DNA of 64,000 nucleotides, from contig NZ_CP022657.1 of assembly GCF_002243515.1 (NCBI RefSeq), positions 2,533,001-2,597,000 on the forward strand. The letters are read 5' to 3'. Positions within the stretch are counted from its first letter, which is position 1; the number at the start of each line of letters is the position of its first letter. Shown piece after piece: positions 1 through 64,000 of the stretch. The notes beneath the pieces were generated by a model, which did no database searches, was not told the DNA's origin, and saw nothing but the letters and a program-made list of their open reading frames with translations. Made by a program: the position numbers and the translations under genes. This DNA is from Tumebacillus algifaecis (lineage in GTDB: Bacteria; Bacillota; Bacilli; Tumebacillales; Tumebacillaceae).

Positions 1-3000
1 GTCGATCTTGTCCTGGCTAGCCAAAAGTTCTTTCATCGTCATCGGTAGCAAGTTCACGATCTCGATCTGATGTTCCTTGACGAAGTTCGTGAAGGTGTTG
101 CGGTCAAGCGCGTCTTCCTTGCTCAACATGTAGACGGTGGCTCCCGAGATCAACTGTGGGAAGATCTCTTCAACCGAGTTGTCAAAAGAGACGTTCGACA
201 TGTGCAGGAATCGCTTGCCCGGCAAAGACAACATGCCGCTCAGCCAAGTCGCCAAGTTGATGACGCTGCGCTGTTTCACCATGACCCCTTTTGGCTTGCC
301 GGTAGAACCGGACGTGTAGATGACATACGCCAGGTCTTCCGGCTGGGTGTCGCTCGTCAGGTTCTCGTCATCTCCCGTGAACAGGTCTGCATCATCCAGT
401 AGCAAGGTCGTTCCTTCGAAAAGGGTCTCGTCCAAATAGCGGCTGTGGGTGAGCAGCAGTCTTGCCTGGCTGTCTTCTAACATGAACTTGATGCGATCGA
501 CAGGATAGTACGGGTCGATTGGCAGATACGCGCCGCCCGCTTTCAAGACGGACAAGATGCCCACGATCATGTCGTTGGAGCGTTCGCACAGAATCGGCAC
601 CAGTTCTTCTCGCTGCACGCCAGCTTCGCGCAAACGGCAGGCGAGTTGGTTCACTTTGCGGTTCAGTTCCGCATAGGTCAGCGTGACGCCTTCAAAGTGT
701 ACAGCCGGGTGGTCAGGCTGCTTGACCACTCGCTCTTCGAAGAGCTGTTGCAAAGTCTTCGTCTTCTCATACTCTTGTTGCGTCGCGTTGAAGCGAACCA
801 AGATCTTGGTTCTCTCCTCCAGAGACAGGATCTCAAGGTCGGAGATCTTCGCGTTCGGATCGTTGACGATCTGTTCCAGCGCCTGCACATAAAGCGAGAT
901 GAAGCGTTCCATCGCTTCCTTGGAATACAGATCCACCGCGTACTCCAGGCTGAACTTGAGGCGCGCTTCTTCCTGCACGGCATCCAAGGAAAGGTCAAAC
1001 TTAGAGATCTCATTTTCCATGCCGTGGTTGGAGAAGAGCAGCCCGCCTGCTTCAAACACTTCTTGCCCGAAGCTGTGCAGCGAGAACATGACGTCGAACA
1101 GCGGGTTGCGGCTCAGGTCGCGCTGCAGTTCCAGTTTGGCCACCAGTTCTTCGAATTGGTAGTCTTGGTTCTCATACGCATTCAGCGTGTTCTCGCGCAC
1201 TTCGTCGAGGAACCGCGTGAAGGTCTTGCTTCCGGCTGGTGCGTTTCTCATCGAGAGCGTGTTGACGAACATCCCGATCATGTTCTGCAGGTCTGCATGG
1301 CGCCGGCCAGCGATCGGAGTGCCCACCACGATGTCTTCCTGCCCCGAATATTTAGCCAGAACCACATTGAACGCCGCCAAGAGCAACATGTACATCGTCG
1401 TGCCCGTTTGCGCTGTGATCGCCTGGAGCTTCTCAGTCAGGCTGCCTTTCAACACGAAGTTCAAAGTCTCCCCTTTGAAACTGCGCTGCAACGGTCTCGG
1501 GTAGGTCGTCGGGAGGTTCAGCACCGGAATCTCGCCGCTGAACAACTCGTTCCAATACTTCTCCTGCTCCCCGATCACGCCCGTCTCGATCTGTTCGTTC
1601 TGCCATGCAACAAAGTCTTTGTACTGGATATTCAGCGGTTCGAGCTCTTGTCCGGCATAGAGGCGGATGAACTCTTGCGTCAAGATCTCCATCGAGACCC
1701 CGTCCGCGACGATGTGATGGATGTCGAACAGCATCACATGCTTCTCCTCAGAGAGTTTGACCAACTCGACGCGGAACAGTGGGGCCACATCTAAGTTGAA
1801 CGGCGTTACGAAGTTCTTCACTGCCTCGCGGATCTGCGCTTGTTCCTCCTGCTCCACGCTGACCGTCTCTGTGTAGCAGATGTCAAAAGCAACATCCTCG
1901 TGGATCTGCTGCAGAATCTCTCCGCCTACCATCTTGAAGGAGGTGCGCAGGGATTCATGTCGCTGGATCAACTGCTTGAAGACGCTCTGCATCTGCGACA
2001 GGTCGATTTTCCCTTCCACCACCATCGCAATAGGAATGTTGTAGGTGACGGCCGCCTCGTCCATTTTGTACAACAGGTACATTCTGCGTTGGGCCGCAGA
2101 GGTTGGATAGACACCCTGCTCATAAGCCTCCAACTGAACCGCCGGCTTAATCTCTTGGTAGCTCTGCTTCGCTGCGGAATCGACCAAGACAGCCAGCTCT
2201 CGGATCGTCGGTGACTTGAAGACTTCCTTGAGTGCGAGGACTGCGTTGCATTCCTGCTGAATGCGAGATACGAGCACGGTGGCGTTCAGGGAGTGACCCC
2301 CCATCTCAAAGAAGTTGTCGGTGACGCCCACGTTCTGGAGACCCAGAATGTCGAACCAGATCTCAGCCAACTTCTCTTCTGTCGGGGTAGACGGAGCCAC
2401 GTACTCATTGCCTTTGATGATCTGGCCTTCCATCTTAAACAATTCCGCTCGGTTCAACTTGCCGTTGTTCGTCAGCGGAATGCGCTCCACCTGAATCAGA
2501 TAAGCTGGAATCATATAAGTCGGAAGCTCTTTGGCGAGGCGTTCTCGCAGCGCCAACGCGGCCAAGTTCTCCTCAGAAACGAGATAGGCGGTGAGGTACT
2601 TGCCGTTGATGTCATCTTCTTGGGCCACCACGACAGCTTCCTGCACATACTCAACGCCAAGGAGCGCCGCCTGCACTTCGCCAATCTCGATTCGGTGACC
2701 GCGGATCTTCACCTGTTCGTCGATTCGACCGAGGTACTCGATCTTCCCGTCCGGAATCCATCTCGCCAAGTCGCCAGTCTTGTAGATGCGTTCGCCTTCC
2801 ACAAACGGGCTGTCCACGAACTTCTCTTCCGTGAGATCAGGTCTGTTCATGTATCCGCGGGCCACGCCGTCGCCGCCTACCCAGAGCTCGCCTGGCACGC
2901 CAATCGGCTGCAGGTTGCCATGCTTGTCCACCACATACGCCGTCGAGTTGGAGATCGGTCTGCCGATCGGAATGTTGACCTCGTAGTCGTTGTCGATAAC

Positions 3001-6000
3001 GTAGTATAAAGAGAACGTGGTGTTCTCTGTAGGGCCGTAAGAGTTAGAGACCACCTGTGCCTCGCAATGGTTCCGAACAAGGTTGATCGTCTTCGGAGAC
3101 AACGCTTCTCCCCCGACATGAAGGTTCTTGAAACCGGAGAACATCGTCGCGTCATGTGTCGCCATCTGGTTGAACAGCGATACCGTGATGAACATCGAGG
3201 TGATCTCATAGCGTTTCAGCACATCGCGGAACTTCTCTGCATCCAGAATGTCCGTCTTGTCCACCAAGTAGAGTCTCGCACCATTCAGAAGCGATCCCCA
3301 GAATTCGTAGGTGGTGGCGTCAAAAACGACAGCACCGAGCTGCAGGAATCTATCTTCTGGCGAGAAGCGGTCAAAGTTGGTGTTTTTGACGAGTCTGACC
3401 ACGTTCATGTGCTCGACCATGACGCCCTTTGGCTTGCCGGTGGAACCGGACGTATAGAGGATGTACGCCAAGTCATGCGGCCCGTTCACCGGCTCAGGAT
3501 CGGACACGTCGCCTTCGTACAAGCTGCTGTCTTCCAGATCCACGAGTTCCTGCTCCAACTCGAAGTTGCCAGCAAGCTCCATCGTGGTCAGGAGCAGGCG
3601 AGCGCCGCTGTCTTCTAGCAGATAGTTGACGCGCTCAGCCGGATATTCCGGGTCTACTGGAACATACGCACCTCCTGCCTTCACGATCGCGAGCAGTCCG
3701 ACCATCATCTCGAGCGAACGCGCAACCATGAGTCCGACGCGGACTTCTGGCCCTACGCCATTGCCTTTTAACACCCAAGCCAGGCTGTTCGCGCGCTCGT
3801 TCAATTCTTGGTACGTCAACTGCTCTTCCCCGTACACCAGCGCAATGTGATTCGGATACATCTCCACCTGTTCAGTGAACAGTTCCGCAATCGTCTTGTC
3901 TTTCGGATACGCGGTCTTCGTCTCGTTGAAGTCGAAGAGGATCTGCTGTCGTTCTGCGTGAGACAGAAGAGAGATCTCACGCAACTTAACATCCAGGTTC
4001 GCCGCAACCGTCTCCACGAGTTGTAGGAAATGGTTCGCCAGACGATCCACCGTCTGCTTGTCAAAGAGCTTCGAGCAGTACTCCAGCTCGAACTCGATCT
4101 GTTCGCCCTGCTCCTCTGCCATCAGCGTGAGATCGAACTTGGCGACTCTGCGGCCGTGCTCAGATGGCGTGAAGGTGAGCCCGTCCGTCTCCATGATCGT
4201 TCTCTCCATGTTCTGCAAGCTGAACATCACATCGAACAGCGGGTTGCGGCTCATGTCGCGTTGTAGATCGAGCTTCTCAACCAGATCCTCCAGCGGGAAG
4301 TCCTGATTCTCGAACGCCTCCAGCGCATTGTGCTTGACATCTGCCAGGAACTGACGGAATGTCTTCTCCGCTTCCGGCTTGTTGCGAAGCGCCAGCGTGT
4401 TGACAAACATGCCGATCACACGGTCAAGGTCGCTGTGATTCCGTCCGGCCACTGGGCTACCGATAACGATGTCTTCCTGACCGCTGTACTTGTGGAGTAG
4501 CACGTTTAACAAGGCCAGAAGCGCCATATACAAGGTCGCGCCCTCGTCCACGGCCAATTTCTTCAAACGGCTGGCGAGTTCGCCGTTCATGCTGAACGCG
4601 ATGCGATCCCCATCAAAACTGTACACAGACGGTCTCGGATAATCGGTCGCCAAGTCCAGAACGGGCACTTCGCCTTCGAACTGCTGTAGCCAGAACGCTT
4701 CCTGCTTCTTGAGCGCCTCTCCGCGCATGTGGGTCTGCTGCCAAGCGGAGTAGTCTTTGTATTGAATCGAGGGCCCGGGCAACACATCACCACGGTAGAG
4801 GCTCACAAACTCCTGAATCAAAATAGACACGGAAACGCCGTCCGAGATGATATGGTGCATGTCGAAGAGCAACTTCGTCTTGCCCGTTGGCAGTTTCAAC
4901 AGCGCCACTCGGATCAAAGGAGCTTCGTTCAAATCAAACGGTCTGATAAAACCGTCGATGTCCTTCTCCGCTTCTCCTTCCGTAGCCTCCAGATGCAGGA
5001 TCTCAAGCTTTGCATCCTCATGAACCTTCTGAACGACCTCGCCATCCTTCAGTTCAAACGAAGTTCGCAACGATTCATGTCGCTGCACCAACTGCTCGAA
5101 CGAGCTCGTGAACCGTTCCACATCCAGTTCGCCTTCGATGTCGAGCACCTGTGGCATGTTGTAGTTGATGTCAGCCCCCTCTAACTGAGAGAGGACAAAC
5201 AATCTGCGCTGTGCCGAAGACGCGGCATAGTGATCGGCTTCTGCGACCCGTTCAATCTTCGAATAGTGATCGCGTTCTGCAGTCTCCAGCCATGCGGACT
5301 GCTCCTGCAGGGTCGGAGCCTTGAACAGCTCGCCGATCGGCATGTTCGAACCGAATTCCTTATGAATCTTAGAAGCGAGTGTCGCCACCTTGAGAGAATG
5401 TCCTCCGAGATCGAAGAAGTTGTCATACAGCCCGACTCGTTTGACGCCCAGCACGTCCTGCCAGAGCTTCGCCAGCTTCTGCTCCACAGGGGTAACAGGC
5501 GCCACGAACTCAGCATCGTCCCCTCCAAACTCCGGCTTCGGCAGAGCTTTCCAGTCAATCTTGCCGTTCTGAGTCAGCGGAATGTGGTCGATCTGAACAA
5601 AGAGCGCCGGAATCATGTAATCAGGCAGCGGCTGGCCTGCATAACGACGCAACTGCTCCCACACGATCTTCGCGTTCAGAACCACGTATGCAACCAGATA
5701 CTTCCGCTCCTCACGATCTTCATGCGCCATCACAACCGCATCTGCGACGGCGTCGTGGCTCAGTAGCACTTCCTCAATCTCGCCAATCTCAATTCGATGG
5801 CCCCGAATCTTGACTTGCTTGTCGATCCGCCCAAGGAATTCGATCGTTCCATCTGGGAGCCATCTCGCCAAGTCGCCCGTTTTGTACATCCGCGTCCCTT
5901 CTTGGAACGGATTGGGCACGAACTTCTCCGCCGTCAGTTCCGGGTGGTTCAGATAGCCTCTCGCAAGATTGTCGCCCGCCACACAGAGCTCGCCAGCCAT

Positions 6001-9000
6001 CCCGACCGGTTGCAGACGATGATGCGCGTCCACAATGTAGACTTGCGTATTGGCAACCGGCTTGCCGATCGAAATGTTCTCGCTCCACTCGGTCACCGGA
6101 TGATACGTGGACACGATGGTGTTCTCTGTCGGTCCGTAGCAGTTGTAGAACAGATAGTCATGCGGACGATACACTCTCAGCTTGTCGCCGCCGGTGTACA
6201 ACAGTCGCAGGGAGTTGTTCTCCAACTGCATGAACTGCTCGCACAACTGAGTTGGCAAGTACGACACCGTAATGCCGTGCGTCTGGAAAATGTCATTCAG
6301 AGCGACAGGATCGAGTCGGCTCTCCTCCGGAATGATGTAGAGGGCTGCCCCGCAGATCAACGTCGGGAAAATCTCCATCACCGACACGTCGAATGCAAAT
6401 CCTGCATACTTCGCCACCTTGTCCTGCTCCGTCAGGCCGAACGTGTCAATTTTCCATTGCGAGAAGTTCACCAGCGAACGATGCTCCACCATGACCCCTT
6501 TGGGATTGCCCGTCGTGCCCGAGGTGTAGATCACATACGCCAGATCGGATACATCGCCCTCACACGCGGTCGGCACATTCTGCACCTCGAAGTTCTTCTC
6601 CAGGATGTCGCAGATCACGTCGCCCTCGAAGTCTACCTTGTCACAGATCGCCGACTGACTTAGCAGAAGCGCGGCACGGCTGTCTTCCAGCATGAATTTG
6701 ATGCGGTCCGTCGGGTACGCAGGGTCGATCGGAAGGAACGCAGCGCCCGCTTTCAAGATGCCAAGCGTGCCGATCACCATGTCGAGAGAAGGCTGTAGCA
6801 TGATGCCCACGATGTCAGTACGACCGATGCCGCGCGCGCGCAGAACGGCAGCCAGAAGGGAAGCTCTCTCTTCCACCTCGCGATAGGTCAAGCTCGTGTC
6901 TTTGAAGATTGCCGCGATGCGATCCGGCGTCTTCGCCGCCTGCTCCTCGAACAGCTCATGAATGCGCTTGTCCAACACGAACGGAGCTTCTGTCGCGTTG
7001 AAGCCATTCACAAGAACTTGCTGTTCCTCGCTCGTCAGAATCTCAAACTCGCAGATCTTGGTGTCAATGTTACTGACAACCTCTTGCAAAACGCGGATAA
7101 AATGTCCGACCAGCGCCATCATGCGAGGTTCGGCAAACAGCTTGGTGCTGTATTCCAACTCGAACTCTAGCGTGTCGTCTTTTTCCGTTGCGGACAGGGA
7201 CATGTCGAACTTAGACGTGCCCGTTTTAAACGGATACGGCGCAAACTTCAACTGATCTACCTGCAGTTCTCCTAGCTCCATGTTCTGAAGAACAAACACC
7301 ACATCGAACAGTGGGTTGCGGCTCATGTCACGCGGAACGTCTAACTTTTCCACCAGCGCTTCAAACTGATAGTCTTGATGCTCATAGGCGTTGACCGAGT
7401 TCTCTTTGACCTCTTGCAAGAACTGCTTGAAGCTCTTCTCTCCATCCGGCTGGTTCCGAAGGGCGAGCGTGTTGACGAACATCCCCATCATCGTATCGAG
7501 GTCTGCATGTCGGCGGCCTGCCACCGGACTGCCCACCACAATGTCGTTCTGCCCAGTATAGCGAGCCAGCAGCACGTTATACGCCGCGAGCAACGTCATG
7601 AACAAGGTCGCGCCCTCTTGCACCGCCGTTTGCTTCAACTGTTCGGTCAGTTCCTTGTCCAGACGGAAGGTGAGGGTATCACCTTCAAAGCTCTGAACGG
7701 AAGGTCTGGAAAAATCTGTTTGCAGATTCAGCACCGGAATATCTGTCACGAACTGCTCCAGCCAATACGCCTTTGCCTGTTCCATCCCTTCCCCTGCCAA
7801 GAGCTGATCTTGCCATGCTGAGAAGTCCTTAAAGTGAATCGACAGCTCCGGCAGTTCGGCCCCGCTGTACAGGCTCACAAACTCCTTAATCAGAATCCCC
7901 ATCGACGTGCCGTCGGAAATGATGTGATGGATGTCAAAGAGCATCACATGCTTGTCTCCCGCGCATTTCATCAGCCCGACACGAAGCAGTGGCAGACGGC
8001 TCAGGTCAAACGGTCTGACAAACTTTTGGATGACGCGCTCAAGCTCCTCCTCACGGCCTTCGATCCGGCTTACCTTTAGCTCGACGCTCTCATGAACGCG
8101 CTGCATCGGCGTGCCCTCGACGAGTTCGAACGAGGTGCGGAAGATCTCATGTCGCTGCACCAGCGCTGCAAATGCCTTCTCGAAACGCTTAACATCGAGC
8201 GGCCCTTCGATCGTCATGACTTGCGGCAAGTTGTAGCTGGTTAAGGTCTCGTCCATCTGGCTCAAAATGTAAAGTCGCTTCTGTACGGAAGACAGCTCAT
8301 AGCACTCTTTTTCTTCTACTTTTTCGATTCCCGCATGCACGCCCTGCTCCGCCGTTTCAAGCCAAGCGGCAAGAGCCTTTACCGTCGGCGTGTTGAAAAT
8401 CTCGCGGAGCGGAAGGGTCACGCCATATTCAATCTGAATCTTGGCGACGAGCGTACCGGCCCGAAGCGAGTTCCCGCCGATCTCGAAGAAGTTGTCCTCG
8501 ATATCGATTCGGTCTTTGCCCACGACCTCTTGGAAGAAAGACAGAATGCTCGCTTCCATGTCTGTCGTTGGCGCGGCGAGCACTCGATTCGCCTCTTCCT
8601 CTTGAATCAAGCGCTGAATCTCTTCCAGCACGGAATCGAAATCACCCGCTACATACTCCTCGACGAACTTGTAGCGCTGCACTTTGCCGGAAGTGGTTTT
8701 CGGGATTCGCTTCACAGGGATGATGTGTTGGAGATCAAGCCCCATGACGAGGTTGATGTGCTTTTTCAATTCACGCTCTACCGTGATAAAATCTTGAACC
8801 GACTTGCGGTAGAGCACAGCCAGCATGATGTCCTCTTGCTGCGTCGTCTGATTAAACACGCTGAAGGCCGCCGAGTCCGAAATCAGCGAATCAGGCATCG
8901 TGCTGACAACCCGTTCAATGTCATGTGCATAGTAGTTCTGACCGTTTACGAAAATGATGTCTTTCGCGCGACCCGTCACGATCAGACGTCCGTTTCGAGT

Positions 9001-10338
9001 AAAGCCAAGGTCGCCGGTGATCAACCAGCCATCTGGAGTAAACGCTCTCTCGGTGGCAGCTTGGTTGTTGTAGTACCCGCTCGTAACGTTGTTGCCTTTG
9101 ATCTGGATGTTCCCGATGACCAGATCGTCAACTGGATAATTCTCTTCATCACAAATACGGAAACCGCAATTCTCGACCGCCATCCCCAGATCAATAAAAG
9201 ACACCGCGTTATCTGCATCTGAGTCCTCCAGAACCATGGCGCGCTCCCCGGTGATCAGACTGTTGCGATCCAGATATAGCGTGATCAGATCCTCCTGCGG
9301 CGGCGGGAAGGTCACCGCCAAGCTCGCTTCGGCCATACCGTACACCGGATACATGACATTGCGCTTCATGCCGTATTGCTCCATGACATCCAGGAAGTCG
9401 ATGCAGACTTGGGTCGAGATCGGCTCTGCTCCGTTGAAGATCAAACGAACACAGGACAAGTCCCACCCGCTCGTCACCTCCTGGTCGCGCGAGCTCTTGC
9501 GCTCCAAGAGCTTGAGTAGGTACTGGTACCCGAAGTTCGGAGACGAGAGCAGCGTCGCTCTGTACTGGTTGGCTTTCTTCATCCACAAGATCGGATTTCT
9601 GGAAAAAACAGACGTCGTCATGCTGTATTGCGGAATGTTCATGCGGAGCGGAACGAGATGCCCCCCGATCAGCCCCATGTCATGCGTCAACGGCATCCAA
9701 CTCAGCACGGAGTCGTTCTCGTTCACCCCGCCGCTGGTGATGATCGCGTTGATGTTCGTCATCAAGTTCTTGTGAGTCAGGACAACTCCCTTCGGATCGC
9801 CCGTAGAGCCGGAAGAGAATTGAATGAAGGCGATATCGTCAGGATCCGCCTCGTAGACAACCCCTACGCCCGCATCCCCTGCCACTTCATGCAACAGAAC
9901 CGTTCTCGCGTTGATCTCTCGCATGAGAGAGGCCATGCCATTCTCTTTTGAGAACTCTTGCAAGGAAGACGCAATTTTCCCATCTGCCACAAGCCAAGGA
10001 TTATTCAGTGTATTCCAGATCCTAAAGAATTTCTGTTTGTGCTCCACATTGCTGCCCACTGTGATCGGAACCGGAATGATTCCCCCCAACAAGCAAGCCC
10101 AATAGAATTTAACAAAATCTTCATGGTCGTCGATCTGAAAAACCGCTTCATCGCTGCTCTTCATACCAACTGCCTGAAGGTCGTTCAAGATGCCCAGCGC
10201 AGAGGTATAGAGGTCGCGGTACGAGATGAACGACTCTTTGTTTTCCCCGTTTATAAAAGTTAGTCCGACCGTACTGTTGGATCTCCCAATCTCAGAGATC
10301 ACCTGGACAAGACTATGTATATCCGTGGTCATTGACAT
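1..10338 (-). CDS. NRPS with FAAL starter: FAAL-PCP-C-A-PCP-C-A-PCP-C-A (3' end outside window)
   Basis: Open on the minus strand from ATG at 10338 to the left edge (3446 codons) with no stop. The start follows an AGAGGTGA ribosome site seven bases upstream. Domains in rough residue order: acyl-AMP ligase 1-570 (SSGSTGDPKGV near 170, PKTTSGKVQRYK near 544), carrier with GGNSL (Ser about 624), C with HHIISDG near 801, A with TSGTTGNPKG near 1272, carrier GGHSL (Ser about 1648), C with HHIISDG near 1827, A with TSGSTGKPKG, carrier GGHSL (about 2683), C with HHIVADG near 2874, and a partial A that is cut at the edge. The ligase looks like the FAAL family (SSPNFGYQYLLK region), which makes acyl-adenylates for a carrier protein, so the product is probably a lipopeptide. 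By hand alignment the A pockets read DVMYYGCIV and DAYFHGSTF; I do not assign substrates. All C domains have intact histidines. No E or TE domain is seen in this part. Confidence 0.93.
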   Translation of the reverse strand, partial: MSMTTDIHSLVQVISEIGRSNSTVGLTFINGENKESFISYRDLYTSALGILNDLQAVGMKSSDEAVFQIDDHEDFVKFYWACLLGGIIPVPITVGSNVEHKQKFFRIWNTLNNPWLVADGKIASSLQEFSKENGMASLMREINARTVLLHEVAGDAGVGVVYEADPDDIAFIQFSSGSTGDPKGVVLTHKNLMTNINAIITSGGVNENDSVLSWMPLTHDMGLIGGHLVPLRMNIPQYSMTTSVFSRNPILWMKKANQYRATLLSSPNFGYQYLLKLLERKSSRDQEVTSGWDLSCVRLIFNGAEPISTQVCIDFLDVMEQYGMKRNVMYPVYGMAEASLAVTFPPPQEDLITLYLDRNSLITGERAMVLEDSDADNAVSFIDLGMAVENCGFRICDEENYPVDDLVIGNIQIKGNNVTSGYYNNQAATERAFTPDGWLITGDLGFTRNGRLIVTGRAKDIIFVNGQNYYAHDIERVVSTMPDSLISDSAAFSVFNQTTQQEDIMLAVLYRKSVQDFITVERELKKHINLVMGLDLQHIIPVKRIPKTTSGKVQRYKFVEEYVAGDFDSVLEEIQRLIQEEEANRVLAAPTTDMEASILSFFQEVVGKDRIDIEDNFFEIGGNSLRAGTLVAKIQIEYGVTLPLREIFNTPTVKALAAWLETAEQGVHAGIEKVEEKECYELSSVQKRLYILSQMDETLTSYNLPQVMTIEGPLDVKRFEKAFAALVQRHEIFRTSFELVEGTPMQRVHESVELKVSRIEGREEELERVIQKFVRPFDLSRLPLLRVGLMKCAGDKHVMLFDIHHIISDGTSMGILIKEFVSLYSGAELPELSIHFKDFSAWQDQLLAGEGMEQAKAYWLEQFVTDIPVLNLQTDFSRPSVQSFEGDTLTFRLDKELTEQLKQTAVQEGATLFMTLLAAYNVLLARYTGQNDIVVGSPVAGRRHADLDTMMGMFVNTLALRNQPDGEKSFKQFLQEVKENSVNAYEHQDYQFEALVEKLDVPRDMSRNPLFDVVFVLQNMELGELQVDQLKFAPYPFKTGTSKFDMSLSATEKDDTLEFELEYSTKLFAEPRMMALVGHFIRVLQEVVSNIDTKICEFEILTSEEQQVLVNGFNATEAPFVLDKRIHELFEEQAAKTPDRIAAIFKDTSLTYREVEERASLLAAVLRARGIGRTDIVGIMLQPSLDMVIGTLGILKAGAAFLPIDPAYPTDRIKFMLEDSRAALLLSQSAICDKVDFEGDVICDILEKNFEVQNVPTACEGDVSDLAYVIYTSGTTGNPKGVMVEHRSLVNFSQWKIDTFGLTEQDKVAKYAGFAFDVSVMEIFPTLICGAALYIIPEESRLDPVALNDIFQTHGITVSYLPTQLCEQFMQLENNSLRLLYTGGDKLRVYRPHDYLFYNCYGPTENTIVSTYHPVTEWSENISIGKPVANTQVYIVDAHHRLQPVGMAGELCVAGDNLARGYLNHPELTAEKFVPNPFQEGTRMYKTGDLARWLPDGTIEFLGRIDKQVKIRGHRIEIGEIEEVLLSHDAVADAVVMAHEDREERKYLVAYVVLNAKIVWEQLRRYAGQPLPDYMIPALFVQIDHIPLTQNGKIDWKALPKPEFGGDDAEFVAPVTPVEQKLAKLWQDVLGVKRVGLYDNFFDLGGHSLKVATLASKIHKEFGSNMPIGELFKAPTLQEQSAWLETAERDHYSKIERVAEADHYAASSAQRRLFVLSQLEGADINYNMPQVLDIEGELDVERFTSSFEQLVQRHESLRTSFELKDGEVVQKVHEDAKLEILHLEATEGEAEKDIDGFIRPFDLNEAPLIRVALLKLPTGKTKLLFDMHHIISDGVSVSILIQEFVSLYRGDVLPGPSIQYKDYSAWQQTHMRGEALKKQEAFWLQQFEGEVPVLDLATDYPRPSVYSFDGDRIAFSMNGELASRLKKLAVDEGATLYMALLALLNVLLHKYSGQEDIVIGSPVAGRNHSDLDRVIGMFVNTLALRNKPEAEKTFRQFLADVKHNALEAFENQDFPLEDLVEKLDLQRDMSRNPLFDVMFSLQNMERTIMETDGLTFTPSEHGRRVAKFDLTLMAEEQGEQIEFELEYCSKLFDKQTVDRLANHFLQLVETVAANLDVKLREISLLSHAERQQILFDFNETKTAYPKDKTIAELFTEQVEMYPNHIALVYGEEQLTYQELNERANSLAWVLKGNGVGPEVRVGLMVARSLEMMVGLLAIVKAGGAYVPVDPEYPAERVNYLLEDSGARLLLTTMELAGNFELEQELVDLEDSSLYEGDVSDPEPVNGPHDLAYILYTSGSTGKPKGVMVEHMNVVRLVKNTNFDRFSPEDRFLQLGAVVFDATTYEFWGSLLNGARLYLVDKTDILDAEKFRDVLKRYEITSMFITVSLFNQMATHDATMFSGFKNLHVGGEALSPKTINLVRNHCEAQVVSNSYGPTENTTFSLYYVIDNDYEVNIPIGRPISNSTAYVVDKHGNLQPIGVPGELWVGGDGVARGYMNRPDLTEEKFVDSPFVEGERIYKTGDLARWIPDGKIEYLGRIDEQVKIRGHRIEIGEVQAALLGVEYVQEAVVVAQEDDINGKYLTAYLVSEENLAALALRERLAKELPTYMIPAYLIQVERIPLTNNGKLNRAELFKMEGQIIKGNEYVAPSTPTEEKLAEIWFDILGLQNVGVTDNFFEMGGHSLNATVLVSRIQQECNAVLALKEVFKSPTIRELAVLVDSAAKQSYQEIKPAVQLEAYEQGVYPTSAAQRRMYLLYKMDEAAVTYNIPIAMVVEGKIDLSQMQSVFKQLIQRHESLRTSFKMVGGEILQQIHEDVAFDICYTETVSVEQEEQAQIREAVKNFVTPFNLDVAPLFRVELVKLSEEKHVMLFDIHHIVADGVSMEILTQEFIRLYAGQELEPLNIQYKDFVAWQNEQIETGVIGEQEKYWNELFSGEIPVLNLPTTYPRPLQRSFKGETLNFVLKGSLTEKLQAITAQTGTTMYMLLLAAFNVVLAKYSGQEDIVVGTPIAGRRHADLQNMIGMFVNTLSMRNAPAGSKTFTRFLDEVRENTLNAYENQDYQFEELVAKLELQRDLSRNPLFDVMFSLHSFGQEVFEAGGLLFSNHGMENEISKFDLSLDAVQEEARLKFSLEYAVDLYSKEAMERFISLYVQALEQIVNDPNAKISDLEILSLEERTKILVRFNATQQEYEKTKTLQQLFEERVVKQPDHPAVHFEGVTLTYAELNRKVNQLACRLREAGVQREELVPILCERSNDMIVGILSVLKAGGAYLPIDPYYPVDRIKFMLEDSQARLLLTHSRYLDETLFEGTTLLLDDADLFTGDDENLTSDTQPEDLAYVIYTSGSTGKPKGVMVKQRSVINLATWLSGMLSLPGKRFLHMSNVSFDNSVEEIFPQLISGATVYMLSKEDALDRNTFTNFVKEHQIEIVNLLPMTMKELLASQDKID

Positions 10339-10700
10339 TTTGACTCACCTCTTGAATGAATTCTTGACGGACATTCCAATGTAGCATGGCCAGATCTCGT
10401 CCTAACTAAGAGCTTCCATTTAAATGATTTAATAAAATTCACCAAAAGCAGCCACATATCCCTCTCTGATTATAGATTGTCCGGAATGTTATATAACGAA
10501 GAAGAATTAATAGTGTTTGAAAATATTATAATTAATGAATGATTCTATCCCTTTTATGCATCAAGGAATTTAGTAAATATACCACATCCGCATTATATAA
10601 TAAATATATTTTTATTAATATTATAAACATAAAAATAGTAACGACAGATAAGATACAGGATAGCTCCGATCTATAGCTACAATTTCAAATATGTGGTAAG
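10339..10700 (-). promoter_or_regulatory. AT-rich leader upstream of the FAAL-NRPS
   Basis: This stretch is very AT-rich, especially 10500-10640, in contrast to the GC-richer coding DNA on both sides. It lies directly upstream of the NRPS start at 10338 and contains no convincing gene. It is the natural place for the promoter and any regulator sites of that gene. I could not pick a single -35/-10 pair with confidence because many TATAAT-like words occur. Confidence 0.4.
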
Positions 10701-10802
10701 TCAATATGCATCAAGTTACTCATACAGCGGGAAGACGACCCTCATGAAACATACAACCAAACTTGCAATGACCACGAATCTGGCCGCCGCAGTCGTTATG
10801 GG

Positions 10803-10916
10803 GATCGTGCTTCTGTTTACACAGAAGGTACAATTACAAAAATCAAGCTTCTGAAACGCATCGGGTATGGAATCCCGTCGTTCCTGAAGCTCAGATACCG
10901 CATTCTGTCGTATTAA
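10803..10916 (+). pseudogene. C-terminal remnant of an ISL3-type transposase
   Basis: The plus-strand frame ending at TAA 10914-10916 reads ...YTEGTITKIKLLKRIGYG followed by IPSFLKLRYRILSY. This matches the conserved end of ISL3-family transposases (EG-x-x-x-K-I-K-x-x-K-R-x-x-Y-G, then F-x-x-x-R-x-R-I-L). The catalytic region upstream is absent, so only about 38 residues remain. Family assignment is from memory of the motif. It sits between the hybrid operon and the next NRPS gene, so it may mark an old insertion that separated or joined them. Confidence 0.5.
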
Positions 10917-11054
10917 GTAAAACTTCCAGCTCACAAACCTCGATACTGCCTCGCATGCCTCACCACAACATTTGCGCGAGAGTCAATAGAACAACCCTCT
11001 TTGCTATACTTGTAAAACTCAGAGGGAAATGGATCGTAAGGTTACTTGAACAAG

Positions 11055-11089
11055 AAAAGCGAGCCACCTAGATGGGGGCTCGCTTTTTC
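11055..11089 (-). terminator. Intrinsic terminator at the end of the hybrid NRPS-PKS operon
   Basis: Inverted repeat AGCGAGCC (11058-11065) and GGCTCGCT (11077-11084) with a short run of A/T on each side, so it can work in both directions. On the minus strand it lies just after the stop of the small gene at 11091 and closes the operon that begins at 35955. Confidence 0.75.
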
Positions 11090-11090
11090 A

Positions 11091-11371
11091 TTACTTCATT
11101 CCGAATCCTTGTACGTTCATATTCCCAAATCCGCACTTTTGCAGTGCTCTCTGTATCAGGCGAGGTTTCGCAGGTTGCAGCTGTTCTAGGTCATTTGCAG
11201 TAGCATAGAGCTCCATGCTGCGACAGGGCTGTTGTTCATAACGGGGATCGTCGATTACCGTACTGATCGCCAGGTTGAGAAACACGGCCTCCTCTTCTTC
11301 ACTGAGCAAGCTCAATTCGGCAGGTCGGCCATCTTGATGCACAGCTCAGGCAGAATTGAAGCGATCGTCAT
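11091..11371 (-). pseudogene. Small last gene of the NRPS-PKS operon, apparently frameshifted
   Basis: A likely start ATG at 11371 lies 19 bases after the stop of the preceding synthetase, with a GGGGT ribosome-site-like word 8 bases upstream. That frame reads MTIASILPELCIKMADLPN and then stops. One missing base near CTGCCG would join it to the frame that continues ELSLLSEEEEAVFLNLA to the stop at 11091, giving a protein of about 92 residues. Read on its own, the long frame can only start at a GTG at 11342 with no ribosome site (83 residues). The protein is acidic in the middle, has no signal or membrane segment, and ends in a Gly/Asn-rich tail. I do not recognise the family. Its place as last gene of the operon suggests a small accessory role in the pathway. 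A sequencing error would equally explain the shift. Confidence 0.5.
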
Positions 11372-11390
11372 CTTGAGTTACCCCGTTCTT

Positions 11391-14300
11391 TCAGTCGTTG
11401 CCATCTGTCAGCAGTTCTCCCGCCGGCTGTGCCGGGTCGGCCGTTATGCGCTCGATCATCGCTTCGAGGTCGCCGATCACGCGGGTGATTGCGGCGTCGG
11501 TCAGGTACTTGCGGTAATACGACATATGCAGCTCGATCTGCTTTCCGATAAACACGTCAAAACGCAGTGGGTGCTCCATGCGAGCGATGAAATCGTTCTT
11601 CTGCGGCGGAGAGGACAAGCCGTAGATCTCTTTGTCGTTCATGATGCCGTCCAGCGTGGAGGCGAAGGAACCGAGATTTTGGAAGACCATGAAATTTTGG
11701 AACATGCGCTGTTCATGCGGCCAGTTGATCCATTCGCGAATCTTCCGCTGAGGCGTAATGTCGAACTGGGACAATTTAAGCTGGCTTTCCTGCACGTGCT
11801 GCAACAGTTCCTGTACCGACTGCTGCTCATCGATCACGATGCGCAGCGGCATCATGTTCATAAGTTGACCTACGACCGCCTCGATGCCAGCAAAGGCAGG
11901 CTGGCGTCCGGATGAGACAACGCCGTACACGATGTCGCGGCTGCCGCTGTAATGGCTTTGCAACAGCGCCCATGCCGTTTGGATCAGCACGTTGACCGTC
12001 ACTTTGTGCGAGCGCGCCAAACCGTGCAGCTTTTCAGTCGTCGCAAGAGACAGGAACTGCTGTTGACGGCCGAACCCTTCCTCGCTGCCGATCCGGTTGC
12101 CCGGAATGCTTTCCGTAAACGGCACCGGCTCGGTGTAGCCGTTGAGATTTTCCACCCAGTACGCTTTGGCCGGGATCAGGTCGCGATTCATGCGCCAAAC
12201 AGCGTATTCGAGGTAGGGCCGCCCCTCCGAGACTTCGGTCGGCTTGCCTTCGCACAGCGCGCCGTAGTTGTTAAACGCCTCGTTGTTTAAGATCGTGTAG
12301 CTCCAGCCGTCCATGAACAAGTAGGAGTTGCTCCAGACTCCGCGGTACAGGTCTTCCCCGATTCGAACGAACAGCATCGACCACGGGGTTTGCCGCTTTA
12401 AGTAGTCCATGCACTGGTTCCACTTGTCTTCCAGATGGCGCTGAATCCCGGCCTCCTGTTCCTCCTCGCTGAGATGGCTCAAATCGAGGTATTCAAAGTC
12501 GACCTTGGCGTGCTTCGCCACCACTTGCACCGGCTGCTCGAGCCCTTCCCAGGCGATCTGTGAGCGCAGGTGGGCATGATGGTTCACCGTGATCTGCCAG
12601 GCTTGAGCGAGCAGGTCCGGCCGCAATTCCCCTTGCAGCACGCCAAAGCGGTGTACAAAGAACAGACCGGGCTCCGGATTGGCGTGGAGCTCTTCGAACA
12701 TGTGCTGCTGCATCGGCGACAGCGGATACACGTCCTCGATTTCCAGCTCCTCTCCGACCATCTCGTTCAGGTCACATCGGTTGAGCTTGACCAGCGGATA
12801 GTCATATGACGTATCCTCCGTCGCTGCCGCCTCCTGCTCCTGTTCCAGCACGACGGCCTCCGTGGCCAGATCGACGACCGTCTGGTTGCGGAAGAGCTGT
12901 TGTGGCGTCAGTTCCAGGCCGGCGCGGTAGGCTCGGGAGATGACGAGAATGCTTTTGATCGAGTCGCCGCCGATCTCAAAGAAGTTCTGACGAATGCCGA
13001 TCTGCTCCACCCCCAGCACTTCTTCCCAGATCTGCACCAGCGTCTGCTCGATCTCGTTGCGCGGCGCTTCGTAGGCAACCGCAGTATCGGACAGCGTCAA
13101 TACCGGCATCGGCAGCGCTTTGCGGTCGACTTTTCCGTTAGAAGAAAGCGGAAACTCCTCCAGCAGCACATAGTGGGTCGGCACCATGAAGTCGGGCAGC
13201 CTCCCTTTGGCATACGCTTTTAACTCCGGCAGCAGTTGTCGGGAGATCTTGGCGTGCAGCGGGTTGTTCGCATACTGTCGGAAATCGGTAGGAGCAGCAG
13301 GCTCCAGCGTGGCGGCCGCTTCGGCAACAGGCTGTGGCGCGACGCTCCCCCGCTTCGTGAATCGCACATCGAAGGCCGTAGGCTGAAAGGCATTCGGCAT
13401 GATCTCAAGCCCATAGCCGCACGCTTCGGCGAGCTGCCACAGCGTTTCCGGATCGACAGCGGAAGGGGCCGCCTGTTCGTCGATCACCCGGCGCAGTTCG
13501 CCGATCATCTTGCTGCCGTCGAATTTCGGCAACAGCATCAGCGCCCGGCGCTCCGTTTCCAGACGGGCGTTCGGGACCCCGCGCAAACCCAATTGCTCCG
13601 GGGCCGATTCCTTCAGCGCCTGTTCGAGCAGGCTGACGTTCCAGCCGTCGGCCGCCCAATCCAGCCACAGCGTATCCTGTGCCTGTGTCCCTTCACCGAC
13701 GCGTAGAATCACGTCGTAGCGGAACTGGTTCAATTCGTTGTGGTGATGGCCGCGCTTGAGCAGCACTTCCACACCGGACAGCTGCGGGTATTCGCGAAGC
13801 AGCGCATCGAAAAACGCCGGGTCGAGGTTCAGCTCCTCGTCTTCGGCCAGCATTTTTTGCACCAGCATCCGCAACTGCTCAACCGTCATCTCATCGGCCG
13901 CTTTATGCAGCTGCACCGAAGTATGGAACGCTTCGAGCAGCGGCAGGCTGCGGATGTCGCCGAGGAAGATACGGCCGCCCGGGGCGATCAGGCGCATTGC
14001 GCCGTCAAGGAAGCGAAGCAGGTAGTCGACACCCGGGAAGTATTGCACGACTGAGTTGATGACCAGCGTGTCAAACGAACCGGCTGCCAGCTCCGTCAGT
14101 TGGTCGGCAGAAAGCTGCTCCAAGGCGACAGGCAACGTGCGCTCCATCCGCACCAAACGCTCCCGGATGAAGTTCAAGCCGACAGCAGAGAAGTCGGTGC
14201 CAAGGTACTGCTCGACGTGCGGCGCGATCGGGAACAGCAACAGCCCTGTGCCGCAGCCGACTTCAATCACCCGGCGCGGCCGTTGATCCAAAATCCGGTT

Positions 14301-17300
14301 GACGGTGTTGCCGACAAACTCTTTCATCTCGTCGCGGCTTAATGGTTCGCCCGTGTAGGAGCTGTTCCAGCCGACCATGTTGAATTCCGATTCGTCCTCG
14401 CCTATCGTCCGGCTGTAGGTCTCGTCAAATACGAGCTGCCAGTTTGCAACCTGCTCTTTTTTGAGTGAGCTTTCCTGAACGGGCGCCTCTGCTGCCTGAT
14501 AGTCGGAGTTTCGCGTGACATAGGCGATCAGGCGCTGATCCTCTTTGTCATTTTCGCGCACCATCACCACCGCCTCGCGCACCGATTCGTGCTGCGCGAT
14601 CACCGCCTCGATCTCACCGAGCTCGATGCGCAGGCCGCGCAACTTGACCTGATGGTCAATGCGGCCGATATATTCGATCGTGCCGTCCAGCAGGTAGCGA
14701 GCGAGGTCGCCCGTCTTGTAGAGGCGGGCGCCAGGGTCGCCGGAAAACGGATCGGCAATAAATTTCTCAGCGTCCAATTCCGGGCGGTTCAAGTAGCCGC
14801 GCGCCACTTGGACGCCGCCGATGTGCAACTCGCCCGGCACCCCGATCGGCACCGGCTGCAGATGCTCATCCAGCAAATAGAGCTGCGTGTTGGCAACAGG
14901 ACGCCCGATCGGCACCGAGCGGCGTCTGCTGTCTGTACTGCACGGCCAATAGGTGACATCGATCGACGCTTCTGTCGGGCCGTACAAGTTGTGCAGCTCA
15001 GCCGACATCCGCGAGAAGAAACGCTCTTGCAGCTCATAAGACAGCGCCTCCCCGCTGCAGATGACCCGCTTGACACTCTTGCAGGCGGACAGGTCTTTTT
15101 CTTCGAGGAAAACTTGAAGCATCGAAGGTACAAAATGTAGCGTCGTGATCTTCTGCTCGCCGATCAAACGCACCAGATACACGCTGTCCCGGTGGCCGTC
15201 CGGACGGGCGACGACCAGTTTGGCGCCCGTGATCAGCGGCCAGAAGAACTCCCAGACCGAAACGTCAAAGCTGAACGGCGTCTTTTGCAAGACGGCGTCC
15301 TGTTGATCCAGGCGATACTCGGCCTGCATCCACTGCAGGCGGTTGATCACACCACGATGTGGCACCATCACCCCTTTCGGCTTGCCGGTTGAGCCGGACG
15401 TATAGATCACATAGGCTAGATTGTCCGGAGCGACGATGTTTGGCAGGTTCTGCCCACTTTGTCCGGCGAGCAAGGTATCGAGTTCGTCGAGGTGGATGAC
15501 GTGCGCGTCATGCGGCGGCAGTTCATCTGCCAGATGCTGTTGGGTGAGCACGATGTTCAGGTTGGCGTCTTCGATCATGAAGGCAAGACGCTCTTTCGGA
15601 TAGTCCGGATCGAGCGGCAGATACGCGCCGCCCGCTTTCAAGACCGCCACCAGCCCGATCACCATTTCCAAGGAGCGCTCGGCACAGATCCCGACCACCG
15701 TGTCGGCCGTTACCTGCAGCGAGCGAAGATGATGCGCCAGTCGGTTCGCTTGGTCGTTCAGTTCACGATAGGTCAGCTCGCGGCCTTCGAACACACAGGC
15801 GGTGGCGTCAGGCGTTCGCTCGACCTGCTCTTCGACCAGCTGATGCAGGCTGTCGATGCGCGGGTACTCCACGGCGGTACGGTTCCACTCGACGAGCAGT
15901 TGCTTACGCTCCGCCGCGGTGAGCAGCTCAAGGTTCGCAATCGGCCGTTCCGGCTGTTGCAGGGCGGCTTCGGCCAGCACTTGGAAATGCCCTTTCAGAC
16001 GCTCGATCGTCTCCGCCGCGAAGATGTCGGTGTTGTATTCTAACGTGATGAACACGCCGTCCGCGTGTTCCACCATTGAGAACCACAGGTCGAATTTGGT
16101 CGTGTTGCTGTCGATCTCGGTCGGCGTCAGCACGACATCTTCCAGCACCAGATCCGGATTTTCATAGTTGTGGTACGCGAACATGACCTGGAACAGCGGA
16201 TGATGGCTGAGGTCGCGGTCCGGCTGCAGCTCTTCTACCAGGCGGTCAAACGGCAGATCTTGATGTGAGTAAGCACCTTGCGCAACTTTACGCACGTGGC
16301 GCAGCAAATCAGAAAAGCTGACCGCTTCGGCAGGGTTGATGCGCAGCGCCAGCGTATTGGCGAAAAAGCCGATCAAGTTTTCCAGCTCGATGCGGTTGCG
16401 ACCGGCGACCGGTGTGCCGATGACGATGTCCTTCTCTCCGCTGTAGCGCATCAACAGCGTGTAGAGGACGGAGAGCCAGGTCATGAACGGGGTGACCCCT
16501 TGCTGTTTGGACAGCTCATTCACCCGCACCGCCATTTCCGATGGCAGCACGAGCGAAGTTCTCGTCCCTTCGTAGGACTGCACCGCCGGGCGAGGACGAT
16601 CTGTCGGCAGCGGCAGCAGTGTCGGCGCGCCTTGAAACTGCTCTTTCCAGTAGGAGAGCTGGTTCTGCAGCACTTTTCCTTGAAGCCACTTGCGCTGCCA
16701 GAGCGCATAATCAGCATATTGGATCGACAGCTCCGGCAGTGTGGACTGCAGCCCGTGGGCATTGCTGTGGTACAAAGCGGCCAGCTCTTTAATCAGCAGA
16801 CCGGACGACCAGCCGTCGAAAGCGATGTGGTGCACACAAAGCGCCAGCACATATTCATCGTCAGCCGTTTGAATCAGTTGGGCGCGCAGAAGCGGGCTTT
16901 CTTCCAGCGAGAAAATTCCTTTGTTGACCGCCTGATACAAGCGATCGATCTCCGCATCCCGTACATCGCCCTGCAATTCGCGCACATCAACTACTTCGAG
17001 ATGATAGGGAGCGGCGGGTTCGATGATCTGCACCGGCAGATCGTCCACCGTCTCATAGCGGGTGCGTAGCACTTCATGGCGGCGGAGGATCTCTTCGAAA
17101 CTTTTTTCCAATGCTTCTATTTTGACGTTGCCTTTCAGCCGGATGCCGCCTGGAATGTTGTAGGCGCTGCGGTTGGGCAACAGCTTGTCGAGAAACCACA
17201 GCCGCTGCTGGGCAAAGGAAAGCGGAGCCTGACCCTGCTCGTCGCGGGGACGGATGACTTCACTCTCCGAAGTCTCTTGGAAGCCGCCTTTTTTCAGCTG

Positions 17301-17366
17301 TTCAAGGAGCGCTCTTTTTTCCGGGGTCAGACTCGACAGGCGATCTTTTAAACGATTGGCAGACAT
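11391..17366 (-). CDS. NRPS module C-A(Ser)-N-methyltransferase-PCP ending in a degenerate C domain
   Basis: 1991 residues. ATG at 17366 follows GGAGGAGG. Domains: C about 30-450 with HHIAFDG near 179; A core about 500-940 with TSGSTGKPKG; an inserted methyltransferase about 1000-1330 with the SAM motif VIEVGCGTG near 1040; the A-domain tail with SSNGKVDRKALP; carrier GGDSI near 1480; and a terminal condensation-like domain about 1545-1991. An insertion between the A core and tail is the usual site for NRPS N-methyltransferases, so the amino acid should be N-methylated. The A pocket reads DVWHISLID, very close to the known serine code DVWHLSLIDK. In the last domain the HHxxxDG motif reads SYLFMDG (12308-12330), so both histidines are lost. 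There is no thioesterase. The protein should act after the KS-AT-ACP protein encoded upstream. Confidence 0.93.
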   Translation of the reverse strand: MSANRLKDRLSSLTPEKRALLEQLKKGGFQETSESEVIRPRDEQGQAPLSFAQQRLWFLDKLLPNRSAYNIPGGIRLKGNVKIEALEKSFEEILRRHEVLRTRYETVDDLPVQIIEPAAPYHLEVVDVRELQGDVRDAEIDRLYQAVNKGIFSLEESPLLRAQLIQTADDEYVLALCVHHIAFDGWSSGLLIKELAALYHSNAHGLQSTLPELSIQYADYALWQRKWLQGKVLQNQLSYWKEQFQGAPTLLPLPTDRPRPAVQSYEGTRTSLVLPSEMAVRVNELSKQQGVTPFMTWLSVLYTLLMRYSGEKDIVIGTPVAGRNRIELENLIGFFANTLALRINPAEAVSFSDLLRHVRKVAQGAYSHQDLPFDRLVEELQPDRDLSHHPLFQVMFAYHNYENPDLVLEDVVLTPTEIDSNTTKFDLWFSMVEHADGVFITLEYNTDIFAAETIERLKGHFQVLAEAALQQPERPIANLELLTAAERKQLLVEWNRTAVEYPRIDSLHQLVEEQVERTPDATACVFEGRELTYRELNDQANRLAHHLRSLQVTADTVVGICAERSLEMVIGLVAVLKAGGAYLPLDPDYPKERLAFMIEDANLNIVLTQQHLADELPPHDAHVIHLDELDTLLAGQSGQNLPNIVAPDNLAYVIYTSGSTGKPKGVMVPHRGVINRLQWMQAEYRLDQQDAVLQKTPFSFDVSVWEFFWPLITGAKLVVARPDGHRDSVYLVRLIGEQKITTLHFVPSMLQVFLEEKDLSACKSVKRVICSGEALSYELQERFFSRMSAELHNLYGPTEASIDVTYWPCSTDSRRRSVPIGRPVANTQLYLLDEHLQPVPIGVPGELHIGGVQVARGYLNRPELDAEKFIADPFSGDPGARLYKTGDLARYLLDGTIEYIGRIDHQVKLRGLRIELGEIEAVIAQHESVREAVVMVRENDKEDQRLIAYVTRNSDYQAAEAPVQESSLKKEQVANWQLVFDETYSRTIGEDESEFNMVGWNSSYTGEPLSRDEMKEFVGNTVNRILDQRPRRVIEVGCGTGLLLFPIAPHVEQYLGTDFSAVGLNFIRERLVRMERTLPVALEQLSADQLTELAAGSFDTLVINSVVQYFPGVDYLLRFLDGAMRLIAPGGRIFLGDIRSLPLLEAFHTSVQLHKAADEMTVEQLRMLVQKMLAEDEELNLDPAFFDALLREYPQLSGVEVLLKRGHHHNELNQFRYDVILRVGEGTQAQDTLWLDWAADGWNVSLLEQALKESAPEQLGLRGVPNARLETERRALMLLPKFDGSKMIGELRRVIDEQAAPSAVDPETLWQLAEACGYGLEIMPNAFQPTAFDVRFTKRGSVAPQPVAEAAATLEPAAPTDFRQYANNPLHAKISRQLLPELKAYAKGRLPDFMVPTHYVLLEEFPLSSNGKVDRKALPMPVLTLSDTAVAYEAPRNEIEQTLVQIWEEVLGVEQIGIRQNFFEIGGDSIKSILVISRAYRAGLELTPQQLFRNQTVVDLATEAVVLEQEQEAAATEDTSYDYPLVKLNRCDLNEMVGEELEIEDVYPLSPMQQHMFEELHANPEPGLFFVHRFGVLQGELRPDLLAQAWQITVNHHAHLRSQIAWEGLEQPVQVVAKHAKVDFEYLDLSHLSEEEQEAGIQRHLEDKWNQCMDYLKRQTPWSMLFVRIGEDLYRGVWSNSYLFMDGWSYTILNNEAFNNYGALCEGKPTEVSEGRPYLEYAVWRMNRDLIPAKAYWVENLNGYTEPVPFTESIPGNRIGSEEGFGRQQQFLSLATTEKLHGLARSHKVTVNVLIQTAWALLQSHYSGSRDIVYGVVSSGRQPAFAGIEAVVGQLMNMMPLRIVIDEQQSVQELLQHVQESQLKLSQFDITPQRKIREWINWPHEQRMFQNFMVFQNLGSFASTLDGIMNDKEIYGLSSPPQKNDFIARMEHPLRFDVFIGKQIELHMSYYRKYLTDAAITRVIGDLEAMIERITADPAQPAGELLTDGND

Positions 17367-17392
17367 GTAAGAACCTCCTCCTCTCTCCGTTG

Positions 17393-20323
17393 TTAAAGCC
17401 GCTCGAGTTCTTCGATGAGGGCCAGTTCCACAATTTCGGCAAATTCGCCGATCGTCGTCGCTTCGACTAACTGCCGCATGTCGAGTTCGACTGGGTACAG
17501 TTTTTTAATCCGTGCGATCATCTGGATCGACAAGAGCGAGTCGCCGCCCAGTCGGTAGAAGTCGTCATCTAAAGTCACTTGGTTGATGCCGAGCAGCTCC
17601 GACCAGATTTTCGCGATGTTCAGCTCGATCTCATTGTCCGTGTCCAAAAGCACGGCCTCGTCCGTTCTTTTCGCGCTTACGCCTGCCGTGAACGGCTGCA
17701 CGATTGGCTCAACCCAGTAGGACTGGCGTTCGAACGGGTAGGTTGGCAATGGAATACGGCGGCGCGCTTCCCCATTGTGGTAACCCGCGCCGTCGACCAT
17801 GCCGCCTTGCAACCAGATCTTGCCCCAGATCACCTGCAGGTGCTCGGCGGCTGAGCATGGCGCATTCTCAACGCGGACAGTCGTCCAGAGAGCACCGACC
17901 TGCCCTTCAGGCAGCATGCTGCGGACCTGCTCGCCAAGGAAGCCCAACGTGCCGATTTCCAGGTAGAGATGCGCCGATTTTTGAGCCCAGGCCTGCAACC
18001 CGTCAGCTAACGACACGGGGGTTCGCAGCTGCTCCGCCCAGAAGCGGGCATCAGTCGCCTGCTCCACGCTCAGCCAATCGCGCATCGTCGAGCACAGCAC
18101 AGGCAACTGCGGCTCGTGCAGGCGCACCACCTGCAATTTTTCCATAAAAGCGCCGACTGTCGCTTCCGAAATGGCGGGCGGAAGCGTAAAGCGTTCGGTG
18201 ACCACCGTGCAGCGGACATTAAAGTCGGCCAGATCGCGCTGAAATTCCTCGATCGACGCTTGCGGGCCAGCGATGACCGTGCAGTGCGGGCCCGCCGCTT
18301 CGACCACCGACAACTCACTGCCGAGCACCGGCGCCAGTTCGGCTGCCGAAAGCGGCACTTCCAGCGCGGTTACCTGCGGCAGCGCTCCGAGCAGCCGCGC
18401 CCGTTCTGTCACCAAAACCAATGCATCTTGCACGGTCAGCACTTGAGCCAGAGCCGCCGCGACAAAGCTGCCTACGCCGTGCCCGATCAGCGCTTCCGGC
18501 TGTAGCCCCCAGTCCAGCCAGAGCTTCGCCAGCGCGTATTTGAGCACGAACAAGACGGCGTCCTCCGTTTGCTGTTGCGGGGCGGACAGCGCGAGATCAA
18601 GGTTCTGTCCGGTCACTGCAAGGAATACCTCCCGCAACCTGTCGAACTGTTGGCGAAACGCCGATTCGGACGCATACAGCTCCTGTGCGGTGCGCCGCAG
18701 CTCTTCAGCGCCGCTGCCTGAGAACAGAAGCACCGCCGGACGGCGCGCCATGTCGGCCGCACCGTTGATGACGCGGTCGGAAGGGCGATCGCGGAGCATT
18801 CGCTTGGCCTCTTCGACATCGCGACAGGGCACGAGGCGTCGAAAAGGGTGGGAGGCGCGCCCCACCTGCAACGTGTAGGCGGTATCGGCCAGCGAGACTT
18901 GCGGGTGCTGTTCGAAGTGCCGGAGCAGGCGTTCGGTCACCGCTTCCAGCGCTGTGCTCGTCTTCGCCGACAGCATCAGTAGTTGCAAATCGCGCGAAGG
19001 GCCTGTGGGAACGCTTGCTGGCGCTTCTTCAAGGATCACATGCGCGTTGGTGCCACCCATGCCAAAGGAACTGACACCAGCTCGTCTCGGCCCTTTTTCG
19101 CTCAGCCACGGACTCAGTTTGTTGTTCACATAAAACGGGCTGTTGACAAAATCGATCTTCGGGTTTGGCAACTCAAAATGAAGGGACGGCGGCAGCAGTT
19201 GATGCTTGAGCGACAGCGCCGTCTTGATCAGCCCGGTCACGCCGGCCGCCGTATCGAGATGCCCGACATTCGTCTTGACCGAACCGATCGCGCAAAATCC
19301 TTCGGCTTCCGTCCGGGTGCGGAACGCTTTGGTCAAGCCGAGGATTTCAATCGGATCGCCAAGGTTGGTGGCGGTGCCGTGCGCTTCGACGTAGGAGATC
19401 GATTCGGCTGGCACTTTGGCCACCGCCATCGCTTCGCTGATCGCCGCAGCCTGGCCTTCTGCGCTCGGGGCGGTGTAGCCGATTTTATTCGCGCCATCGT
19501 TGTTGATCGCCGAACCGCGAATCACAGCGTGGATCGTGTCGCCGTCGGCTAGCGCGTCTTCGAGCAGCTTCAGGACCACGACCCCGACGCCGCTGCTGCT
19601 CACTGTGCCCCCCGACCGGGCATCGAATGCCCGGCAATGCCCATCCGGGGACGCGATCGAGCCTTCCTGGTACTGATAGCCGGAGATCCGCGGCACGCCG
19701 ATGGAGACGCCGCCCGCCAAGGCGATGTCGCACTCGCCGCTGATGATCGCCTGACACGCCGTATGTATCGCCACCAGCGATGTCGAACAGGCCGTCTGCA
19801 CACAGACGCTGGGGCCAGTCAGGTTGAGCTTATAGGAAACACGGGTGGCCAGGTGGTCTTTGTCATTTCCCATCACCACGCTGGTCAGACCGACCGCATT
19901 GATGATCTCTTGATTAGGAAAAAGGTTAAAGTACAGATAAGTGCTCAGGTTGGAGCCGCCATAGACGCCGATGCGGCCTCTGTACTGCTCCGGGTCGTAC
20001 CCGGCATGTTCCAGCGCCTCATGCGAGCATTCCAGAAACAGGCGCTGCTGCGGGTCGGTCACTTCCGCCTCCCGCTTGGAGTACCCGAAAAAAGCGGCGT
20101 CAAACATGTCCGCGCCGTCGACCATCCCTTTGGCGGGCACGTAGTTCGGATCGTCGACCTGCTCCGCCTCGATGCCAGCAGCCAGCAATTCTTCTCTGCT
20201 AAAAAAACGGATCGATTCGATGCCGTGTTTTAAATTGTCCCAGAACTGTTCGATGTCTTTCGCTCCGGGAAACCGTCCGGTCATCCCGATGATGGCAATC
20301 TCATGGCCATGAAACTGATTCAT
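17393..20323 (-). CDS. Polyketide synthase module KS-AT(inactive)-ACP
   Basis: 976 residues. ATG at 20323 follows AAGGAGG, 12 bases after the previous stop. The KS (about 8-430) has TACSTS near 175 plus the EAHGT and NVGH histidine motifs, so it looks active. The following AT-like region (about 530-830) is degenerate: the GHSxG active site reads GHGVG, with Gly at residue 616 (codon 18476-18478), the usual FPGQG start reads FSGSG, and the usual HAFHS motif is not recognisable. The carrier domain (about 890-970) keeps the attachment serine in LGGDSLLSIQ. No KR, DH, ER or TE is present, so the added two-carbon unit would keep its beta-keto group unless another enzyme acts on it. Extender loading must come from a separate AT. 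The role is one ketide extension between the one-module NRPS and the N-methylating NRPS module. Confidence 0.92.
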   Translation of the reverse strand: MNQFHGHEIAIIGMTGRFPGAKDIEQFWDNLKHGIESIRFFSREELLAAGIEAEQVDDPNYVPAKGMVDGADMFDAAFFGYSKREAEVTDPQQRLFLECSHEALEHAGYDPEQYRGRIGVYGGSNLSTYLYFNLFPNQEIINAVGLTSVVMGNDKDHLATRVSYKLNLTGPSVCVQTACSTSLVAIHTACQAIISGECDIALAGGVSIGVPRISGYQYQEGSIASPDGHCRAFDARSGGTVSSSGVGVVVLKLLEDALADGDTIHAVIRGSAINNDGANKIGYTAPSAEGQAAAISEAMAVAKVPAESISYVEAHGTATNLGDPIEILGLTKAFRTRTEAEGFCAIGSVKTNVGHLDTAAGVTGLIKTALSLKHQLLPPSLHFELPNPKIDFVNSPFYVNNKLSPWLSEKGPRRAGVSSFGMGGTNAHVILEEAPASVPTGPSRDLQLLMLSAKTSTALEAVTERLLRHFEQHPQVSLADTAYTLQVGRASHPFRRLVPCRDVEEAKRMLRDRPSDRVINGAADMARRPAVLLFSGSGAEELRRTAQELYASESAFRQQFDRLREVFLAVTGQNLDLALSAPQQQTEDAVLFVLKYALAKLWLDWGLQPEALIGHGVGSFVAAALAQVLTVQDALVLVTERARLLGALPQVTALEVPLSAAELAPVLGSELSVVEAAGPHCTVIAGPQASIEEFQRDLADFNVRCTVVTERFTLPPAISEATVGAFMEKLQVVRLHEPQLPVLCSTMRDWLSVEQATDARFWAEQLRTPVSLADGLQAWAQKSAHLYLEIGTLGFLGEQVRSMLPEGQVGALWTTVRVENAPCSAAEHLQVIWGKIWLQGGMVDGAGYHNGEARRRIPLPTYPFERQSYWVEPIVQPFTAGVSAKRTDEAVLLDTDNEIELNIAKIWSELLGINQVTLDDDFYRLGGDSLLSIQMIARIKKLYPVELDMRQLVEATTIGEFAEIVELALIEELERL

Positions 20324-20335
20324 ACCGGTTCCTCC

Positions 20336-23300
20336 TTATTGTCTGGCATCGCGGCGTTGCTGTCGGCCTTCTTTCCGCCGCTGCATCGCGTCGCTCCGCG
20401 CTTCCGCCGCCAGTTCCGCCTGTTGCATGGACAGGCTGTCACGGCTGTCGTGATTTTCCGGAGCGCTAAGCAGTTTGGCCAGCGCATAGACGGTCGGGTG
20501 CTGAAACATCTCGACCAGCGCGATGTCCCTGTTCAATTCCCGGCACAGCTTGGTGTGCACTTGGATCACCAGCAGTGAATGCCCGCCCAGATCAAAAAAG
20601 TTGTCATGCAGGCCAACCTGGTCCACCTTCAACACTTCACGCCAGATCGCGGCAATCAAGACCTCCGATTCGCTTTGCGGCATGACAAATTCAATGTGCG
20701 TGTTGCGCTCGATCTTCGGTTCCGGCAACTGATTGTGGTTGATTTTTCCGCTCGGCAACAGCGGCATCTCCTCGAGTGGGATAACAGCGGAAGGAACCAT
20801 AAAGGCCGGGAGCAGCTCTTTGAAACGCTGTTGCAGGGACAAAGCCAATTGGCGAGCCGGCGTCTCTTCGCCAGGCGCTTCTGCTTCGAACGGATTGGCG
20901 ATGTTCTTGTCGAGCGTGATATAGACGATCAGCCTCGTGTCGCCTTCCACTTCCCGCGCCAGAGCGACCGCGTTGCGCACGCCGTCCGCCTCATGGACCA
21001 GATTTTCAATCTCGCTCAATTCGACGCGGTGTCCGCGAATTTTCACCTGATGGTCGGCGCGACCGATGATCTCCAGCGCCCCTTCCGCATTCCAGCGCGC
21101 CAAGTCGCCTGTCTTGTATAGCCGCTCCCCGCTTCCGGCTGCGGCAAAAGGGCTTTGCAGAAAGCGCTCCGCCGTCAATTCCGGCCGGTTTAGATAGCCG
21201 AGACCAACCCCGATCCCACCGATGTAAATCTCGCCGACCGCGCCGATTGGCACAGGTTCCAGGCGCTCGTCCAGCACGTAGAGATGCATGCGCGGAATCG
21301 GCCGTCCGATCGGGATGGCGTGGCGCTCATCGCCGCGCTCGCAAAACCAATAGGTGCACTCGACCGATACTTCAGTCGGCCCGTACATGTTGATCAGATC
21401 GGCTTCCGATGCAACATGAAACCGCTCCAGTAGGCTGGTTGTCATCAGTTCCGCCCCGCAGTAGACCTGACGCAGGTGCACGCACTCTGCAAATCGCGGC
21501 TCATCGAGCAGCATTTGCAACTGGGTCGGCACCACTTGGATCACCGTCACCTGCTCATGAGCCATCAAGCCAGCCAGATAGCCGGGGTCGCGATGCGCCC
21601 CTTGACGGGCGATGACGATGCGCGCGCCTAAGGACAGCGGAACGAAAAACTCCGTCACAGAAGCGTCGAAGCTAAACGGCGACTTCAGCACCTGTGCATC
21701 CTCCGTCGTCATCGGGAAATCATCATGGTACCAGCGGATCGTGTTGCAGATGCCCCGATGCGCAGTGACGACACCTTTCGGACGGCCGGTGGAGCCCGAC
21801 GTGTAGATGACGTACGCCGGATCGGAAGGCAGTGCCCCACCCTCGGGGTTGTCTGCGTTCGAGCGGGCAATCTCCGCCCAGTCGCGGTCGAGGCAGAGCA
21901 ATTTCGCTTGGTTTGCAGGCATGTTCCCGGCCAGTGCTTCCATCGTCAACACAAAGCGAGCTTCGGAGTCATCCAGCATGAACTGCAGACGCTCCGCCGG
22001 GTAATCGGGATCGAGGGGAAGATACGCCGCACCCGCTTTCAACACGCCAAACACCGCCACCACCATCTCAAAAGAGCGTTCCATGAAGATGGCGGCCAGT
22101 TGACAGCGGCCCAGCCCCTGCGCTTTTAGGTGATGAGCCACTCGGTTCGCCCGTTCGTTCAGCTCTCGATAGGACATCGTCCGGCCTTCGAACACAAGTG
22201 CTGGATGATCGGGGGTGCGCAGGACCTGCTCTTCAAACAATTGATGTAACAGCTCGTCGCGCACCGATACCGTCTCCGTTTCGCCCAACTGCACCAGATG
22301 CGCTCGCTCTTGTGCCGTCATGATCGGAAGCTCCGAGATTCTGCTGTCCGGCGCATTGACGATGCTTTCCAAAAGCGTCAAATAATGATGGGACAACCGT
22401 TCGACCGTGCCTGCCTCAAACAGGTCGGTCTTGTATTCAAATCCGCCGGCCAGTCCCCCGTCTGCTTCCCATAGAAACAGCGAGAGGTCAAATTTGGCGG
22501 TGCCGTTGGTCTGCTCGAACACGTCCAGCACCAAGCCGGGCAGTTCCAGCGCTGTGGACGGCGCGTTTTGCAGCGTGAACGTGGTCTGGAACAGCGGAGA
22601 CTGGTTCAGGTTGCGCTCGACGTCCAGCTCTTCGACCAGCCGCTCAAACGGAAGGTCTTGATGCGCAAACGCACCGAGCGCCGCCTTTTTCGTGCGCTGC
22701 AGCAGCTCGCAAAAGGTCGGGTCGCCCGACAGATCGAGGTGCAGCGGCAGCATGTTGACAAAAAAGCCGATCAGCCCTTCTTGCTCCTGTCGGGTGCGGT
22801 TGGCAACCGGTGTGCCGATCACGATGCTCTCCTGACGGTTGTAGCGGCAAAGAAGCGTATAGTAGGCTGCGAGCAGCGTCATGAACAGCGTGGCTTCTTC
22901 CCTGCGGCTCAGCTCCTTCAGCCGCTGCAGAAGGCCAGCAGAACCCTGCATCCGCACCTGACCGCCGGAAAAGCTCTCTTTGCCGGGACGGGGGCGGTCG
23001 AGCGGCAGGTCGAGCAGGGCCGGAGCACCGGCGAGATGATCCTTCCAGTACCCGAGCATGCCGTACAGGTGATCGTCTTTTAAATGATCACGCTGCCAGA
23101 CCGCAAAGTCGACGTAGCTGACCTCAAGCTCTGGCAATTGCACCTCTACCCCCTGCGTGCGGGCCCGGTAAAAATGGATCAGTTCCTTCAACAGCACCCC
23201 GCGCGACCAGCCGTCAGTGGCGATGTGATGCATGGTCAGCATCAGCCGGTGCTCCTCGTCCTCCTCGCGAATGACCGAAGCGCGAAACAGCAGGTCACGG

Positions 23301-23725
23301 CCGAGGTCGAAGGTGCGCGCCGCCTCTTCGGTCATCAGTCGCTCCGCTTCCGCCTCCCGCTCCCCCTCGGGCAGACCGCTCAAGTCGATCAGCGGCAGGG
23401 CAAACGGTTTGGGCGGATGAATCCGCTGGACGGGCCGCCCCTCGACGGCAGCAAACGTGGTGCGGAACACCGCCTGCCTGTTCACGATTTCCTGCAACGA
23501 CCATTCCAACGCCTTCAGGTCGAGGAAGCCGCGCAGGCGAAGCACCAGCGGAACGTTGTTCATCGGGCTATCTTGGTACAGCTGCTCGACAAACCACAAG
23601 CGCTGTTGAGCAAAAGAGACAGGGGCGGTTTTCACATCGCCGTTTTTCTTTTGCATCAACTGAGCCAGCATCGCTCTCTTTTCTTCCGGCGTCATTTGAT
23701 CCAGTTGTTTGATGTTCGAACTCAT
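20336..23725 (-). CDS. One-module NRPS (C-A-PCP) feeding the PKS module
   Basis: 1129 residues. The ATG at 23725 overlaps the stop of the upstream gene (ATGA) and has GGAGGAT in front, a sign of coupled translation. Domains: C about 30-430 with HHIATDG near 164; A about 440-950 with TSGSTGRPKG; carrier about 975-1050 with LGGHSLLVIQ. The C-terminus is a basic, Gln/Arg-rich tail (MQRRKEGRQQRRDARQ), of the kind I associate with carrier proteins that dock onto a following PKS. The A pocket reads DATQVCMVE, which I cannot assign. The SDASVTEFF-type stretch (T at position 239) is unusual beside the DxxxW of the neighbouring modules. Confidence 0.93.
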   Translation of the reverse strand: MSSNIKQLDQMTPEEKRAMLAQLMQKKNGDVKTAPVSFAQQRLWFVEQLYQDSPMNNVPLVLRLRGFLDLKALEWSLQEIVNRQAVFRTTFAAVEGRPVQRIHPPKPFALPLIDLSGLPEGEREAEAERLMTEEAARTFDLGRDLLFRASVIREEDEEHRLMLTMHHIATDGWSRGVLLKELIHFYRARTQGVEVQLPELEVSYVDFAVWQRDHLKDDHLYGMLGYWKDHLAGAPALLDLPLDRPRPGKESFSGGQVRMQGSAGLLQRLKELSRREEATLFMTLLAAYYTLLCRYNRQESIVIGTPVANRTRQEQEGLIGFFVNMLPLHLDLSGDPTFCELLQRTKKAALGAFAHQDLPFERLVEELDVERNLNQSPLFQTTFTLQNAPSTALELPGLVLDVFEQTNGTAKFDLSLFLWEADGGLAGGFEYKTDLFEAGTVERLSHHYLTLLESIVNAPDSRISELPIMTAQERAHLVQLGETETVSVRDELLHQLFEEQVLRTPDHPALVFEGRTMSYRELNERANRVAHHLKAQGLGRCQLAAIFMERSFEMVVAVFGVLKAGAAYLPLDPDYPAERLQFMLDDSEARFVLTMEALAGNMPANQAKLLCLDRDWAEIARSNADNPEGGALPSDPAYVIYTSGSTGRPKGVVTAHRGICNTIRWYHDDFPMTTEDAQVLKSPFSFDASVTEFFVPLSLGARIVIARQGAHRDPGYLAGLMAHEQVTVIQVVPTQLQMLLDEPRFAECVHLRQVYCGAELMTTSLLERFHVASEADLINMYGPTEVSVECTYWFCERGDERHAIPIGRPIPRMHLYVLDERLEPVPIGAVGEIYIGGIGVGLGYLNRPELTAERFLQSPFAAAGSGERLYKTGDLARWNAEGALEIIGRADHQVKIRGHRVELSEIENLVHEADGVRNAVALAREVEGDTRLIVYITLDKNIANPFEAEAPGEETPARQLALSLQQRFKELLPAFMVPSAVIPLEEMPLLPSGKINHNQLPEPKIERNTHIEFVMPQSESEVLIAAIWREVLKVDQVGLHDNFFDLGGHSLLVIQVHTKLCRELNRDIALVEMFQHPTVYALAKLLSAPENHDSRDSLSMQQAELAAEARSDAMQRRKEGRQQRRDARQ

Positions 23726-26700
23726 TGTGCATCCTCCGCTTCCAGTAACGCTTTTTGGAGCAGCAGCTCCACCTCTTCATCCGTTAACTCCAGCTCCTCG
23801 AGCAGCCGAAGCGCGTTTTCCCCATCTGTCTGCCGTTTCATCGGTTGTTCGATTTGCTGGGCCGACTCCGCGATGAGCCGTTCCACTTCGGCGGCGAGCA
23901 GCGCCGGAGTCGGTTTTTCAAACATCAAGCCGATCGGGAGCGGCAGGCTGTAGATCTCCCGCAGCTTATAAAGGACCTGCATCGCCAGCAGAGAGTGACC
24001 ACCGAGTTCAAAGAAATGGTCATTCCGGCCGACACCTTCTCTACTCAAGACTTGTTGCCAAATGCCAGCCAACAACTCCTCCGTTTCATTGTGCGGTGCC
24101 TCATACTCGTTCATCGCCGGAATGAGATCCGATACAGGTGCTGGCAAAGCACGGCGGTCGACCTTGCCATTTGGCGACAGAGGCATCGCTTCCAGCCAGA
24201 AAAAGATCGACGGTACCATGTAGTCTGGCAATTGCGCTTTTAACTGTTGACGCAATTCCAAGTCAGTTACAGTTTCTTGCTCATCTGCTGTCAAATACGC
24301 TACGAGACGCTGATCACCCGGTACAACCTCCCAAACGGTGACAACCGCTTCCCGCACGCCGGAACAACTGCCCAGCACCGCTTCGATCTCACCCAATTCG
24401 ATCCGCAAACCGCGGATCTTCACTTGGTTGTCGATTCGACCCAAATACTGAATCGTTCCGTCTGGCAGCCATTTTGCCAAGTCACCAGTTTTATACATCG
24501 CTACCCCCGGCATCGCGGAGAAAGGATCTGCGATAAACCTCTCGGCAGTCAGTTCTGGACGCTTGTAATAACCATTTGCTACCTGAATACCGCTAATATG
24601 CAATTCACCCGCCACACCTGCTGGTACTGGTTGCAGGAACGGATCCAGAATGTACAAGGTGGTGTTGGCAACCGGCCGACCGATTGGCACAAATTTGCGG
24701 TCACTGTTTGGTTCACAAGCCCAGTAGGTGACATCGACGGAAGCCTCTGTCGGTCCATAGAGATTGTGAAGTTGCGCTTGACTGATTTCAAAGAAACGTT
24801 CTTGCAGTTCGAACGGCAGCGCTTCACCACTGCAGAATACGAGGCGAAGCGACGTGCAAGTCTGAACCTGCGATTCTTCCACGAAGATCTGCAACATGGA
24901 AGGAACGAAATGCAAGGTTGTAATCCCCTGTTCTCGAATCAGTTCGACCAAATACTCGCTGTCTTTATGACCTTCCGGTTTCGCCACAATCAGACATGCT
25001 CCAACGAACAACGGCCAGAAGAATTCCCATACTGAAACGTCAAACGTAAATGGTGTTTTCTGCAACACCCGGTCCTCAGTGGTGAGTTTGTATTCCTCTT
25101 GCATCCATAACAGGCGGTTGATGATCCCTCGATGTGGTACCATGACGCCTTTTGGCTTTCCTGTTGATCCCGATGTGTAAATCACATAAGCGGTATCCTT
25201 CGACATCGTTGCAGTCACAAGATTGTCAACACTCTCATCGGCTAACTTCGCCCATGTGGCTTCCAGATCAAGGTGCATCACTTCTGCGCTGTATGCTGGC
25301 AGTTTGTCATGCAAATGCGATTGACTCAACAAGACAGAGACTTGTGCCTCTTCTAACATGAAAGCTAATCGCTCTGCTGGCAGGAACGGGTCCAGCGGCA
25401 AATACGCGCCACCCGATTTCAAGATTGCATAGAGGCTGATCACCATTTCCAATGAGCGTTCCATGCAGACACCGACCAGTACATTCGGTCCGACACCCTG
25501 CTTTTGCAGATGGTGTGCCAGCCGATTGCTCTGCTCATTCAGTTGGCGATACGTCATGCCTTCACAGCCCTCAAACGAAACGGCCAGTTCATCAGGCGTT
25601 CTTTCCACCTGTTGTTCAAACAGATGGTGTAAGAGTTCAACTTTCGGATATTCAACTGAAGTTTCATTCCATTCCACCAGTATTTGATACTGCTCATCCG
25701 CCGAGATGACCGAGTGGATTTCGTAGCGACCTGATGGGTCCGAAGCTATTTGTTCCAATACATTCTGGTAGTATGATCCGAATCTCGCTGCCTGCTCAGG
25801 AGTCAAATCCGCTTCATTCCAACGCAGATACAGTTGCACTTCCGCACTTTGTGAATCCAATCCGAACTCGACGGCAAACACAAAACTCGAATCCGCAATC
25901 GATCTCTCACCGAGGATTTCCACTTCTGGAATGCCCGACAGCGTTTCATAAACGTGGAAATGCGTGTAGTTAAACGCAGTCTCGAACAACTGTTGCCCAC
26001 CTAAATCCTGCTGAATTTGCGCCATTGGATAACGACGGTGTGGCAAAAGTTCACGTTCGGTGGCAAATACCGTTTGAACCAGTTCCTGCCAGGTCCCCCC
26101 TGCTAACTCCAGTCGCAATGGCAACGTGTTCAAAAACAGGCCAAGCACTCGCTCACCATCCACTTCCTCGATCCGACCGTTGGTGACAAAACCAGTCAAC
26201 ACATCTGATTGAGCCCCCAACACGTTCAACACGCGAATGTGTGCAGCCAAAAGAACACTCTTTAGTGGTACATTCACCTGTTGCGCCATCAGTTTTAAGC
26301 CATGGGATACCTCACTCGGCACTTCGACTCGAGTCAAATGCATCTGGGATGGCTTCGTGCGATCTCTTCCTTCGATTCGCGGAAGTTGAGTAAACGTGAA
26401 GCCTTGTAGCGTTTGCTGCCAATACGCTTTTGTTTCTTCCGATCCTAGCGCAGTCTGCTCCAATTTGACGTACTTGTGGAACTGCGACTGCAGAGCTCCC
26501 GAATCTGGTGTCTCACCTTTTACAAAAGACATGTAGGTTACAAAAATTTCTGTGAGCAACGAAGCAACCGACCATCCATCCAAAATTGCGTGATGCTCCG
26601 TCAAACCAAATTGAAAAGTCTCCTCATCCATTCGATGCATACTGACACGAAGCATCGGCGGACATTTCCAATCAAACGGACGTTTCAATTCTGCATCGAA

Positions 26701-29700
26701 CCAACGATCCAGCGCTTGTTCTCGTTCACCTGCTGGCAGATCACGCAGATCGTATACTTCAAATGGAATTTCCACATGACGATGTACCAATTGCAAGGGT
26801 TCGCGATAACCAGTCAATGCAAACGAAGTACGCAAGATTGAGTGACGAGACGCCAGTACCGCTAACGCTTGCTCCATCGAATCTTGATCAAATGGTGCGC
26901 GCAGATGATGAAGTGACACATTGTGATAAATTGCTTGCTGAGCTTCTTTTTCGCTGTGGAACAACATGCCCAATTGCAGTTGGGTCAGTGGGTATGCATC
27001 CTCCAGATTGGCTGGCAACTGCGTACGTTCTGCTTCGGTGATCAGCGAAAATGGTGCCTGTTTTTCCATTTCACGATCCACTGAGATCAGGACACCCGAT
27101 TCTGTCAATTCATAAATCGACTGGTGACGGAACAAATCTTGCAAGGTGAACTGGATGCCTTGCTTTCGTGCCTCAGCGAGTACCTGAATGCTCAGAATTG
27201 AGTCGCCGCCTAACTCAAAGTAGTTATCTTGAATGCCAATACGTTCCACTTTCAAGACCTTTGTGAGAACGCCCACCAACTTTTCCTCGGCTTCATTGCG
27301 AGGTGCTGTATAAGTACGCATCTGTTCGGGACGGTTCTCTTCAGGTGACGGCAATGCACGGTGATCGACCTTGCCGTTTGCAGTCAGCGGCAAAGACTTG
27401 AGGATAACAAATGCGGCTGGGATCATGAACTCAGGTAAATTCTGCAACAAGTACTCTCGAAGTTCACGCGGAGTTAGTTGCTGATCAACATCCGTCACTA
27501 CGTAGCCGATTAAACGCTTCTCGCCATCCGTGTTTTCCCGAACCAGCACTACGGCTTCGTGTACGTGCGGATGCTCGACGAGGCTGGACTCGATTTCGCC
27601 AAGCTCAATCCGGAATCCACGAACCTTAACTTGATGGTCGATGCGTCCCAAATACTCTAGGTCCCCGTCCGGCAAGTAACGTGCCAAGTCCCCTGTTTTA
27701 TAGAGACGTGCATCCGGGTCGGTCGAGAATGGATTTTGAATGAAACGTTCATTGGTGAGTTCCGGACGATTCAGATAACCACGGGCGACACCTGCACCGC
27801 CGACATACATCTCCCCACACACGCCGATTGGTACGGGTTGGAGATATTGATCGAGCACAAAGACCTGCAAGTCCGGGATCGGAACACCGATCACGCTGCC
27901 CGTTCCACTTGCTACGTCCACCCAACGGATCGGACGATACGTGACGTGAACGGTTGTTTCCGTGATCCCGTACATGTTGAGCAATTTCGGCCGTTCATCG
28001 CCATGACGCTCGAACCACGGTTTCAAACTTTGCAATTCCAGTGCTTCACCACCGAAAATCACATAACGCAGTGCCAATGGTTGGGCTGCTTCCCCTTTTC
28101 GTTCCTCCGCTTGGATCAGTTGGCGGAATGCAGACGGTGTTTGGTTGAGCACTGTCACCTGTTCACTGACCAACAGGTCTAGGAAGTCCTCCGGAGAACG
28201 GCTGACCCAATACGGCACGACGACCAGTCGACCGCCGTAGAGCAGCGCGCCCCAGATTTCCCACACTGAGAAGTCAAACGCATAGGAGTGGAACAACGTC
28301 CAAACATCCCGTTCATTAAATCCATACCACTGCTCCGTTGCTTTTAATAAGCGGATTACGTTCCCATGTGGAATCAAAACACCCTTGGGCTTACCCGTCG
28401 AACCGGACGTGTAGATGACGTAGGCTAGGCTGTCAGCGTTCGCTTCACACGGCAAGTTGTCCGACTTCTGACGGCCGATGACATCAGCATCACGGTCAAG
28501 GCAAATCACTGGAACCTGATGCTCCGGCAATTTGTTTAACAAGTGCTCTTGTGTCAGCAAGACGGCGACTTGAGAGTCCTCAAGCGCATACTTGACTCGG
28601 TCCTGTGGATAGTTGGGGTCGAGTGGCACATAGGCGCCTCCCGCCTTCAACGTCCCGAGAATGGCGATCACGATTTCGATCGATCGATCTAAGCTGATTC
28701 CGACTTTCACTTCTGGACCAACGCCAAATGCGCATAAATAGTGAGCCAGTCTGTTTGCTTGCTCATTTACTTCACGGTACGTCAGGCGCTGGTCTTCCAT
28801 CACCACTGCCTCAGCATCAGGAGTTTGCACGACCTGTGCTTCAAACCACTGATGTATACATAAATCCCGCTCAAACTCTTGCCATTGACCTTTGCCTTGT
28901 GTCAACATTTCCTGCATTTCTGCTTCTAGGAGCAATGGTAACCTTGACAATTCAGCATTTGGATTGGCTGTCACACCAACGAGCAATGCTTCGAAATGTC
29001 GAGCCCATCGGAGAATCGTTTCACGGTCGAACAAATCGCTGTTATATTCAAATTCCGCCGCCAATCCTCCCTCATGTTCACGCATCGACAACGTCAGGTC
29101 GAACTTGGCGATGTCCATTTCTACAGGCAATGGGCGAATTTTTACGTGACCGATTTGTTGCCTATCACCATGTGCGTTTTGTAACACAAACATCACTTGG
29201 AACAGTGGTGAATAACCTGTGTTTCGTTCAGGACTCAGCTCGTCAACCAATTGTTCAAACGGAACGTCTTGATGCGTGTAAGCTGCTAAAACAGTCTCAC
29301 GGGTGCGCCCTAACAATTCGTTGAATGTAAGATCGCCTGACAGATCAGTGCGCAACACGAGTGTATTGATAAAGTAACCGATCAACTTTTCCAACTCGGG
29401 GAATCTGCGGTTAGCAACCGGGCTACCGACCAAAATGTCCTCTACTCCCGTATAACGGAAGAGCCACGTTTTAAATGCCGCCAACAGCGTCATATACAAC
29501 GTAACACCCTCACGTGTTCCGATTGCTTTTAAACCCTCGGTGATCTCTTTGGAAAGCATGATCGTTTCCCGAGACCCGCGGTAGGTTTGCTCGGCTGGTC
29601 GAGGATGATCTGTCGGAAGTTGCAAGATCGGCAGTTCTCCGCCTAATTTCTGCTTCCAATAGGTCATCTGCTCTTCCTTTATGTTTCCTTGCAGCCACTC

Positions 29701-32700
29701 ACGTTGCCATACAGCAAAGTCCGCGTACTGAACTTCCAACTGTACGAATGGAGAAGGATGACCTTGGGAGAATGCTTCATACAAAACATGTAGCTCTTCC
29801 ATCAGTACCCCAATCGACCAACCGTCAGATACGATATGGTGCATGTTCAGTAACAGCACATGTTCTTCTTCGCCTATTTTGACCAAGGAAACGGCAAACA
29901 ACGGTGCGTTGCGCAGGTCAAACTCATGATAAACTCCCGTGGCGAGCATCTGCTGCAATTGTTCTTGACGTTGCTCTGGATCGGTTATATCGCTCAAATC
30001 TGTACATGTCATGTTCAGGCCCAGTTCTGGCAAGATCACTTGTTTGGCGATGCCATCGACTTCGACAAAGACAGTACGCAATATCTCGTGACGTCGAACA
30101 ATTTCATTCAGCGCACACTCTAACACCGAAGTATCCAGCCTGCCATTCAATTGATAGAGCACTGGCATGTTATAAACGAAACGATCGGACAAGAATTGAT
30201 CGATGAACCAGAGGCTTTGCTGAGCAAAAGATAATGGCAGTTGCTCCCTTGACTCTACTGCCTGTAGAACCGGTAACATAGACAACTCAACTTCAAGGTG
30301 CAGTTGTTCACACTTGATACAGAACGCAGCGAGAGTATCCGCTTCAAACAGGAGGCGAACTGGGATGTTCCAATTCAGAACTTCCAGTATGCGGGAAACG
30401 ACTTGTGTTGCCAGCAACGAATGTCCACCTAATGCAAAGAAATTGTGGTTGCGGCTTATATGCGCTACATTCAACACATTTGCCCAAATTTCGGAAACCG
30501 TAATTTCCAATTCCGTAACTGGTGGCAAATACGCTTCATCAGTAGCCGTCTCCAGTTCCAGTACTGGAACTGGCAATGCTTGGCGATCCACCTTCCCGTT
30601 CGGAGTCAAAGGCATAGCTTCCAACACTACAATCGGCGACGGTATCATATACTCTGGCATGTGCTCTTTGAGCCTGTGGCGTACCTCATGAGCCGTTACT
30701 TCACCTGTAACGTATGCGACCAGACGCTTGTCTCCATCTTCACGCACGATCACGACCGCATGGCGGACTCCTGCACAAAGGCTCAAGGCGGCTTCAATCT
30801 CTTCCAATTCAATCCGGTGACCACGGATTTTCACTTGGTTGTCAGCTCTGCCCAAGTATTCAATCACTCCGGCTTTGTTCCAGCGCACCAAGTCACCCGT
30901 CTTATACAAACGCGCCGCTTGTTCCTCCGAGAAGGGATGTGAGATGAAACGCTCTGACGTCAGTTCCGGTTGATTCAAATACCCGCGTGCGAGCGCAACA
31001 CCCCCTAGATACAACTCCCCTGGCACGCCGACTGGAACCGGCTGCAGATTCTGATCGAGCACGTATACCTGCGTGTTCATGATCGGCTTGCCGATTGGTG
31101 GATGGCTCTCCTCTTGCGGGTTGCAGAAATACAATGTCGCGCATACTGTCGATTCGGTCGGACCATATGCGTTGAAGAGGTTCCGGCCCTCCCCCCAGCG
31201 TTTGACCAGGTCTTGTGTGCAAGCCTCTCCCCCGACGATCAAATTGCGCAAGTCTGGCAACTCCTGTGGCGTTTGCATCGCCAAGAACGACGGAGGCAAC
31301 AATGCCGCTGTGATCTTCTTCTCCCGTAACATGTCAACGAAATTGGCTCCCAGCAACGACTCTCGATCGGTCAGATACAAGGTGGCACCCGTTAACAGCG
31401 TCATCACCAGTTCCCATACAAACGCATCGAAGCTGATCGAGCTAAACTGCAAGACACGGTCTCCCGCCTGCACTCCAAAACTGCGCTTATGTTCGGTCAT
31501 CAAGTTGCCGATCCCCGAATGAGTGACCACGACGCCTTTTGGTCGACCGGTTGAACCCGATGTGTAGATGACATACGCCGCATGGTCGAGTTGTGTTTCA
31601 TACTGCAACCGTTCCGTGTTCTGCTCAGCGATCTGCTCCCAATCCGAGTCCAGCAAGATCGTTCTTGCTGAATGAGTCGGTAATGAATGGAGCCACTTCT
31701 CTTCTGTGACCAACACAGAAACTTGCGAGTCTTCCATCATGTACGCCAGGCGATCAGTTGGATAGTTCGGATCAAGCGGTACATACGCACCACCTGCTTT
31801 CAAGATGCCGAGCACACCAACGATCATCGAAGGCGAACGATCAAAGCTAAGACCGACCAATGTTTCCACTCCGACTCCCTGCTCGCGAAGATATCTAGCC
31901 AATTGATTCGATCGCACATCCAATTCGCAGTATGTCATCTGACCATCTGTAAACTCAATCGCCACCGCATCCTGCCTTAGCTCCACTTGCGATTCAAACA
32001 GTTCCTGGAACGTCTTTGCCGGATAGTCGAGCACCTCACAGTTCCATTCTTGAAAAAGTTGGTTCCGCTCGGCTGGTGACAACATTGGCAATTGAACAAC
32101 TTGCTGATCAGGTTCGCTAACGGCCGATTCGAGCACCTGTTGGAAATGTTCTAGCATGCGCTTAATTGTTGCACCTTCAAATAAATCTCGATTGTATTCG
32201 ATCGATACGTGCAGACGATCGCTCATTTCATGAACTTGCATGGTTAAATCAAACATCGTCATGCCCCGATCAAATTCATAGGCTTGCATTTGCAAGTCAT
32301 CCATTTGGAACTGACCCAATCCATCACCCGAGGCATTTTGCAATACGAACATGATTTGAAACAGTGGGGAATAACCAAGACTGCGATCAGGACTTAACTC
32401 TTCGACCAATTTTTCAAACGGAACATCTTGATGTGCATACGCCTCGATTGTGACCTCACGCACACGATGCAACAGTTCTCGGAAGCTCAGTTGCTCCGAC
32501 AGCTCCGTACGCAGGACCAGCGTGTTAACAAAAAACCCAATCAATTCTTCGATCTCCCGACGATTTCGGTTGGCGATCGGACTGCCGACGAGCAGGTCGT
32601 GTTGCCCGGTGTAACGGTGCAGCAGTACCTTGAAGGCTGTCAACAACGTCATGAATAAGGTGACACCTTCGCTTCGGCTCAGTTCTTGCAATGCCTGACC

Positions 32701-35700
32701 AAGTGCAACGGGCAATTGAATTTTCTGTTGCCCACCACGATAGGTTTGAATGTTCGGACGTGGATGATCTGTCGGCAAAAGCAACACAGGCAGTTCCCCG
32801 CTTAGTTGCTTCTTCCAGTAGTCCATCTGCTGTTGAAGTGCATCTCCTTGCATCCATTCCCGTTGCCAAGCAGCAAAATCGGAATATTGGATCGGAAGTT
32901 CTAGCAAAGGAGAGACTTGATTATGCGCAAACGCTTGGTAGAGCGATTTCAGTTCCTCAACCAACAGGCCCAGCGACCAACCATCAAAAATGATGTGATG
33001 CATAATCAAGACCAGGAAATGTCCCGTTTCTGCATATTGAATCAGGAAACCACGTACTAACGGCCCTTGCTTCAAATCAAAAGCACGCGCACATTCGCGC
33101 TGTGTAAATCGTTCCACTTCTGCCAATACATCTGTCGAACACTCTTGGAAGTCGACTTCGCTCAAGACCAAGTGCAATGCTGGTGCCACAACTTGTATCG
33201 CCACACCGTCAACGTTCGCAAATGTGGTACGCAGCGCATCATGGCGCCGAATGATCTCATTCAAACTTTTCTCGAGAGCCGCTCGATTCAATGCACCTTC
33301 GAGACGAAACGCAAACTGCACGTTGTAGATCGATGGATCTTCAAGATACTGATCGAGGAACCAGAGCCGTTCTTGAGCGAAGGACAACGGCGCACTTTCG
33401 CCGCGTCTGGCGAACATCGACTCCACTTTTTCAGATTTAACTGCGGCACGAACGACGTCTGCGAACTCCGGTATTGTCGGCGCATTAAACAGCATTCCGA
33501 TTGGCACCTCGATCTGGAAGAGTTCTTTTACACGCGAACCCACTCGCGTTAAAGACAGCGAATGTGCGCCCAGATCAAAGATGTTATCTTCCGCACTGAC
33601 TTGCTGCACCTGCAAAATTTCACACCAAATCTTCGCAATCTCCTCTTCAAGGGAATCGCGGAATTTTCCCGTTTCCCACTCGACTTGCTGAGCGACGTTC
33701 GGTGGTGGGAGCAACCTTTTTTCGATCTTGCCGTTCGGATTTAACGGGAATGCATCGAGGCAAACAAATGCAGACGGCATCATGTAAGGCGGCAGTTTGC
33801 CTTTCAACCAATGACGAATATTCATCACGTCGTCGAGCTGTTTATCAACTGTAAAGTAAGCGACCAAACGTTGATCATCCAACTGGTCTTCACGTAGGAT
33901 CACAACCGCTTCCCTGACAGCGGGGCAGTCTCCCAACACCGCTTCAACCTCGCCAAGTTCAATACGATGTCCACGAACCTTGACTTGATTGTCAATTCGA
34001 CCGATGTATTCGATCTCGCCGTCTTTTCTCCAACGAACCAAGTCGCCTGTTCTATAAACACGCTTACCAGTTTGCTCTGAGAAAGGATGCTCGATATAGC
34101 GTTCCTGGGTAAGATCAGGTCGATGTAAGTATCCACGGGCGAGACCAACTCCCCCTATATACAGTTCACCTGGTACACCAATAGGCACTGGTTGCATGTA
34201 TTTGTCCAAAACGTAACTCTCTACATTGCGTATTGGACGACCGATCGCTGGGTTGGTTTCTTCTTCAACAGAGCATTGATACAGGTTTGAAGCCACCGTC
34301 GCCTCGGTTGGGCCATAAACATTAAAGAACTTTTGACCGCGTCCCCAACGTTGCACCAAATTTTTTGAACACGCCTCTCCGCCTACAATTAAATGCCGAA
34401 GGTATTTCATTTCCTTTGGCTCATGCATCGCCAAGAATGTAGGTGGCACCGTGACGGTTGTGATCTGTTTCTCATCTAATAAACCGGCAAAGTTGGGTCC
34501 TAGCAAGGTCTCTCGGTCTGTAAGGCATAAAGTAGCACCTGTCAGCAAACTTAACGTCAATTCCCAAACAAATGCATCAAAACTAATCGAGTTAAACTGT
34601 AAGACGCGGAATCCCGAACCTATTTCCAATTTCGCCACTTGTTCAGTCATCAAGTTGCCAATGCCTGCATGGGTGACTAAAACACCTTTGGGACGACCTG
34701 TAGAGCCCGAAGTGTAAATGACATAGGCAACGTTGTCGATGGTTGATTGGTGAACCAAACGCTCACTGCTTTCTTTCTCAATCAGGTTCCAATCCCCATC
34801 AATTCGCACGACTTCAATATCCTGAGTAGGCACACGGCCAATCCACTGTTCCTGCAGTATCAATACAGGTGCTGTTGTATCTGCCAACATGAAGGAGAGG
34901 CGATCCACTGGGTAAGACGGGTCAAGCGGTACATAGGCACCTCCCGCTTTTAAAATGCCGAGCAAACCAACGATTAATTCGATCGAACGGTCAACGCACA
35001 GACCGACCAATGTTTCCGGCTTGACCCCTTTACCACGCAAGTAATGAGCTAACCGATTTGAACGCTCGTCCAATTCGCGATAAGTAAGTCGTTGACCGTT
35101 AAATTCAACCGCGATTGCATCAGGAGTTCGTTCTGCCTGTTCCTCGAACAGTTGGTGAAAGCACTTGTCTGCTGGAAAGTCCTCACTTGTACGCAACCAT
35201 TCATCAAACAACAATCGGCGCTCATCGGCAGTAAGGATTGAAATTTCTGACATTTTTACTTGTGGATTGTTTACAAAATCCTGCAAGAGATTACAATACC
35301 GCTCCGCAAATCCTTTAATTGTACTCTCCTCGTATAAAGAACCATTGTATTGCCAATACAGTTTGAGCGTATTACCTTGCTCCACAACGTGCAGTGCGAG
35401 ATCACTTGTAAACTTCTCGTTGTTTACCCAATCATTTGAATGGTATCGATACATGATCTGAAACAGCGGGTCATCTCCCTGAGCTCCCTCGCTTTGCAAC
35501 ATCTCCTTGATCTGTTCAATCGACACATCAGCGTGGTCGCTTGCCTTTTCCCATGTGTCACGAACTCTGGTTAGGGATTCACAAAAACTGAGGTTTCCGC
35601 CCAAGTCCGTACGCAACACCACATCATTCTCCCATCGTTCATCTGCACCACGTGACGGACGAATGCGGGTTCCAATCCAAACATCATCGTGGTCAGTCAA

Positions 35701-35955
35701 TCGATGTAACAGGATAAAGAAGGTGGTCATGAACATTAAAGGCCGGTCAACACATACGTCCTTACAGCACCTGGAAAGAGATTCGAGTAGATTTGGAGTC
35801 AATTCATAGCTCAACATATTCCAGTTTTCAAGGTTGCCATGCGTGCGTGGATAGTCAGTCTGAAGTTGTTGGCGCACGACATCTCCTCCTAATTTTTGTT
35901 GCCAATAGATCAACTGTTCAGTCACCTGAGCAGTTGTCTGTAGTTTATCCGACAT
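23722..35955 (-). CDS. Four-module NRPS (partial C)-A-PCP-C-A-PCP-C-A(Thr)-PCP-C-A(Ser)-PCP
   Basis: 4077 residues. ATG at 35955 has AAGGGAG upstream. The first 240 residues match only the C-terminal half of a C domain (starting at YWQQKLGG) with no HHxxxDG motif, as is common in initiation modules. Then: A1 250-770 (TSGSTG near 418), carrier with GAHSL instead of GGHSL, C2 (HHIIFDG near 984), A2 (near 1465), carrier, C3 (HHIVSDG near 2038), A3 (near 2518), carrier GGDSI, C4 (HHAILDG near 3120), A4 (near 3595), carrier GGHSL, and an acidic tail. A pockets by hand alignment: DAWTIGVVA (hydrophobic or aromatic, uncertain), DAWLIGAVC (hydrophobic), DFWNIGMVH (the known Thr code), DVWHFSLVD (the known Ser code). 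No E domains are visible, so amino acids should stay L unless handled elsewhere. It is the first gene of the operon. Confidence 0.95.
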   Translation of the reverse strand: MSDKLQTTAQVTEQLIYWQQKLGGDVVRQQLQTDYPRTHGNLENWNMLSYELTPNLLESLSRCCKDVCVDRPLMFMTTFFILLHRLTDHDDVWIGTRIRPSRGADERWENDVVLRTDLGGNLSFCESLTRVRDTWEKASDHADVSIEQIKEMLQSEGAQGDDPLFQIMYRYHSNDWVNNEKFTSDLALHVVEQGNTLKLYWQYNGSLYEESTIKGFAERYCNLLQDFVNNPQVKMSEISILTADERRLLFDEWLRTSEDFPADKCFHQLFEEQAERTPDAIAVEFNGQRLTYRELDERSNRLAHYLRGKGVKPETLVGLCVDRSIELIVGLLGILKAGGAYVPLDPSYPVDRLSFMLADTTAPVLILQEQWIGRVPTQDIEVVRIDGDWNLIEKESSERLVHQSTIDNVAYVIYTSGSTGRPKGVLVTHAGIGNLMTEQVAKLEIGSGFRVLQFNSISFDAFVWELTLSLLTGATLCLTDRETLLGPNFAGLLDEKQITTVTVPPTFLAMHEPKEMKYLRHLIVGGEACSKNLVQRWGRGQKFFNVYGPTEATVASNLYQCSVEEETNPAIGRPIRNVESYVLDKYMQPVPIGVPGELYIGGVGLARGYLHRPDLTQERYIEHPFSEQTGKRVYRTGDLVRWRKDGEIEYIGRIDNQVKVRGHRIELGEVEAVLGDCPAVREAVVILREDQLDDQRLVAYFTVDKQLDDVMNIRHWLKGKLPPYMMPSAFVCLDAFPLNPNGKIEKRLLPPPNVAQQVEWETGKFRDSLEEEIAKIWCEILQVQQVSAEDNIFDLGAHSLSLTRVGSRVKELFQIEVPIGMLFNAPTIPEFADVVRAAVKSEKVESMFARRGESAPLSFAQERLWFLDQYLEDPSIYNVQFAFRLEGALNRAALEKSLNEIIRRHDALRTTFANVDGVAIQVVAPALHLVLSEVDFQECSTDVLAEVERFTQRECARAFDLKQGPLVRGFLIQYAETGHFLVLIMHHIIFDGWSLGLLVEELKSLYQAFAHNQVSPLLELPIQYSDFAAWQREWMQGDALQQQMDYWKKQLSGELPVLLLPTDHPRPNIQTYRGGQQKIQLPVALGQALQELSRSEGVTLFMTLLTAFKVLLHRYTGQHDLLVGSPIANRNRREIEELIGFFVNTLVLRTELSEQLSFRELLHRVREVTIEAYAHQDVPFEKLVEELSPDRSLGYSPLFQIMFVLQNASGDGLGQFQMDDLQMQAYEFDRGMTMFDLTMQVHEMSDRLHVSIEYNRDLFEGATIKRMLEHFQQVLESAVSEPDQQVVQLPMLSPAERNQLFQEWNCEVLDYPAKTFQELFESQVELRQDAVAIEFTDGQMTYCELDVRSNQLARYLREQGVGVETLVGLSFDRSPSMIVGVLGILKAGGAYVPLDPNYPTDRLAYMMEDSQVSVLVTEEKWLHSLPTHSARTILLDSDWEQIAEQNTERLQYETQLDHAAYVIYTSGSTGRPKGVVVTHSGIGNLMTEHKRSFGVQAGDRVLQFSSISFDAFVWELVMTLLTGATLYLTDRESLLGANFVDMLREKKITAALLPPSFLAMQTPQELPDLRNLIVGGEACTQDLVKRWGEGRNLFNAYGPTESTVCATLYFCNPQEESHPPIGKPIMNTQVYVLDQNLQPVPVGVPGELYLGGVALARGYLNQPELTSERFISHPFSEEQAARLYKTGDLVRWNKAGVIEYLGRADNQVKIRGHRIELEEIEAALSLCAGVRHAVVIVREDGDKRLVAYVTGEVTAHEVRHRLKEHMPEYMIPSPIVVLEAMPLTPNGKVDRQALPVPVLELETATDEAYLPPVTELEITVSEIWANVLNVAHISRNHNFFALGGHSLLATQVVSRILEVLNWNIPVRLLFEADTLAAFCIKCEQLHLEVELSMLPVLQAVESREQLPLSFAQQSLWFIDQFLSDRFVYNMPVLYQLNGRLDTSVLECALNEIVRRHEILRTVFVEVDGIAKQVILPELGLNMTCTDLSDITDPEQRQEQLQQMLATGVYHEFDLRNAPLFAVSLVKIGEEEHVLLLNMHHIVSDGWSIGVLMEELHVLYEAFSQGHPSPFVQLEVQYADFAVWQREWLQGNIKEEQMTYWKQKLGGELPILQLPTDHPRPAEQTYRGSRETIMLSKEITEGLKAIGTREGVTLYMTLLAAFKTWLFRYTGVEDILVGSPVANRRFPELEKLIGYFINTLVLRTDLSGDLTFNELLGRTRETVLAAYTHQDVPFEQLVDELSPERNTGYSPLFQVMFVLQNAHGDRQQIGHVKIRPLPVEMDIAKFDLTLSMREHEGGLAAEFEYNSDLFDRETILRWARHFEALLVGVTANPNAELSRLPLLLEAEMQEMLTQGKGQWQEFERDLCIHQWFEAQVVQTPDAEAVVMEDQRLTYREVNEQANRLAHYLCAFGVGPEVKVGISLDRSIEIVIAILGTLKAGGAYVPLDPNYPQDRVKYALEDSQVAVLLTQEHLLNKLPEHQVPVICLDRDADVIGRQKSDNLPCEANADSLAYVIYTSGSTGKPKGVLIPHGNVIRLLKATEQWYGFNERDVWTLFHSYAFDFSVWEIWGALLYGGRLVVVPYWVSRSPEDFLDLLVSEQVTVLNQTPSAFRQLIQAEERKGEAAQPLALRYVIFGGEALELQSLKPWFERHGDERPKLLNMYGITETTVHVTYRPIRWVDVASGTGSVIGVPIPDLQVFVLDQYLQPVPIGVCGEMYVGGAGVARGYLNRPELTNERFIQNPFSTDPDARLYKTGDLARYLPDGDLEYLGRIDHQVKVRGFRIELGEIESSLVEHPHVHEAVVLVRENTDGEKRLIGYVVTDVDQQLTPRELREYLLQNLPEFMIPAAFVILKSLPLTANGKVDHRALPSPEENRPEQMRTYTAPRNEAEEKLVGVLTKVLKVERIGIQDNYFELGGDSILSIQVLAEARKQGIQFTLQDLFRHQSIYELTESGVLISVDREMEKQAPFSLITEAERTQLPANLEDAYPLTQLQLGMLFHSEKEAQQAIYHNVSLHHLRAPFDQDSMEQALAVLASRHSILRTSFALTGYREPLQLVHRHVEIPFEVYDLRDLPAGEREQALDRWFDAELKRPFDWKCPPMLRVSMHRMDEETFQFGLTEHHAILDGWSVASLLTEIFVTYMSFVKGETPDSGALQSQFHKYVKLEQTALGSEETKAYWQQTLQGFTFTQLPRIEGRDRTKPSQMHLTRVEVPSEVSHGLKLMAQQVNVPLKSVLLAAHIRVLNVLGAQSDVLTGFVTNGRIEEVDGERVLGLFLNTLPLRLELAGGTWQELVQTVFATERELLPHRRYPMAQIQQDLGGQQLFETAFNYTHFHVYETLSGIPEVEILGERSIADSSFVFAVEFGLDSQSAEVQLYLRWNEADLTPEQAARFGSYYQNVLEQIASDPSGRYEIHSVISADEQYQILVEWNETSVEYPKVELLHHLFEQQVERTPDELAVSFEGCEGMTYRQLNEQSNRLAHHLQKQGVGPNVLVGVCMERSLEMVISLYAILKSGGAYLPLDPFLPAERLAFMLEEAQVSVLLSQSHLHDKLPAYSAEVMHLDLEATWAKLADESVDNLVTATMSKDTAYVIYTSGSTGKPKGVMVPHRGIINRLLWMQEEYKLTTEDRVLQKTPFTFDVSVWEFFWPLFVGACLIVAKPEGHKDSEYLVELIREQGITTLHFVPSMLQIFVEESQVQTCTSLRLVFCSGEALPFELQERFFEISQAQLHNLYGPTEASVDVTYWACEPNSDRKFVPIGRPVANTTLYILDPFLQPVPAGVAGELHISGIQVANGYYKRPELTAERFIADPFSAMPGVAMYKTGDLAKWLPDGTIQYLGRIDNQVKIRGLRIELGEIEAVLGSCSGVREAVVTVWEVVPGDQRLVAYLTADEQETVTDLELRQQLKAQLPDYMVPSIFFWLEAMPLSPNGKVDRRALPAPVSDLIPAMNEYEAPHNETEELLAGIWQQVLSREGVGRNDHFFELGGHSLLAMQVLYKLREIYSLPLPIGLMFEKPTPALLAAEVERLIAESAQQIEQPMKRQTDGENALRLLEELELTDEEVELLLQKALLEAEDAQ

Positions 35956-36205
35956 ATTGTTACTGCTCCCTTCGTGGAAACGTATTTTTCTGACTTAAAT
36001 AAAATATGTCTAGATTAAAATTTACTACCATTTCAATAGAAATCCACCGAGATTATTCAGTTGATAAAACATTATCGTAAAATAGTTATTATTCGTGATT
36101 TATAATCTATTTATTATATACAACCTTGTAATTTTATACAAGTATCTTCCGAAAAATAAAATATTCCTTTTCAGGAAAACAACACAATCCCTTCATAGTA
36201 TTCGT
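35956..36205 (-). promoter_or_regulatory. AT-rich leader of the NRPS-PKS operon
   Basis: About 250 bases of strongly AT-rich DNA directly upstream of the first operon gene (start at 35955), with no coding sequence. It resembles the leader at 10339-10700 in composition, though I see no clear shared motif. It should carry the operon promoter; I could not fix the -35/-10 positions. Confidence 0.4.
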
Positions 36206-36690
36206 AGCTCAACTTTCGCAGCATGAAATAGGCAGATAAGCCTTGATGTAATTGGGCAGAGAAGGAATCCACTGTTGGAGTTGACGCTGAATGAGAGCCG
36301 AAAGCTTTTTCTCTGCTTTTGCGACAATTTCGTGGATCAAATCGACCAGTTGCTGTAACGACATGGCCCAGACTATCGCACCAACTTCGTCACACAGCAA
36401 ATAAAACAAGCCGCCAAACGAGCGGTCGTCCGCGCTTTGCCGATGCTTCCAAGCCTGTACTATGCGCGATCATGCGTTTTCATCCGTGGAACACCATGCA
36501 CGACAAACAATTGCTTGATTGTCCACCAAGAGTGCCCCGTCATATTGCCGAGCGCTTCGAAAGTTTATAGGTCTCCACAATACATGAGCACCAGCTTGTA
36601 CAGATCCGGCACAAGACCTTCCAATTTGTAAGCAGAAGTCCGTCCCACCCCAACGCACCTTCGACATGTTGAAATCATCCTTTGATCGGT
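36206..36690 (-). pseudogene. Decayed small gene with an HTH-like segment, family unknown
   Basis: Minus-strand frames can be pieced together across stops and shifts. One piece near 36560-36640 reads LYKLVLMYCGDL, a stop, then TFEALGNMTGHSWWTIKQ and LFVVHGVPRMK, which has the look of a helix-turn-helix. A second piece (36209-36430) reads FGGLFYLLCDEVGAIVWAM followed by a helical, charged stretch ending LPISCCES. No single open frame covers both. I read this as one broken gene downstream of the spoVK remnant, but I do not recognise the protein. Confidence 0.3.
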
Positions 36691-36698
36691 ATAATTTT

Positions 36699-37061
36699 TC
36701 AAACCTTAGTCTTGACCATCGTGTCGATGGCCCCTTGCCCAAAATCTTTTTCACCGTCGCGTGCTAGCGATTACGCTTCATTGATAAACATAATACCGCC
36801 CAATGCTTTTTTGATATTGTCTCGCGTCTTTTGCGCCGTGTGTCCGATGTACTCCCCGACCAGATTGGCGCGTTCCACTTCGACCAGATGCCCTTTGGAC
36901 AGCACGCCCATCTCGCGCAGAAGTTTTGCGAGAATGCGGGCGAGCGTCGTCTTTCTCGTGCCCGGGTTCCCTTTGAAAATCATTTGCAACACGATCGGCT
37001 CGGTTGCAAGGTTCGCTTGTGCGCGCTTTTGTTGGATTTGCACAAATGCGTTGCTTCCCAC
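36699..37061 (-). pseudogene. spoVK: Fragment of SpoVK-type AAA ATPase (stage V sporulation protein K)
   Basis: The frame reads IFKGNPGTRKTTLARILAK, then SKGHLVEVERANLVGEYIGH, TAQKTRDNIKKALGGIMFIN-EA, a TAA stop, and SLARDGEKDFGQGAIDT up to a final TGA. This follows the central part of SpoVK/CbxX-type ATPases very closely. Three lesions show decay: the Walker A glycine before Lys is Arg (GTRKTT), the Walker B Asp is Asn (FINEA), and the tyrosine after EA is a stop. The N- and C-terminal parts are missing. An intact copy would be expected elsewhere in the genome. Confidence 0.75.
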
Positions 37062-37136
37062 CTCACTTTGACAAGAGTGTTGTAAAGCCTATGTGGCTCT
37101 TGCAGGATGGTGAATGTCTTAGGTCACTCTTTCCAA

Positions 37137-37167
37137 CGAAAAAAAAGCCGGAACTGATTTCCGGCTT
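37137..37167 (-). terminator. Intrinsic terminator after the decayed A-domain remnant
   Basis: Nine-base perfect inverted repeat AAGCCGGAA (37145-37153) and TTCCGGCTT (37159-37167), with a run of eight A on the plus strand at its left, which is a T-run on the minus strand. It lies just after the A-domain remnant and so probably ended the lost gene. Confidence 0.7.
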
Positions 37168-37440
37168 GCTGAGATTCCTTGTAAAAGGAAAGTAATACTT
37201 TTCGGCCCAATTTCCCATCGGCAGTCAACGGAATATTGATCCATTTTTACAGCGGGTACGCAAAATGACACCGACTAGTAACGAAGTTCCTTCGGCGTAG
37301 GTAAACGTCAGTTGAGTAACACGCAGCCGTTCATCCCTTATAAGATAAACTTAGCTGTCAATCGAACCCAAACAGCAATTGGAAATAACTCCGGCTCCAG
37401 CCTGCCGTTTCACCAGTCGCACGAATACCTATTTATCGAT
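37168..37440 (-). pseudogene. Remnant of the C-terminal part of an NRPS adenylation domain
   Basis: Minus-strand frames read IRATGETAGWSR...LLFGFD (compare the A8 YRTGDLxRW...LGRID pattern), then LPTPKELRY, a stop, SVSFCVPAVKMDQ, a frameshift, and IPLTADGKLGRKVL (compare the A10 motif LPLTANGKVDRKAL). Order and spacing fit a shrunken A-domain tail, but stops and at least one frameshift make it non-functional. A terminator follows at once. Together with the FAAL remnant at 39.1-39.5 kb it suggests that a further NRPS gene in this orientation was lost here. Confidence 0.5.
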
Positions 37441-37559
37441 ACTCGTCTCGTTCAACGGTGTAAATAGAAAAGCAAATCGGCTCAAAAACATGTTTTCCGC
37501 TTTCCTTTGGTTTGTGATTGTCACAGCCAACATCGGATTGGTTTTATGCAATACGTATC

Positions 37560-38636
37560 TTACGAATTCAAAGGCATACGGTTCAAAACGGCAATCGCCT
37601 GTTCAACAGTATGCTGAACAATCTCGGCTGCGGAGCGGTCCGTAGCCTGTCGGACGCCTTGTCCCGCCCAAAGGGACATATACTCCGGATTGTTTGCTTT
37701 TGCGGCTGCCTGGCGAATGTCGCGTGTCAGGGCATTTTGAATCGGATAAGGAGGAATCGCACCGGAGTATTGATCCATATCCTTCACAAAATCTGTGATG
37801 ATGCCTCGCGCAGCTTTGCCCGAATAGACATGGGTTATAACGGTCTCGTCCTCATGTGCCACAAGCACCTTCTGCTTGTATGCTGGGTGCGCCCCACTTT
37901 CGGTGCAAGCCAAAAATGCTGTTCCCATTTGTACAGCCGACGCGCCTAACGCCAGACTTGCGGCGAGTCCGCGTCCATCCATAATGCCTCCAGCAGCAAT
38001 TACAGGTAGCGACACAGCGTCTACCATCTGCGGAACAAGCGCCATGGTGCCAACGAGCGGTTCGATCGGTTGGTTCAGAAAAGCGCCTCTGTGCCCTCCG
38101 GCTTCGCTTCCTTGGGCGACAATAGCATCCACTCCTGCCGCTTCCAGTCGAATGGCTTCTTCAACAGTTGTTGCCGTCCCGATCACCAGAGTTCCTCGCT
38201 GCTTAAGAGCCTTAATGATCCGTGATTCTGGGATACCAAACGTAAAACTGCATACAGGCACTTTCCCATCCAATACCGCTTGGACCTGCTCCTCAAACGA
38301 TTCTGCATAGTTGGAGATATTAGGATTTTGCGTAATACCCAGCTGCACACGATAAGCATTGAGATGGTTTGTCACCTGATGAATCTCTTCTGCGGATTCT
38401 ATGAATGGCTCTGGTACAAACAAATTTACACCAAACGGATGATCCGTCCGCTCCTTGACCTCTCGAATCGCTTGTCCAATTTGTTGCGGCGTGAGGTATC
38501 CCGCGCCTAAATTGCCCAATCCACCTGCGTTAGAGACGGCCGCGATCAAATCGGGGGTTGTTGGGCCACCGGCCATAGGCGCTTGAACGATCGGATGACG
38601 AATTTGGAGTTTCTGAGTAAATGGTGTATGCATCAT
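37560..38636 (-). CDS. Nitronate monooxygenase (2-nitropropane dioxygenase / FabK-like family)
   Basis: 358 residues, the usual length. ATG at 38636 (a second ATG follows at once) with AAGGAGG upstream. The N-terminal IVQAPMAGG and the VDAIVAQGSEAGGHRG segment with its catalytic-type histidine, then VIAAGGI and GASAVQMGTAFLACTES, are typical of the FMN-binding TIM-barrel nitronate monooxygenases, which oxidise alkyl nitronates such as propionate 3-nitronate. The family also includes FabK enoyl reductases, so the exact reaction is not certain. It is the only intact gene in a decayed region; a link to the NRPS clusters is possible but not shown by the sequence. Confidence 0.88.
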   Translation of the reverse strand: MMHTPFTQKLQIRHPIVQAPMAGGPTTPDLIAAVSNAGGLGNLGAGYLTPQQIGQAIREVKERTDHPFGVNLFVPEPFIESAEEIHQVTNHLNAYRVQLGITQNPNISNYAESFEEQVQAVLDGKVPVCSFTFGIPESRIIKALKQRGTLVIGTATTVEEAIRLEAAGVDAIVAQGSEAGGHRGAFLNQPIEPLVGTMALVPQMVDAVSLPVIAAGGIMDGRGLAASLALGASAVQMGTAFLACTESGAHPAYKQKVLVAHEDETVITHVYSGKAARGIITDFVKDMDQYSGAIPPYPIQNALTRDIRQAAAKANNPEYMSLWAGQGVRQATDRSAAEIVQHTVEQAIAVLNRMPLNS

Positions 38637-38657
38637 GATGGAATTCCTCCTTCATTT

Positions 38658-38940
38658 TCATTCGAACCAAGCCTTGGAAAGAAGATGAATGCCTTCACGA
38701 ATCCGCCTCTCACCTAGCCCGGCAAAACAGAGGAGGACTTGAGCGGGCTCCGCAGTAGGCGGCTGCTCGTAAAACGACGACTCCCGATAGATCCTAACCC
38801 CTCTGTTCTTTGGCAACAGCGGTAAGTTCCTGCGGTGGCATGTCATTTCCGAGTTCCACAGCAGGTGTAAACCAGAGTCCGAACCCCGAATTTCGGACGC
38901 GATCCCGCATTTTCGCCTGAAACGTTGCATGTAAAACGTG
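38658..38940 (-). pseudogene. C-terminal remnant of a MocR/PdxR-type (GntR-aminotransferase) regulator
   Basis: Pieces in two frames give EIRGSDSGLHLL, VELGNDMPPQELTAVAKEQ and RGVRIYRESSFYEQPP, then VLLCFAGLGERRIREGIHLL and SKAW. This is the order found at the end of MocR-type regulators, which have a GntR HTH and an aminotransferase-like domain. Two frameshifts break the reading frame and the N-terminal part is missing. It ends 19 bases before the start of the nitronate monooxygenase gene. Confidence 0.6.
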
Positions 38941-39061
38941 ATGCCTCCCTTTTACGCCCCGTAACGGTTTTTGAGAATCACCGTAATTATCTATTATGTT
39001 CAGCATATCGAAGTAGAAATACATAAAACAAAACCGCAAAGTAGCGATCAGTGGCTATTTG

Positions 39062-39500
39062 TTATTCTCTCACCCAACGAAGCGTGCCGTCTGTAACTGA
39101 AGATACTGTTTGACCGTTGCAATCTGTTCGTCTGTTGGACAGTGCTAATTTTGTGGACAGTACCAAATTCGAGCGTGAATCCTTGATGAACTCACGTAGC
39201 CGCGTCATGTTGTGGTTTACTCGAGGCGAGTAGGCCGGAACGCTACACACCTGCGTACAAGCAGCCCCCCAAAAATCGTCAAGGCCTGGCGGGTAAAGTA
39301 ACAAAGCAGTTTCCCCCACCAGCTCCAGATCCCAGTTCCAAAAGCAAGGGGGGGATCGCCCTCGCTTTGCAATCCAGTTCCACATAGGTCATGGACGCTT
39401 CTGCAAAATCGAGCAGGAAAGTATACATCTGCCAATCAGGTTGAACGATTTAGCGATGCTACAGATGAACGATCAACGAGACGCTGTCGAATGCAATGCT
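39062..39500 (-). pseudogene. 5' remnant of a FAAL / lipopeptide synthetase gene
   Basis: Combined minus-strand frames read IVQPDWQMYTFLLDFAEAS, MTYVELDCKARAI, then ETALLLYPPGLDDFWGA, SVPAYSPRVNHNMTRLREF and SRSNLVLSTK. This follows the N-terminal part of a FAAL (compare ERALLLYPPG and AVPAYPPRANGNLSRLQ in the intact gene at 46869-59759). In-frame stops and frameshifts show it is dead, and it breaks off before the TSGST motif. It is in the same orientation as all NRPS genes here. Confidence 0.65.
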
Positions 39501-39606
39501 CGAATTTAAACTTTTCTTTATCTTTATCCACTTTCCCCCTTTTTCACCAGAATATAATGAACGATTGCCCATGCGTGGGAGATAAGTGGCGCGAGCTTGT
39601 CAATGT

Positions 39607-39795
39607 TCACTTAAACTTTGCCAGATCAACGCTGTCAATATTGCCGATCTTCACCAGTCCAGCAGGTGCCGCAGGGCCGTCTCCCATTCACAGAGCGCCG
39701 TCGAGATCTTCATTAGAGGCCTTCACTGGCTTGCCATGATAATTCATGATTGCGGCAAGGTTGTCATCGATGCCCTCCGCCCTCACTTTCAGCAT
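39607..39795 (-). pseudogene. Possible broken small reading frame, unassigned
   Basis: From ATG 39795 the minus frame reads MLKVRAEGIDDNLAAIMNYH and GKPVKASNEDLDGAL, then a TGA (39688-39690), then MGDGPAAPAGLVKIGNIDSV and DLAKFK before the final stop. The protein-like composition on both sides of the stop suggests a gene broken by one mutation, but there is no clear ribosome site and I do not recognise it. The rest of 39501-39908 shows nothing I can name. Confidence 0.25.
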
Positions 39796-39908
39796 AAAAA
39801 AAGCGCTTATCAGCATCGCTCTGCTCACGTACCCTTCGATTTGCAACGATCGACGGTACTTAGAGGATGTTGAAAGCGCTCAAAAACAAACGGACTCTCC
39901 TTCAAAAC

Positions 39909-41528
39909 CTACGAATTCGCTTCGATTTCTTTTCCTTTCATCTGCACGACATCAGAGTCGGACGAACCTTTTTGCGAAGATCGTAGCGGGATTTCTTTCA
40001 AGAAGAACACGAGGAGCAACGCCACCACCAGCAACCCCGATCCATAAAGAAACACGGTGGATAAGGTGTCGGCTAATACGCTACGCAACATGCTGATCAT
40101 TTGATTAAACAAAGTGAGCATTTCTTGTGGCATCGCTGCTTGCATCGACTCAAGTTTCGGTTGGTCGAGCAAGATTTGCGGATTGAGGTACGGTGCCAAG
40201 CGTTCAACAACCTGCGGATCTGCTTGCGACAGGTCCACGCCCGCCCCTTCAGCCATTGATTTTTCTAAGTTTCGGGTGAGTGTAGCGTTCATGACAGAAC
40301 CAAGCACCGCGATCCCGATCGTCCCGCCCAAATTACGGAACAAGGTGGCAGTAGAGGTTGCAACTCCCAATTGATTCATCGGGACCGCATTCTGAACGGT
40401 CAATGTGAAGACTGGCATGCTCAGGCCAAGGCCCAAGCCGAATACGCACATACTTGCCACTGCCATCACAATGCTGTTCATGTAAACCATCATCAGCATC
40501 CCGATGATCATGAAGAGAATCCCAGTGATTGCGTAGCGTTTGTATTTGCCCGATTTGGACATCCAACGGCCGACCAATCCGCTAAGCACGATCATCGTTA
40601 TCGACATCGGCATATTTACGAATCCAGATTGCGTCGGGGTTAACCCTTCCACGCCTTGTACAAAGAAAGGCAGGTAAACCATCGCTCCCATCATGCCTGC
40701 ATTCATGAGAAAACCAACCGAGTTGGAGATGGTCACAATGCCGTTCCTAAATAATGACAGTGGTAATACTGGACTTTTCACTTTCCGTTCGATCAAAATC
40801 AGGATGACGGCAAAAACGACCGCTGCGCCAAACAAACCGAGGATTTCAGCCGAAGCCCACGCATATTTCGTGCCTGCCCAAGAAAAGCCTAACAGCAGTG
40901 AGACAATGGCCAAGGATAAGAAGAACGATCCCCCGTAATCGATCGATTCATTTTGAACGTTCCCTTTCTTGGGGAACATGCGCCAGATCATGATCATCGC
41001 GACAAAGCCCAGCGGCAGGAACATCCAGTACAACCATTTCCAATCCATATAATCTATAATGACTCCGCCTAAAGTTGGCCCGATGACGCTGGAAAAACCG
41101 AAAATCGCCATCATGAGTCCGGTCCATTTCGCTCGTTCACGAGGCGCGAACAGGTCGCCTACAGCCATGGTCGTAACCGACATGAGCACCCCGCCGCCTA
41201 AACCTTGAATCCCACGATAGGTGATCATTTGGAAAATATCATTTGATAACCCCGTCAGGAACGAACCCAACATGAACACAACGATACCGAACAGCAGAAA
41301 CGGCTTTCGTCCATAAATATCGGACAGCTTCCCGACCAATACGGTCGCTACAGTAGAGGTGAGCATATAAATCATGATCACCCAGGAATAGTACTCCATT
41401 CCTCCCAAAATCGCGATGATCCTTGGCATCGCGGTACTGACGAGCGTCTGATTGATGGCTGCAAAGAACATTGAGGCCATTAATGCAATCATGATGGTAA
41501 CTTTTTGTTTTTCCGATAAACTCTCCAT
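39909..41528 (-). CDS. DHA2-family (EmrB/QacA type) 14-TM drug:proton exporter
   Basis: 539 residues with about 14 hydrophobic segments, the usual size of DHA2 exporters. ATG at 41528 has GAGGAATCGGG upstream. The loop motif GKLSDIYGRKP (about 66-76) is MFS motif A, and GFSSVIGPTLGGVIID (about 148-163) is the antiporter motif C. It should pump lipophilic drugs out through the cell membrane using the proton gradient. It is transcribed divergently from a MarR-type regulator, with a palindrome between them, so it is most likely under MarR repression and induced by its substrates. Given the flanking NRPS genes it could export or give resistance to a peptide made here, but this is inference. Confidence 0.93.
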   Translation of the reverse strand: MESLSEKQKVTIMIALMASMFFAAINQTLVSTAMPRIIAILGGMEYYSWVIMIYMLTSTVATVLVGKLSDIYGRKPFLLFGIVVFMLGSFLTGLSNDIFQMITYRGIQGLGGGVLMSVTTMAVGDLFAPRERAKWTGLMMAIFGFSSVIGPTLGGVIIDYMDWKWLYWMFLPLGFVAMIMIWRMFPKKGNVQNESIDYGGSFFLSLAIVSLLLGFSWAGTKYAWASAEILGLFGAAVVFAVILILIERKVKSPVLPLSLFRNGIVTISNSVGFLMNAGMMGAMVYLPFFVQGVEGLTPTQSGFVNMPMSITMIVLSGLVGRWMSKSGKYKRYAITGILFMIIGMLMMVYMNSIVMAVASMCVFGLGLGLSMPVFTLTVQNAVPMNQLGVATSTATLFRNLGGTIGIAVLGSVMNATLTRNLEKSMAEGAGVDLSQADPQVVERLAPYLNPQILLDQPKLESMQAAMPQEMLTLFNQMISMLRSVLADTLSTVFLYGSGLLVVALLLVFFLKEIPLRSSQKGSSDSDVVQMKGKEIEANS

Positions 41529-41562
41529 CCCGATTCCTCATTTCTTTAGTTCCAGACTCAAT

Positions 41563-41583
41563 ATTTAGGTAGGCAACCTAAAT
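41563..41583. promoter_or_regulatory. Palindromic operator between the MFS exporter and marR
   Basis: Perfect inverted repeat ATTTAGGT (41563-41570), five-base spacer AGGCA, ACCTAAAT (41576-41583). It lies 35 bases upstream of the exporter start, in the divergent intergenic region. MarR-family dimers bind palindromes of this size, so it is the likely repressor site for the exporter. Confidence 0.7.
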
Positions 41584-41647
41584 AAATAGTATGTGATTCC
41601 CCTCAAATAATCAACCATTATTTCCCCTTTTCTTGAAAGGGCTTGTG

Positions 41648-41676
41648 TTGACGACTCCATTTCCTTTACTTATCAT
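41648..41676 (+). promoter_or_regulatory. Sigma-A type promoter of the marR gene
   Basis: TTGACG (41648-41653), a 17-base spacer, TATCAT (41671-41676), about 44 bases before the marR start at 41720. Spacing and sequence fit a vegetative promoter. It lies 64 bases from the palindrome, so direct autorepression through that palindrome is less obvious. Confidence 0.6.
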
Positions 41677-41719
41677 GAAGGTACACCATTATCGCAACAC
41701 AGACTGGCGGTGACATGAC

Positions 41720-42205
41720 ATGAACAGTGATTCAAATAAATGTGTGGCCCATTCAAATGAAAATGCGGCTCAATTGATGGAAGTTTTCTCTCGATTCGCG
41801 AAGGCAGACTGGCGGAAGTCAACAAGATGGGGTCTCAAAGCTAGTGAAGTACGTGTCCTCCTCGCGATTAAAAAACGAAATGATCAGGGAATGGACAGGG
41901 GCATTTCGGTTTCAGAACTGAGCAAGATCTTGCAAGTCACCTCCCCAACCGTCACCCAAATGATAAATAGTTTGATCAAAGGCGGGTATATTCTTCGTTC
42001 CATCCATCCGACCGATCGTAGGATATCAGAAATCACCTTGACGGAAAAAGGTGAGCAGATCGCCCAGGAAGCCATGTCCGAATTCCGAGCCATTTTTACT
42101 GGACTGATCGACCATTTAGGCAAAGAACAGTCTGATCAATTAATCAGCATTCTAAACCAAGCGATTGATTATTTACAAAATGTAAATAAAACAGGCAATG
42201 ATTGA
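41720..42205 (+). CDS. MarR-family transcriptional regulator
   Basis: 161 residues, normal for the family. ATG at 41720 with GGCGGTGA upstream. The winged helix lies about 55-115: the recognition helix region SELSKILQVTSPTVTQMINS and the wing with the conserved DRR (HPTDRRISEITLTEKG). Helices at both ends would form the dimer. It should bind the palindrome at 41563-41583 and repress the divergent exporter, letting go when a ligand binds. The N-terminal 15 residues are polar and have one Cys. Confidence 0.9.
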   Translation: MNSDSNKCVAHSNENAAQLMEVFSRFAKADWRKSTRWGLKASEVRVLLAIKKRNDQGMDRGISVSELSKILQVTSPTVTQMINSLIKGGYILRSIHPTDRRISEITLTEKGEQIAQEAMSEFRAIFTGLIDHLGKEQSDQLISILNQAIDYLQNVNKTGND

Positions 42206-42258
42206 GATCCAAATCGGGTCGAACCTGTTCAGATCTCAGATCTGCATCGAATAGAAGA

Positions 42259-42297
42259 AAGCCGAAACCCCATTTTTAAGGAGGTTTCGGCTTTTCT
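42259..42297 (+). terminator. Terminator after marR
   Basis: Stem AAGCCGAAACC (from 42259) paired with GGTTTCGGCTT (to about 42292), followed by TTTTCTTGT. It sits about 50 bases after the marR stop. Confidence 0.75.
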
Positions 42298-42300
42298 TGT

Positions 42301-42788
42301 CTTGACGCAGAGGTCATTGTGATAAACATTTTGATTTCACCGCAAGCGGTAGACAGACTCCCTCGTTGTAGCCCCTCTCCACTGCCTAACCCTTCAGCAG
42401 TCGCATTCTGCACGTGATTTGAAGCGAGCAATTTCCACCGTTCCTCAGACGAATGTCATCCGTCATGGCCAAGTCGAGCTTCCTGAACGGCGGTTTCTGT
42501 GCTGTTCAAGCTGTTTTTCGTGGGTCAGCTTCGGTAACCGATTGAACAGCCCCGAAAAGAAAAAATCGATACACTCCTCCTTCATTCCCCTCTCTCACAC
42601 ATGAAATTTAGTAGATTCACAAATCACACAAAAACATAATTAACTTTTATAGTAAACAAATATTACCCATTCTATTGACCCCTTCGTTTACACGGTGTAC
42701 ACTTATGCAAAAGGACAGGGCGCGGAATCCTTTAATTAAATTTGAAAATTCCGACGAAAGACAAACTAGAAAGGCGGTCGTTCCTCCT
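42301..42788. other. Intergenic region before the chemotaxis receptor; nothing assigned
   Basis: The short open frames here have no ribosome site and no recognisable product on either strand. The last 100 bases before the receptor gene are AT-rich and should contain its promoter, but I could not find a clear sigma-A or sigma-D motif. Confidence 0.3.
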
Positions 42789-44483
42789 ATGAAACTCACC
42801 ATACGCCAAAAACTCCTTCTCGGGCTCGGCTCCTCCCTTTTGTTTACGATTCTGTCTGCATGGCTGATGTTTATCTCCCTTGATCGAGTCAAAATGACGT
42901 TTGAGGAATATGCGGATCTCAATGCCCGCAAACTATCGCTCGCCCAAGAAATTCAATACAAAGACTTATCCCGATCCTTCTCCGTGCGCGGCTTGTTGCT
43001 CAGCCCCAATAATCTCACTGAACAAAAGCGATATGCGCAAGACTTAGAAGAGATCATTCAACTCGCCACGGAGATCGAACCGTTGCTCTCAACCGCACCG
43101 GAAAAGGAAATCTTTGAGGATTTAAATCAAAAAGCCGATTCACTAGACTCGCTGGAAACGCAAATCATCGATCTGTCCAGCACAGATCTTTCACTTGCTA
43201 CCGTTATGTATGAAGGTGAATACACGCTGACTCACAAATTGTTCGCAGATAAACTGCAAGAATTCAAAGAAATCCAGTATCGGCAAAACGCACAGGCTTT
43301 AGCTGAGACGCAGAAACTGATCCAGACACGTTCCTATTTCGCGCTCGGTTTTGCGATTTTCGCCTTGGTGGCCGGCAGTATCATGATTGCCCGCATCGCC
43401 CGCTCGATCATTCGGCCGTTGATGAATGTCGTAACGAAAATGCGCGAGTTGTCGGGCAACGCAGGCGACTTGACCGTTCGCTTCGAGAACACCGGGCGAG
43501 ATGAGCTAGGCCAACTGGCCTCCGCCTTCAATTCCATGCTCGACACGATGCAAAGCTTGATTCGCAAAACGGTTCTCACCACCGAGCAAGTGGCTGCCGC
43601 TTCGGAACAGTTGTCGGCAAGTGCGGCTGAGACCAGCGAAGCATCGGAACACATTGCGGTGACTATCCAAGATGTTGCAGAAGGCTCCTACAAGCAGGTT
43701 CAAAGTATCGAACAGAGCTCACAGCTCATTGAGGAACTATCTGCTGGTGCCCAACAGATCGCATCATATGCAACCGATGTCTCGCATAGCGCCACGCACG
43801 CTTCCCAACTCGCGACAGAGGGCAACACAGCCATTCAAACGGCAATTACTCAGATGAGTTCGATTAACTCCACCATGCATGTCTTAGCTGACGAAGTGGA
43901 GAAGCTTGGCGGAAATTCACAACGCATCGGTGAGATCGTCACCGTGATCTCAGACATCGCGGAGCAAACGAACCTCTTGGCACTAAACGCTGCGATTGAA
44001 GCGGCGCGGGCTGGTGAGCATGGTCGTGGCTTTGCCGTCGTAGCAGGTGAAGTTCGTAAGCTTGCAGAAGGTACCACACGCTCCGCCAAACAGATTTCGG
44101 AATTGGCAACAGAGATTCAGTCGAACTCGAAGCAAACGATTCGCACGATGGAAACCAGCTCGGCCGAGGTCGCAGCAGGCATCACGCAAGTCGATCAGGC
44201 TGGAGCGTCATTCCAAGAGATTAATCACGCGGTGCAAGCGGTCAGCCTCCAGATTCAAAAAGTATCGGCAGCCGTCCAACAAATGTATGCCGGTACGGAG
44301 CAAGCCGTGCAATCGATCGATGCGATTGCCAACATCACAAACGAAACGTCGATAGCTGCGCACAACGTATCGGCCGGAGCCGAAGAGCAACTGGCCTCGA
44401 TGGAAGAGATTCGCGCCTCTGCTGAACACCTCGCGCAAACTTCGGAAGAATTACAAGTGCTGATTGGTAAATTTCATGTCTAG
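42789..44483 (+). CDS. Methyl-accepting chemotaxis protein
   Basis: 564 residues from ATG 42789, which is preceded by AAAGGCGG; an earlier TTG frame start has no ribosome site. Layout: TM1 about 8-31, an extracellular helical sensor region of about 150 residues without a PAS/Cache pattern (probably a four-helix bundle), TM2 about 182-205, HAMP about 206-260, and a long coiled-coil signalling domain. The conserved hairpin reads [20 protein letters not shown] and [10 protein letters not shown]. It would sense an extracellular signal and control CheA. There is no CheR/CheB pentapeptide at the end (IGKFHV). The gene stands alone between two terminators. Confidence 0.95.
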
Positions 44484-44516
44484 TTCCTGAGTGCATGTTC
44501 TCACACGCACACATAG

Positions 44517-44545
44517 AAAAGCCCGCCTGTTATCGGCGGGCTTTT
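44517..44545. terminator. Bidirectional terminator between the receptor gene and the 83-residue membrane protein gene
   Basis: Stem GCCCGCC (44521-44527) and GGCGGGC (44535-44541) with AAAA on the left and TTTT on the right, so it works for both converging genes. The stop codon of the minus-strand gene (44530-44532) lies inside the loop. Confidence 0.8.
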
Positions 44546-44781
44546 GTCATTGTACGATTCTTGAACAGATAGAAGCCTGCGAAGCTCAAGGCCAAGATCG
44601 GTATCACGATGAGGAAGCGACCGATTGACCACATCGATACATACGCAGCAACACAACCAATTCCTGCACTTGCCAACAGACTGGGAATCGAACGCTTGAT
44701 CACGCCCATGACCCCCAAATAAAGGCTAAGCAGCAAGATCAAATAGAACAGCGGAATGATTAGCAAAGTTAGGGTATTCAT
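44530..44781 (-). CDS. Small membrane protein, three predicted TM segments
   Basis: 83 residues, ATG at 44781 with AAAGGGGG upstream. Hydrophobic stretches lie about 4-28, 33-50 and 54-73, with a short basic tail (KARR) that should face the cytoplasm. No family is recognised. The end of the gene runs into the shared terminator, so the last codons are also terminator stem, which is compact packing but otherwise unremarkable. Confidence 0.6.
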   Translation of the reverse strand: MNTLTLLIIPLFYLILLLSLYLGVMGVIKRSIPSLLASAGIGCVAAYVSMWSIGRFLIVIPILALSFAGFYLFKNRTMTKARR

Positions 44782-44829
44782 CCTTTTCGATCGCCCCCTT
44801 TGCTATTCATTATCGCAAATTACCATGAT

Positions 44830-45390
44830 TTAGAAAAGTGGTTTCACCATATGATCGAACAGGTAACCACTTACTGTGAGTGATTCATCGGCCAGAAAAC
44901 CTCTTTTCTCATATAAACGGCGAGCTCGCTCATTGTTTTGTTCAACGAGCAAAGCTAACCGTTGCTGTCCTTCCAAGCGCGCTTTGTCTTCAAACGCTCG
45001 CATCAGTTCGGTACCGAACCCACGTCCCTCATAGGCAGAGGCGACTGCGATCGTATCGAGGTAGTATTCATCATCTTTCGCTTCTTTGGTGATCGTAAGC
45101 GTCGGGTCGCCCGTTTGTGCGATCAGACGATCGAGAAACGGTTGATCCAACTTGTACGTTTGGCTCCCCAGATAGGAGACGAGAACGCCGACGACTTGTC
45201 CTTCTTGTTCTTTGATCAGGGTGTTCTCGTAGCTGAGACGGTTGCCTTCTTGAATGAAGAAACTTTCCAACACCCGAGTCACTTCTACCGGGTCGTCAGT
45301 TCCGGCGAGCGTGTTGCCGATATTTCCGATCGTGGCGTAGATCAGTGCGATGGCAGGTTGGACGTCTTCTTTGCGAGCTGGTCGGATCAT
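44830..45390 (-). CDS. GNAT-family N-acetyltransferase
   Basis: 186 residues, ATG at 45390 with AAGGAGG upstream. The YYLDTIAVASAYEGRGFGTE segment (ending about 129) holds the acetyl-CoA binding motif R-G-x-G-x-x, and the later LVEQNNERARRLYEKRGF is the usual end of the GNAT fold. The acceptor substrate cannot be told. It is followed in the same direction by the small membrane protein gene 48 bases away, so the two may be co-transcribed. Confidence 0.88.
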   Translation of the reverse strand: MIRPARKEDVQPAIALIYATIGNIGNTLAGTDDPVEVTRVLESFFIQEGNRLSYENTLIKEQEGQVVGVLVSYLGSQTYKLDQPFLDRLIAQTGDPTLTITKEAKDDEYYLDTIAVASAYEGRGFGTELMRAFEDKARLEGQQRLALLVEQNNERARRLYEKRGFLADESLTVSGYLFDHMVKPLF

Positions 45391-45464
45391 GATGGCTCCT
45401 CCTTGGTGTCTGTCATTGATTATCTACCATCTTACACGTTTCAAATAGGTAAAAAAAGACCCCT

Positions 45465-45674
45465 TCAACTCTTGCGCCTAGTCGGAGCAGAAACTGCTCT
45501 GCTTTTGCACGCTTTCATGACAGCTGGAAGTACCTTGCCGTGGATTTTACCCGCTCCGATGTCGTATACTCCTTCTTGAAAGGTTTTGACATCACCCTCC
45601 CCTGCCGTAATCGGTTGCTTGCTAGTTTGCCAACGTGTGGTTGGAGGGGCTTTTACGTTCCCCACTATTCTCAT
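45465..45674 (-). CDS. Possible small protein, unassigned
   Basis: A 69-residue frame from ATG 45674 (MRIVGNVKAPPTTRW...). The middle part, GEGDVKTFQEGVYDIGAGKI followed by HGKVLPAVMKACKS, looks like real protein rather than chance, and it ends in a basic tail (APTRRKS). No clear ribosome site precedes the ATG, so it could also be a fragment of a larger lost gene. I do not recognise a family. Confidence 0.35.
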   Translation of the reverse strand: MRIVGNVKAPPTTRWQTSKQPITAGEGDVKTFQEGVYDIGAGKIHGKVLPAVMKACKSRAVSAPTRRKS

Positions 45675-45730
45675 GTTCAGAAAAGTGTTAAGATATGAAA
45701 AGACTCTATTCCAAAAGAAGGTAGTTTTTG

Positions 45731-46144
45731 ATGAACAGTTCAATCGACTTTTCACTCTTCGCGGGACAGATCGTGAATTCCGTTGAGTTCGACAATCTTT
45801 CCTCTCACTTAAAGTTTAGTTATGGCGCACTCCATATCGAGTGTTTTTGGAGAGTGCGCACTAGGGAATACATATTGTATGGAAAATATGATGCAGAAGC
45901 GTTGCCCCGTCTTAGGCAAGACCTGATGGGATGTACGGTGACCGCCGTTTTGCATCGCGAATTTCCGTCCGATCTGACGGTGGAATTGCGTGACGACCTG
46001 TATCTGGAAGTGATATGTTCCAGCACGCTTTCAGATAACTGGCAATTGACGAGGCCAGATGGGTTCTATTTAGTAGCCAGTCCGAGCGGGCGCTATACGT
46101 TTTGGGAACCAGAATTGAAAATAGATATCGCGGAGGATACGTAA
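45731..46144 (+). CDS. Hypothetical protein, first of a two-gene unit
   Basis: 137 residues from ATG 45731, with AAGAAGGT upstream. It is an acidic soluble protein with a beta-rich pattern and a C-terminal LYLEVICSSTLSDNWQLT and RPDGFYLVASPSG segment. The shape (a small domain with an E-N-W-x-L pattern near the end) reminds me of small immunity-type proteins, but this is only an impression. It is followed after 12 bases by the gene for a membrane protein. Confidence 0.65.
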   Translation: MNSSIDFSLFAGQIVNSVEFDNLSSHLKFSYGALHIECFWRVRTREYILYGKYDAEALPRLRQDLMGCTVTAVLHREFPSDLTVELRDDLYLEVICSSTLSDNWQLTRPDGFYLVASPSGRYTFWEPELKIDIAEDT

Positions 46145-46156
46145 GGAGGTGTTGGC

Positions 46157-46831
46157 TTGAATTTGCCGTTGCAAATTTATGATTTTATCGCCGTGCTCTT
46201 CCCTGGCGTCCTGCTGATGGCGATCATCGAGCGGGAAGCACCGTGGTTGCCATTTTGGGACAACAACATGGAAGTGGGAACGCTCGCTTTGATGCTGGTC
46301 GTCGGATACATCGTCGGACAGTTGTTGGCTCAGATCGCACGAATGATCGAAGCGGAGCCGCTGACACGGTGGATGTTGCAGTTCGGTCGCCGCAAGAGCC
46401 GTCGCAAAAAAGCGCTCGAAGGGCGTATGACCAAACTGAATTTTACCAATGAGATGAGTGAGGCGATCCTCTCTGCGCTCAGCGACTTTTATGGACGGCC
46501 CGTGCATCCCAATGACCCGGAACTGTTCAACCTCGCATTTTCTCCGGTGCAGGACAAGATGACCAAGCGCGATGTGTTCTTAGCCCTCGCCAACATGATG
46601 CGGTCGCTTGCGATCCTCGGGTTGCTGTACGCAGTCTACTTGGTCGGTGAAATGCTGCTCGGCCCCTTGTTGGGCCGCGAATTTGAGTATTATTCGATCC
46701 ACCTGCTGGTGCTGAGCCTGATCGGATACTATTTCTTCCGGAAAGGCTATCAACAGTACGAAGCATTTGCAGACAAGATCCCGTTCCTCGCCTTTCTGGC
46801 CTGGTATCGACAACAGAAGATGAAAGCGTAA
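46157..46831 (+). CDS. Hypothetical membrane protein, second of a two-gene unit
   Basis: 224 residues starting at TTG 46157; the start is set by a strong AAGGAGGTG eight bases upstream that begins right after the previous stop. TM segments lie about 8-26, 41-60, 147-170 and 178-197. Between TM2 and TM3 is a basic, probably cytoplasmic region (RRKSRRKKALEGR) of about 85 residues. No enzyme motif is visible and no family is recognised. Tight spacing with the upstream gene suggests that the two proteins work together. Confidence 0.75.
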   Translation: MNLPLQIYDFIAVLFPGVLLMAIIEREAPWLPFWDNNMEVGTLALMLVVGYIVGQLLAQIARMIEAEPLTRWMLQFGRRKSRRKKALEGRMTKLNFTNEMSEAILSALSDFYGRPVHPNDPELFNLAFSPVQDKMTKRDVFLALANMMRSLAILGLLYAVYLVGEMLLGPLLGREFEYYSIHLLVLSLIGYYFFRKGYQQYEAFADKIPFLAFLAWYRQQKMKA

Positions 46832-46860
46832 GAAACCGCCGTTTGCACGGCGGTTTCTTT
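46832..46860. terminator. Terminator between converging genes
   Basis: Ten-base stem GAAACCGCCG (46832-46841) and CGGCGGTTTC (46848-46857) followed by TTTGTTT on the plus strand. It ends the two-gene unit and could also stop the NRPS transcript coming from the right. Confidence 0.8.
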
Positions 46861-46868
46861 GTTTCCCG

Positions 46869-49800
46869 TTATGGAAGTTGAATCTCGGAGATCGACTGCT
46901 CCGAATCGGTTACGAAAGCGACCAGAATCGATTGGTATTGCTCGATGAGTCGTTGCGCCGTCGCGAGCAGGTAGAGATCGGTGCTGAACTCGAGGAACCC
47001 TTGCAAACGTCCGTCCGATTCGATCATGGTGATCGTCAGGTCGAATTTTGCCACTTCCATCTCCGGAGAGAGCACCGAAGTTGCCACTCCCGGCAAGTCA
47101 GGCTGTTGCAGCGGCATATTTTGCAAGATGAACAAGGCGTTATACAGCGCCGATTTGCTCTGCAACCTTTGTGAGATCAGGAACTGCGGCACCATCTGAT
47201 GCTCGTACGCACCGAGCGTGGATCGACGGATGCGTTGCAACAATTCGCTGACCGTCGGATCGCCAGAAAGATCGCCGCGCATCGGGACATTGCCGATAAA
47301 ATACCCGATCATCTCCTCCGTCTCCTGACGGTAGCGGTTCGCCACCGGGGAACCGACAACGATGTCGTTCTGACCGCTCAGGCGGGAAAGCAGCAGCTGG
47401 TAGGCGCTCATCAGCGTCATGAACAGCGTGACCCCCTGCCGAGCGCTCAGTTCGTTGATCCGATTGGTCAGTTCTGACGACAGCTCAAAATTCAAGGTCT
47501 TACCCCGCTTGCTCGACTGTTCCGGGCGCGGCAAGTCGGTCGGATACTGCTGGGATGCACTGCCACCCAACTGATGCTCCCAATATTGCAATTTTGCTTC
47601 CAACACATCCCCTTGCAACCAGTTGCGAAGCCAAGCCGAGTAGTCGGCAAACTGGATGTCCAGTTCCGGAAGCGGCGATTCCTGCCCTGTCGAATACGCG
47701 GTATAGAGCACAGCTAATTCTTTGGAGAAAACACCCATCGACCAGCCATCGGTAATGATGTGATGAATGGTTAGCGACCAAATGTAGTCCTCTTCACCCA
47801 CTTGCAGCAGTGCCGTGGAAAACAGCGGGCCAGTCGTCAGGTCGAAGTTGGTTTGCGCTTCTTGGCTGAGCAGTCGTTTCACTTCCGCTTCCTGCAGTTC
47901 GGCAGAGAGGTTGCGCAAGTCGTGGAACGCAATCGGCCAGTGACGATTCGGAAGAATTCGCTGGTAAACGCTGCCCGCTTCCTCGCCAAACACGGTGCGC
48001 AGCGATTCGTGACGTCTGACGATCTCGTTGAAGCTCTTCTCTAAACTGTCGATGTCGAGCGGTCCGGTCAAGCGCATCGCAGTTGGCACATTGTACGCCG
48101 GCGTGCCTGGGTCCATGCGGTCGAGGTACCAGACGCGCTCTTGGTTGAACGCAGTAACTAATTTTCCGCTTCTGTCGATCGGCACCATCGGCAAGGCAGA
48201 GACGTCATCACCTGCAGCCAGCACCTCAGCGATCGACTCGGCTAAAGCGGCCGCTGACGGTGCTTCGAACAGAACGCGCAATGGAAGTTGCAAATGGAAC
48301 GCCTCATTGACCCGCGAGATCGCTCGTGTGGCGAGCAGCGAATGACCGCCCAGTTCGAAGAAGCTGTCGAAAATGCTGACCTGCTCCAGTTTCAGCACGT
48401 CCTGCCAAATCTCGACTACCCGTTGTTCCCGCTCATTGCGCGGCGGCTGATACTCCCCTTCTCCGCCAAAGGAGGACCAGTCTGGCGTAGGTAGTGCTCT
48501 ACGGTCCACTTTGCCGTTTTGCGTAAGCGGCAAGGCGTTCAGGAACACGAAGGCGGAAGGCACCATATAGCTTGGGACACGCGCTTTCAGCGCGGCGCGC
48601 AGATCGCTTGCCGTCAGTTCTTCATTCGGATCAGTCACTACATAAGCGACCAGTTTTCCGTCCAGAGCGATGACGATGCTGTCCAGCACTCGCGCGTTCT
48701 GCCCGAGAATGCTTTCAATTTCGCTCAGCTCAATACGGAAGCCACGGATTTTTACTTGGTGGTCAAGACGACCGAGAAACTCGAGATTTCCATCGGCCAG
48801 ACGGCGCACTAGGTCACCCGTGCGGTATAGGCGGTCCTCCGGTTTTTCACTGAACGGGTGGGGCAGGAAGCGCTCAGCGGTCATTTCCGGCTGGTTGAGA
48901 TAGCCAAGTGCTACCCCATCCCCCCCGATATAAAGTTCGCCAGGCACACCGACCGGCAGTAGCTGGCCATTGGCGTCCAACACGTAGACTTGGGCATTGG
49001 CCACCGCCTGGCCGATCGGGACAACTTGCAGCTCTCGGTTCGCCTCGTGCACCTGATAAGCGGTCGCATAGATCGACCCTTCGGTCGGACCGTACAGGTT
49101 GGTCAGACGCGTTGTCGGCAGTTGGGTGCGCACTTTGTTGGCATGTGCGGCAGACATCGCTTCCCCGCCGATGATAAATTGCTTCACATTGCGCAGGTCG
49201 TCGATACGCTCGTCGAGCAATTGGTGGAACAAGGCGGTGGTCAGGAACAGCAAACCAACCTGCTCGTTTCGAATCACCTCGCCCAGCTCTTCAAGCGATG
49301 GCAGATACGGTGGGAAGATCACCAAGCGCATTCCGTTGAGCAGACTGCCCCAAATTTCCATTCCCGCGGCGTCAAACGAGATCGAGGAGAACTGCAAAGT
49401 TGTCTCACCCTCATGATAGTCAACCGTCGGGTTGTTCTTGAACAAGCGCACCAGGCCGCGGTGCGATACCATGACACCTTTCGGCTGGCCAGTGGAACCG
49501 GAGGTGTAGATCACGTGCAGAACATCGTCTGGGCTCAGCGTGCATGCCAGCTGGTCGGCACTTTCCGCCTCAAAGCGAGCGGCATCCGCATCGAGCAGGA
49601 TCACGCGTGCCTCATGGGATGGGAGTTTGGCGACGAGATGCGCTTGGGTCAACAACACACGTACACCAGAGTCCTGCATCAAATAGGACAAACGCTCCTG
49701 CGGGTAACTCGGATCGAGGGCGACGAGCGACCCGCCCGCTTTTAGCACAGCCAGCATCGCGGTGATCATCGCAAAGGAGCGCTCACAAGCCAAGCCGACG

Positions 49801-52800
49801 AGGTCTCTTGCCGACACGCCCTGTTGTTGTAGGTAGCGTGCCAAGCGGTTCGAGCGCTCATCAAGTTCGCGATAGGTCATATGTTGACCTTGGAATGTAA
49901 GCGCGATCGCATCTGGTGTCGCGGCCGCCTGCGCTACAAACAGTTGGTGAATGCATTGGTTCGGATAGTCGGAGCGAGTATCGTTCCAGCCGCTCAACAA
50001 CTGGTCGCGCTCCGCTATGGTAAGCATTGGCAAGTTGGTGATCAGTTGCTCCGGATGATCGGAAATCGCAACGAGCAGTGTTTCAAAATGCCCGATCAGA
50101 CGGCGCACCGTTTCGCGATCATACAGGTCGGTCGCGTATTCAACGGTGCCAGTTAATTTCCCATCGACTTCTTCCATCGACAGGGTCAGATCAAATTTGG
50201 CAAACGTCTCTTCGATCTCCACTGGCATCAGTTGCAGCCCTGGCAATTCAGCGCGGGTGAACGGCGCGTTTTGCATGGCGAACATCGCTTGCACCAGCGG
50301 CGGACGGCTCAAATCGCGCTCCGGTTGCAGTTCCTCGACCAATTTTTCAAACGGTACGTCTTGATGTTCATAGGCGGAAAGCGCCGTGCTGCGGACACGT
50401 TCGAGCAACTCAACAAAGCTCGGGGCGCCCGACAGGTCGGTGCGAAGGACGAGCGTGTTGACAAAAAATCCGATCAGATTCTCTGTCGCCAATTGATTGC
50501 GTCCCGCGATCGGTGAACCGACCGCAATGTCTTCCTGTCCACTCCAGCGCATCAGCAACATTTGAAACGCGCCGAGCAAGGTCATGTACAGCGTGACATC
50601 GTGCTGCTGGCTGATCGCATGCAGCTTGGAAGTCAAGTTTTCGGACAAGGTGAACCGTTCGGTTGCTCCGGCGTGTGTCTGCATGTGCGGGCGCGGACGA
50701 TCGGTCGGCAGTTGCAGAACGGGCAAGCTGTCCAGCGCTGTTCGCCAATAGTCGAGCTGCCCTTCCAACACGCCGCTATCCAACCAGTTGCGTTGCCAGA
50801 CGGCATAGTCGGCGTAATGTACGGGTAACTCCGGCAGAGCGGGGTCGCCCCCTGTCACAAATGATTCGTACAGCGCAGCAAACTCGCGCACGAAAATCCC
50901 CATCGACCAACCGTCAGTCACGATATGATGCATGTTCAGTACGAGCAGATGGTCCTGCTCGGCCGTCTGGAACAGGCGGAAGCGCACCAATGGCCCCGTT
51001 GTCAAATCGAACGGTGTCTCCATCTCGTCGCGGACCAAGCGGAAGACTTCAGCATCACTCAGCTGTTGGACATCTGCAAACGCGGCTTCGACCATTTGGG
51101 AGTCGGCGATCACTTGCGTCGCTAGCCCGTTTACCGCTGGAAAACTGGTGCGCAGCGCTTCATGGCGATCGACGATCGTTTGCAGACTGCGCGTCAGTGC
51201 GATCCGGTTCAACTCGCCCTGTAGGCGCACAGTCCCCGGCATGTTGTACAGAGCGGTGCCTGGGGCAAGCTGATCCAACACCCACAGCCGCTGTTGGGCG
51301 AATGAGAGCGGCAACCCTTCGGTGCGAGAAACACGAGTGATCGGCGGTGCTTGCTCTCGACTTGGCTGTTCGGACAGCACCTGTGCCAACTCGGCCACCG
51401 TCGGCGCTTGGAACAGCGTGCGCAGTGGGATCTCCTTTGAAAAAGCATTCTGTAGTCTGGAGATCACCTGCGTCGCGAGCAGTGAGTGACCGCCTATTTC
51501 GAAGAAGTTTTCCTCCACACCCACCGCCTGCTGGCCCAACACTTCGGCAAATACGGCGGCAACTTTTGCTTCCGCCGCGTTGCGCGGCGCGAGCAGCATC
51601 GCTTCTGCGATCAGGTTTTCCGGCTTAGGAAGCGCGTGGCGATCGATTTTGCCGTTGCGGTTCACCGGCATGGCTTCCAAGAACACAAATGCGGCTGGGA
51701 TCATATGCTCGGGCAGCGTTTCTTTTAGGTACCCGCGCACCTCCGCACTTGTAACCTCTTGATCTGGTTTGCTGACCACATAAGCGGCGAGGCTCTTGAT
51801 ACCTTTTTCGTTTTCGACGACGATCACTACCGTTTCCGAAACGGCGGGATGCTTGCTCAACACCATTTCGATCTCGCCAAGTTCGATGCGGAAACCGCGC
51901 AATTTCACTTGGTCATCAGTGCGTCCGAGGTATTCGATCCGCCCGTTCGGAAGCCAACGCCCGAGGTCGCCCGTCCGATAGAGGCGTTCTCCTTCGGCAA
52001 ACGGATTGGGGAGGAACTTTTCTGCGGTCAGATCTGGGCGGTTGAGATACCCACGCGCCAGTCCGACACCGCCGATGAACAGCTCGCCTTGCACCCCGAT
52101 AGGCACCGGACGCAGATTGCGGTCGAGGATATACGCCTTTTTGTTGCGCAGCGGACGACCGATGTCGGTGACAAGCAGTTCCGTCACATTTTGATAACGT
52201 GCATTTGTGGCGCTGACGGTGGTCTCTGTCGGGCCGTATTGGTTTTGCAAAACCCGCCCTTTCGACCAACGCATGATCACTTCCGGCATGACCGCTTCCC
52301 CACCGGTTGTCACGACTCGGAGGAACGGAAAGTCCGCTTCCGGAATCGCGGTCAGCACAGATGGCCCCAGATCGAGATGGGTAATTTTTTGCTCCTGCAA
52401 AAATTGAACCAGTTCCCACCCAGGCATCCGCACTTCCTCGTGTGCGATAACGAGTGTTGCGCCGACCGAAAGCGTCGTAAAGATCTCATGCACAGAAGCA
52501 TCAAAATTGATCGAGATAAACTGCAATACACGGCTGTCCGTATCAAACAGATGAGTCGGATCGCTGACCAGGTTGACAACACCGCTATGCTCAATCAAGA
52601 CGCCTTTGGGTCGCCCTGTCGAACCGGAGGTGTAGATCATGTAGGCCAAATTGTCAGCTTTGACCTCCGAGACGAGATTGCTCGCGTCTGCTTGCGCCAG
52701 GTCTTGGACAGTCGCTTCTTCATCGAGCACGAACAGAGGCGTCCCCGCGTCAGGCATTGCATCTCGATTTTTGGTCATCGTTACAATCAGCTGTGGGGTA

Positions 52801-55800
52801 GCGTCAGCGATCATGTACCGCAAGCGTTCTTCTGGATAATCCGGGTCAAGCGGCAGATAAGCGCCGCCCGCTTTGAAGACGGCGAGCATGGCGACGATCA
52901 GATCGTGCGAGCGCTCCATGAACAGTCCAACCACAATTTCAGGACCTACCCCCTGCTCTTGCAGTCGGCGTGCGAGACGATTGGCGCGCGCGTTCAGTTC
53001 CCGATAGCTCAGCACCTCGTCACGGAATTGCACAGCTGGATGCTCAGGACGAAGTTTTGCCTGCGCTTCGAACAGGTGATGGATGCATCCTGCTGGAAAT
53101 TCTTGCTCCTGATCGATCCACTCGCCAAGCAATTGCTGAGACTCGGCGATGGTCAACAGCGGCAATGCAGAGATCGTCTGTTCAGCATCTGCCAACACCG
53201 CATGGAGCAGTGTGGTGAAGTGTCCGACCATACGTAAAATCGTCGTGCGGTCGAACAAACGAGTGTTGTACTCAAACTCTCCGACTAGCCCCTGTTCCCC
53301 CTCTTCCAGGCTGAGCGTCAGATCGTATTTGGCCGTATTTGTTTCGACATGGACACGCTCCACTACCAACCCTTGCAAGCGCAGTTCGGAGGCGGGCGCA
53401 TTTTGCAAGACGAACATCGTTTGGAAGAGCGGCGCTACACTGCGATTGCGCTCTGGCTGCAACTCCTCGACCAGTCTCTCAAACGGTACTTCTTCATGTT
53501 CGTACGCTCCGAGCGCCGTTTCTTTGACACGACGCAGCATGTCTGCAAACGTCGGATCACCAGAGAAATCGGTGCGCATGACCAGCGTGTTGACGAAGAA
53601 GCCGATCAGCCTTTCTGTCTCGCTCCGGCCCCGTCCGGCGATCGGTGTGCCGACGAGGATGTCGTCTTGCGAGCTATACCTTGCAAGCATCGTTTGATAG
53701 ACACAAAGCAGGGTCATGAACAGGGTCACACCGTGACGCTGTGACAGCTCTTGCAGTTGCTCAGTCAACGCCGCATCGAATGCAAAACGCTCCACCGCCC
53801 CGTCGTGCGTCTGCACGGGCGGGCGCGGACGGTCGAGCGGAAGTTGTAACACCGGGAGTTCGCCGCCCAATTTGTCTTTCCAATAGTCGAGTTGACGCAC
53901 CAGCGCAGGTTCTGCCAAACGCTGTTGTTGCCACGCTGCGTAATCGGCATATTGCACCGGAAGCTCTGGCAACAGAGCCGCTTCTCTGCGCACCGACGCA
54001 TCGTACAGCGCGACAAGCTCTTCGATAAACAACCCCACCGACCAGCCGTCAAACGCGATGTGGTGAACGTTGAACAGCAACAGGTGCTCCGTTTCGGTCA
54101 AGCGCAGCAGTGCCAAACGAAGCATCGGCCCTTGCGCAAGATCGAACGGCTTTTGGCCATGCTCTGCTGCCAAACGCGCCGCCGTTGCTTCACGTTCCTC
54201 CGCCTGCAAGGTGCTCAGATCGACAAGCGGCACCTCCACTCCGACCAACGCTGCCACTTGTTGCACCGCTTGCCCGTCCTGCTCAAGATAGGTGGTGCGC
54301 AATACTTCATGCCGCTCCCAAATGGCTTGCAGACTGTGTTTCAACGCCTCGACATCCAGCGGGCCGCGCAGTCTGAGCGCGTGCGGGATGTTATAAAATG
54401 CCGACTGCGGATTGATCTGCTCCAACATCCACAACCGCTGTTGAGCTGAAGAAAGCGGCAATTGACCGACGCGTGAAATCGGTACGATCGCATGCAGCCT
54501 TTCTCGCTCCGCTTCCAATTCCAACAGGCACTCCAGCTTTTCCGAAAACTCGGCCACCGTCGGTGCTTCAAACAGCGTGCGTAGCGGCACTTGCACACCA
54601 AACGCTTTGTTCACCCGCGCCACGACCTGTGTCGCCAGCAACGAATGGCCACCAAGCATGAAAAATTGATCGTGCACACCGACTTTTTCCACGTCAAGCA
54701 CATCCGCCCAAACGGACGCAACCCGTTCCTCGACCGACGTGCGCGGTGCGAGATACTCCCCCTCGTCTTGCAAGGAAAAATCGGGAGCAGGCAACGCTCG
54801 GCGGTTGATCTTGCCGTTCGCAGTCAGCGGAAGTTCGGCAAGCATCACAAACGCAGACGGCACCATATGCTCCGGCAATTTCTCCCTTACGAACCCGCGC
54901 ATCTCACTCGGGGTGATGGTTGCATCTCGCTTCGTCACCAGATAGGCGGCCAGACGCTTATCGCCCGGTCGCACCTCGCGTGCCACGACGACCGTCTCCA
55001 CCACGGCCGGATGCTTGGCGATCACCGTTTCAATCTCGCCGATCTCAATGCGGAACCCGCGAATTTTCACCTGATTATCGATCCGTCCTAAAAACTCCAG
55101 CAGACCATCTGGACGGTAGCGCACCAAGTCACCCGTCTTATACAGCCGCGCACCCGGTTTCCCCGAAATATGATCGGGAATGAAGGACTGCGCCGTGCGA
55201 TCCGGATTTTTTAAATAGCCGGGCCCGACCCCGATTCCGCCGATGTGCAGTTCACCGGGCACGCCAAGCGGTACCAACTGCATCTGTGCGTCGAGCACAT
55301 ACAGTTTCATATTCGGAATCACGCGGCCGATCGAAATATTGGTCACCTCTTGACCAGGCGGCTCTTTGATAAAATGGTGCGTCACATCATCGGAGCACTC
55401 TGTCGGCCCATACGCGTTGATCAGCCACGCGCTCGGATAGAAGGCCAGCCATTTTCGGCACAGCTCCGGCGGCAGGACTTCTCCGTTCGGGATCATCCAG
55501 CGCAGCGCCGACAGATCGGGCGGCGTTTCCCGCTCTGTCACTTCATCGATCATCGCGCGCAACAAAGAAGGCACCGTCTCGACGACGGTCAATTGTGTCG
55601 CTTCCATCTCATCAAGTTGTCGAGCCGGGTCAAAGGCCACCTCGTCTGGCAAAATGTGCGTCACAGCTCCCGCCATCCAGCCAGTCAGCAACTGCCACAT
55701 CGAGATGTCAACACACTGGGAGGAGTTTTGCGCAATCCGATCTGCTGGCGTCACCTGTAGTTCATCGACTTTGGCAAGCAAGTGGTTGAGCATTCCTTTG

Positions 55801-58800
55801 TGCTCGACCTGTGCTCCCTTAGGACGACCTGTCGATCCGGAAGTGAAGATCACATACGCCACATCATCGGGCGTCAAGCCGCTTTTCACAGGCGCTGTAC
55901 TCGCAAGCCTGATCACGTCTTGATCCGTATCCAAGCAGACGACCTGCGACGTGTGAGCAGGCAATTTTGCTACGAGGTCAGAGGTTGTCAGCATCACTTG
56001 CGGCTCGGTGTCCTCCACCATAAAGGTCAAGCGCTCCAGCGGGTATTTGGGGTCGAGCGGGACATAGATGCCGCCCGCCTTCAAGATGGCCAGCACCGCC
56101 ACAGCCCACTCTAGATCGCGCTCGGCAAAATAGCCGACAGCAAGCCCTGGCACAACGCCTTTCTCTTGCAGATGGTGGGCCAGTCGATTCGCCTGCTCCT
56201 GCAACTCGCGATAGGACAGACGCGCCCCTTTGAATATCACCGCCGCATCATTCGGTGTTTTGTCTGCTTGCTCATCGAACAGATCGATCGCTGTCAAGTG
56301 ATGCGGGTACGGTGCGACTTTGTCATTCAAACCATATAAAAGCCAATTCTTCTCCGCTTCTGTCAACAGCTCAAGCGTCGCCACCGGACGTTTTATAGCT
56401 TCGGGAAGACCGCTTAACAGCGTGGTGAAATGTTCTGCCATCCGCTGTGCCGTCTCCGGTAAAAAGAGGTCGGTGTTGTACTCGATGCGCCCCGTCAGCC
56501 CATCGTCCGTCTCCGCCACCGAAAGTGCCAGATCGGACTGCACAAAGCGCTGTTGCAATTCGACCGCTTCCATCACCAGATCGCCAAATGGCAACTGAGT
56601 GCCACCGTCGCCCAATGCAAATTTTGCAAAGTCTGCGCCCAGCTCAGCCAGATGCGATTTCTGGTAGGTGAACATCACCTGTACCAGCGGCGGATCGCTC
56701 GGGTCGCGGTCGGCGCCCAGTTCCTGCGCCACCAGCGGGTACGGATACTCCTGATGCGCCAGTGCCCCAAGCACTGTACGACGCACTTGTTGCAAAAAGG
56801 CTTCAAAGGTCGGTCGTCCTGAAAAATCGGCGCGCTGCACGACCGGGTTGACAAAATAGCCGATCAACTCGGCGTTCTTTACGCCGTTTCGCCCAGCTGT
56901 CGGTGAGCCGACCACCAATTCGTCCTGCCCGGTATAGCGGTGCAAAAGAACTTGGAACGCAGCCAAAAACACCATGTGCAAGGTCACTTTTTGCTCTTTG
57001 GCTAAACTCCGCAGTGCCGTAGTCAACTGCGGCGACACCTGAAAGGGTACTGCGGTTCCCACGAACGTCAGCTCCGGTGGACGAGAGAAGTCGGTCGGCA
57101 GGTTGAGCACCGGAGCCTTCCCCTGCAATTGCTCGATCCAATACTCTCGCAAATCGCGTCCGCGTGTCCCGGAGAGCAGCGCCGCTTCCTCCTGCACATG
57201 ATCGGCAAAACTGCGAGATACGGCAGGCAATTCTGCCCCGCCATAAAGCGCTTGCAATTCTTTGACCAACACGCCAAGCGACCAGAAGTCGGACACGAGA
57301 TGATGCACGGTCAGCAACAGCACAGCTTCCTGTGCCGAACGCAGGAACAGCATGGCGCGCAACGGGAACTCCGTCTCTAACGCAAAGGGTTGGTCGCCAA
57401 ATGTCTGCAGTTGGTTCTGCAACTCCTGCTCCGACCACGTGGATGCATCGACGACGACAACCGATACTTCGTCCGCACGGCTCACAGAAAAGACTGGCTC
57501 CCCTGCTTGTTCCGTAACGAAGGCGCGTAGAAGTGGATGGCGCTCCGCTAACGCTTCGAACGCCGCGCGGAGGCGCTCCACCTCATAGGGTCCGGTCAAG
57601 CGAGCCGCCCTCGCGATATTATACGCCGCACTCTCAGGAGCCAACCGCTGCAAATACAAGAGCGCCCGCTGCCCCTTGTTCAGAGCGATCGTATTCGAAG
57701 CGGCACTCTTAGCCTCAAGCTCCTGCACGTCTGCCCCGTTTTCGATCCGCTGAAGCACCTGCTCGGCGATGCCCGCAACGGTCAACCCATCAAGCAGTTC
57801 AACCAACGGCAGGGCAACGCCAAATTCCTCTTCCACACGATGTTGCAGTTCGACTGCCGCGATCGAATCCATACCGAGCGACGTCAGGGGCTGGCTGGCA
57901 TCGAGCCCTTGCGTGCCAAGGCGCAGCGCTTCTGCCGCCTTCGCCGCCAGATAAGCGGTCAACACAGCCTGCGCTTCTCCGTGCGGCAGGTTGCAGAGCT
58001 CCTCACAGCTTATCTGCTGCGCCACCTGTCCTGTCATCTCTTTTGCAGCTGCCACGCTCTGCTCCGCCTGGCCCAACACGCTTCCGTACACCACATCGAG
58101 CGCCTCTTGTAAAAAGCGTTCCTGGCACAGATGGCGCTGCACCTTCCCAGACGACGTTTTCGGAATCGAAACAGGTTTCAGCAACAGGACAGCATACAGT
58201 TGGAGGTCATGCTCTTCCGCCACCGCCTGCCGGACTGCACGCACCACCGCTTCCAGTTCGGCCTTGCGGAAAGCACGCTCAATCTCCTGCACCACGACCA
58301 CGCGCTCTTCGCCGTCCACGTCAACCGCAAAAGCGGCGCCGTTGCTGTTCTTCACCGCCGGATGTGCCGACTGCACAGCAAACTCCACATCCTGCGGATA
58401 AATGTTGCGTCCGCGGACAATCATCAGATCCTTTTGCCGTCCCGTGATATACAGTTCACCGTCTTGGACAAAACCCAAGTCTCCCGTTCGCAAAAACGGA
58501 CCTTCGCCCGAAGCCAGACGAGCCGCAAACGCTTGCTCCGTCTGCTCGCTGCGCTGCCAGTAGCCCCGTGCCACACTCGGCCCAGCGACCCAGATTTCAC
58601 CGACGCTACCCGCTGCACAGGGCAATGCTGTCTCCCCATCGACGACCAGCACCGTCTGTCCGCTCCCAGTCAGGCGTCCGCTGCTCACCATCTCCTGACC
58701 GTCACCTTCGACCGCTCGATGCTCCTTCAAGTGCTCTCGATCGAATGTCCGCACGATTGGAGCTTCTCCTTTCAAGCCCCCCGAGACAAACAGGGTGCCC

Positions 58801-59759
58801 TCAGCCAAGCCGTAGCACGGATAAAACGCTTCCTTCTTAAATCCGCACGGCGCAAAAAACTCTGCAAACTTCTGCAAGGTCTCAGCCCGCACCGGTTCAG
58901 CACCTGTAAACGCGATCTGCCACGAACTCAAGTCGAGCGTATCACGCTGCTCCGGTGTGATTTTCTGCAAGCACAGTTCATAGGCAAAATTCGGCCCGCC
59001 GCTGACGGTCGCTTTCGTGCGCGAAATCGTCTCCAACCATCGCAGAGGCTTCTGAATAAAATCGACAGGTGCCATCAGCGTGACCGGATAGCCAGTAAAG
59101 AGCGGCTGTAAGATTCCACCGATCAGTCCCATGTCATGATAAGGGGGCAACCAGATCACACAACGATCTTCCGCCGACGTGCCAAAACTCCGTTCGATCT
59201 CTCCGAGGTTGTGCAACAGATTCCCGTGCGTCAGCATCACCCCTTTAGGTAGCGAGGTGGACCCCGACGTATACTGCAAAAACGCCAAATCGGCCGCCGA
59301 CGTCACAGGCGGCACATATTGCGCTTCCATCTCGTCGAGCGCGTTCATCGGCACCAGCCATTCCAGCTCTTGCAACTCACGGCGATCACCAAAACGAGTC
59401 TCCACGCTTCTCAAAATGGCCGAGGTGGTCAAGGCAAACCGCGCCTGCGCATCCTGCACAACCGCCTGTAAGCGACTCAAATTTCCGTTTGCGCGTGGCG
59501 GATAGGCCGGCACTGCGATCACACCTGCGTATAAACATCCAAAAAAGGCAGCGATATACTCCATCCCCGGTGGATAGAGCAACAAGGCGCGCTCCCCAGT
59601 AGCTCCTCGTTGTTGAAGCAGTGCCGCCCATTGCCGAGCCTGACGGTCCAATTCTCCATACGTCATCTTTTGATCCGATCCATCTTCCGACACAAACGCA
59701 TATGCCGCTCGTTCGCCTTGCTCCGCAGCCCTCCGTCGAAGGAGTTCTGACACCGTCAT
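46869..59759 (-). CDS. Lipopeptide synthetase FAAL-ACP-(C-A-PCP)x3 with a terminal C domain
   Basis: 4296 residues from ATG 59759, which has GGGGG nine bases upstream (an upstream TTG at 59780 is less likely). Domains: FAAL 1-590 (TSGSTSLPKG near 165, PKTSSGKVQRH), ACP with GMDSIAAVEL (Ser about 631), C1 with HHLVSDF near 818, A1 (TSGSTG near 1307), carrier, C2 (HHIAFDG near 1899), A2 (near 2379), carrier, C3 (HHIVTDG near 2942), A3 (near 3422), carrier, and a last C domain (about 3850-4296, HHIITDG near 3997) ending at SISEIQLP with no A, TE or R domain after it. A pockets by hand alignment: DIWEINADD (acidic, perhaps a basic substrate), DAHDTGQVS and DAMFIGLIY, none assigned. It should build an acyl-tripeptide; the last C domain would either release it or pass it to another protein. 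Confidence 0.95.
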   Translation of the reverse strand: MTVSELLRRRAAEQGERAAYAFVSEDGSDQKMTYGELDRQARQWAALLQQRGATGERALLLYPPGMEYIAAFFGCLYAGVIAVPAYPPRANGNLSRLQAVVQDAQARFALTTSAILRSVETRFGDRRELQELEWLVPMNALDEMEAQYVPPVTSAADLAFLQYTSGSTSLPKGVMLTHGNLLHNLGEIERSFGTSAEDRCVIWLPPYHDMGLIGGILQPLFTGYPVTLMAPVDFIQKPLRWLETISRTKATVSGGPNFAYELCLQKITPEQRDTLDLSSWQIAFTGAEPVRAETLQKFAEFFAPCGFKKEAFYPCYGLAEGTLFVSGGLKGEAPIVRTFDREHLKEHRAVEGDGQEMVSSGRLTGSGQTVLVVDGETALPCAAGSVGEIWVAGPSVARGYWQRSEQTEQAFAARLASGEGPFLRTGDLGFVQDGELYITGRQKDLMIVRGRNIYPQDVEFAVQSAHPAVKNSNGAAFAVDVDGEERVVVVQEIERAFRKAELEAVVRAVRQAVAEEHDLQLYAVLLLKPVSIPKTSSGKVQRHLCQERFLQEALDVVYGSVLGQAEQSVAAAKEMTGQVAQQISCEELCNLPHGEAQAVLTAYLAAKAAEALRLGTQGLDASQPLTSLGMDSIAAVELQHRVEEEFGVALPLVELLDGLTVAGIAEQVLQRIENGADVQELEAKSAASNTIALNKGQRALLYLQRLAPESAAYNIARAARLTGPYEVERLRAAFEALAERHPLLRAFVTEQAGEPVFSVSRADEVSVVVVDASTWSEQELQNQLQTFGDQPFALETEFPLRAMLFLRSAQEAVLLLTVHHLVSDFWSLGVLVKELQALYGGAELPAVSRSFADHVQEEAALLSGTRGRDLREYWIEQLQGKAPVLNLPTDFSRPPELTFVGTAVPFQVSPQLTTALRSLAKEQKVTLHMVFLAAFQVLLHRYTGQDELVVGSPTAGRNGVKNAELIGYFVNPVVQRADFSGRPTFEAFLQQVRRTVLGALAHQEYPYPLVAQELGADRDPSDPPLVQVMFTYQKSHLAELGADFAKFALGDGGTQLPFGDLVMEAVELQQRFVQSDLALSVAETDDGLTGRIEYNTDLFLPETAQRMAEHFTTLLSGLPEAIKRPVATLELLTEAEKNWLLYGLNDKVAPYPHHLTAIDLFDEQADKTPNDAAVIFKGARLSYRELQEQANRLAHHLQEKGVVPGLAVGYFAERDLEWAVAVLAILKAGGIYVPLDPKYPLERLTFMVEDTEPQVMLTTSDLVAKLPAHTSQVVCLDTDQDVIRLASTAPVKSGLTPDDVAYVIFTSGSTGRPKGAQVEHKGMLNHLLAKVDELQVTPADRIAQNSSQCVDISMWQLLTGWMAGAVTHILPDEVAFDPARQLDEMEATQLTVVETVPSLLRAMIDEVTERETPPDLSALRWMIPNGEVLPPELCRKWLAFYPSAWLINAYGPTECSDDVTHHFIKEPPGQEVTNISIGRVIPNMKLYVLDAQMQLVPLGVPGELHIGGIGVGPGYLKNPDRTAQSFIPDHISGKPGARLYKTGDLVRYRPDGLLEFLGRIDNQVKIRGFRIEIGEIETVIAKHPAVVETVVVAREVRPGDKRLAAYLVTKRDATITPSEMRGFVREKLPEHMVPSAFVMLAELPLTANGKINRRALPAPDFSLQDEGEYLAPRTSVEERVASVWADVLDVEKVGVHDQFFMLGGHSLLATQVVARVNKAFGVQVPLRTLFEAPTVAEFSEKLECLLELEAERERLHAIVPISRVGQLPLSSAQQRLWMLEQINPQSAFYNIPHALRLRGPLDVEALKHSLQAIWERHEVLRTTYLEQDGQAVQQVAALVGVEVPLVDLSTLQAEEREATAARLAAEHGQKPFDLAQGPMLRLALLRLTETEHLLLFNVHHIAFDGWSVGLFIEELVALYDASVRREAALLPELPVQYADYAAWQQQRLAEPALVRQLDYWKDKLGGELPVLQLPLDRPRPPVQTHDGAVERFAFDAALTEQLQELSQRHGVTLFMTLLCVYQTMLARYSSQDDILVGTPIAGRGRSETERLIGFFVNTLVMRTDFSGDPTFADMLRRVKETALGAYEHEEVPFERLVEELQPERNRSVAPLFQTMFVLQNAPASELRLQGLVVERVHVETNTAKYDLTLSLEEGEQGLVGEFEYNTRLFDRTTILRMVGHFTTLLHAVLADAEQTISALPLLTIAESQQLLGEWIDQEQEFPAGCIHHLFEAQAKLRPEHPAVQFRDEVLSYRELNARANRLARRLQEQGVGPEIVVGLFMERSHDLIVAMLAVFKAGGAYLPLDPDYPEERLRYMIADATPQLIVTMTKNRDAMPDAGTPLFVLDEEATVQDLAQADASNLVSEVKADNLAYMIYTSGSTGRPKGVLIEHSGVVNLVSDPTHLFDTDSRVLQFISINFDASVHEIFTTLSVGATLVIAHEEVRMPGWELVQFLQEQKITHLDLGPSVLTAIPEADFPFLRVVTTGGEAVMPEVIMRWSKGRVLQNQYGPTETTVSATNARYQNVTELLVTDIGRPLRNKKAYILDRNLRPVPIGVQGELFIGGVGLARGYLNRPDLTAEKFLPNPFAEGERLYRTGDLGRWLPNGRIEYLGRTDDQVKLRGFRIELGEIEMVLSKHPAVSETVVIVVENEKGIKSLAAYVVSKPDQEVTSAEVRGYLKETLPEHMIPAAFVFLEAMPVNRNGKIDRHALPKPENLIAEAMLLAPRNAAEAKVAAVFAEVLGQQAVGVEENFFEIGGHSLLATQVISRLQNAFSKEIPLRTLFQAPTVAELAQVLSEQPSREQAPPITRVSRTEGLPLSFAQQRLWVLDQLAPGTALYNMPGTVRLQGELNRIALTRSLQTIVDRHEALRTSFPAVNGLATQVIADSQMVEAAFADVQQLSDAEVFRLVRDEMETPFDLTTGPLVRFRLFQTAEQDHLLVLNMHHIVTDGWSMGIFVREFAALYESFVTGGDPALPELPVHYADYAVWQRNWLDSGVLEGQLDYWRTALDSLPVLQLPTDRPRPHMQTHAGATERFTLSENLTSKLHAISQQHDVTLYMTLLGAFQMLLMRWSGQEDIAVGSPIAGRNQLATENLIGFFVNTLVLRTDLSGAPSFVELLERVRSTALSAYEHQDVPFEKLVEELQPERDLSRPPLVQAMFAMQNAPFTRAELPGLQLMPVEIEETFAKFDLTLSMEEVDGKLTGTVEYATDLYDRETVRRLIGHFETLLVAISDHPEQLITNLPMLTIAERDQLLSGWNDTRSDYPNQCIHQLFVAQAAATPDAIALTFQGQHMTYRELDERSNRLARYLQQQGVSARDLVGLACERSFAMITAMLAVLKAGGSLVALDPSYPQERLSYLMQDSGVRVLLTQAHLVAKLPSHEARVILLDADAARFEAESADQLACTLSPDDVLHVIYTSGSTGQPKGVMVSHRGLVRLFKNNPTVDYHEGETTLQFSSISFDAAGMEIWGSLLNGMRLVIFPPYLPSLEELGEVIRNEQVGLLFLTTALFHQLLDERIDDLRNVKQFIIGGEAMSAAHANKVRTQLPTTRLTNLYGPTEGSIYATAYQVHEANRELQVVPIGQAVANAQVYVLDANGQLLPVGVPGELYIGGDGVALGYLNQPEMTAERFLPHPFSEKPEDRLYRTGDLVRRLADGNLEFLGRLDHQVKIRGFRIELSEIESILGQNARVLDSIVIALDGKLVAYVVTDPNEELTASDLRAALKARVPSYMVPSAFVFLNALPLTQNGKVDRRALPTPDWSSFGGEGEYQPPRNEREQRVVEIWQDVLKLEQVSIFDSFFELGGHSLLATRAISRVNEAFHLQLPLRVLFEAPSAAALAESIAEVLAAGDDVSALPMVPIDRSGKLVTAFNQERVWYLDRMDPGTPAYNVPTAMRLTGPLDIDSLEKSFNEIVRRHESLRTVFGEEAGSVYQRILPNRHWPIAFHDLRNLSAELQEAEVKRLLSQEAQTNFDLTTGPLFSTALLQVGEEDYIWSLTIHHIITDGWSMGVFSKELAVLYTAYSTGQESPLPELDIQFADYSAWLRNWLQGDVLEAKLQYWEHQLGGSASQQYPTDLPRPEQSSKRGKTLNFELSSELTNRINELSARQGVTLFMTLMSAYQLLLSRLSGQNDIVVGSPVANRYRQETEEMIGYFIGNVPMRGDLSGDPTVSELLQRIRRSTLGAYEHQMVPQFLISQRLQSKSALYNALFILQNMPLQQPDLPGVATSVLSPEMEVAKFDLTITMIESDGRLQGFLEFSTDLYLLATAQRLIEQYQSILVAFVTDSEQSISEIQLP

Positions 59760-59844
59760 GTAAAAACCCCCAATTACCAAAGTAGTCTTGATTTCAATTC
59801 TACACGTTGCAAAAATACACCTGCCTTAAAATCTTTATTTCACA

Positions 59845-59876
59845 AAAAGAAAAAACCGGCTCTGCTACGCCGGTTT
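59845..59876 (-). terminator. Terminator after the right-hand NRPS gene
   Basis: Stem AAACCGGC (59853-59860) and GCCGGTTT (59869-59876), with an A-rich run on the plus strand at the left that becomes a T-run in the minus-strand transcript. It separates the right-hand gene from the FAAL gene, so the two are probably separate transcription units. Confidence 0.8.
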
Positions 59877-59901
59877 CTTCCTAAGCCTCTGCGGAAAAAT
59901 T

Positions 59902-62900
59902 TTACGGAAGCGAAATTTCGGAGATCCGTTGCTCCGGATTATCCAGAAACGCCTGCACGATCGTTTCGAAATGCAGAAGCATCCGGTCGATCGTTTCCCG
60001 TTTAAACAGTTCGGTACTGTATTCGAACGATCCGACGAAGTGCCCTCCCGCATCCATCATCGTGATCGTAAAATCAAACTTCGACCCTTCCAGTGCCCCA
60101 TCGACTCCATGCACCGTGAGGCCAGGCAGTTCCACATCGGAAGTTGGGAAGTTCTGCAACACGAACATGCTTTGATAGAGCGGTGTTTGACGCTGCAACG
60201 CTTCTGAGATCAGCACCTGCGGAATCATCTGGTGCTCAAAAGCGCCAAGCGTCGCCGCCCGGGTACGACGCAACAAGTCCCGCACGGTCGGATCGCCAGA
60301 GAGATCACCCCGAATCGGCGCGTTGCCGATGAAGAAGCCGATCAGATTCTCCAACTCTTTGCGATAGCGACCAGCGATCGGCGAGCCGACCGTGATATCA
60401 TCGCCACCACCATTGCGCAATTGCATCGTCTGGAACGCGCTGAGCAGGTACATGAACGGCGTGATCGCATTTTGATCGCAGAACTGCTTGATTTGCGCCG
60501 TCAATTCTTCTGAGAAGCCAACTCGAATCCGGTCGCCCGTCTTCGCTGGCACTTCCGGACGTGGGAAGTCGGTCGGGTAGCTCGGCGGCTTCGCGTCGCC
60601 GAGGTGGTTGAGCCAGTATGCCATCTTGCGATCAAAGAACTCCCCTTGCATCCAGCCCCGCTGCCAGGCGGCAAAGTCTGCGTATTGGATGGTCAGTTCA
60701 GGCAACGGTGATGGCTGTCCGGACACATAGGCCGAATAGAGTACGGCAAATTCGTGGGAGAACACGCCCGTCGACCAGCCGTCGGTGATGATGTGATGCA
60801 TATTTAGAATCCAAACGTGTTCTTCCTCATCGAATTTTAACAGCGCGCTGTACATCGGCGGCTCCGCTTCCAAGTCGAAGTTGCGACCCGCTTCGATTTC
60901 CATGTACCGTGCGACCTCCGCTTTGCGCTGCTCTTCGCTCAAGCCGGGCAGTTCGATCACGGTGAGCGGTGTCCAGTCTGGTGCCAACACGTTCTGACGC
61001 ACGCCTTCACCCCGATCATACAAGACGGTGCGCAACGACTCGTGGCGACTGATGATCTCATTGAGCACTTTCTCCATCACCAAAACATCGAGCTTGCCTT
61101 TGAAGAGCATACCCGTCGGAATGTTGTAAATCGGCGTGCCCGGCGCCATGCGATCGAGTTGCCAGACTCGCTCTTGACCGAACGAGCAGACCAGTTCACC
61201 ATTGCGGGAGACCGGAACAATCGGCGGGAAGTCCTCTTCTCGTTTATGGGTGAGCGCCACATCGATTTGCTCGGCAAGTTCTGCCACGGTCGGAGCTTCG
61301 AACAGGAGACGCAATGGCAATTGCACGTCGAACGCTTCATTGATCCGCGAAATGGTCTGTGTGGCCAACAGCGAATGACCGCCCGTCTCAAAGAAATTGT
61401 CACGGATGCCAATCTTCTCATGACCAAGCACGATCTGCCAGATCTGGCTCAATCGTTCTTCGACCTCGTTGCGCGGCGCTTCATACTGTCCCTTCAGCCC
61501 ATAGTCGGCCGAATCGGGTGCAGGCAGCGCACGGCGGTCCACCTTACCGTTTTGCGTCAATGGCAGTTCGGAAAGCAGCACGAAAGCGGACGGCACCATG
61601 TAGTCGGGCAACAGATTTTTGAGATAGGTGCGCAGTTCGGACGCCATCGTGTCGTTGTCATCACCTACCACATAAGCGACCAGACGCTTGTCACCAGGGC
61701 GGTCTTCGCGGGCCAGCACGACGACAGCCTGCACGGACGGGTGCTCGCCAAGAATGCTTTCGATTTCCGCCAGTTCAATGCGGAAACCACGAATTTTCAC
61801 CTGATGGTCGATTCGACCCATGAACTCCAAGCTCCCGTCGGACAGGTAACGCACCAAGTCTCCCGTCTTGTACAGCCGCGACCCGTCCGCTTTGAACGGA
61901 TTGGCGATAAACATCGCTTCGGTCAACTCTGGGCGATTCAGATAGCCGCGTGCCAATCCCGGCCCTCCGACATGCAGTTCGCCCGGTACACCGACCGGAA
62001 GCGGTTGCAGATGGCGATCGAGCACGTACAATTCGTTGTTGTGAATGGCCGGGCCGATCGGCACCACCGCCGCCACCTGATCGGGATCGTTCATCCAAAG
62101 CGTGGCCGAAGCGACCGTATTCTCCGTCGGACCATACGCGTTGGCGAGCACGCAACCGGGCATTTTTTGTAAAAACTTCTTGGCGTGCGGTGCAGACATC
62201 ACGTCACCGCCGACCGAGAGCAGTTTGAGGTGGCCGATGCTGTCCAGATTTGCGTCTGCCAACTGCGGCAACAGGCCAGAGGTCAACAGCGCCACGGTCA
62301 CTTTTTCCTCAGCAAGCACGCGCACCACTTCATCGATCGTCGGTGTTTGCGCCGGAAACACGACCAGTTTCGCGCCATTGAGCAAGGCGCCCCACACTTC
62401 TGGCGTCGCCGCATCAAACGAGATCGCCGCCAGTTGCAAGAACACTTCATCCGCTCCGAACATCAGGTAGTTGCTGTTTTTCACCAATCGCGCGACCCCG
62501 CGATGCGGGATCAGCACGCCCTTCGGACGGCCTGTCGAACCTGACGTGTAGATCACGTAGGCAAGATGGTCGGGCGTCAAAGTCACATTGGGCGCCAACT
62601 TGCTCTGTGCCTCCACCTGCGACCAATCGCGGTCAAGACAGATCACCTCGGCACGATGTTCCGGCAACTCGGCCAGCAAACGCTCCTGTGTCAACAACAC
62701 CTTGGCCCCGCTGTCTTCCAGCATGTAGGCGAGGCGTTCTTGCGGATAGGACGGGTCGAGTGGCACATACGCCCCACCTGCTTTGACAATCCCAAGCATT
62801 CCGATGACCATCTCGAGCGATCGCTCCACGCAGAGAGCAACGAGCACATCCGGCCCGACACCTTTTTGCTGCAGCATGTGTGCTAGCGCGTTCGCCCGTT

Positions 62901-64000
62901 CGTTCAACTCATCATAGGTGAGCGTTGCTCCGGCAAAACTCACAGCCACCTTGTGGGGAGAGCATGCCACCTGTTCCGTAAACATCTGTGGAATCGTCAT
63001 GTCCTGCGGGTACTCGACCGCATTTTGATTCCACTGGACCAGTTGTTGGTGCAACTCCTCCTCCGTCAACAGCGACAAGGTCGCAATCTCTACATCGGGG
63101 TTGGCAACAATCGCTTCGATCAGTCGGGTGAAATGCCCGGTCATCCGCGAGATCGTCGCAGAATCAAACAAATCGACACTGTATTCAAAGTTCGCAACGA
63201 TCCCGTGCGGGTGCTCGCTCATCGTCAGGTTAAGATCGAATTTGGCTGTGTTGAGGCCTGTCTCCAGGCCACTGATCGTCAGTTCGGATACTTTCTGCGC
63301 ACCCACAGTTGCATTTGTCAGGCTGAACATCGTTTGAAACAAAGGCGTGTAGCTCAAGTTACGCTCTGGCTGAATCTCCTCGACCAGCTTTTCAAACGGC
63401 AGATCTTGATGCGCGTACGCCTCCAGCGCCGTGGTGCGCACACGCTGCAACAGCTCGCGGAAGGTCGGTCGATCGGACAGGTCGGTGCGCATGACAAGCG
63501 TGTTGACAAAAAAGCCGATCAGATCTTCGATCTGCCCGATGTTGCGCCCCGCGATCGGAGAACCGATGGTGATGTCATCCTGCCCCGTGTAGCGGTGTAG
63601 CAACACCGTATAGGCTGCCAGCATCATCATGTACATCGTGACGTTTTCCTGTTTTGCTCGTTCGCTCAACTTATCGATCAGCTTTTTAGGCAACGTAAAC
63701 GGCATGAAGGCCCCGCGGTGATTCGGCACCGCCGGACGCGGGCGATCGGTTGGCAGTTGGAGCACTGGCGGATGATCGCCCAACTTCCCTTTCCAATAGG
63801 AGATCTGCCGTTCTAGCTCTTCACCTGCCAGATGCTGCATTTGCCAGTTGGTAAAATCGACATACTGGATCGGCAATTCAGGAAGCGGAGAAGGCAAGCC
63901 CCTGGAAAATGCTTCGTACAGCACCCCCACTTCCTTTTGCATCACCCCGCACGACCAGCCGTCGGAGATGATATGATGCATCGTCAGCAGCATGACATGG
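59902..64000 (-). CDS. NRPS, C-terminal part: C-A-PCP and terminal C domain (5' part outside window)
   Basis: Open from the right edge to the TAA at 59902; the true start lies beyond 64000. Seen here: part of a C domain with HHIISDG near 63950-63970, an A domain with TSGSTGRPKG near 62540, a carrier with GGHSLLATQ near 61380, and a terminal C domain (61230-59902) with an intact HHIITDG near 60790, ending at RISEISLP. The A pocket reads DAPLSGAVA by hand alignment and is not assigned. The terminal C domain is clearly related to that of the neighbouring FAAL gene and differs from the internal C domains in the same ways. No TE or reductase follows. Confidence 0.93.
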   Translation of the reverse strand, partial: HVMLLTMHHIISDGWSCGVMQKEVGVLYEAFSRGLPSPLPELPIQYVDFTNWQMQHLAGEELERQISYWKGKLGDHPPVLQLPTDRPRPAVPNHRGAFMPFTLPKKLIDKLSERAKQENVTMYMMMLAAYTVLLHRYTGQDDITIGSPIAGRNIGQIEDLIGFFVNTLVMRTDLSDRPTFRELLQRVRTTALEAYAHQDLPFEKLVEEIQPERNLSYTPLFQTMFSLTNATVGAQKVSELTISGLETGLNTAKFDLNLTMSEHPHGIVANFEYSVDLFDSATISRMTGHFTRLIEAIVANPDVEIATLSLLTEEELHQQLVQWNQNAVEYPQDMTIPQMFTEQVACSPHKVAVSFAGATLTYDELNERANALAHMLQQKGVGPDVLVALCVERSLEMVIGMLGIVKAGGAYVPLDPSYPQERLAYMLEDSGAKVLLTQERLLAELPEHRAEVICLDRDWSQVEAQSKLAPNVTLTPDHLAYVIYTSGSTGRPKGVLIPHRGVARLVKNSNYLMFGADEVFLQLAAISFDAATPEVWGALLNGAKLVVFPAQTPTIDEVVRVLAEEKVTVALLTSGLLPQLADANLDSIGHLKLLSVGGDVMSAPHAKKFLQKMPGCVLANAYGPTENTVASATLWMNDPDQVAAVVPIGPAIHNNELYVLDRHLQPLPVGVPGELHVGGPGLARGYLNRPELTEAMFIANPFKADGSRLYKTGDLVRYLSDGSLEFMGRIDHQVKIRGFRIELAEIESILGEHPSVQAVVVLAREDRPGDKRLVAYVVGDDNDTMASELRTYLKNLLPDYMVPSAFVLLSELPLTQNGKVDRRALPAPDSADYGLKGQYEAPRNEVEERLSQIWQIVLGHEKIGIRDNFFETGGHSLLATQTISRINEAFDVQLPLRLLFEAPTVAELAEQIDVALTHKREEDFPPIVPVSRNGELVCSFGQERVWQLDRMAPGTPIYNIPTGMLFKGKLDVLVMEKVLNEIISRHESLRTVLYDRGEGVRQNVLAPDWTPLTVIELPGLSEEQRKAEVARYMEIEAGRNFDLEAEPPMYSALLKFDEEEHVWILNMHHIITDGWSTGVFSHEFAVLYSAYVSGQPSPLPELTIQYADFAAWQRGWMQGEFFDRKMAYWLNHLGDAKPPSYPTDFPRPEVPAKTGDRIRVGFSEELTAQIKQFCDQNAITPFMYLLSAFQTMQLRNGGGDDITVGSPIAGRYRKELENLIGFFIGNAPIRGDLSGDPTVRDLLRRTRAATLGAFEHQMIPQVLISEALQRQTPLYQSMFVLQNFPTSDVELPGLTVHGVDGALEGSKFDFTITMMDAGGHFVGSFEYSTELFKRETIDRMLLHFETIVQAFLDNPEQRISEISLP

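Follow-up and report, generated by a model that had tools for sequence, protein, structure and literature searches.

Adjacent NRPS proteins of Tumebacillus share a terminal condensation-domain subtype that may release their chains to a carrier-free nucleophile

Terminal condensation (C) domains that use a free amine have been established experimentally, as described for Kj12C of the rhabdopeptide synthetase from Xenorhabdus (PMC6195595) and for domain C13 of the glidonin synthetase GdnB from Schlegelella brevitalea. In the latter, the chain is moved from the last loaded T domain to putrescine, and the same account presents releasing C domains as tools that, by module swapping, can equip peptides with amines (PMC10587159). 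Fungal terminal C domains (CT domains) are described as releasing the chain by macrocyclisation or hydrolysis, with a blocked acceptor channel (PMC11546977). Here we analyse a locus in Tumebacillus where two adjacent NRPS proteins, A and B, each end in a C domain, hereafter Ct. A search of the literature on Tumebacillus and nonribosomal peptides, judged by title, returned no published study of these proteins.

Each of the described systems resembles Ct in part. By description, Kj12C likewise ends its line and has no C-terminal docking domain, but it stands alone as a protein, carries a docking domain at its N-terminus and works mostly with phenylethylamine (PMC6195595), whereas Ct is fused behind a PCP. 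GdnB C13 is a proposed parallel, also by description, although a partial A domain, a T domain and a TE follow it (PMC10587159) and nothing follows Ct. The fungal CT domains, a further proposed parallel as terminal C domains that release a chain, are described with the features given above, whereas the relatives of Ct within its own genomes are LCL-like domains. Ordinary LCL-like C domains (Txo2, 6p1j; Txo1, 6oyf; TycC, 2jgp) share the fold and the HHxxxDG motif with Ct but lack its C5 motif FIGN, its C6 motif HQMxPQ and its 5-residue deletion before C7, and Ct has no A domain after it. Releasing terminal C domains are already known, and Ct is most likely a variant among them.

The window, the whole stretch of 64,000 nucleotides analysed here, covers G000:C1:2533001-2597000 of a 4,516,965-base genome, and the features of the locus are collected in Table 1. 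The segment 59902-61230 on the reverse strand is the C-terminal part of the open frame of B, which continues over the window edge; the start of the gene, expected to the right of position 64000, was found there. By residue, B reads C(17-458)-A(481-828)-PCP-C(1079-1505). Both proteins terminate 0-1 residue past their last C domain, the domain search found no TE in A or B, and none is present at the A/B locus. The next NRPS frame to the right of B starts at about window position 124300. The adenylation pocket windows of the third A domain of protein A and of the A domain of B differ when read against a reference pocket, with no residue assigned. Frames in the gene tables were picked by longest-frame choice.

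Table 1. Features of the A/B locus, of the candidate partner P3 and of a second class of terminal C proteins (window positions unless a genome is named)
Feature	Position	Strand	Basis or remark
Protein B, NRPS C-A-PCP-Ct, 1506 aa	59902..64000 in window; start codon past window edge, at 64422	-	frame and genome sequence
B N-terminal C domain, LCL-like, TMHHIISDGWS	63046..64000, extends to 64374	-	domain search
B adenylation domain	61939..62982	-	PF00501
B PCP	61267..61458	-	PF00550
B Ct, residues 1079-1506, HHIITDG intact; protein ends with domain	59905..61188	-	profile, alignment, model, tree
B Ct, C5 departure FIGN (internal domains: FVNT)	60322..60333	-	alignment
B Ct, C6 departure HQMIPQ (internal domains: HQDxPF)	60217..60234	-	alignment
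Protein A, NRPS FAAL-ACP-(C-A-PCP)x3-Ct, 4303 aa counted from first TTG; inner ATG later (MTVSELL)	46869..59780	-	
A Ct, residues 3877-4303	46872..48152	-	profile, alignment, tree
Hairpin in the gap between B and A, immediately behind B, 3' arm T-rich	59848..59881	-	folding
Hairpin immediately behind A, 3' arm T-rich	46830..46859	-	folding
224-aa membrane-like gene, hydrophobic segments	46157-46831	opposite to A	convergent; no Pfam match
138-aa gene, weakly DUF6188-like	45728-46144	opposite to A	convergent; DUF6188 below cut-off
363-aa NAD_binding_4 reductase-like gene, upstream of B	64601-65692, beyond window edge		
P3, starts with C-terminal half of a C domain, then A domain	23722-35955; half domain 35206-35955	same as A	PF00668 186-455
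Terminal C class lacking the second His	G000 1104275-1111351, 2437059-2443436; G001 642908-655645; G002 4057071-4069826		

Sequence analysis of the two ends bears out what the preliminary description had read from them. HHIITDG, FFIGNAPIRGDLSGDPTV and HQMIPQVLIS, which it placed in the terminal domain of the right-hand protein, B, are all present, and A and B stop at the near-identical points it gave, ISEIQLP and ISEISLP, respectively. The claim that both ends depart in the same way from the internal domains also holds: of the 406 C-type domains above 350 aa that the fetched stretches of the three genomes contain, just six, the Ct domains of A and B and the four orthologous ones, carry FIGN or HQxxPQ. 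The active-site motif HHI[IV]TDG is intact in all six. The Ct domains of A and B are 50% identical to one another, whereas neither exceeds 44.8% with any other C domain of the genome (130 domains compared, alignments of at least 300 residues). Set against 296 internal domains, the six Ct share class-fixed changes of N (98%) to G, together with T to N, in C5, which turn FVNT into FIGN; of F (95%) to Q and V (90%) to S in C6; and of F (96%) to V between the two. Also common to the six are L to W five residues before HH and the deletion before C7, which removes an Arg found in 295 of the 296 internal domains. The census of C domains relied on our own profile, built from 30 domains of this genome, because the PF00668 listing (best 111 of 143 candidates) omits the Ct of B; that domain matches PF00668 over profile positions 4-446 of 456.

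The model of the Ct of B (mean pLDDT 89.1) reveals the two-lobed C-domain fold, and its closest matches are the ordinary C domains named above (Z 43.9 and rmsd 2.1 over 424 residues to 6p1j). Among the near ties of the fold search was the HtmB2 C-domain structure of the hangtaimycin synthetase (8z0q; Z 41.8, 28% identity), and the available literature on the hangtaimycin system yielded nothing on this domain. No fungal CT domain was noticed among the best 50 fold matches, an absence that is uninformative. A published analysis assigns the C5-C6 region to the donor T:C interface and judges it informative for C-domain subtype (PMC10212144), which fits Ct being a subtype. Given that location, however, the Ct changes need not signal a new acceptor and may concern the donor side.

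Phylogeny, the comparison proposed beforehand for both terminal domains, places the six Ct in one clade with local support 1.0 in a tree of 405 C-type domains from the three genomes, in which 30 other terminal domains were included. An earlier tree with 296 internal domains only also recovered this clade. Ct falls within the LCL-like domains of its own genomes, and its nearest neighbours in the larger tree are two terminal C domains with DELF-like tails (weak support, 0.27). We rejected an epimerisation-type end domain, as E-like end domains score 103-156 on our profile and the six Ct 471-551, and also a single class uniting Ct with the remaining terminal C domains of this genome, which fall elsewhere in the trees.

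The pair is conserved in both of the other Tumebacillus genomes analysed (G001 and G002), where orthologues of A (75-76% identity) and B (72-73%) adjoin in the same order, with the same ends and with gaps of 100 and 64 bases. Between species, Ct is conserved at 73-77% in A, where the other domains range over 58-84%, and at 73-74% in B, where they range over 69-78%. Each of the six proteins has 0-1 residue after Ct. An A-PCP-TE after this point in relatives, named beforehand as the mark of truncated ends, was looked for in G001 and G002 and is absent after all six Ct of the three genomes. Truncation of A or B is contradicted by synteny, intact frames and even conservation across domains. The paired C-domain ends are real, conserved and not truncated, and the proposal of a functional class stands, with both ends kept in two of two other genomes of the genus and the six Ct in one clade.

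Outside these genomes we find no clear counterpart of Ct in the searches made. Among 121 genomes including its own, matches under strict cut-offs (best 14 candidates or fewer per genome) came from three, all Tumebacillus and with two per genome; among 398 genomes of the phylum, strict cut-offs on the best four candidates or fewer per genome gave the own genome only. A contig scan of at least 596 stretches from at least 354 relatives, with 75 loci kept, showed the FIGN...HQ pattern only in the T. avium locus among the matches listed. The subtype is most likely restricted to Tumebacillus as far as searched; with strict cut-offs and best candidates only, relatives of Ct outside the genus are possible.

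The terminator that the preliminary description placed between B and A is only partly borne out: a hairpin is present, but the consensus terminator scan after B is negative in this genome and positive in G001 and G002. Here the T-run of the hairpin pairs into its stem, and hairpins of differing sequence lie at the same place in the two relatives. Folding places hairpins with a T-rich 3' arm behind both stop codons, that of B and that of A, in all three genomes, whereas the consensus scan after A, on A's strand, returned none in any of the three.

To place Ct among other chain ends, we compared all 28 proteins whose last domain is a C domain scoring above 300, taken from the NRPS stretches fetched for the three genomes: the six A and B proteins, four stand-alone C proteins (492 aa or less, tail-less) and 18 other long ones. 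An acidic, Phe-containing, DELF-like tail follows the C domain in 15 of these 18 and in none of the six Ct, a rule formulated post hoc, after the tails had been inspected. Since the other three long proteins and the four stand-alone ones are also tail-less, absence of a tail does not by itself define the Ct class. Next to the tailed proteins lies, in eight cases, an NRPS gene whose product opens with a partial or low-scoring C domain and continues with an A domain, and in three a non-NRPS gene; in the remaining four the next gene is not on that strand or absent from the table. From its sequence, a tailed terminal C domain followed by a partial-C and A protein looks like an intersubunit docking junction, and the available part of the docking-domain literature (PMC9113145) makes no mention of it. 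Tailed and tail-less terminal C domains in the same genomes offer a testable sequence rule for hand-over versus release.

Our favoured explanation, to which we give slightly less than even confidence, is that A and B form one conserved locus in which each protein ends in the same chain-terminating C-domain subtype and releases its chain to a carrier-free nucleophile. The FAAL-ACP of A would load a fatty acid and its three modules would add residues, after which its Ct would take the acyl-tripeptide off the last PCP and join it to a nucleophile that no downstream NRPS carries, most likely a free amine from general metabolism. As a one-module protein with the same Ct, B would finish its own chain with the same or a similar nucleophile. 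We infer that Ct is catalytic and releasing and that its acceptor is carrier-free. Release is supported by (I) the architecture and the intact motif, (II) the kept ends and the single clade, and (III) the lack of a docking-like tail, of a TE and, in the searches described below, of a conserved A-first partner. That the subtype is both lineage-restricted and used by the two NRPS proteins to pass chains to one and the same carrier-free nucleophile is a more tentative proposal, somewhat unlikely in this full form. If true, the pair would make lipopeptides of different length with one common C-terminal group, using neither a TE nor an NRPS-loaded acceptor. Assembly lines lacking a TE are easily mistaken for broken or split ones, and a two-gene line with one shared unusual end domain is a natural pair for finding the acceptor determinants of a releasing C domain.

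The role of B bears directly on the first alternative. B starts with an ordinary LCL-like C domain and therefore needs an upstream donor, and only A adjoins it; the readings left are that there may be two products capped with the same group, or that A may feed B in line. In the latter case, the acyl-tripeptide would pass via the Ct of A onto the aminoacyl-PCP of B, or via the first C domain of B, and the Ct of B would release an acyl-tetrapeptide; the Ct of A might also release early, giving two chain lengths. The adjoining genes in three of three genomes, with A as the sole NRPS that stays beside B, favour such a line, and the rhabdopeptide synthetase is described as yielding peptides of 2-8 residues (PMC6195595). 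However, the C-terminus of A is tail-less, just 16 residues precede the first C domain of B, and the Ct of A would duplicate that domain. We regard hand-over from A to B, which the sequence would permit, as unlikely; the earlier suggestion that the two proteins may join each other's products stays a suggestion, and both proteins are tail-less.

The absence of a TE behind a terminal Ct would also suit release without an outside amine, by macrocyclisation onto a side chain or by hydrolysis, the two routes described for the fungal CT domains (PMC11546977). However, a tree that holds no fungal sequences puts Ct within the LCL-like domains of its own genomes, and the FAAL is expected to N-acylate the chain of A, which would make head-to-tail closure unavailable and counts further against this route. 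We consider it rather improbable.

Alternatively, Ct might be one half of a split module and condense onto an A-PCP protein in trans. Junctions split between a C and an A domain are known from mycosubtilin, a junction where a terminal C domain precedes a protein with a partial or weak C domain and then A recurs eight times in these genomes, and the domains closest to Ct in the tree are tailed terminal ones, at the weak support given above. The partner in this genome would be P3, encoded on the same strand as A and 11 kb downstream of it. The first 250 residues of P3 have an 86% start-to-start match in G001, but there P3 is 87 kb from A. In G002, where A and B are both present, a whole-genome search with the same residues gave nothing start to start and none above 39% among the matches listed; what matched were the C-terminal halves of ordinary C domains internal to other proteins, and the top-scoring match had 37% identity. 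Hits were obtained for 12 A-first or partial-C-first proteins of this genome, and in no case did both G001 and G002 (fetched NRPS stretches) offer an orthologue matching start to start at 60% or more. No intact stand-alone A-PCP partner was seen among the best 150 of 183 carrier-protein candidates of the own genome, which include an 83-aa frame, probably the fatty-acid ACP, as well as frames 412 and 729 residues long that contain pieces of A-PCP. A and B also lack the DELF-like tail. The split module is improbable, and since no conserved NRPS acceptor for Ct was found, a carrier-free nucleophile, internal closure or hydrolysis would be the simpler reading.

That A and B are relics which lost an A-PCP-TE and now carry dead ends would agree with the tail-less ends, but it is largely refuted and very improbable, as both ends are kept in three genomes with the active-site motif intact and Ct is about as well conserved as the other domains.

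The 224-aa and 138-aa genes are kept beside A in both relatives (79% and 66% identity in G001, 81% and 70% in G002), and a link of the two to the A/B locus is possible; they may leave room for a dedicated partner. Being convergent to A, they are unlikely operon partners, and the suggestion that A and B use the same small release partner is not supported by their position on the opposite strand. The 363-aa NAD_binding_4 gene was considered as a reductive release partner and rejected: it is about 80% conserved but lies about 9 kb (G001) and about 21 kb (G002) upstream of B, and thus belongs to the region and not to the A/B pair. Downstream of A the genomes differ, with other genes and then P3 in this genome, and a separate FAAL...TE megasynthase about 7 kb on in G001 and G002. 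The NRPS genes left of position 36000 were likewise rejected as part of the A/B line, as they do not adjoin A in G001 or G002.

Several further observations concern the surrounding NRPS repertoire. The three genomes, of about 4.5-5.2 Mb, are very rich in NRPS genes: the fetched stretches by themselves encode 130, 135 and 141 C-type domains of more than 350 aa (G000, G001 and G002, respectively). Tailed terminal C domains for which the following NRPS opens with a partial or weak C domain and then A are found at 2478555-2485388 in G000, at 570003-572744 and 572865-579845 in G001, and at 1472285, 1482605, 3940941, 3945563 and 3952597 in G002; the tails overall are of the kinds DELF, DELFI and DFDF. 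A second class of terminal C domain lacks the second His of HHxxxDG (HPIAYD or HAIVYD) and carries a D(E/D)LF or IDLF tail (Table 1). The gene next to its member at 1104275 in G000 matches PF00144 beta-lactamase, and about 5 kb past the terminal-C NRPS at 4057071-4069826 in G002 lies a second copy of the 224-aa gene (44% identical, at 4074564). Lastly, G000 carries an A-PCP frame and a C-A frame at 2514797-2519874 where G002 has one A-C-A protein (901427-906502; A part 86% identical), which from the sequences is probably a frameshift or break in this genome.
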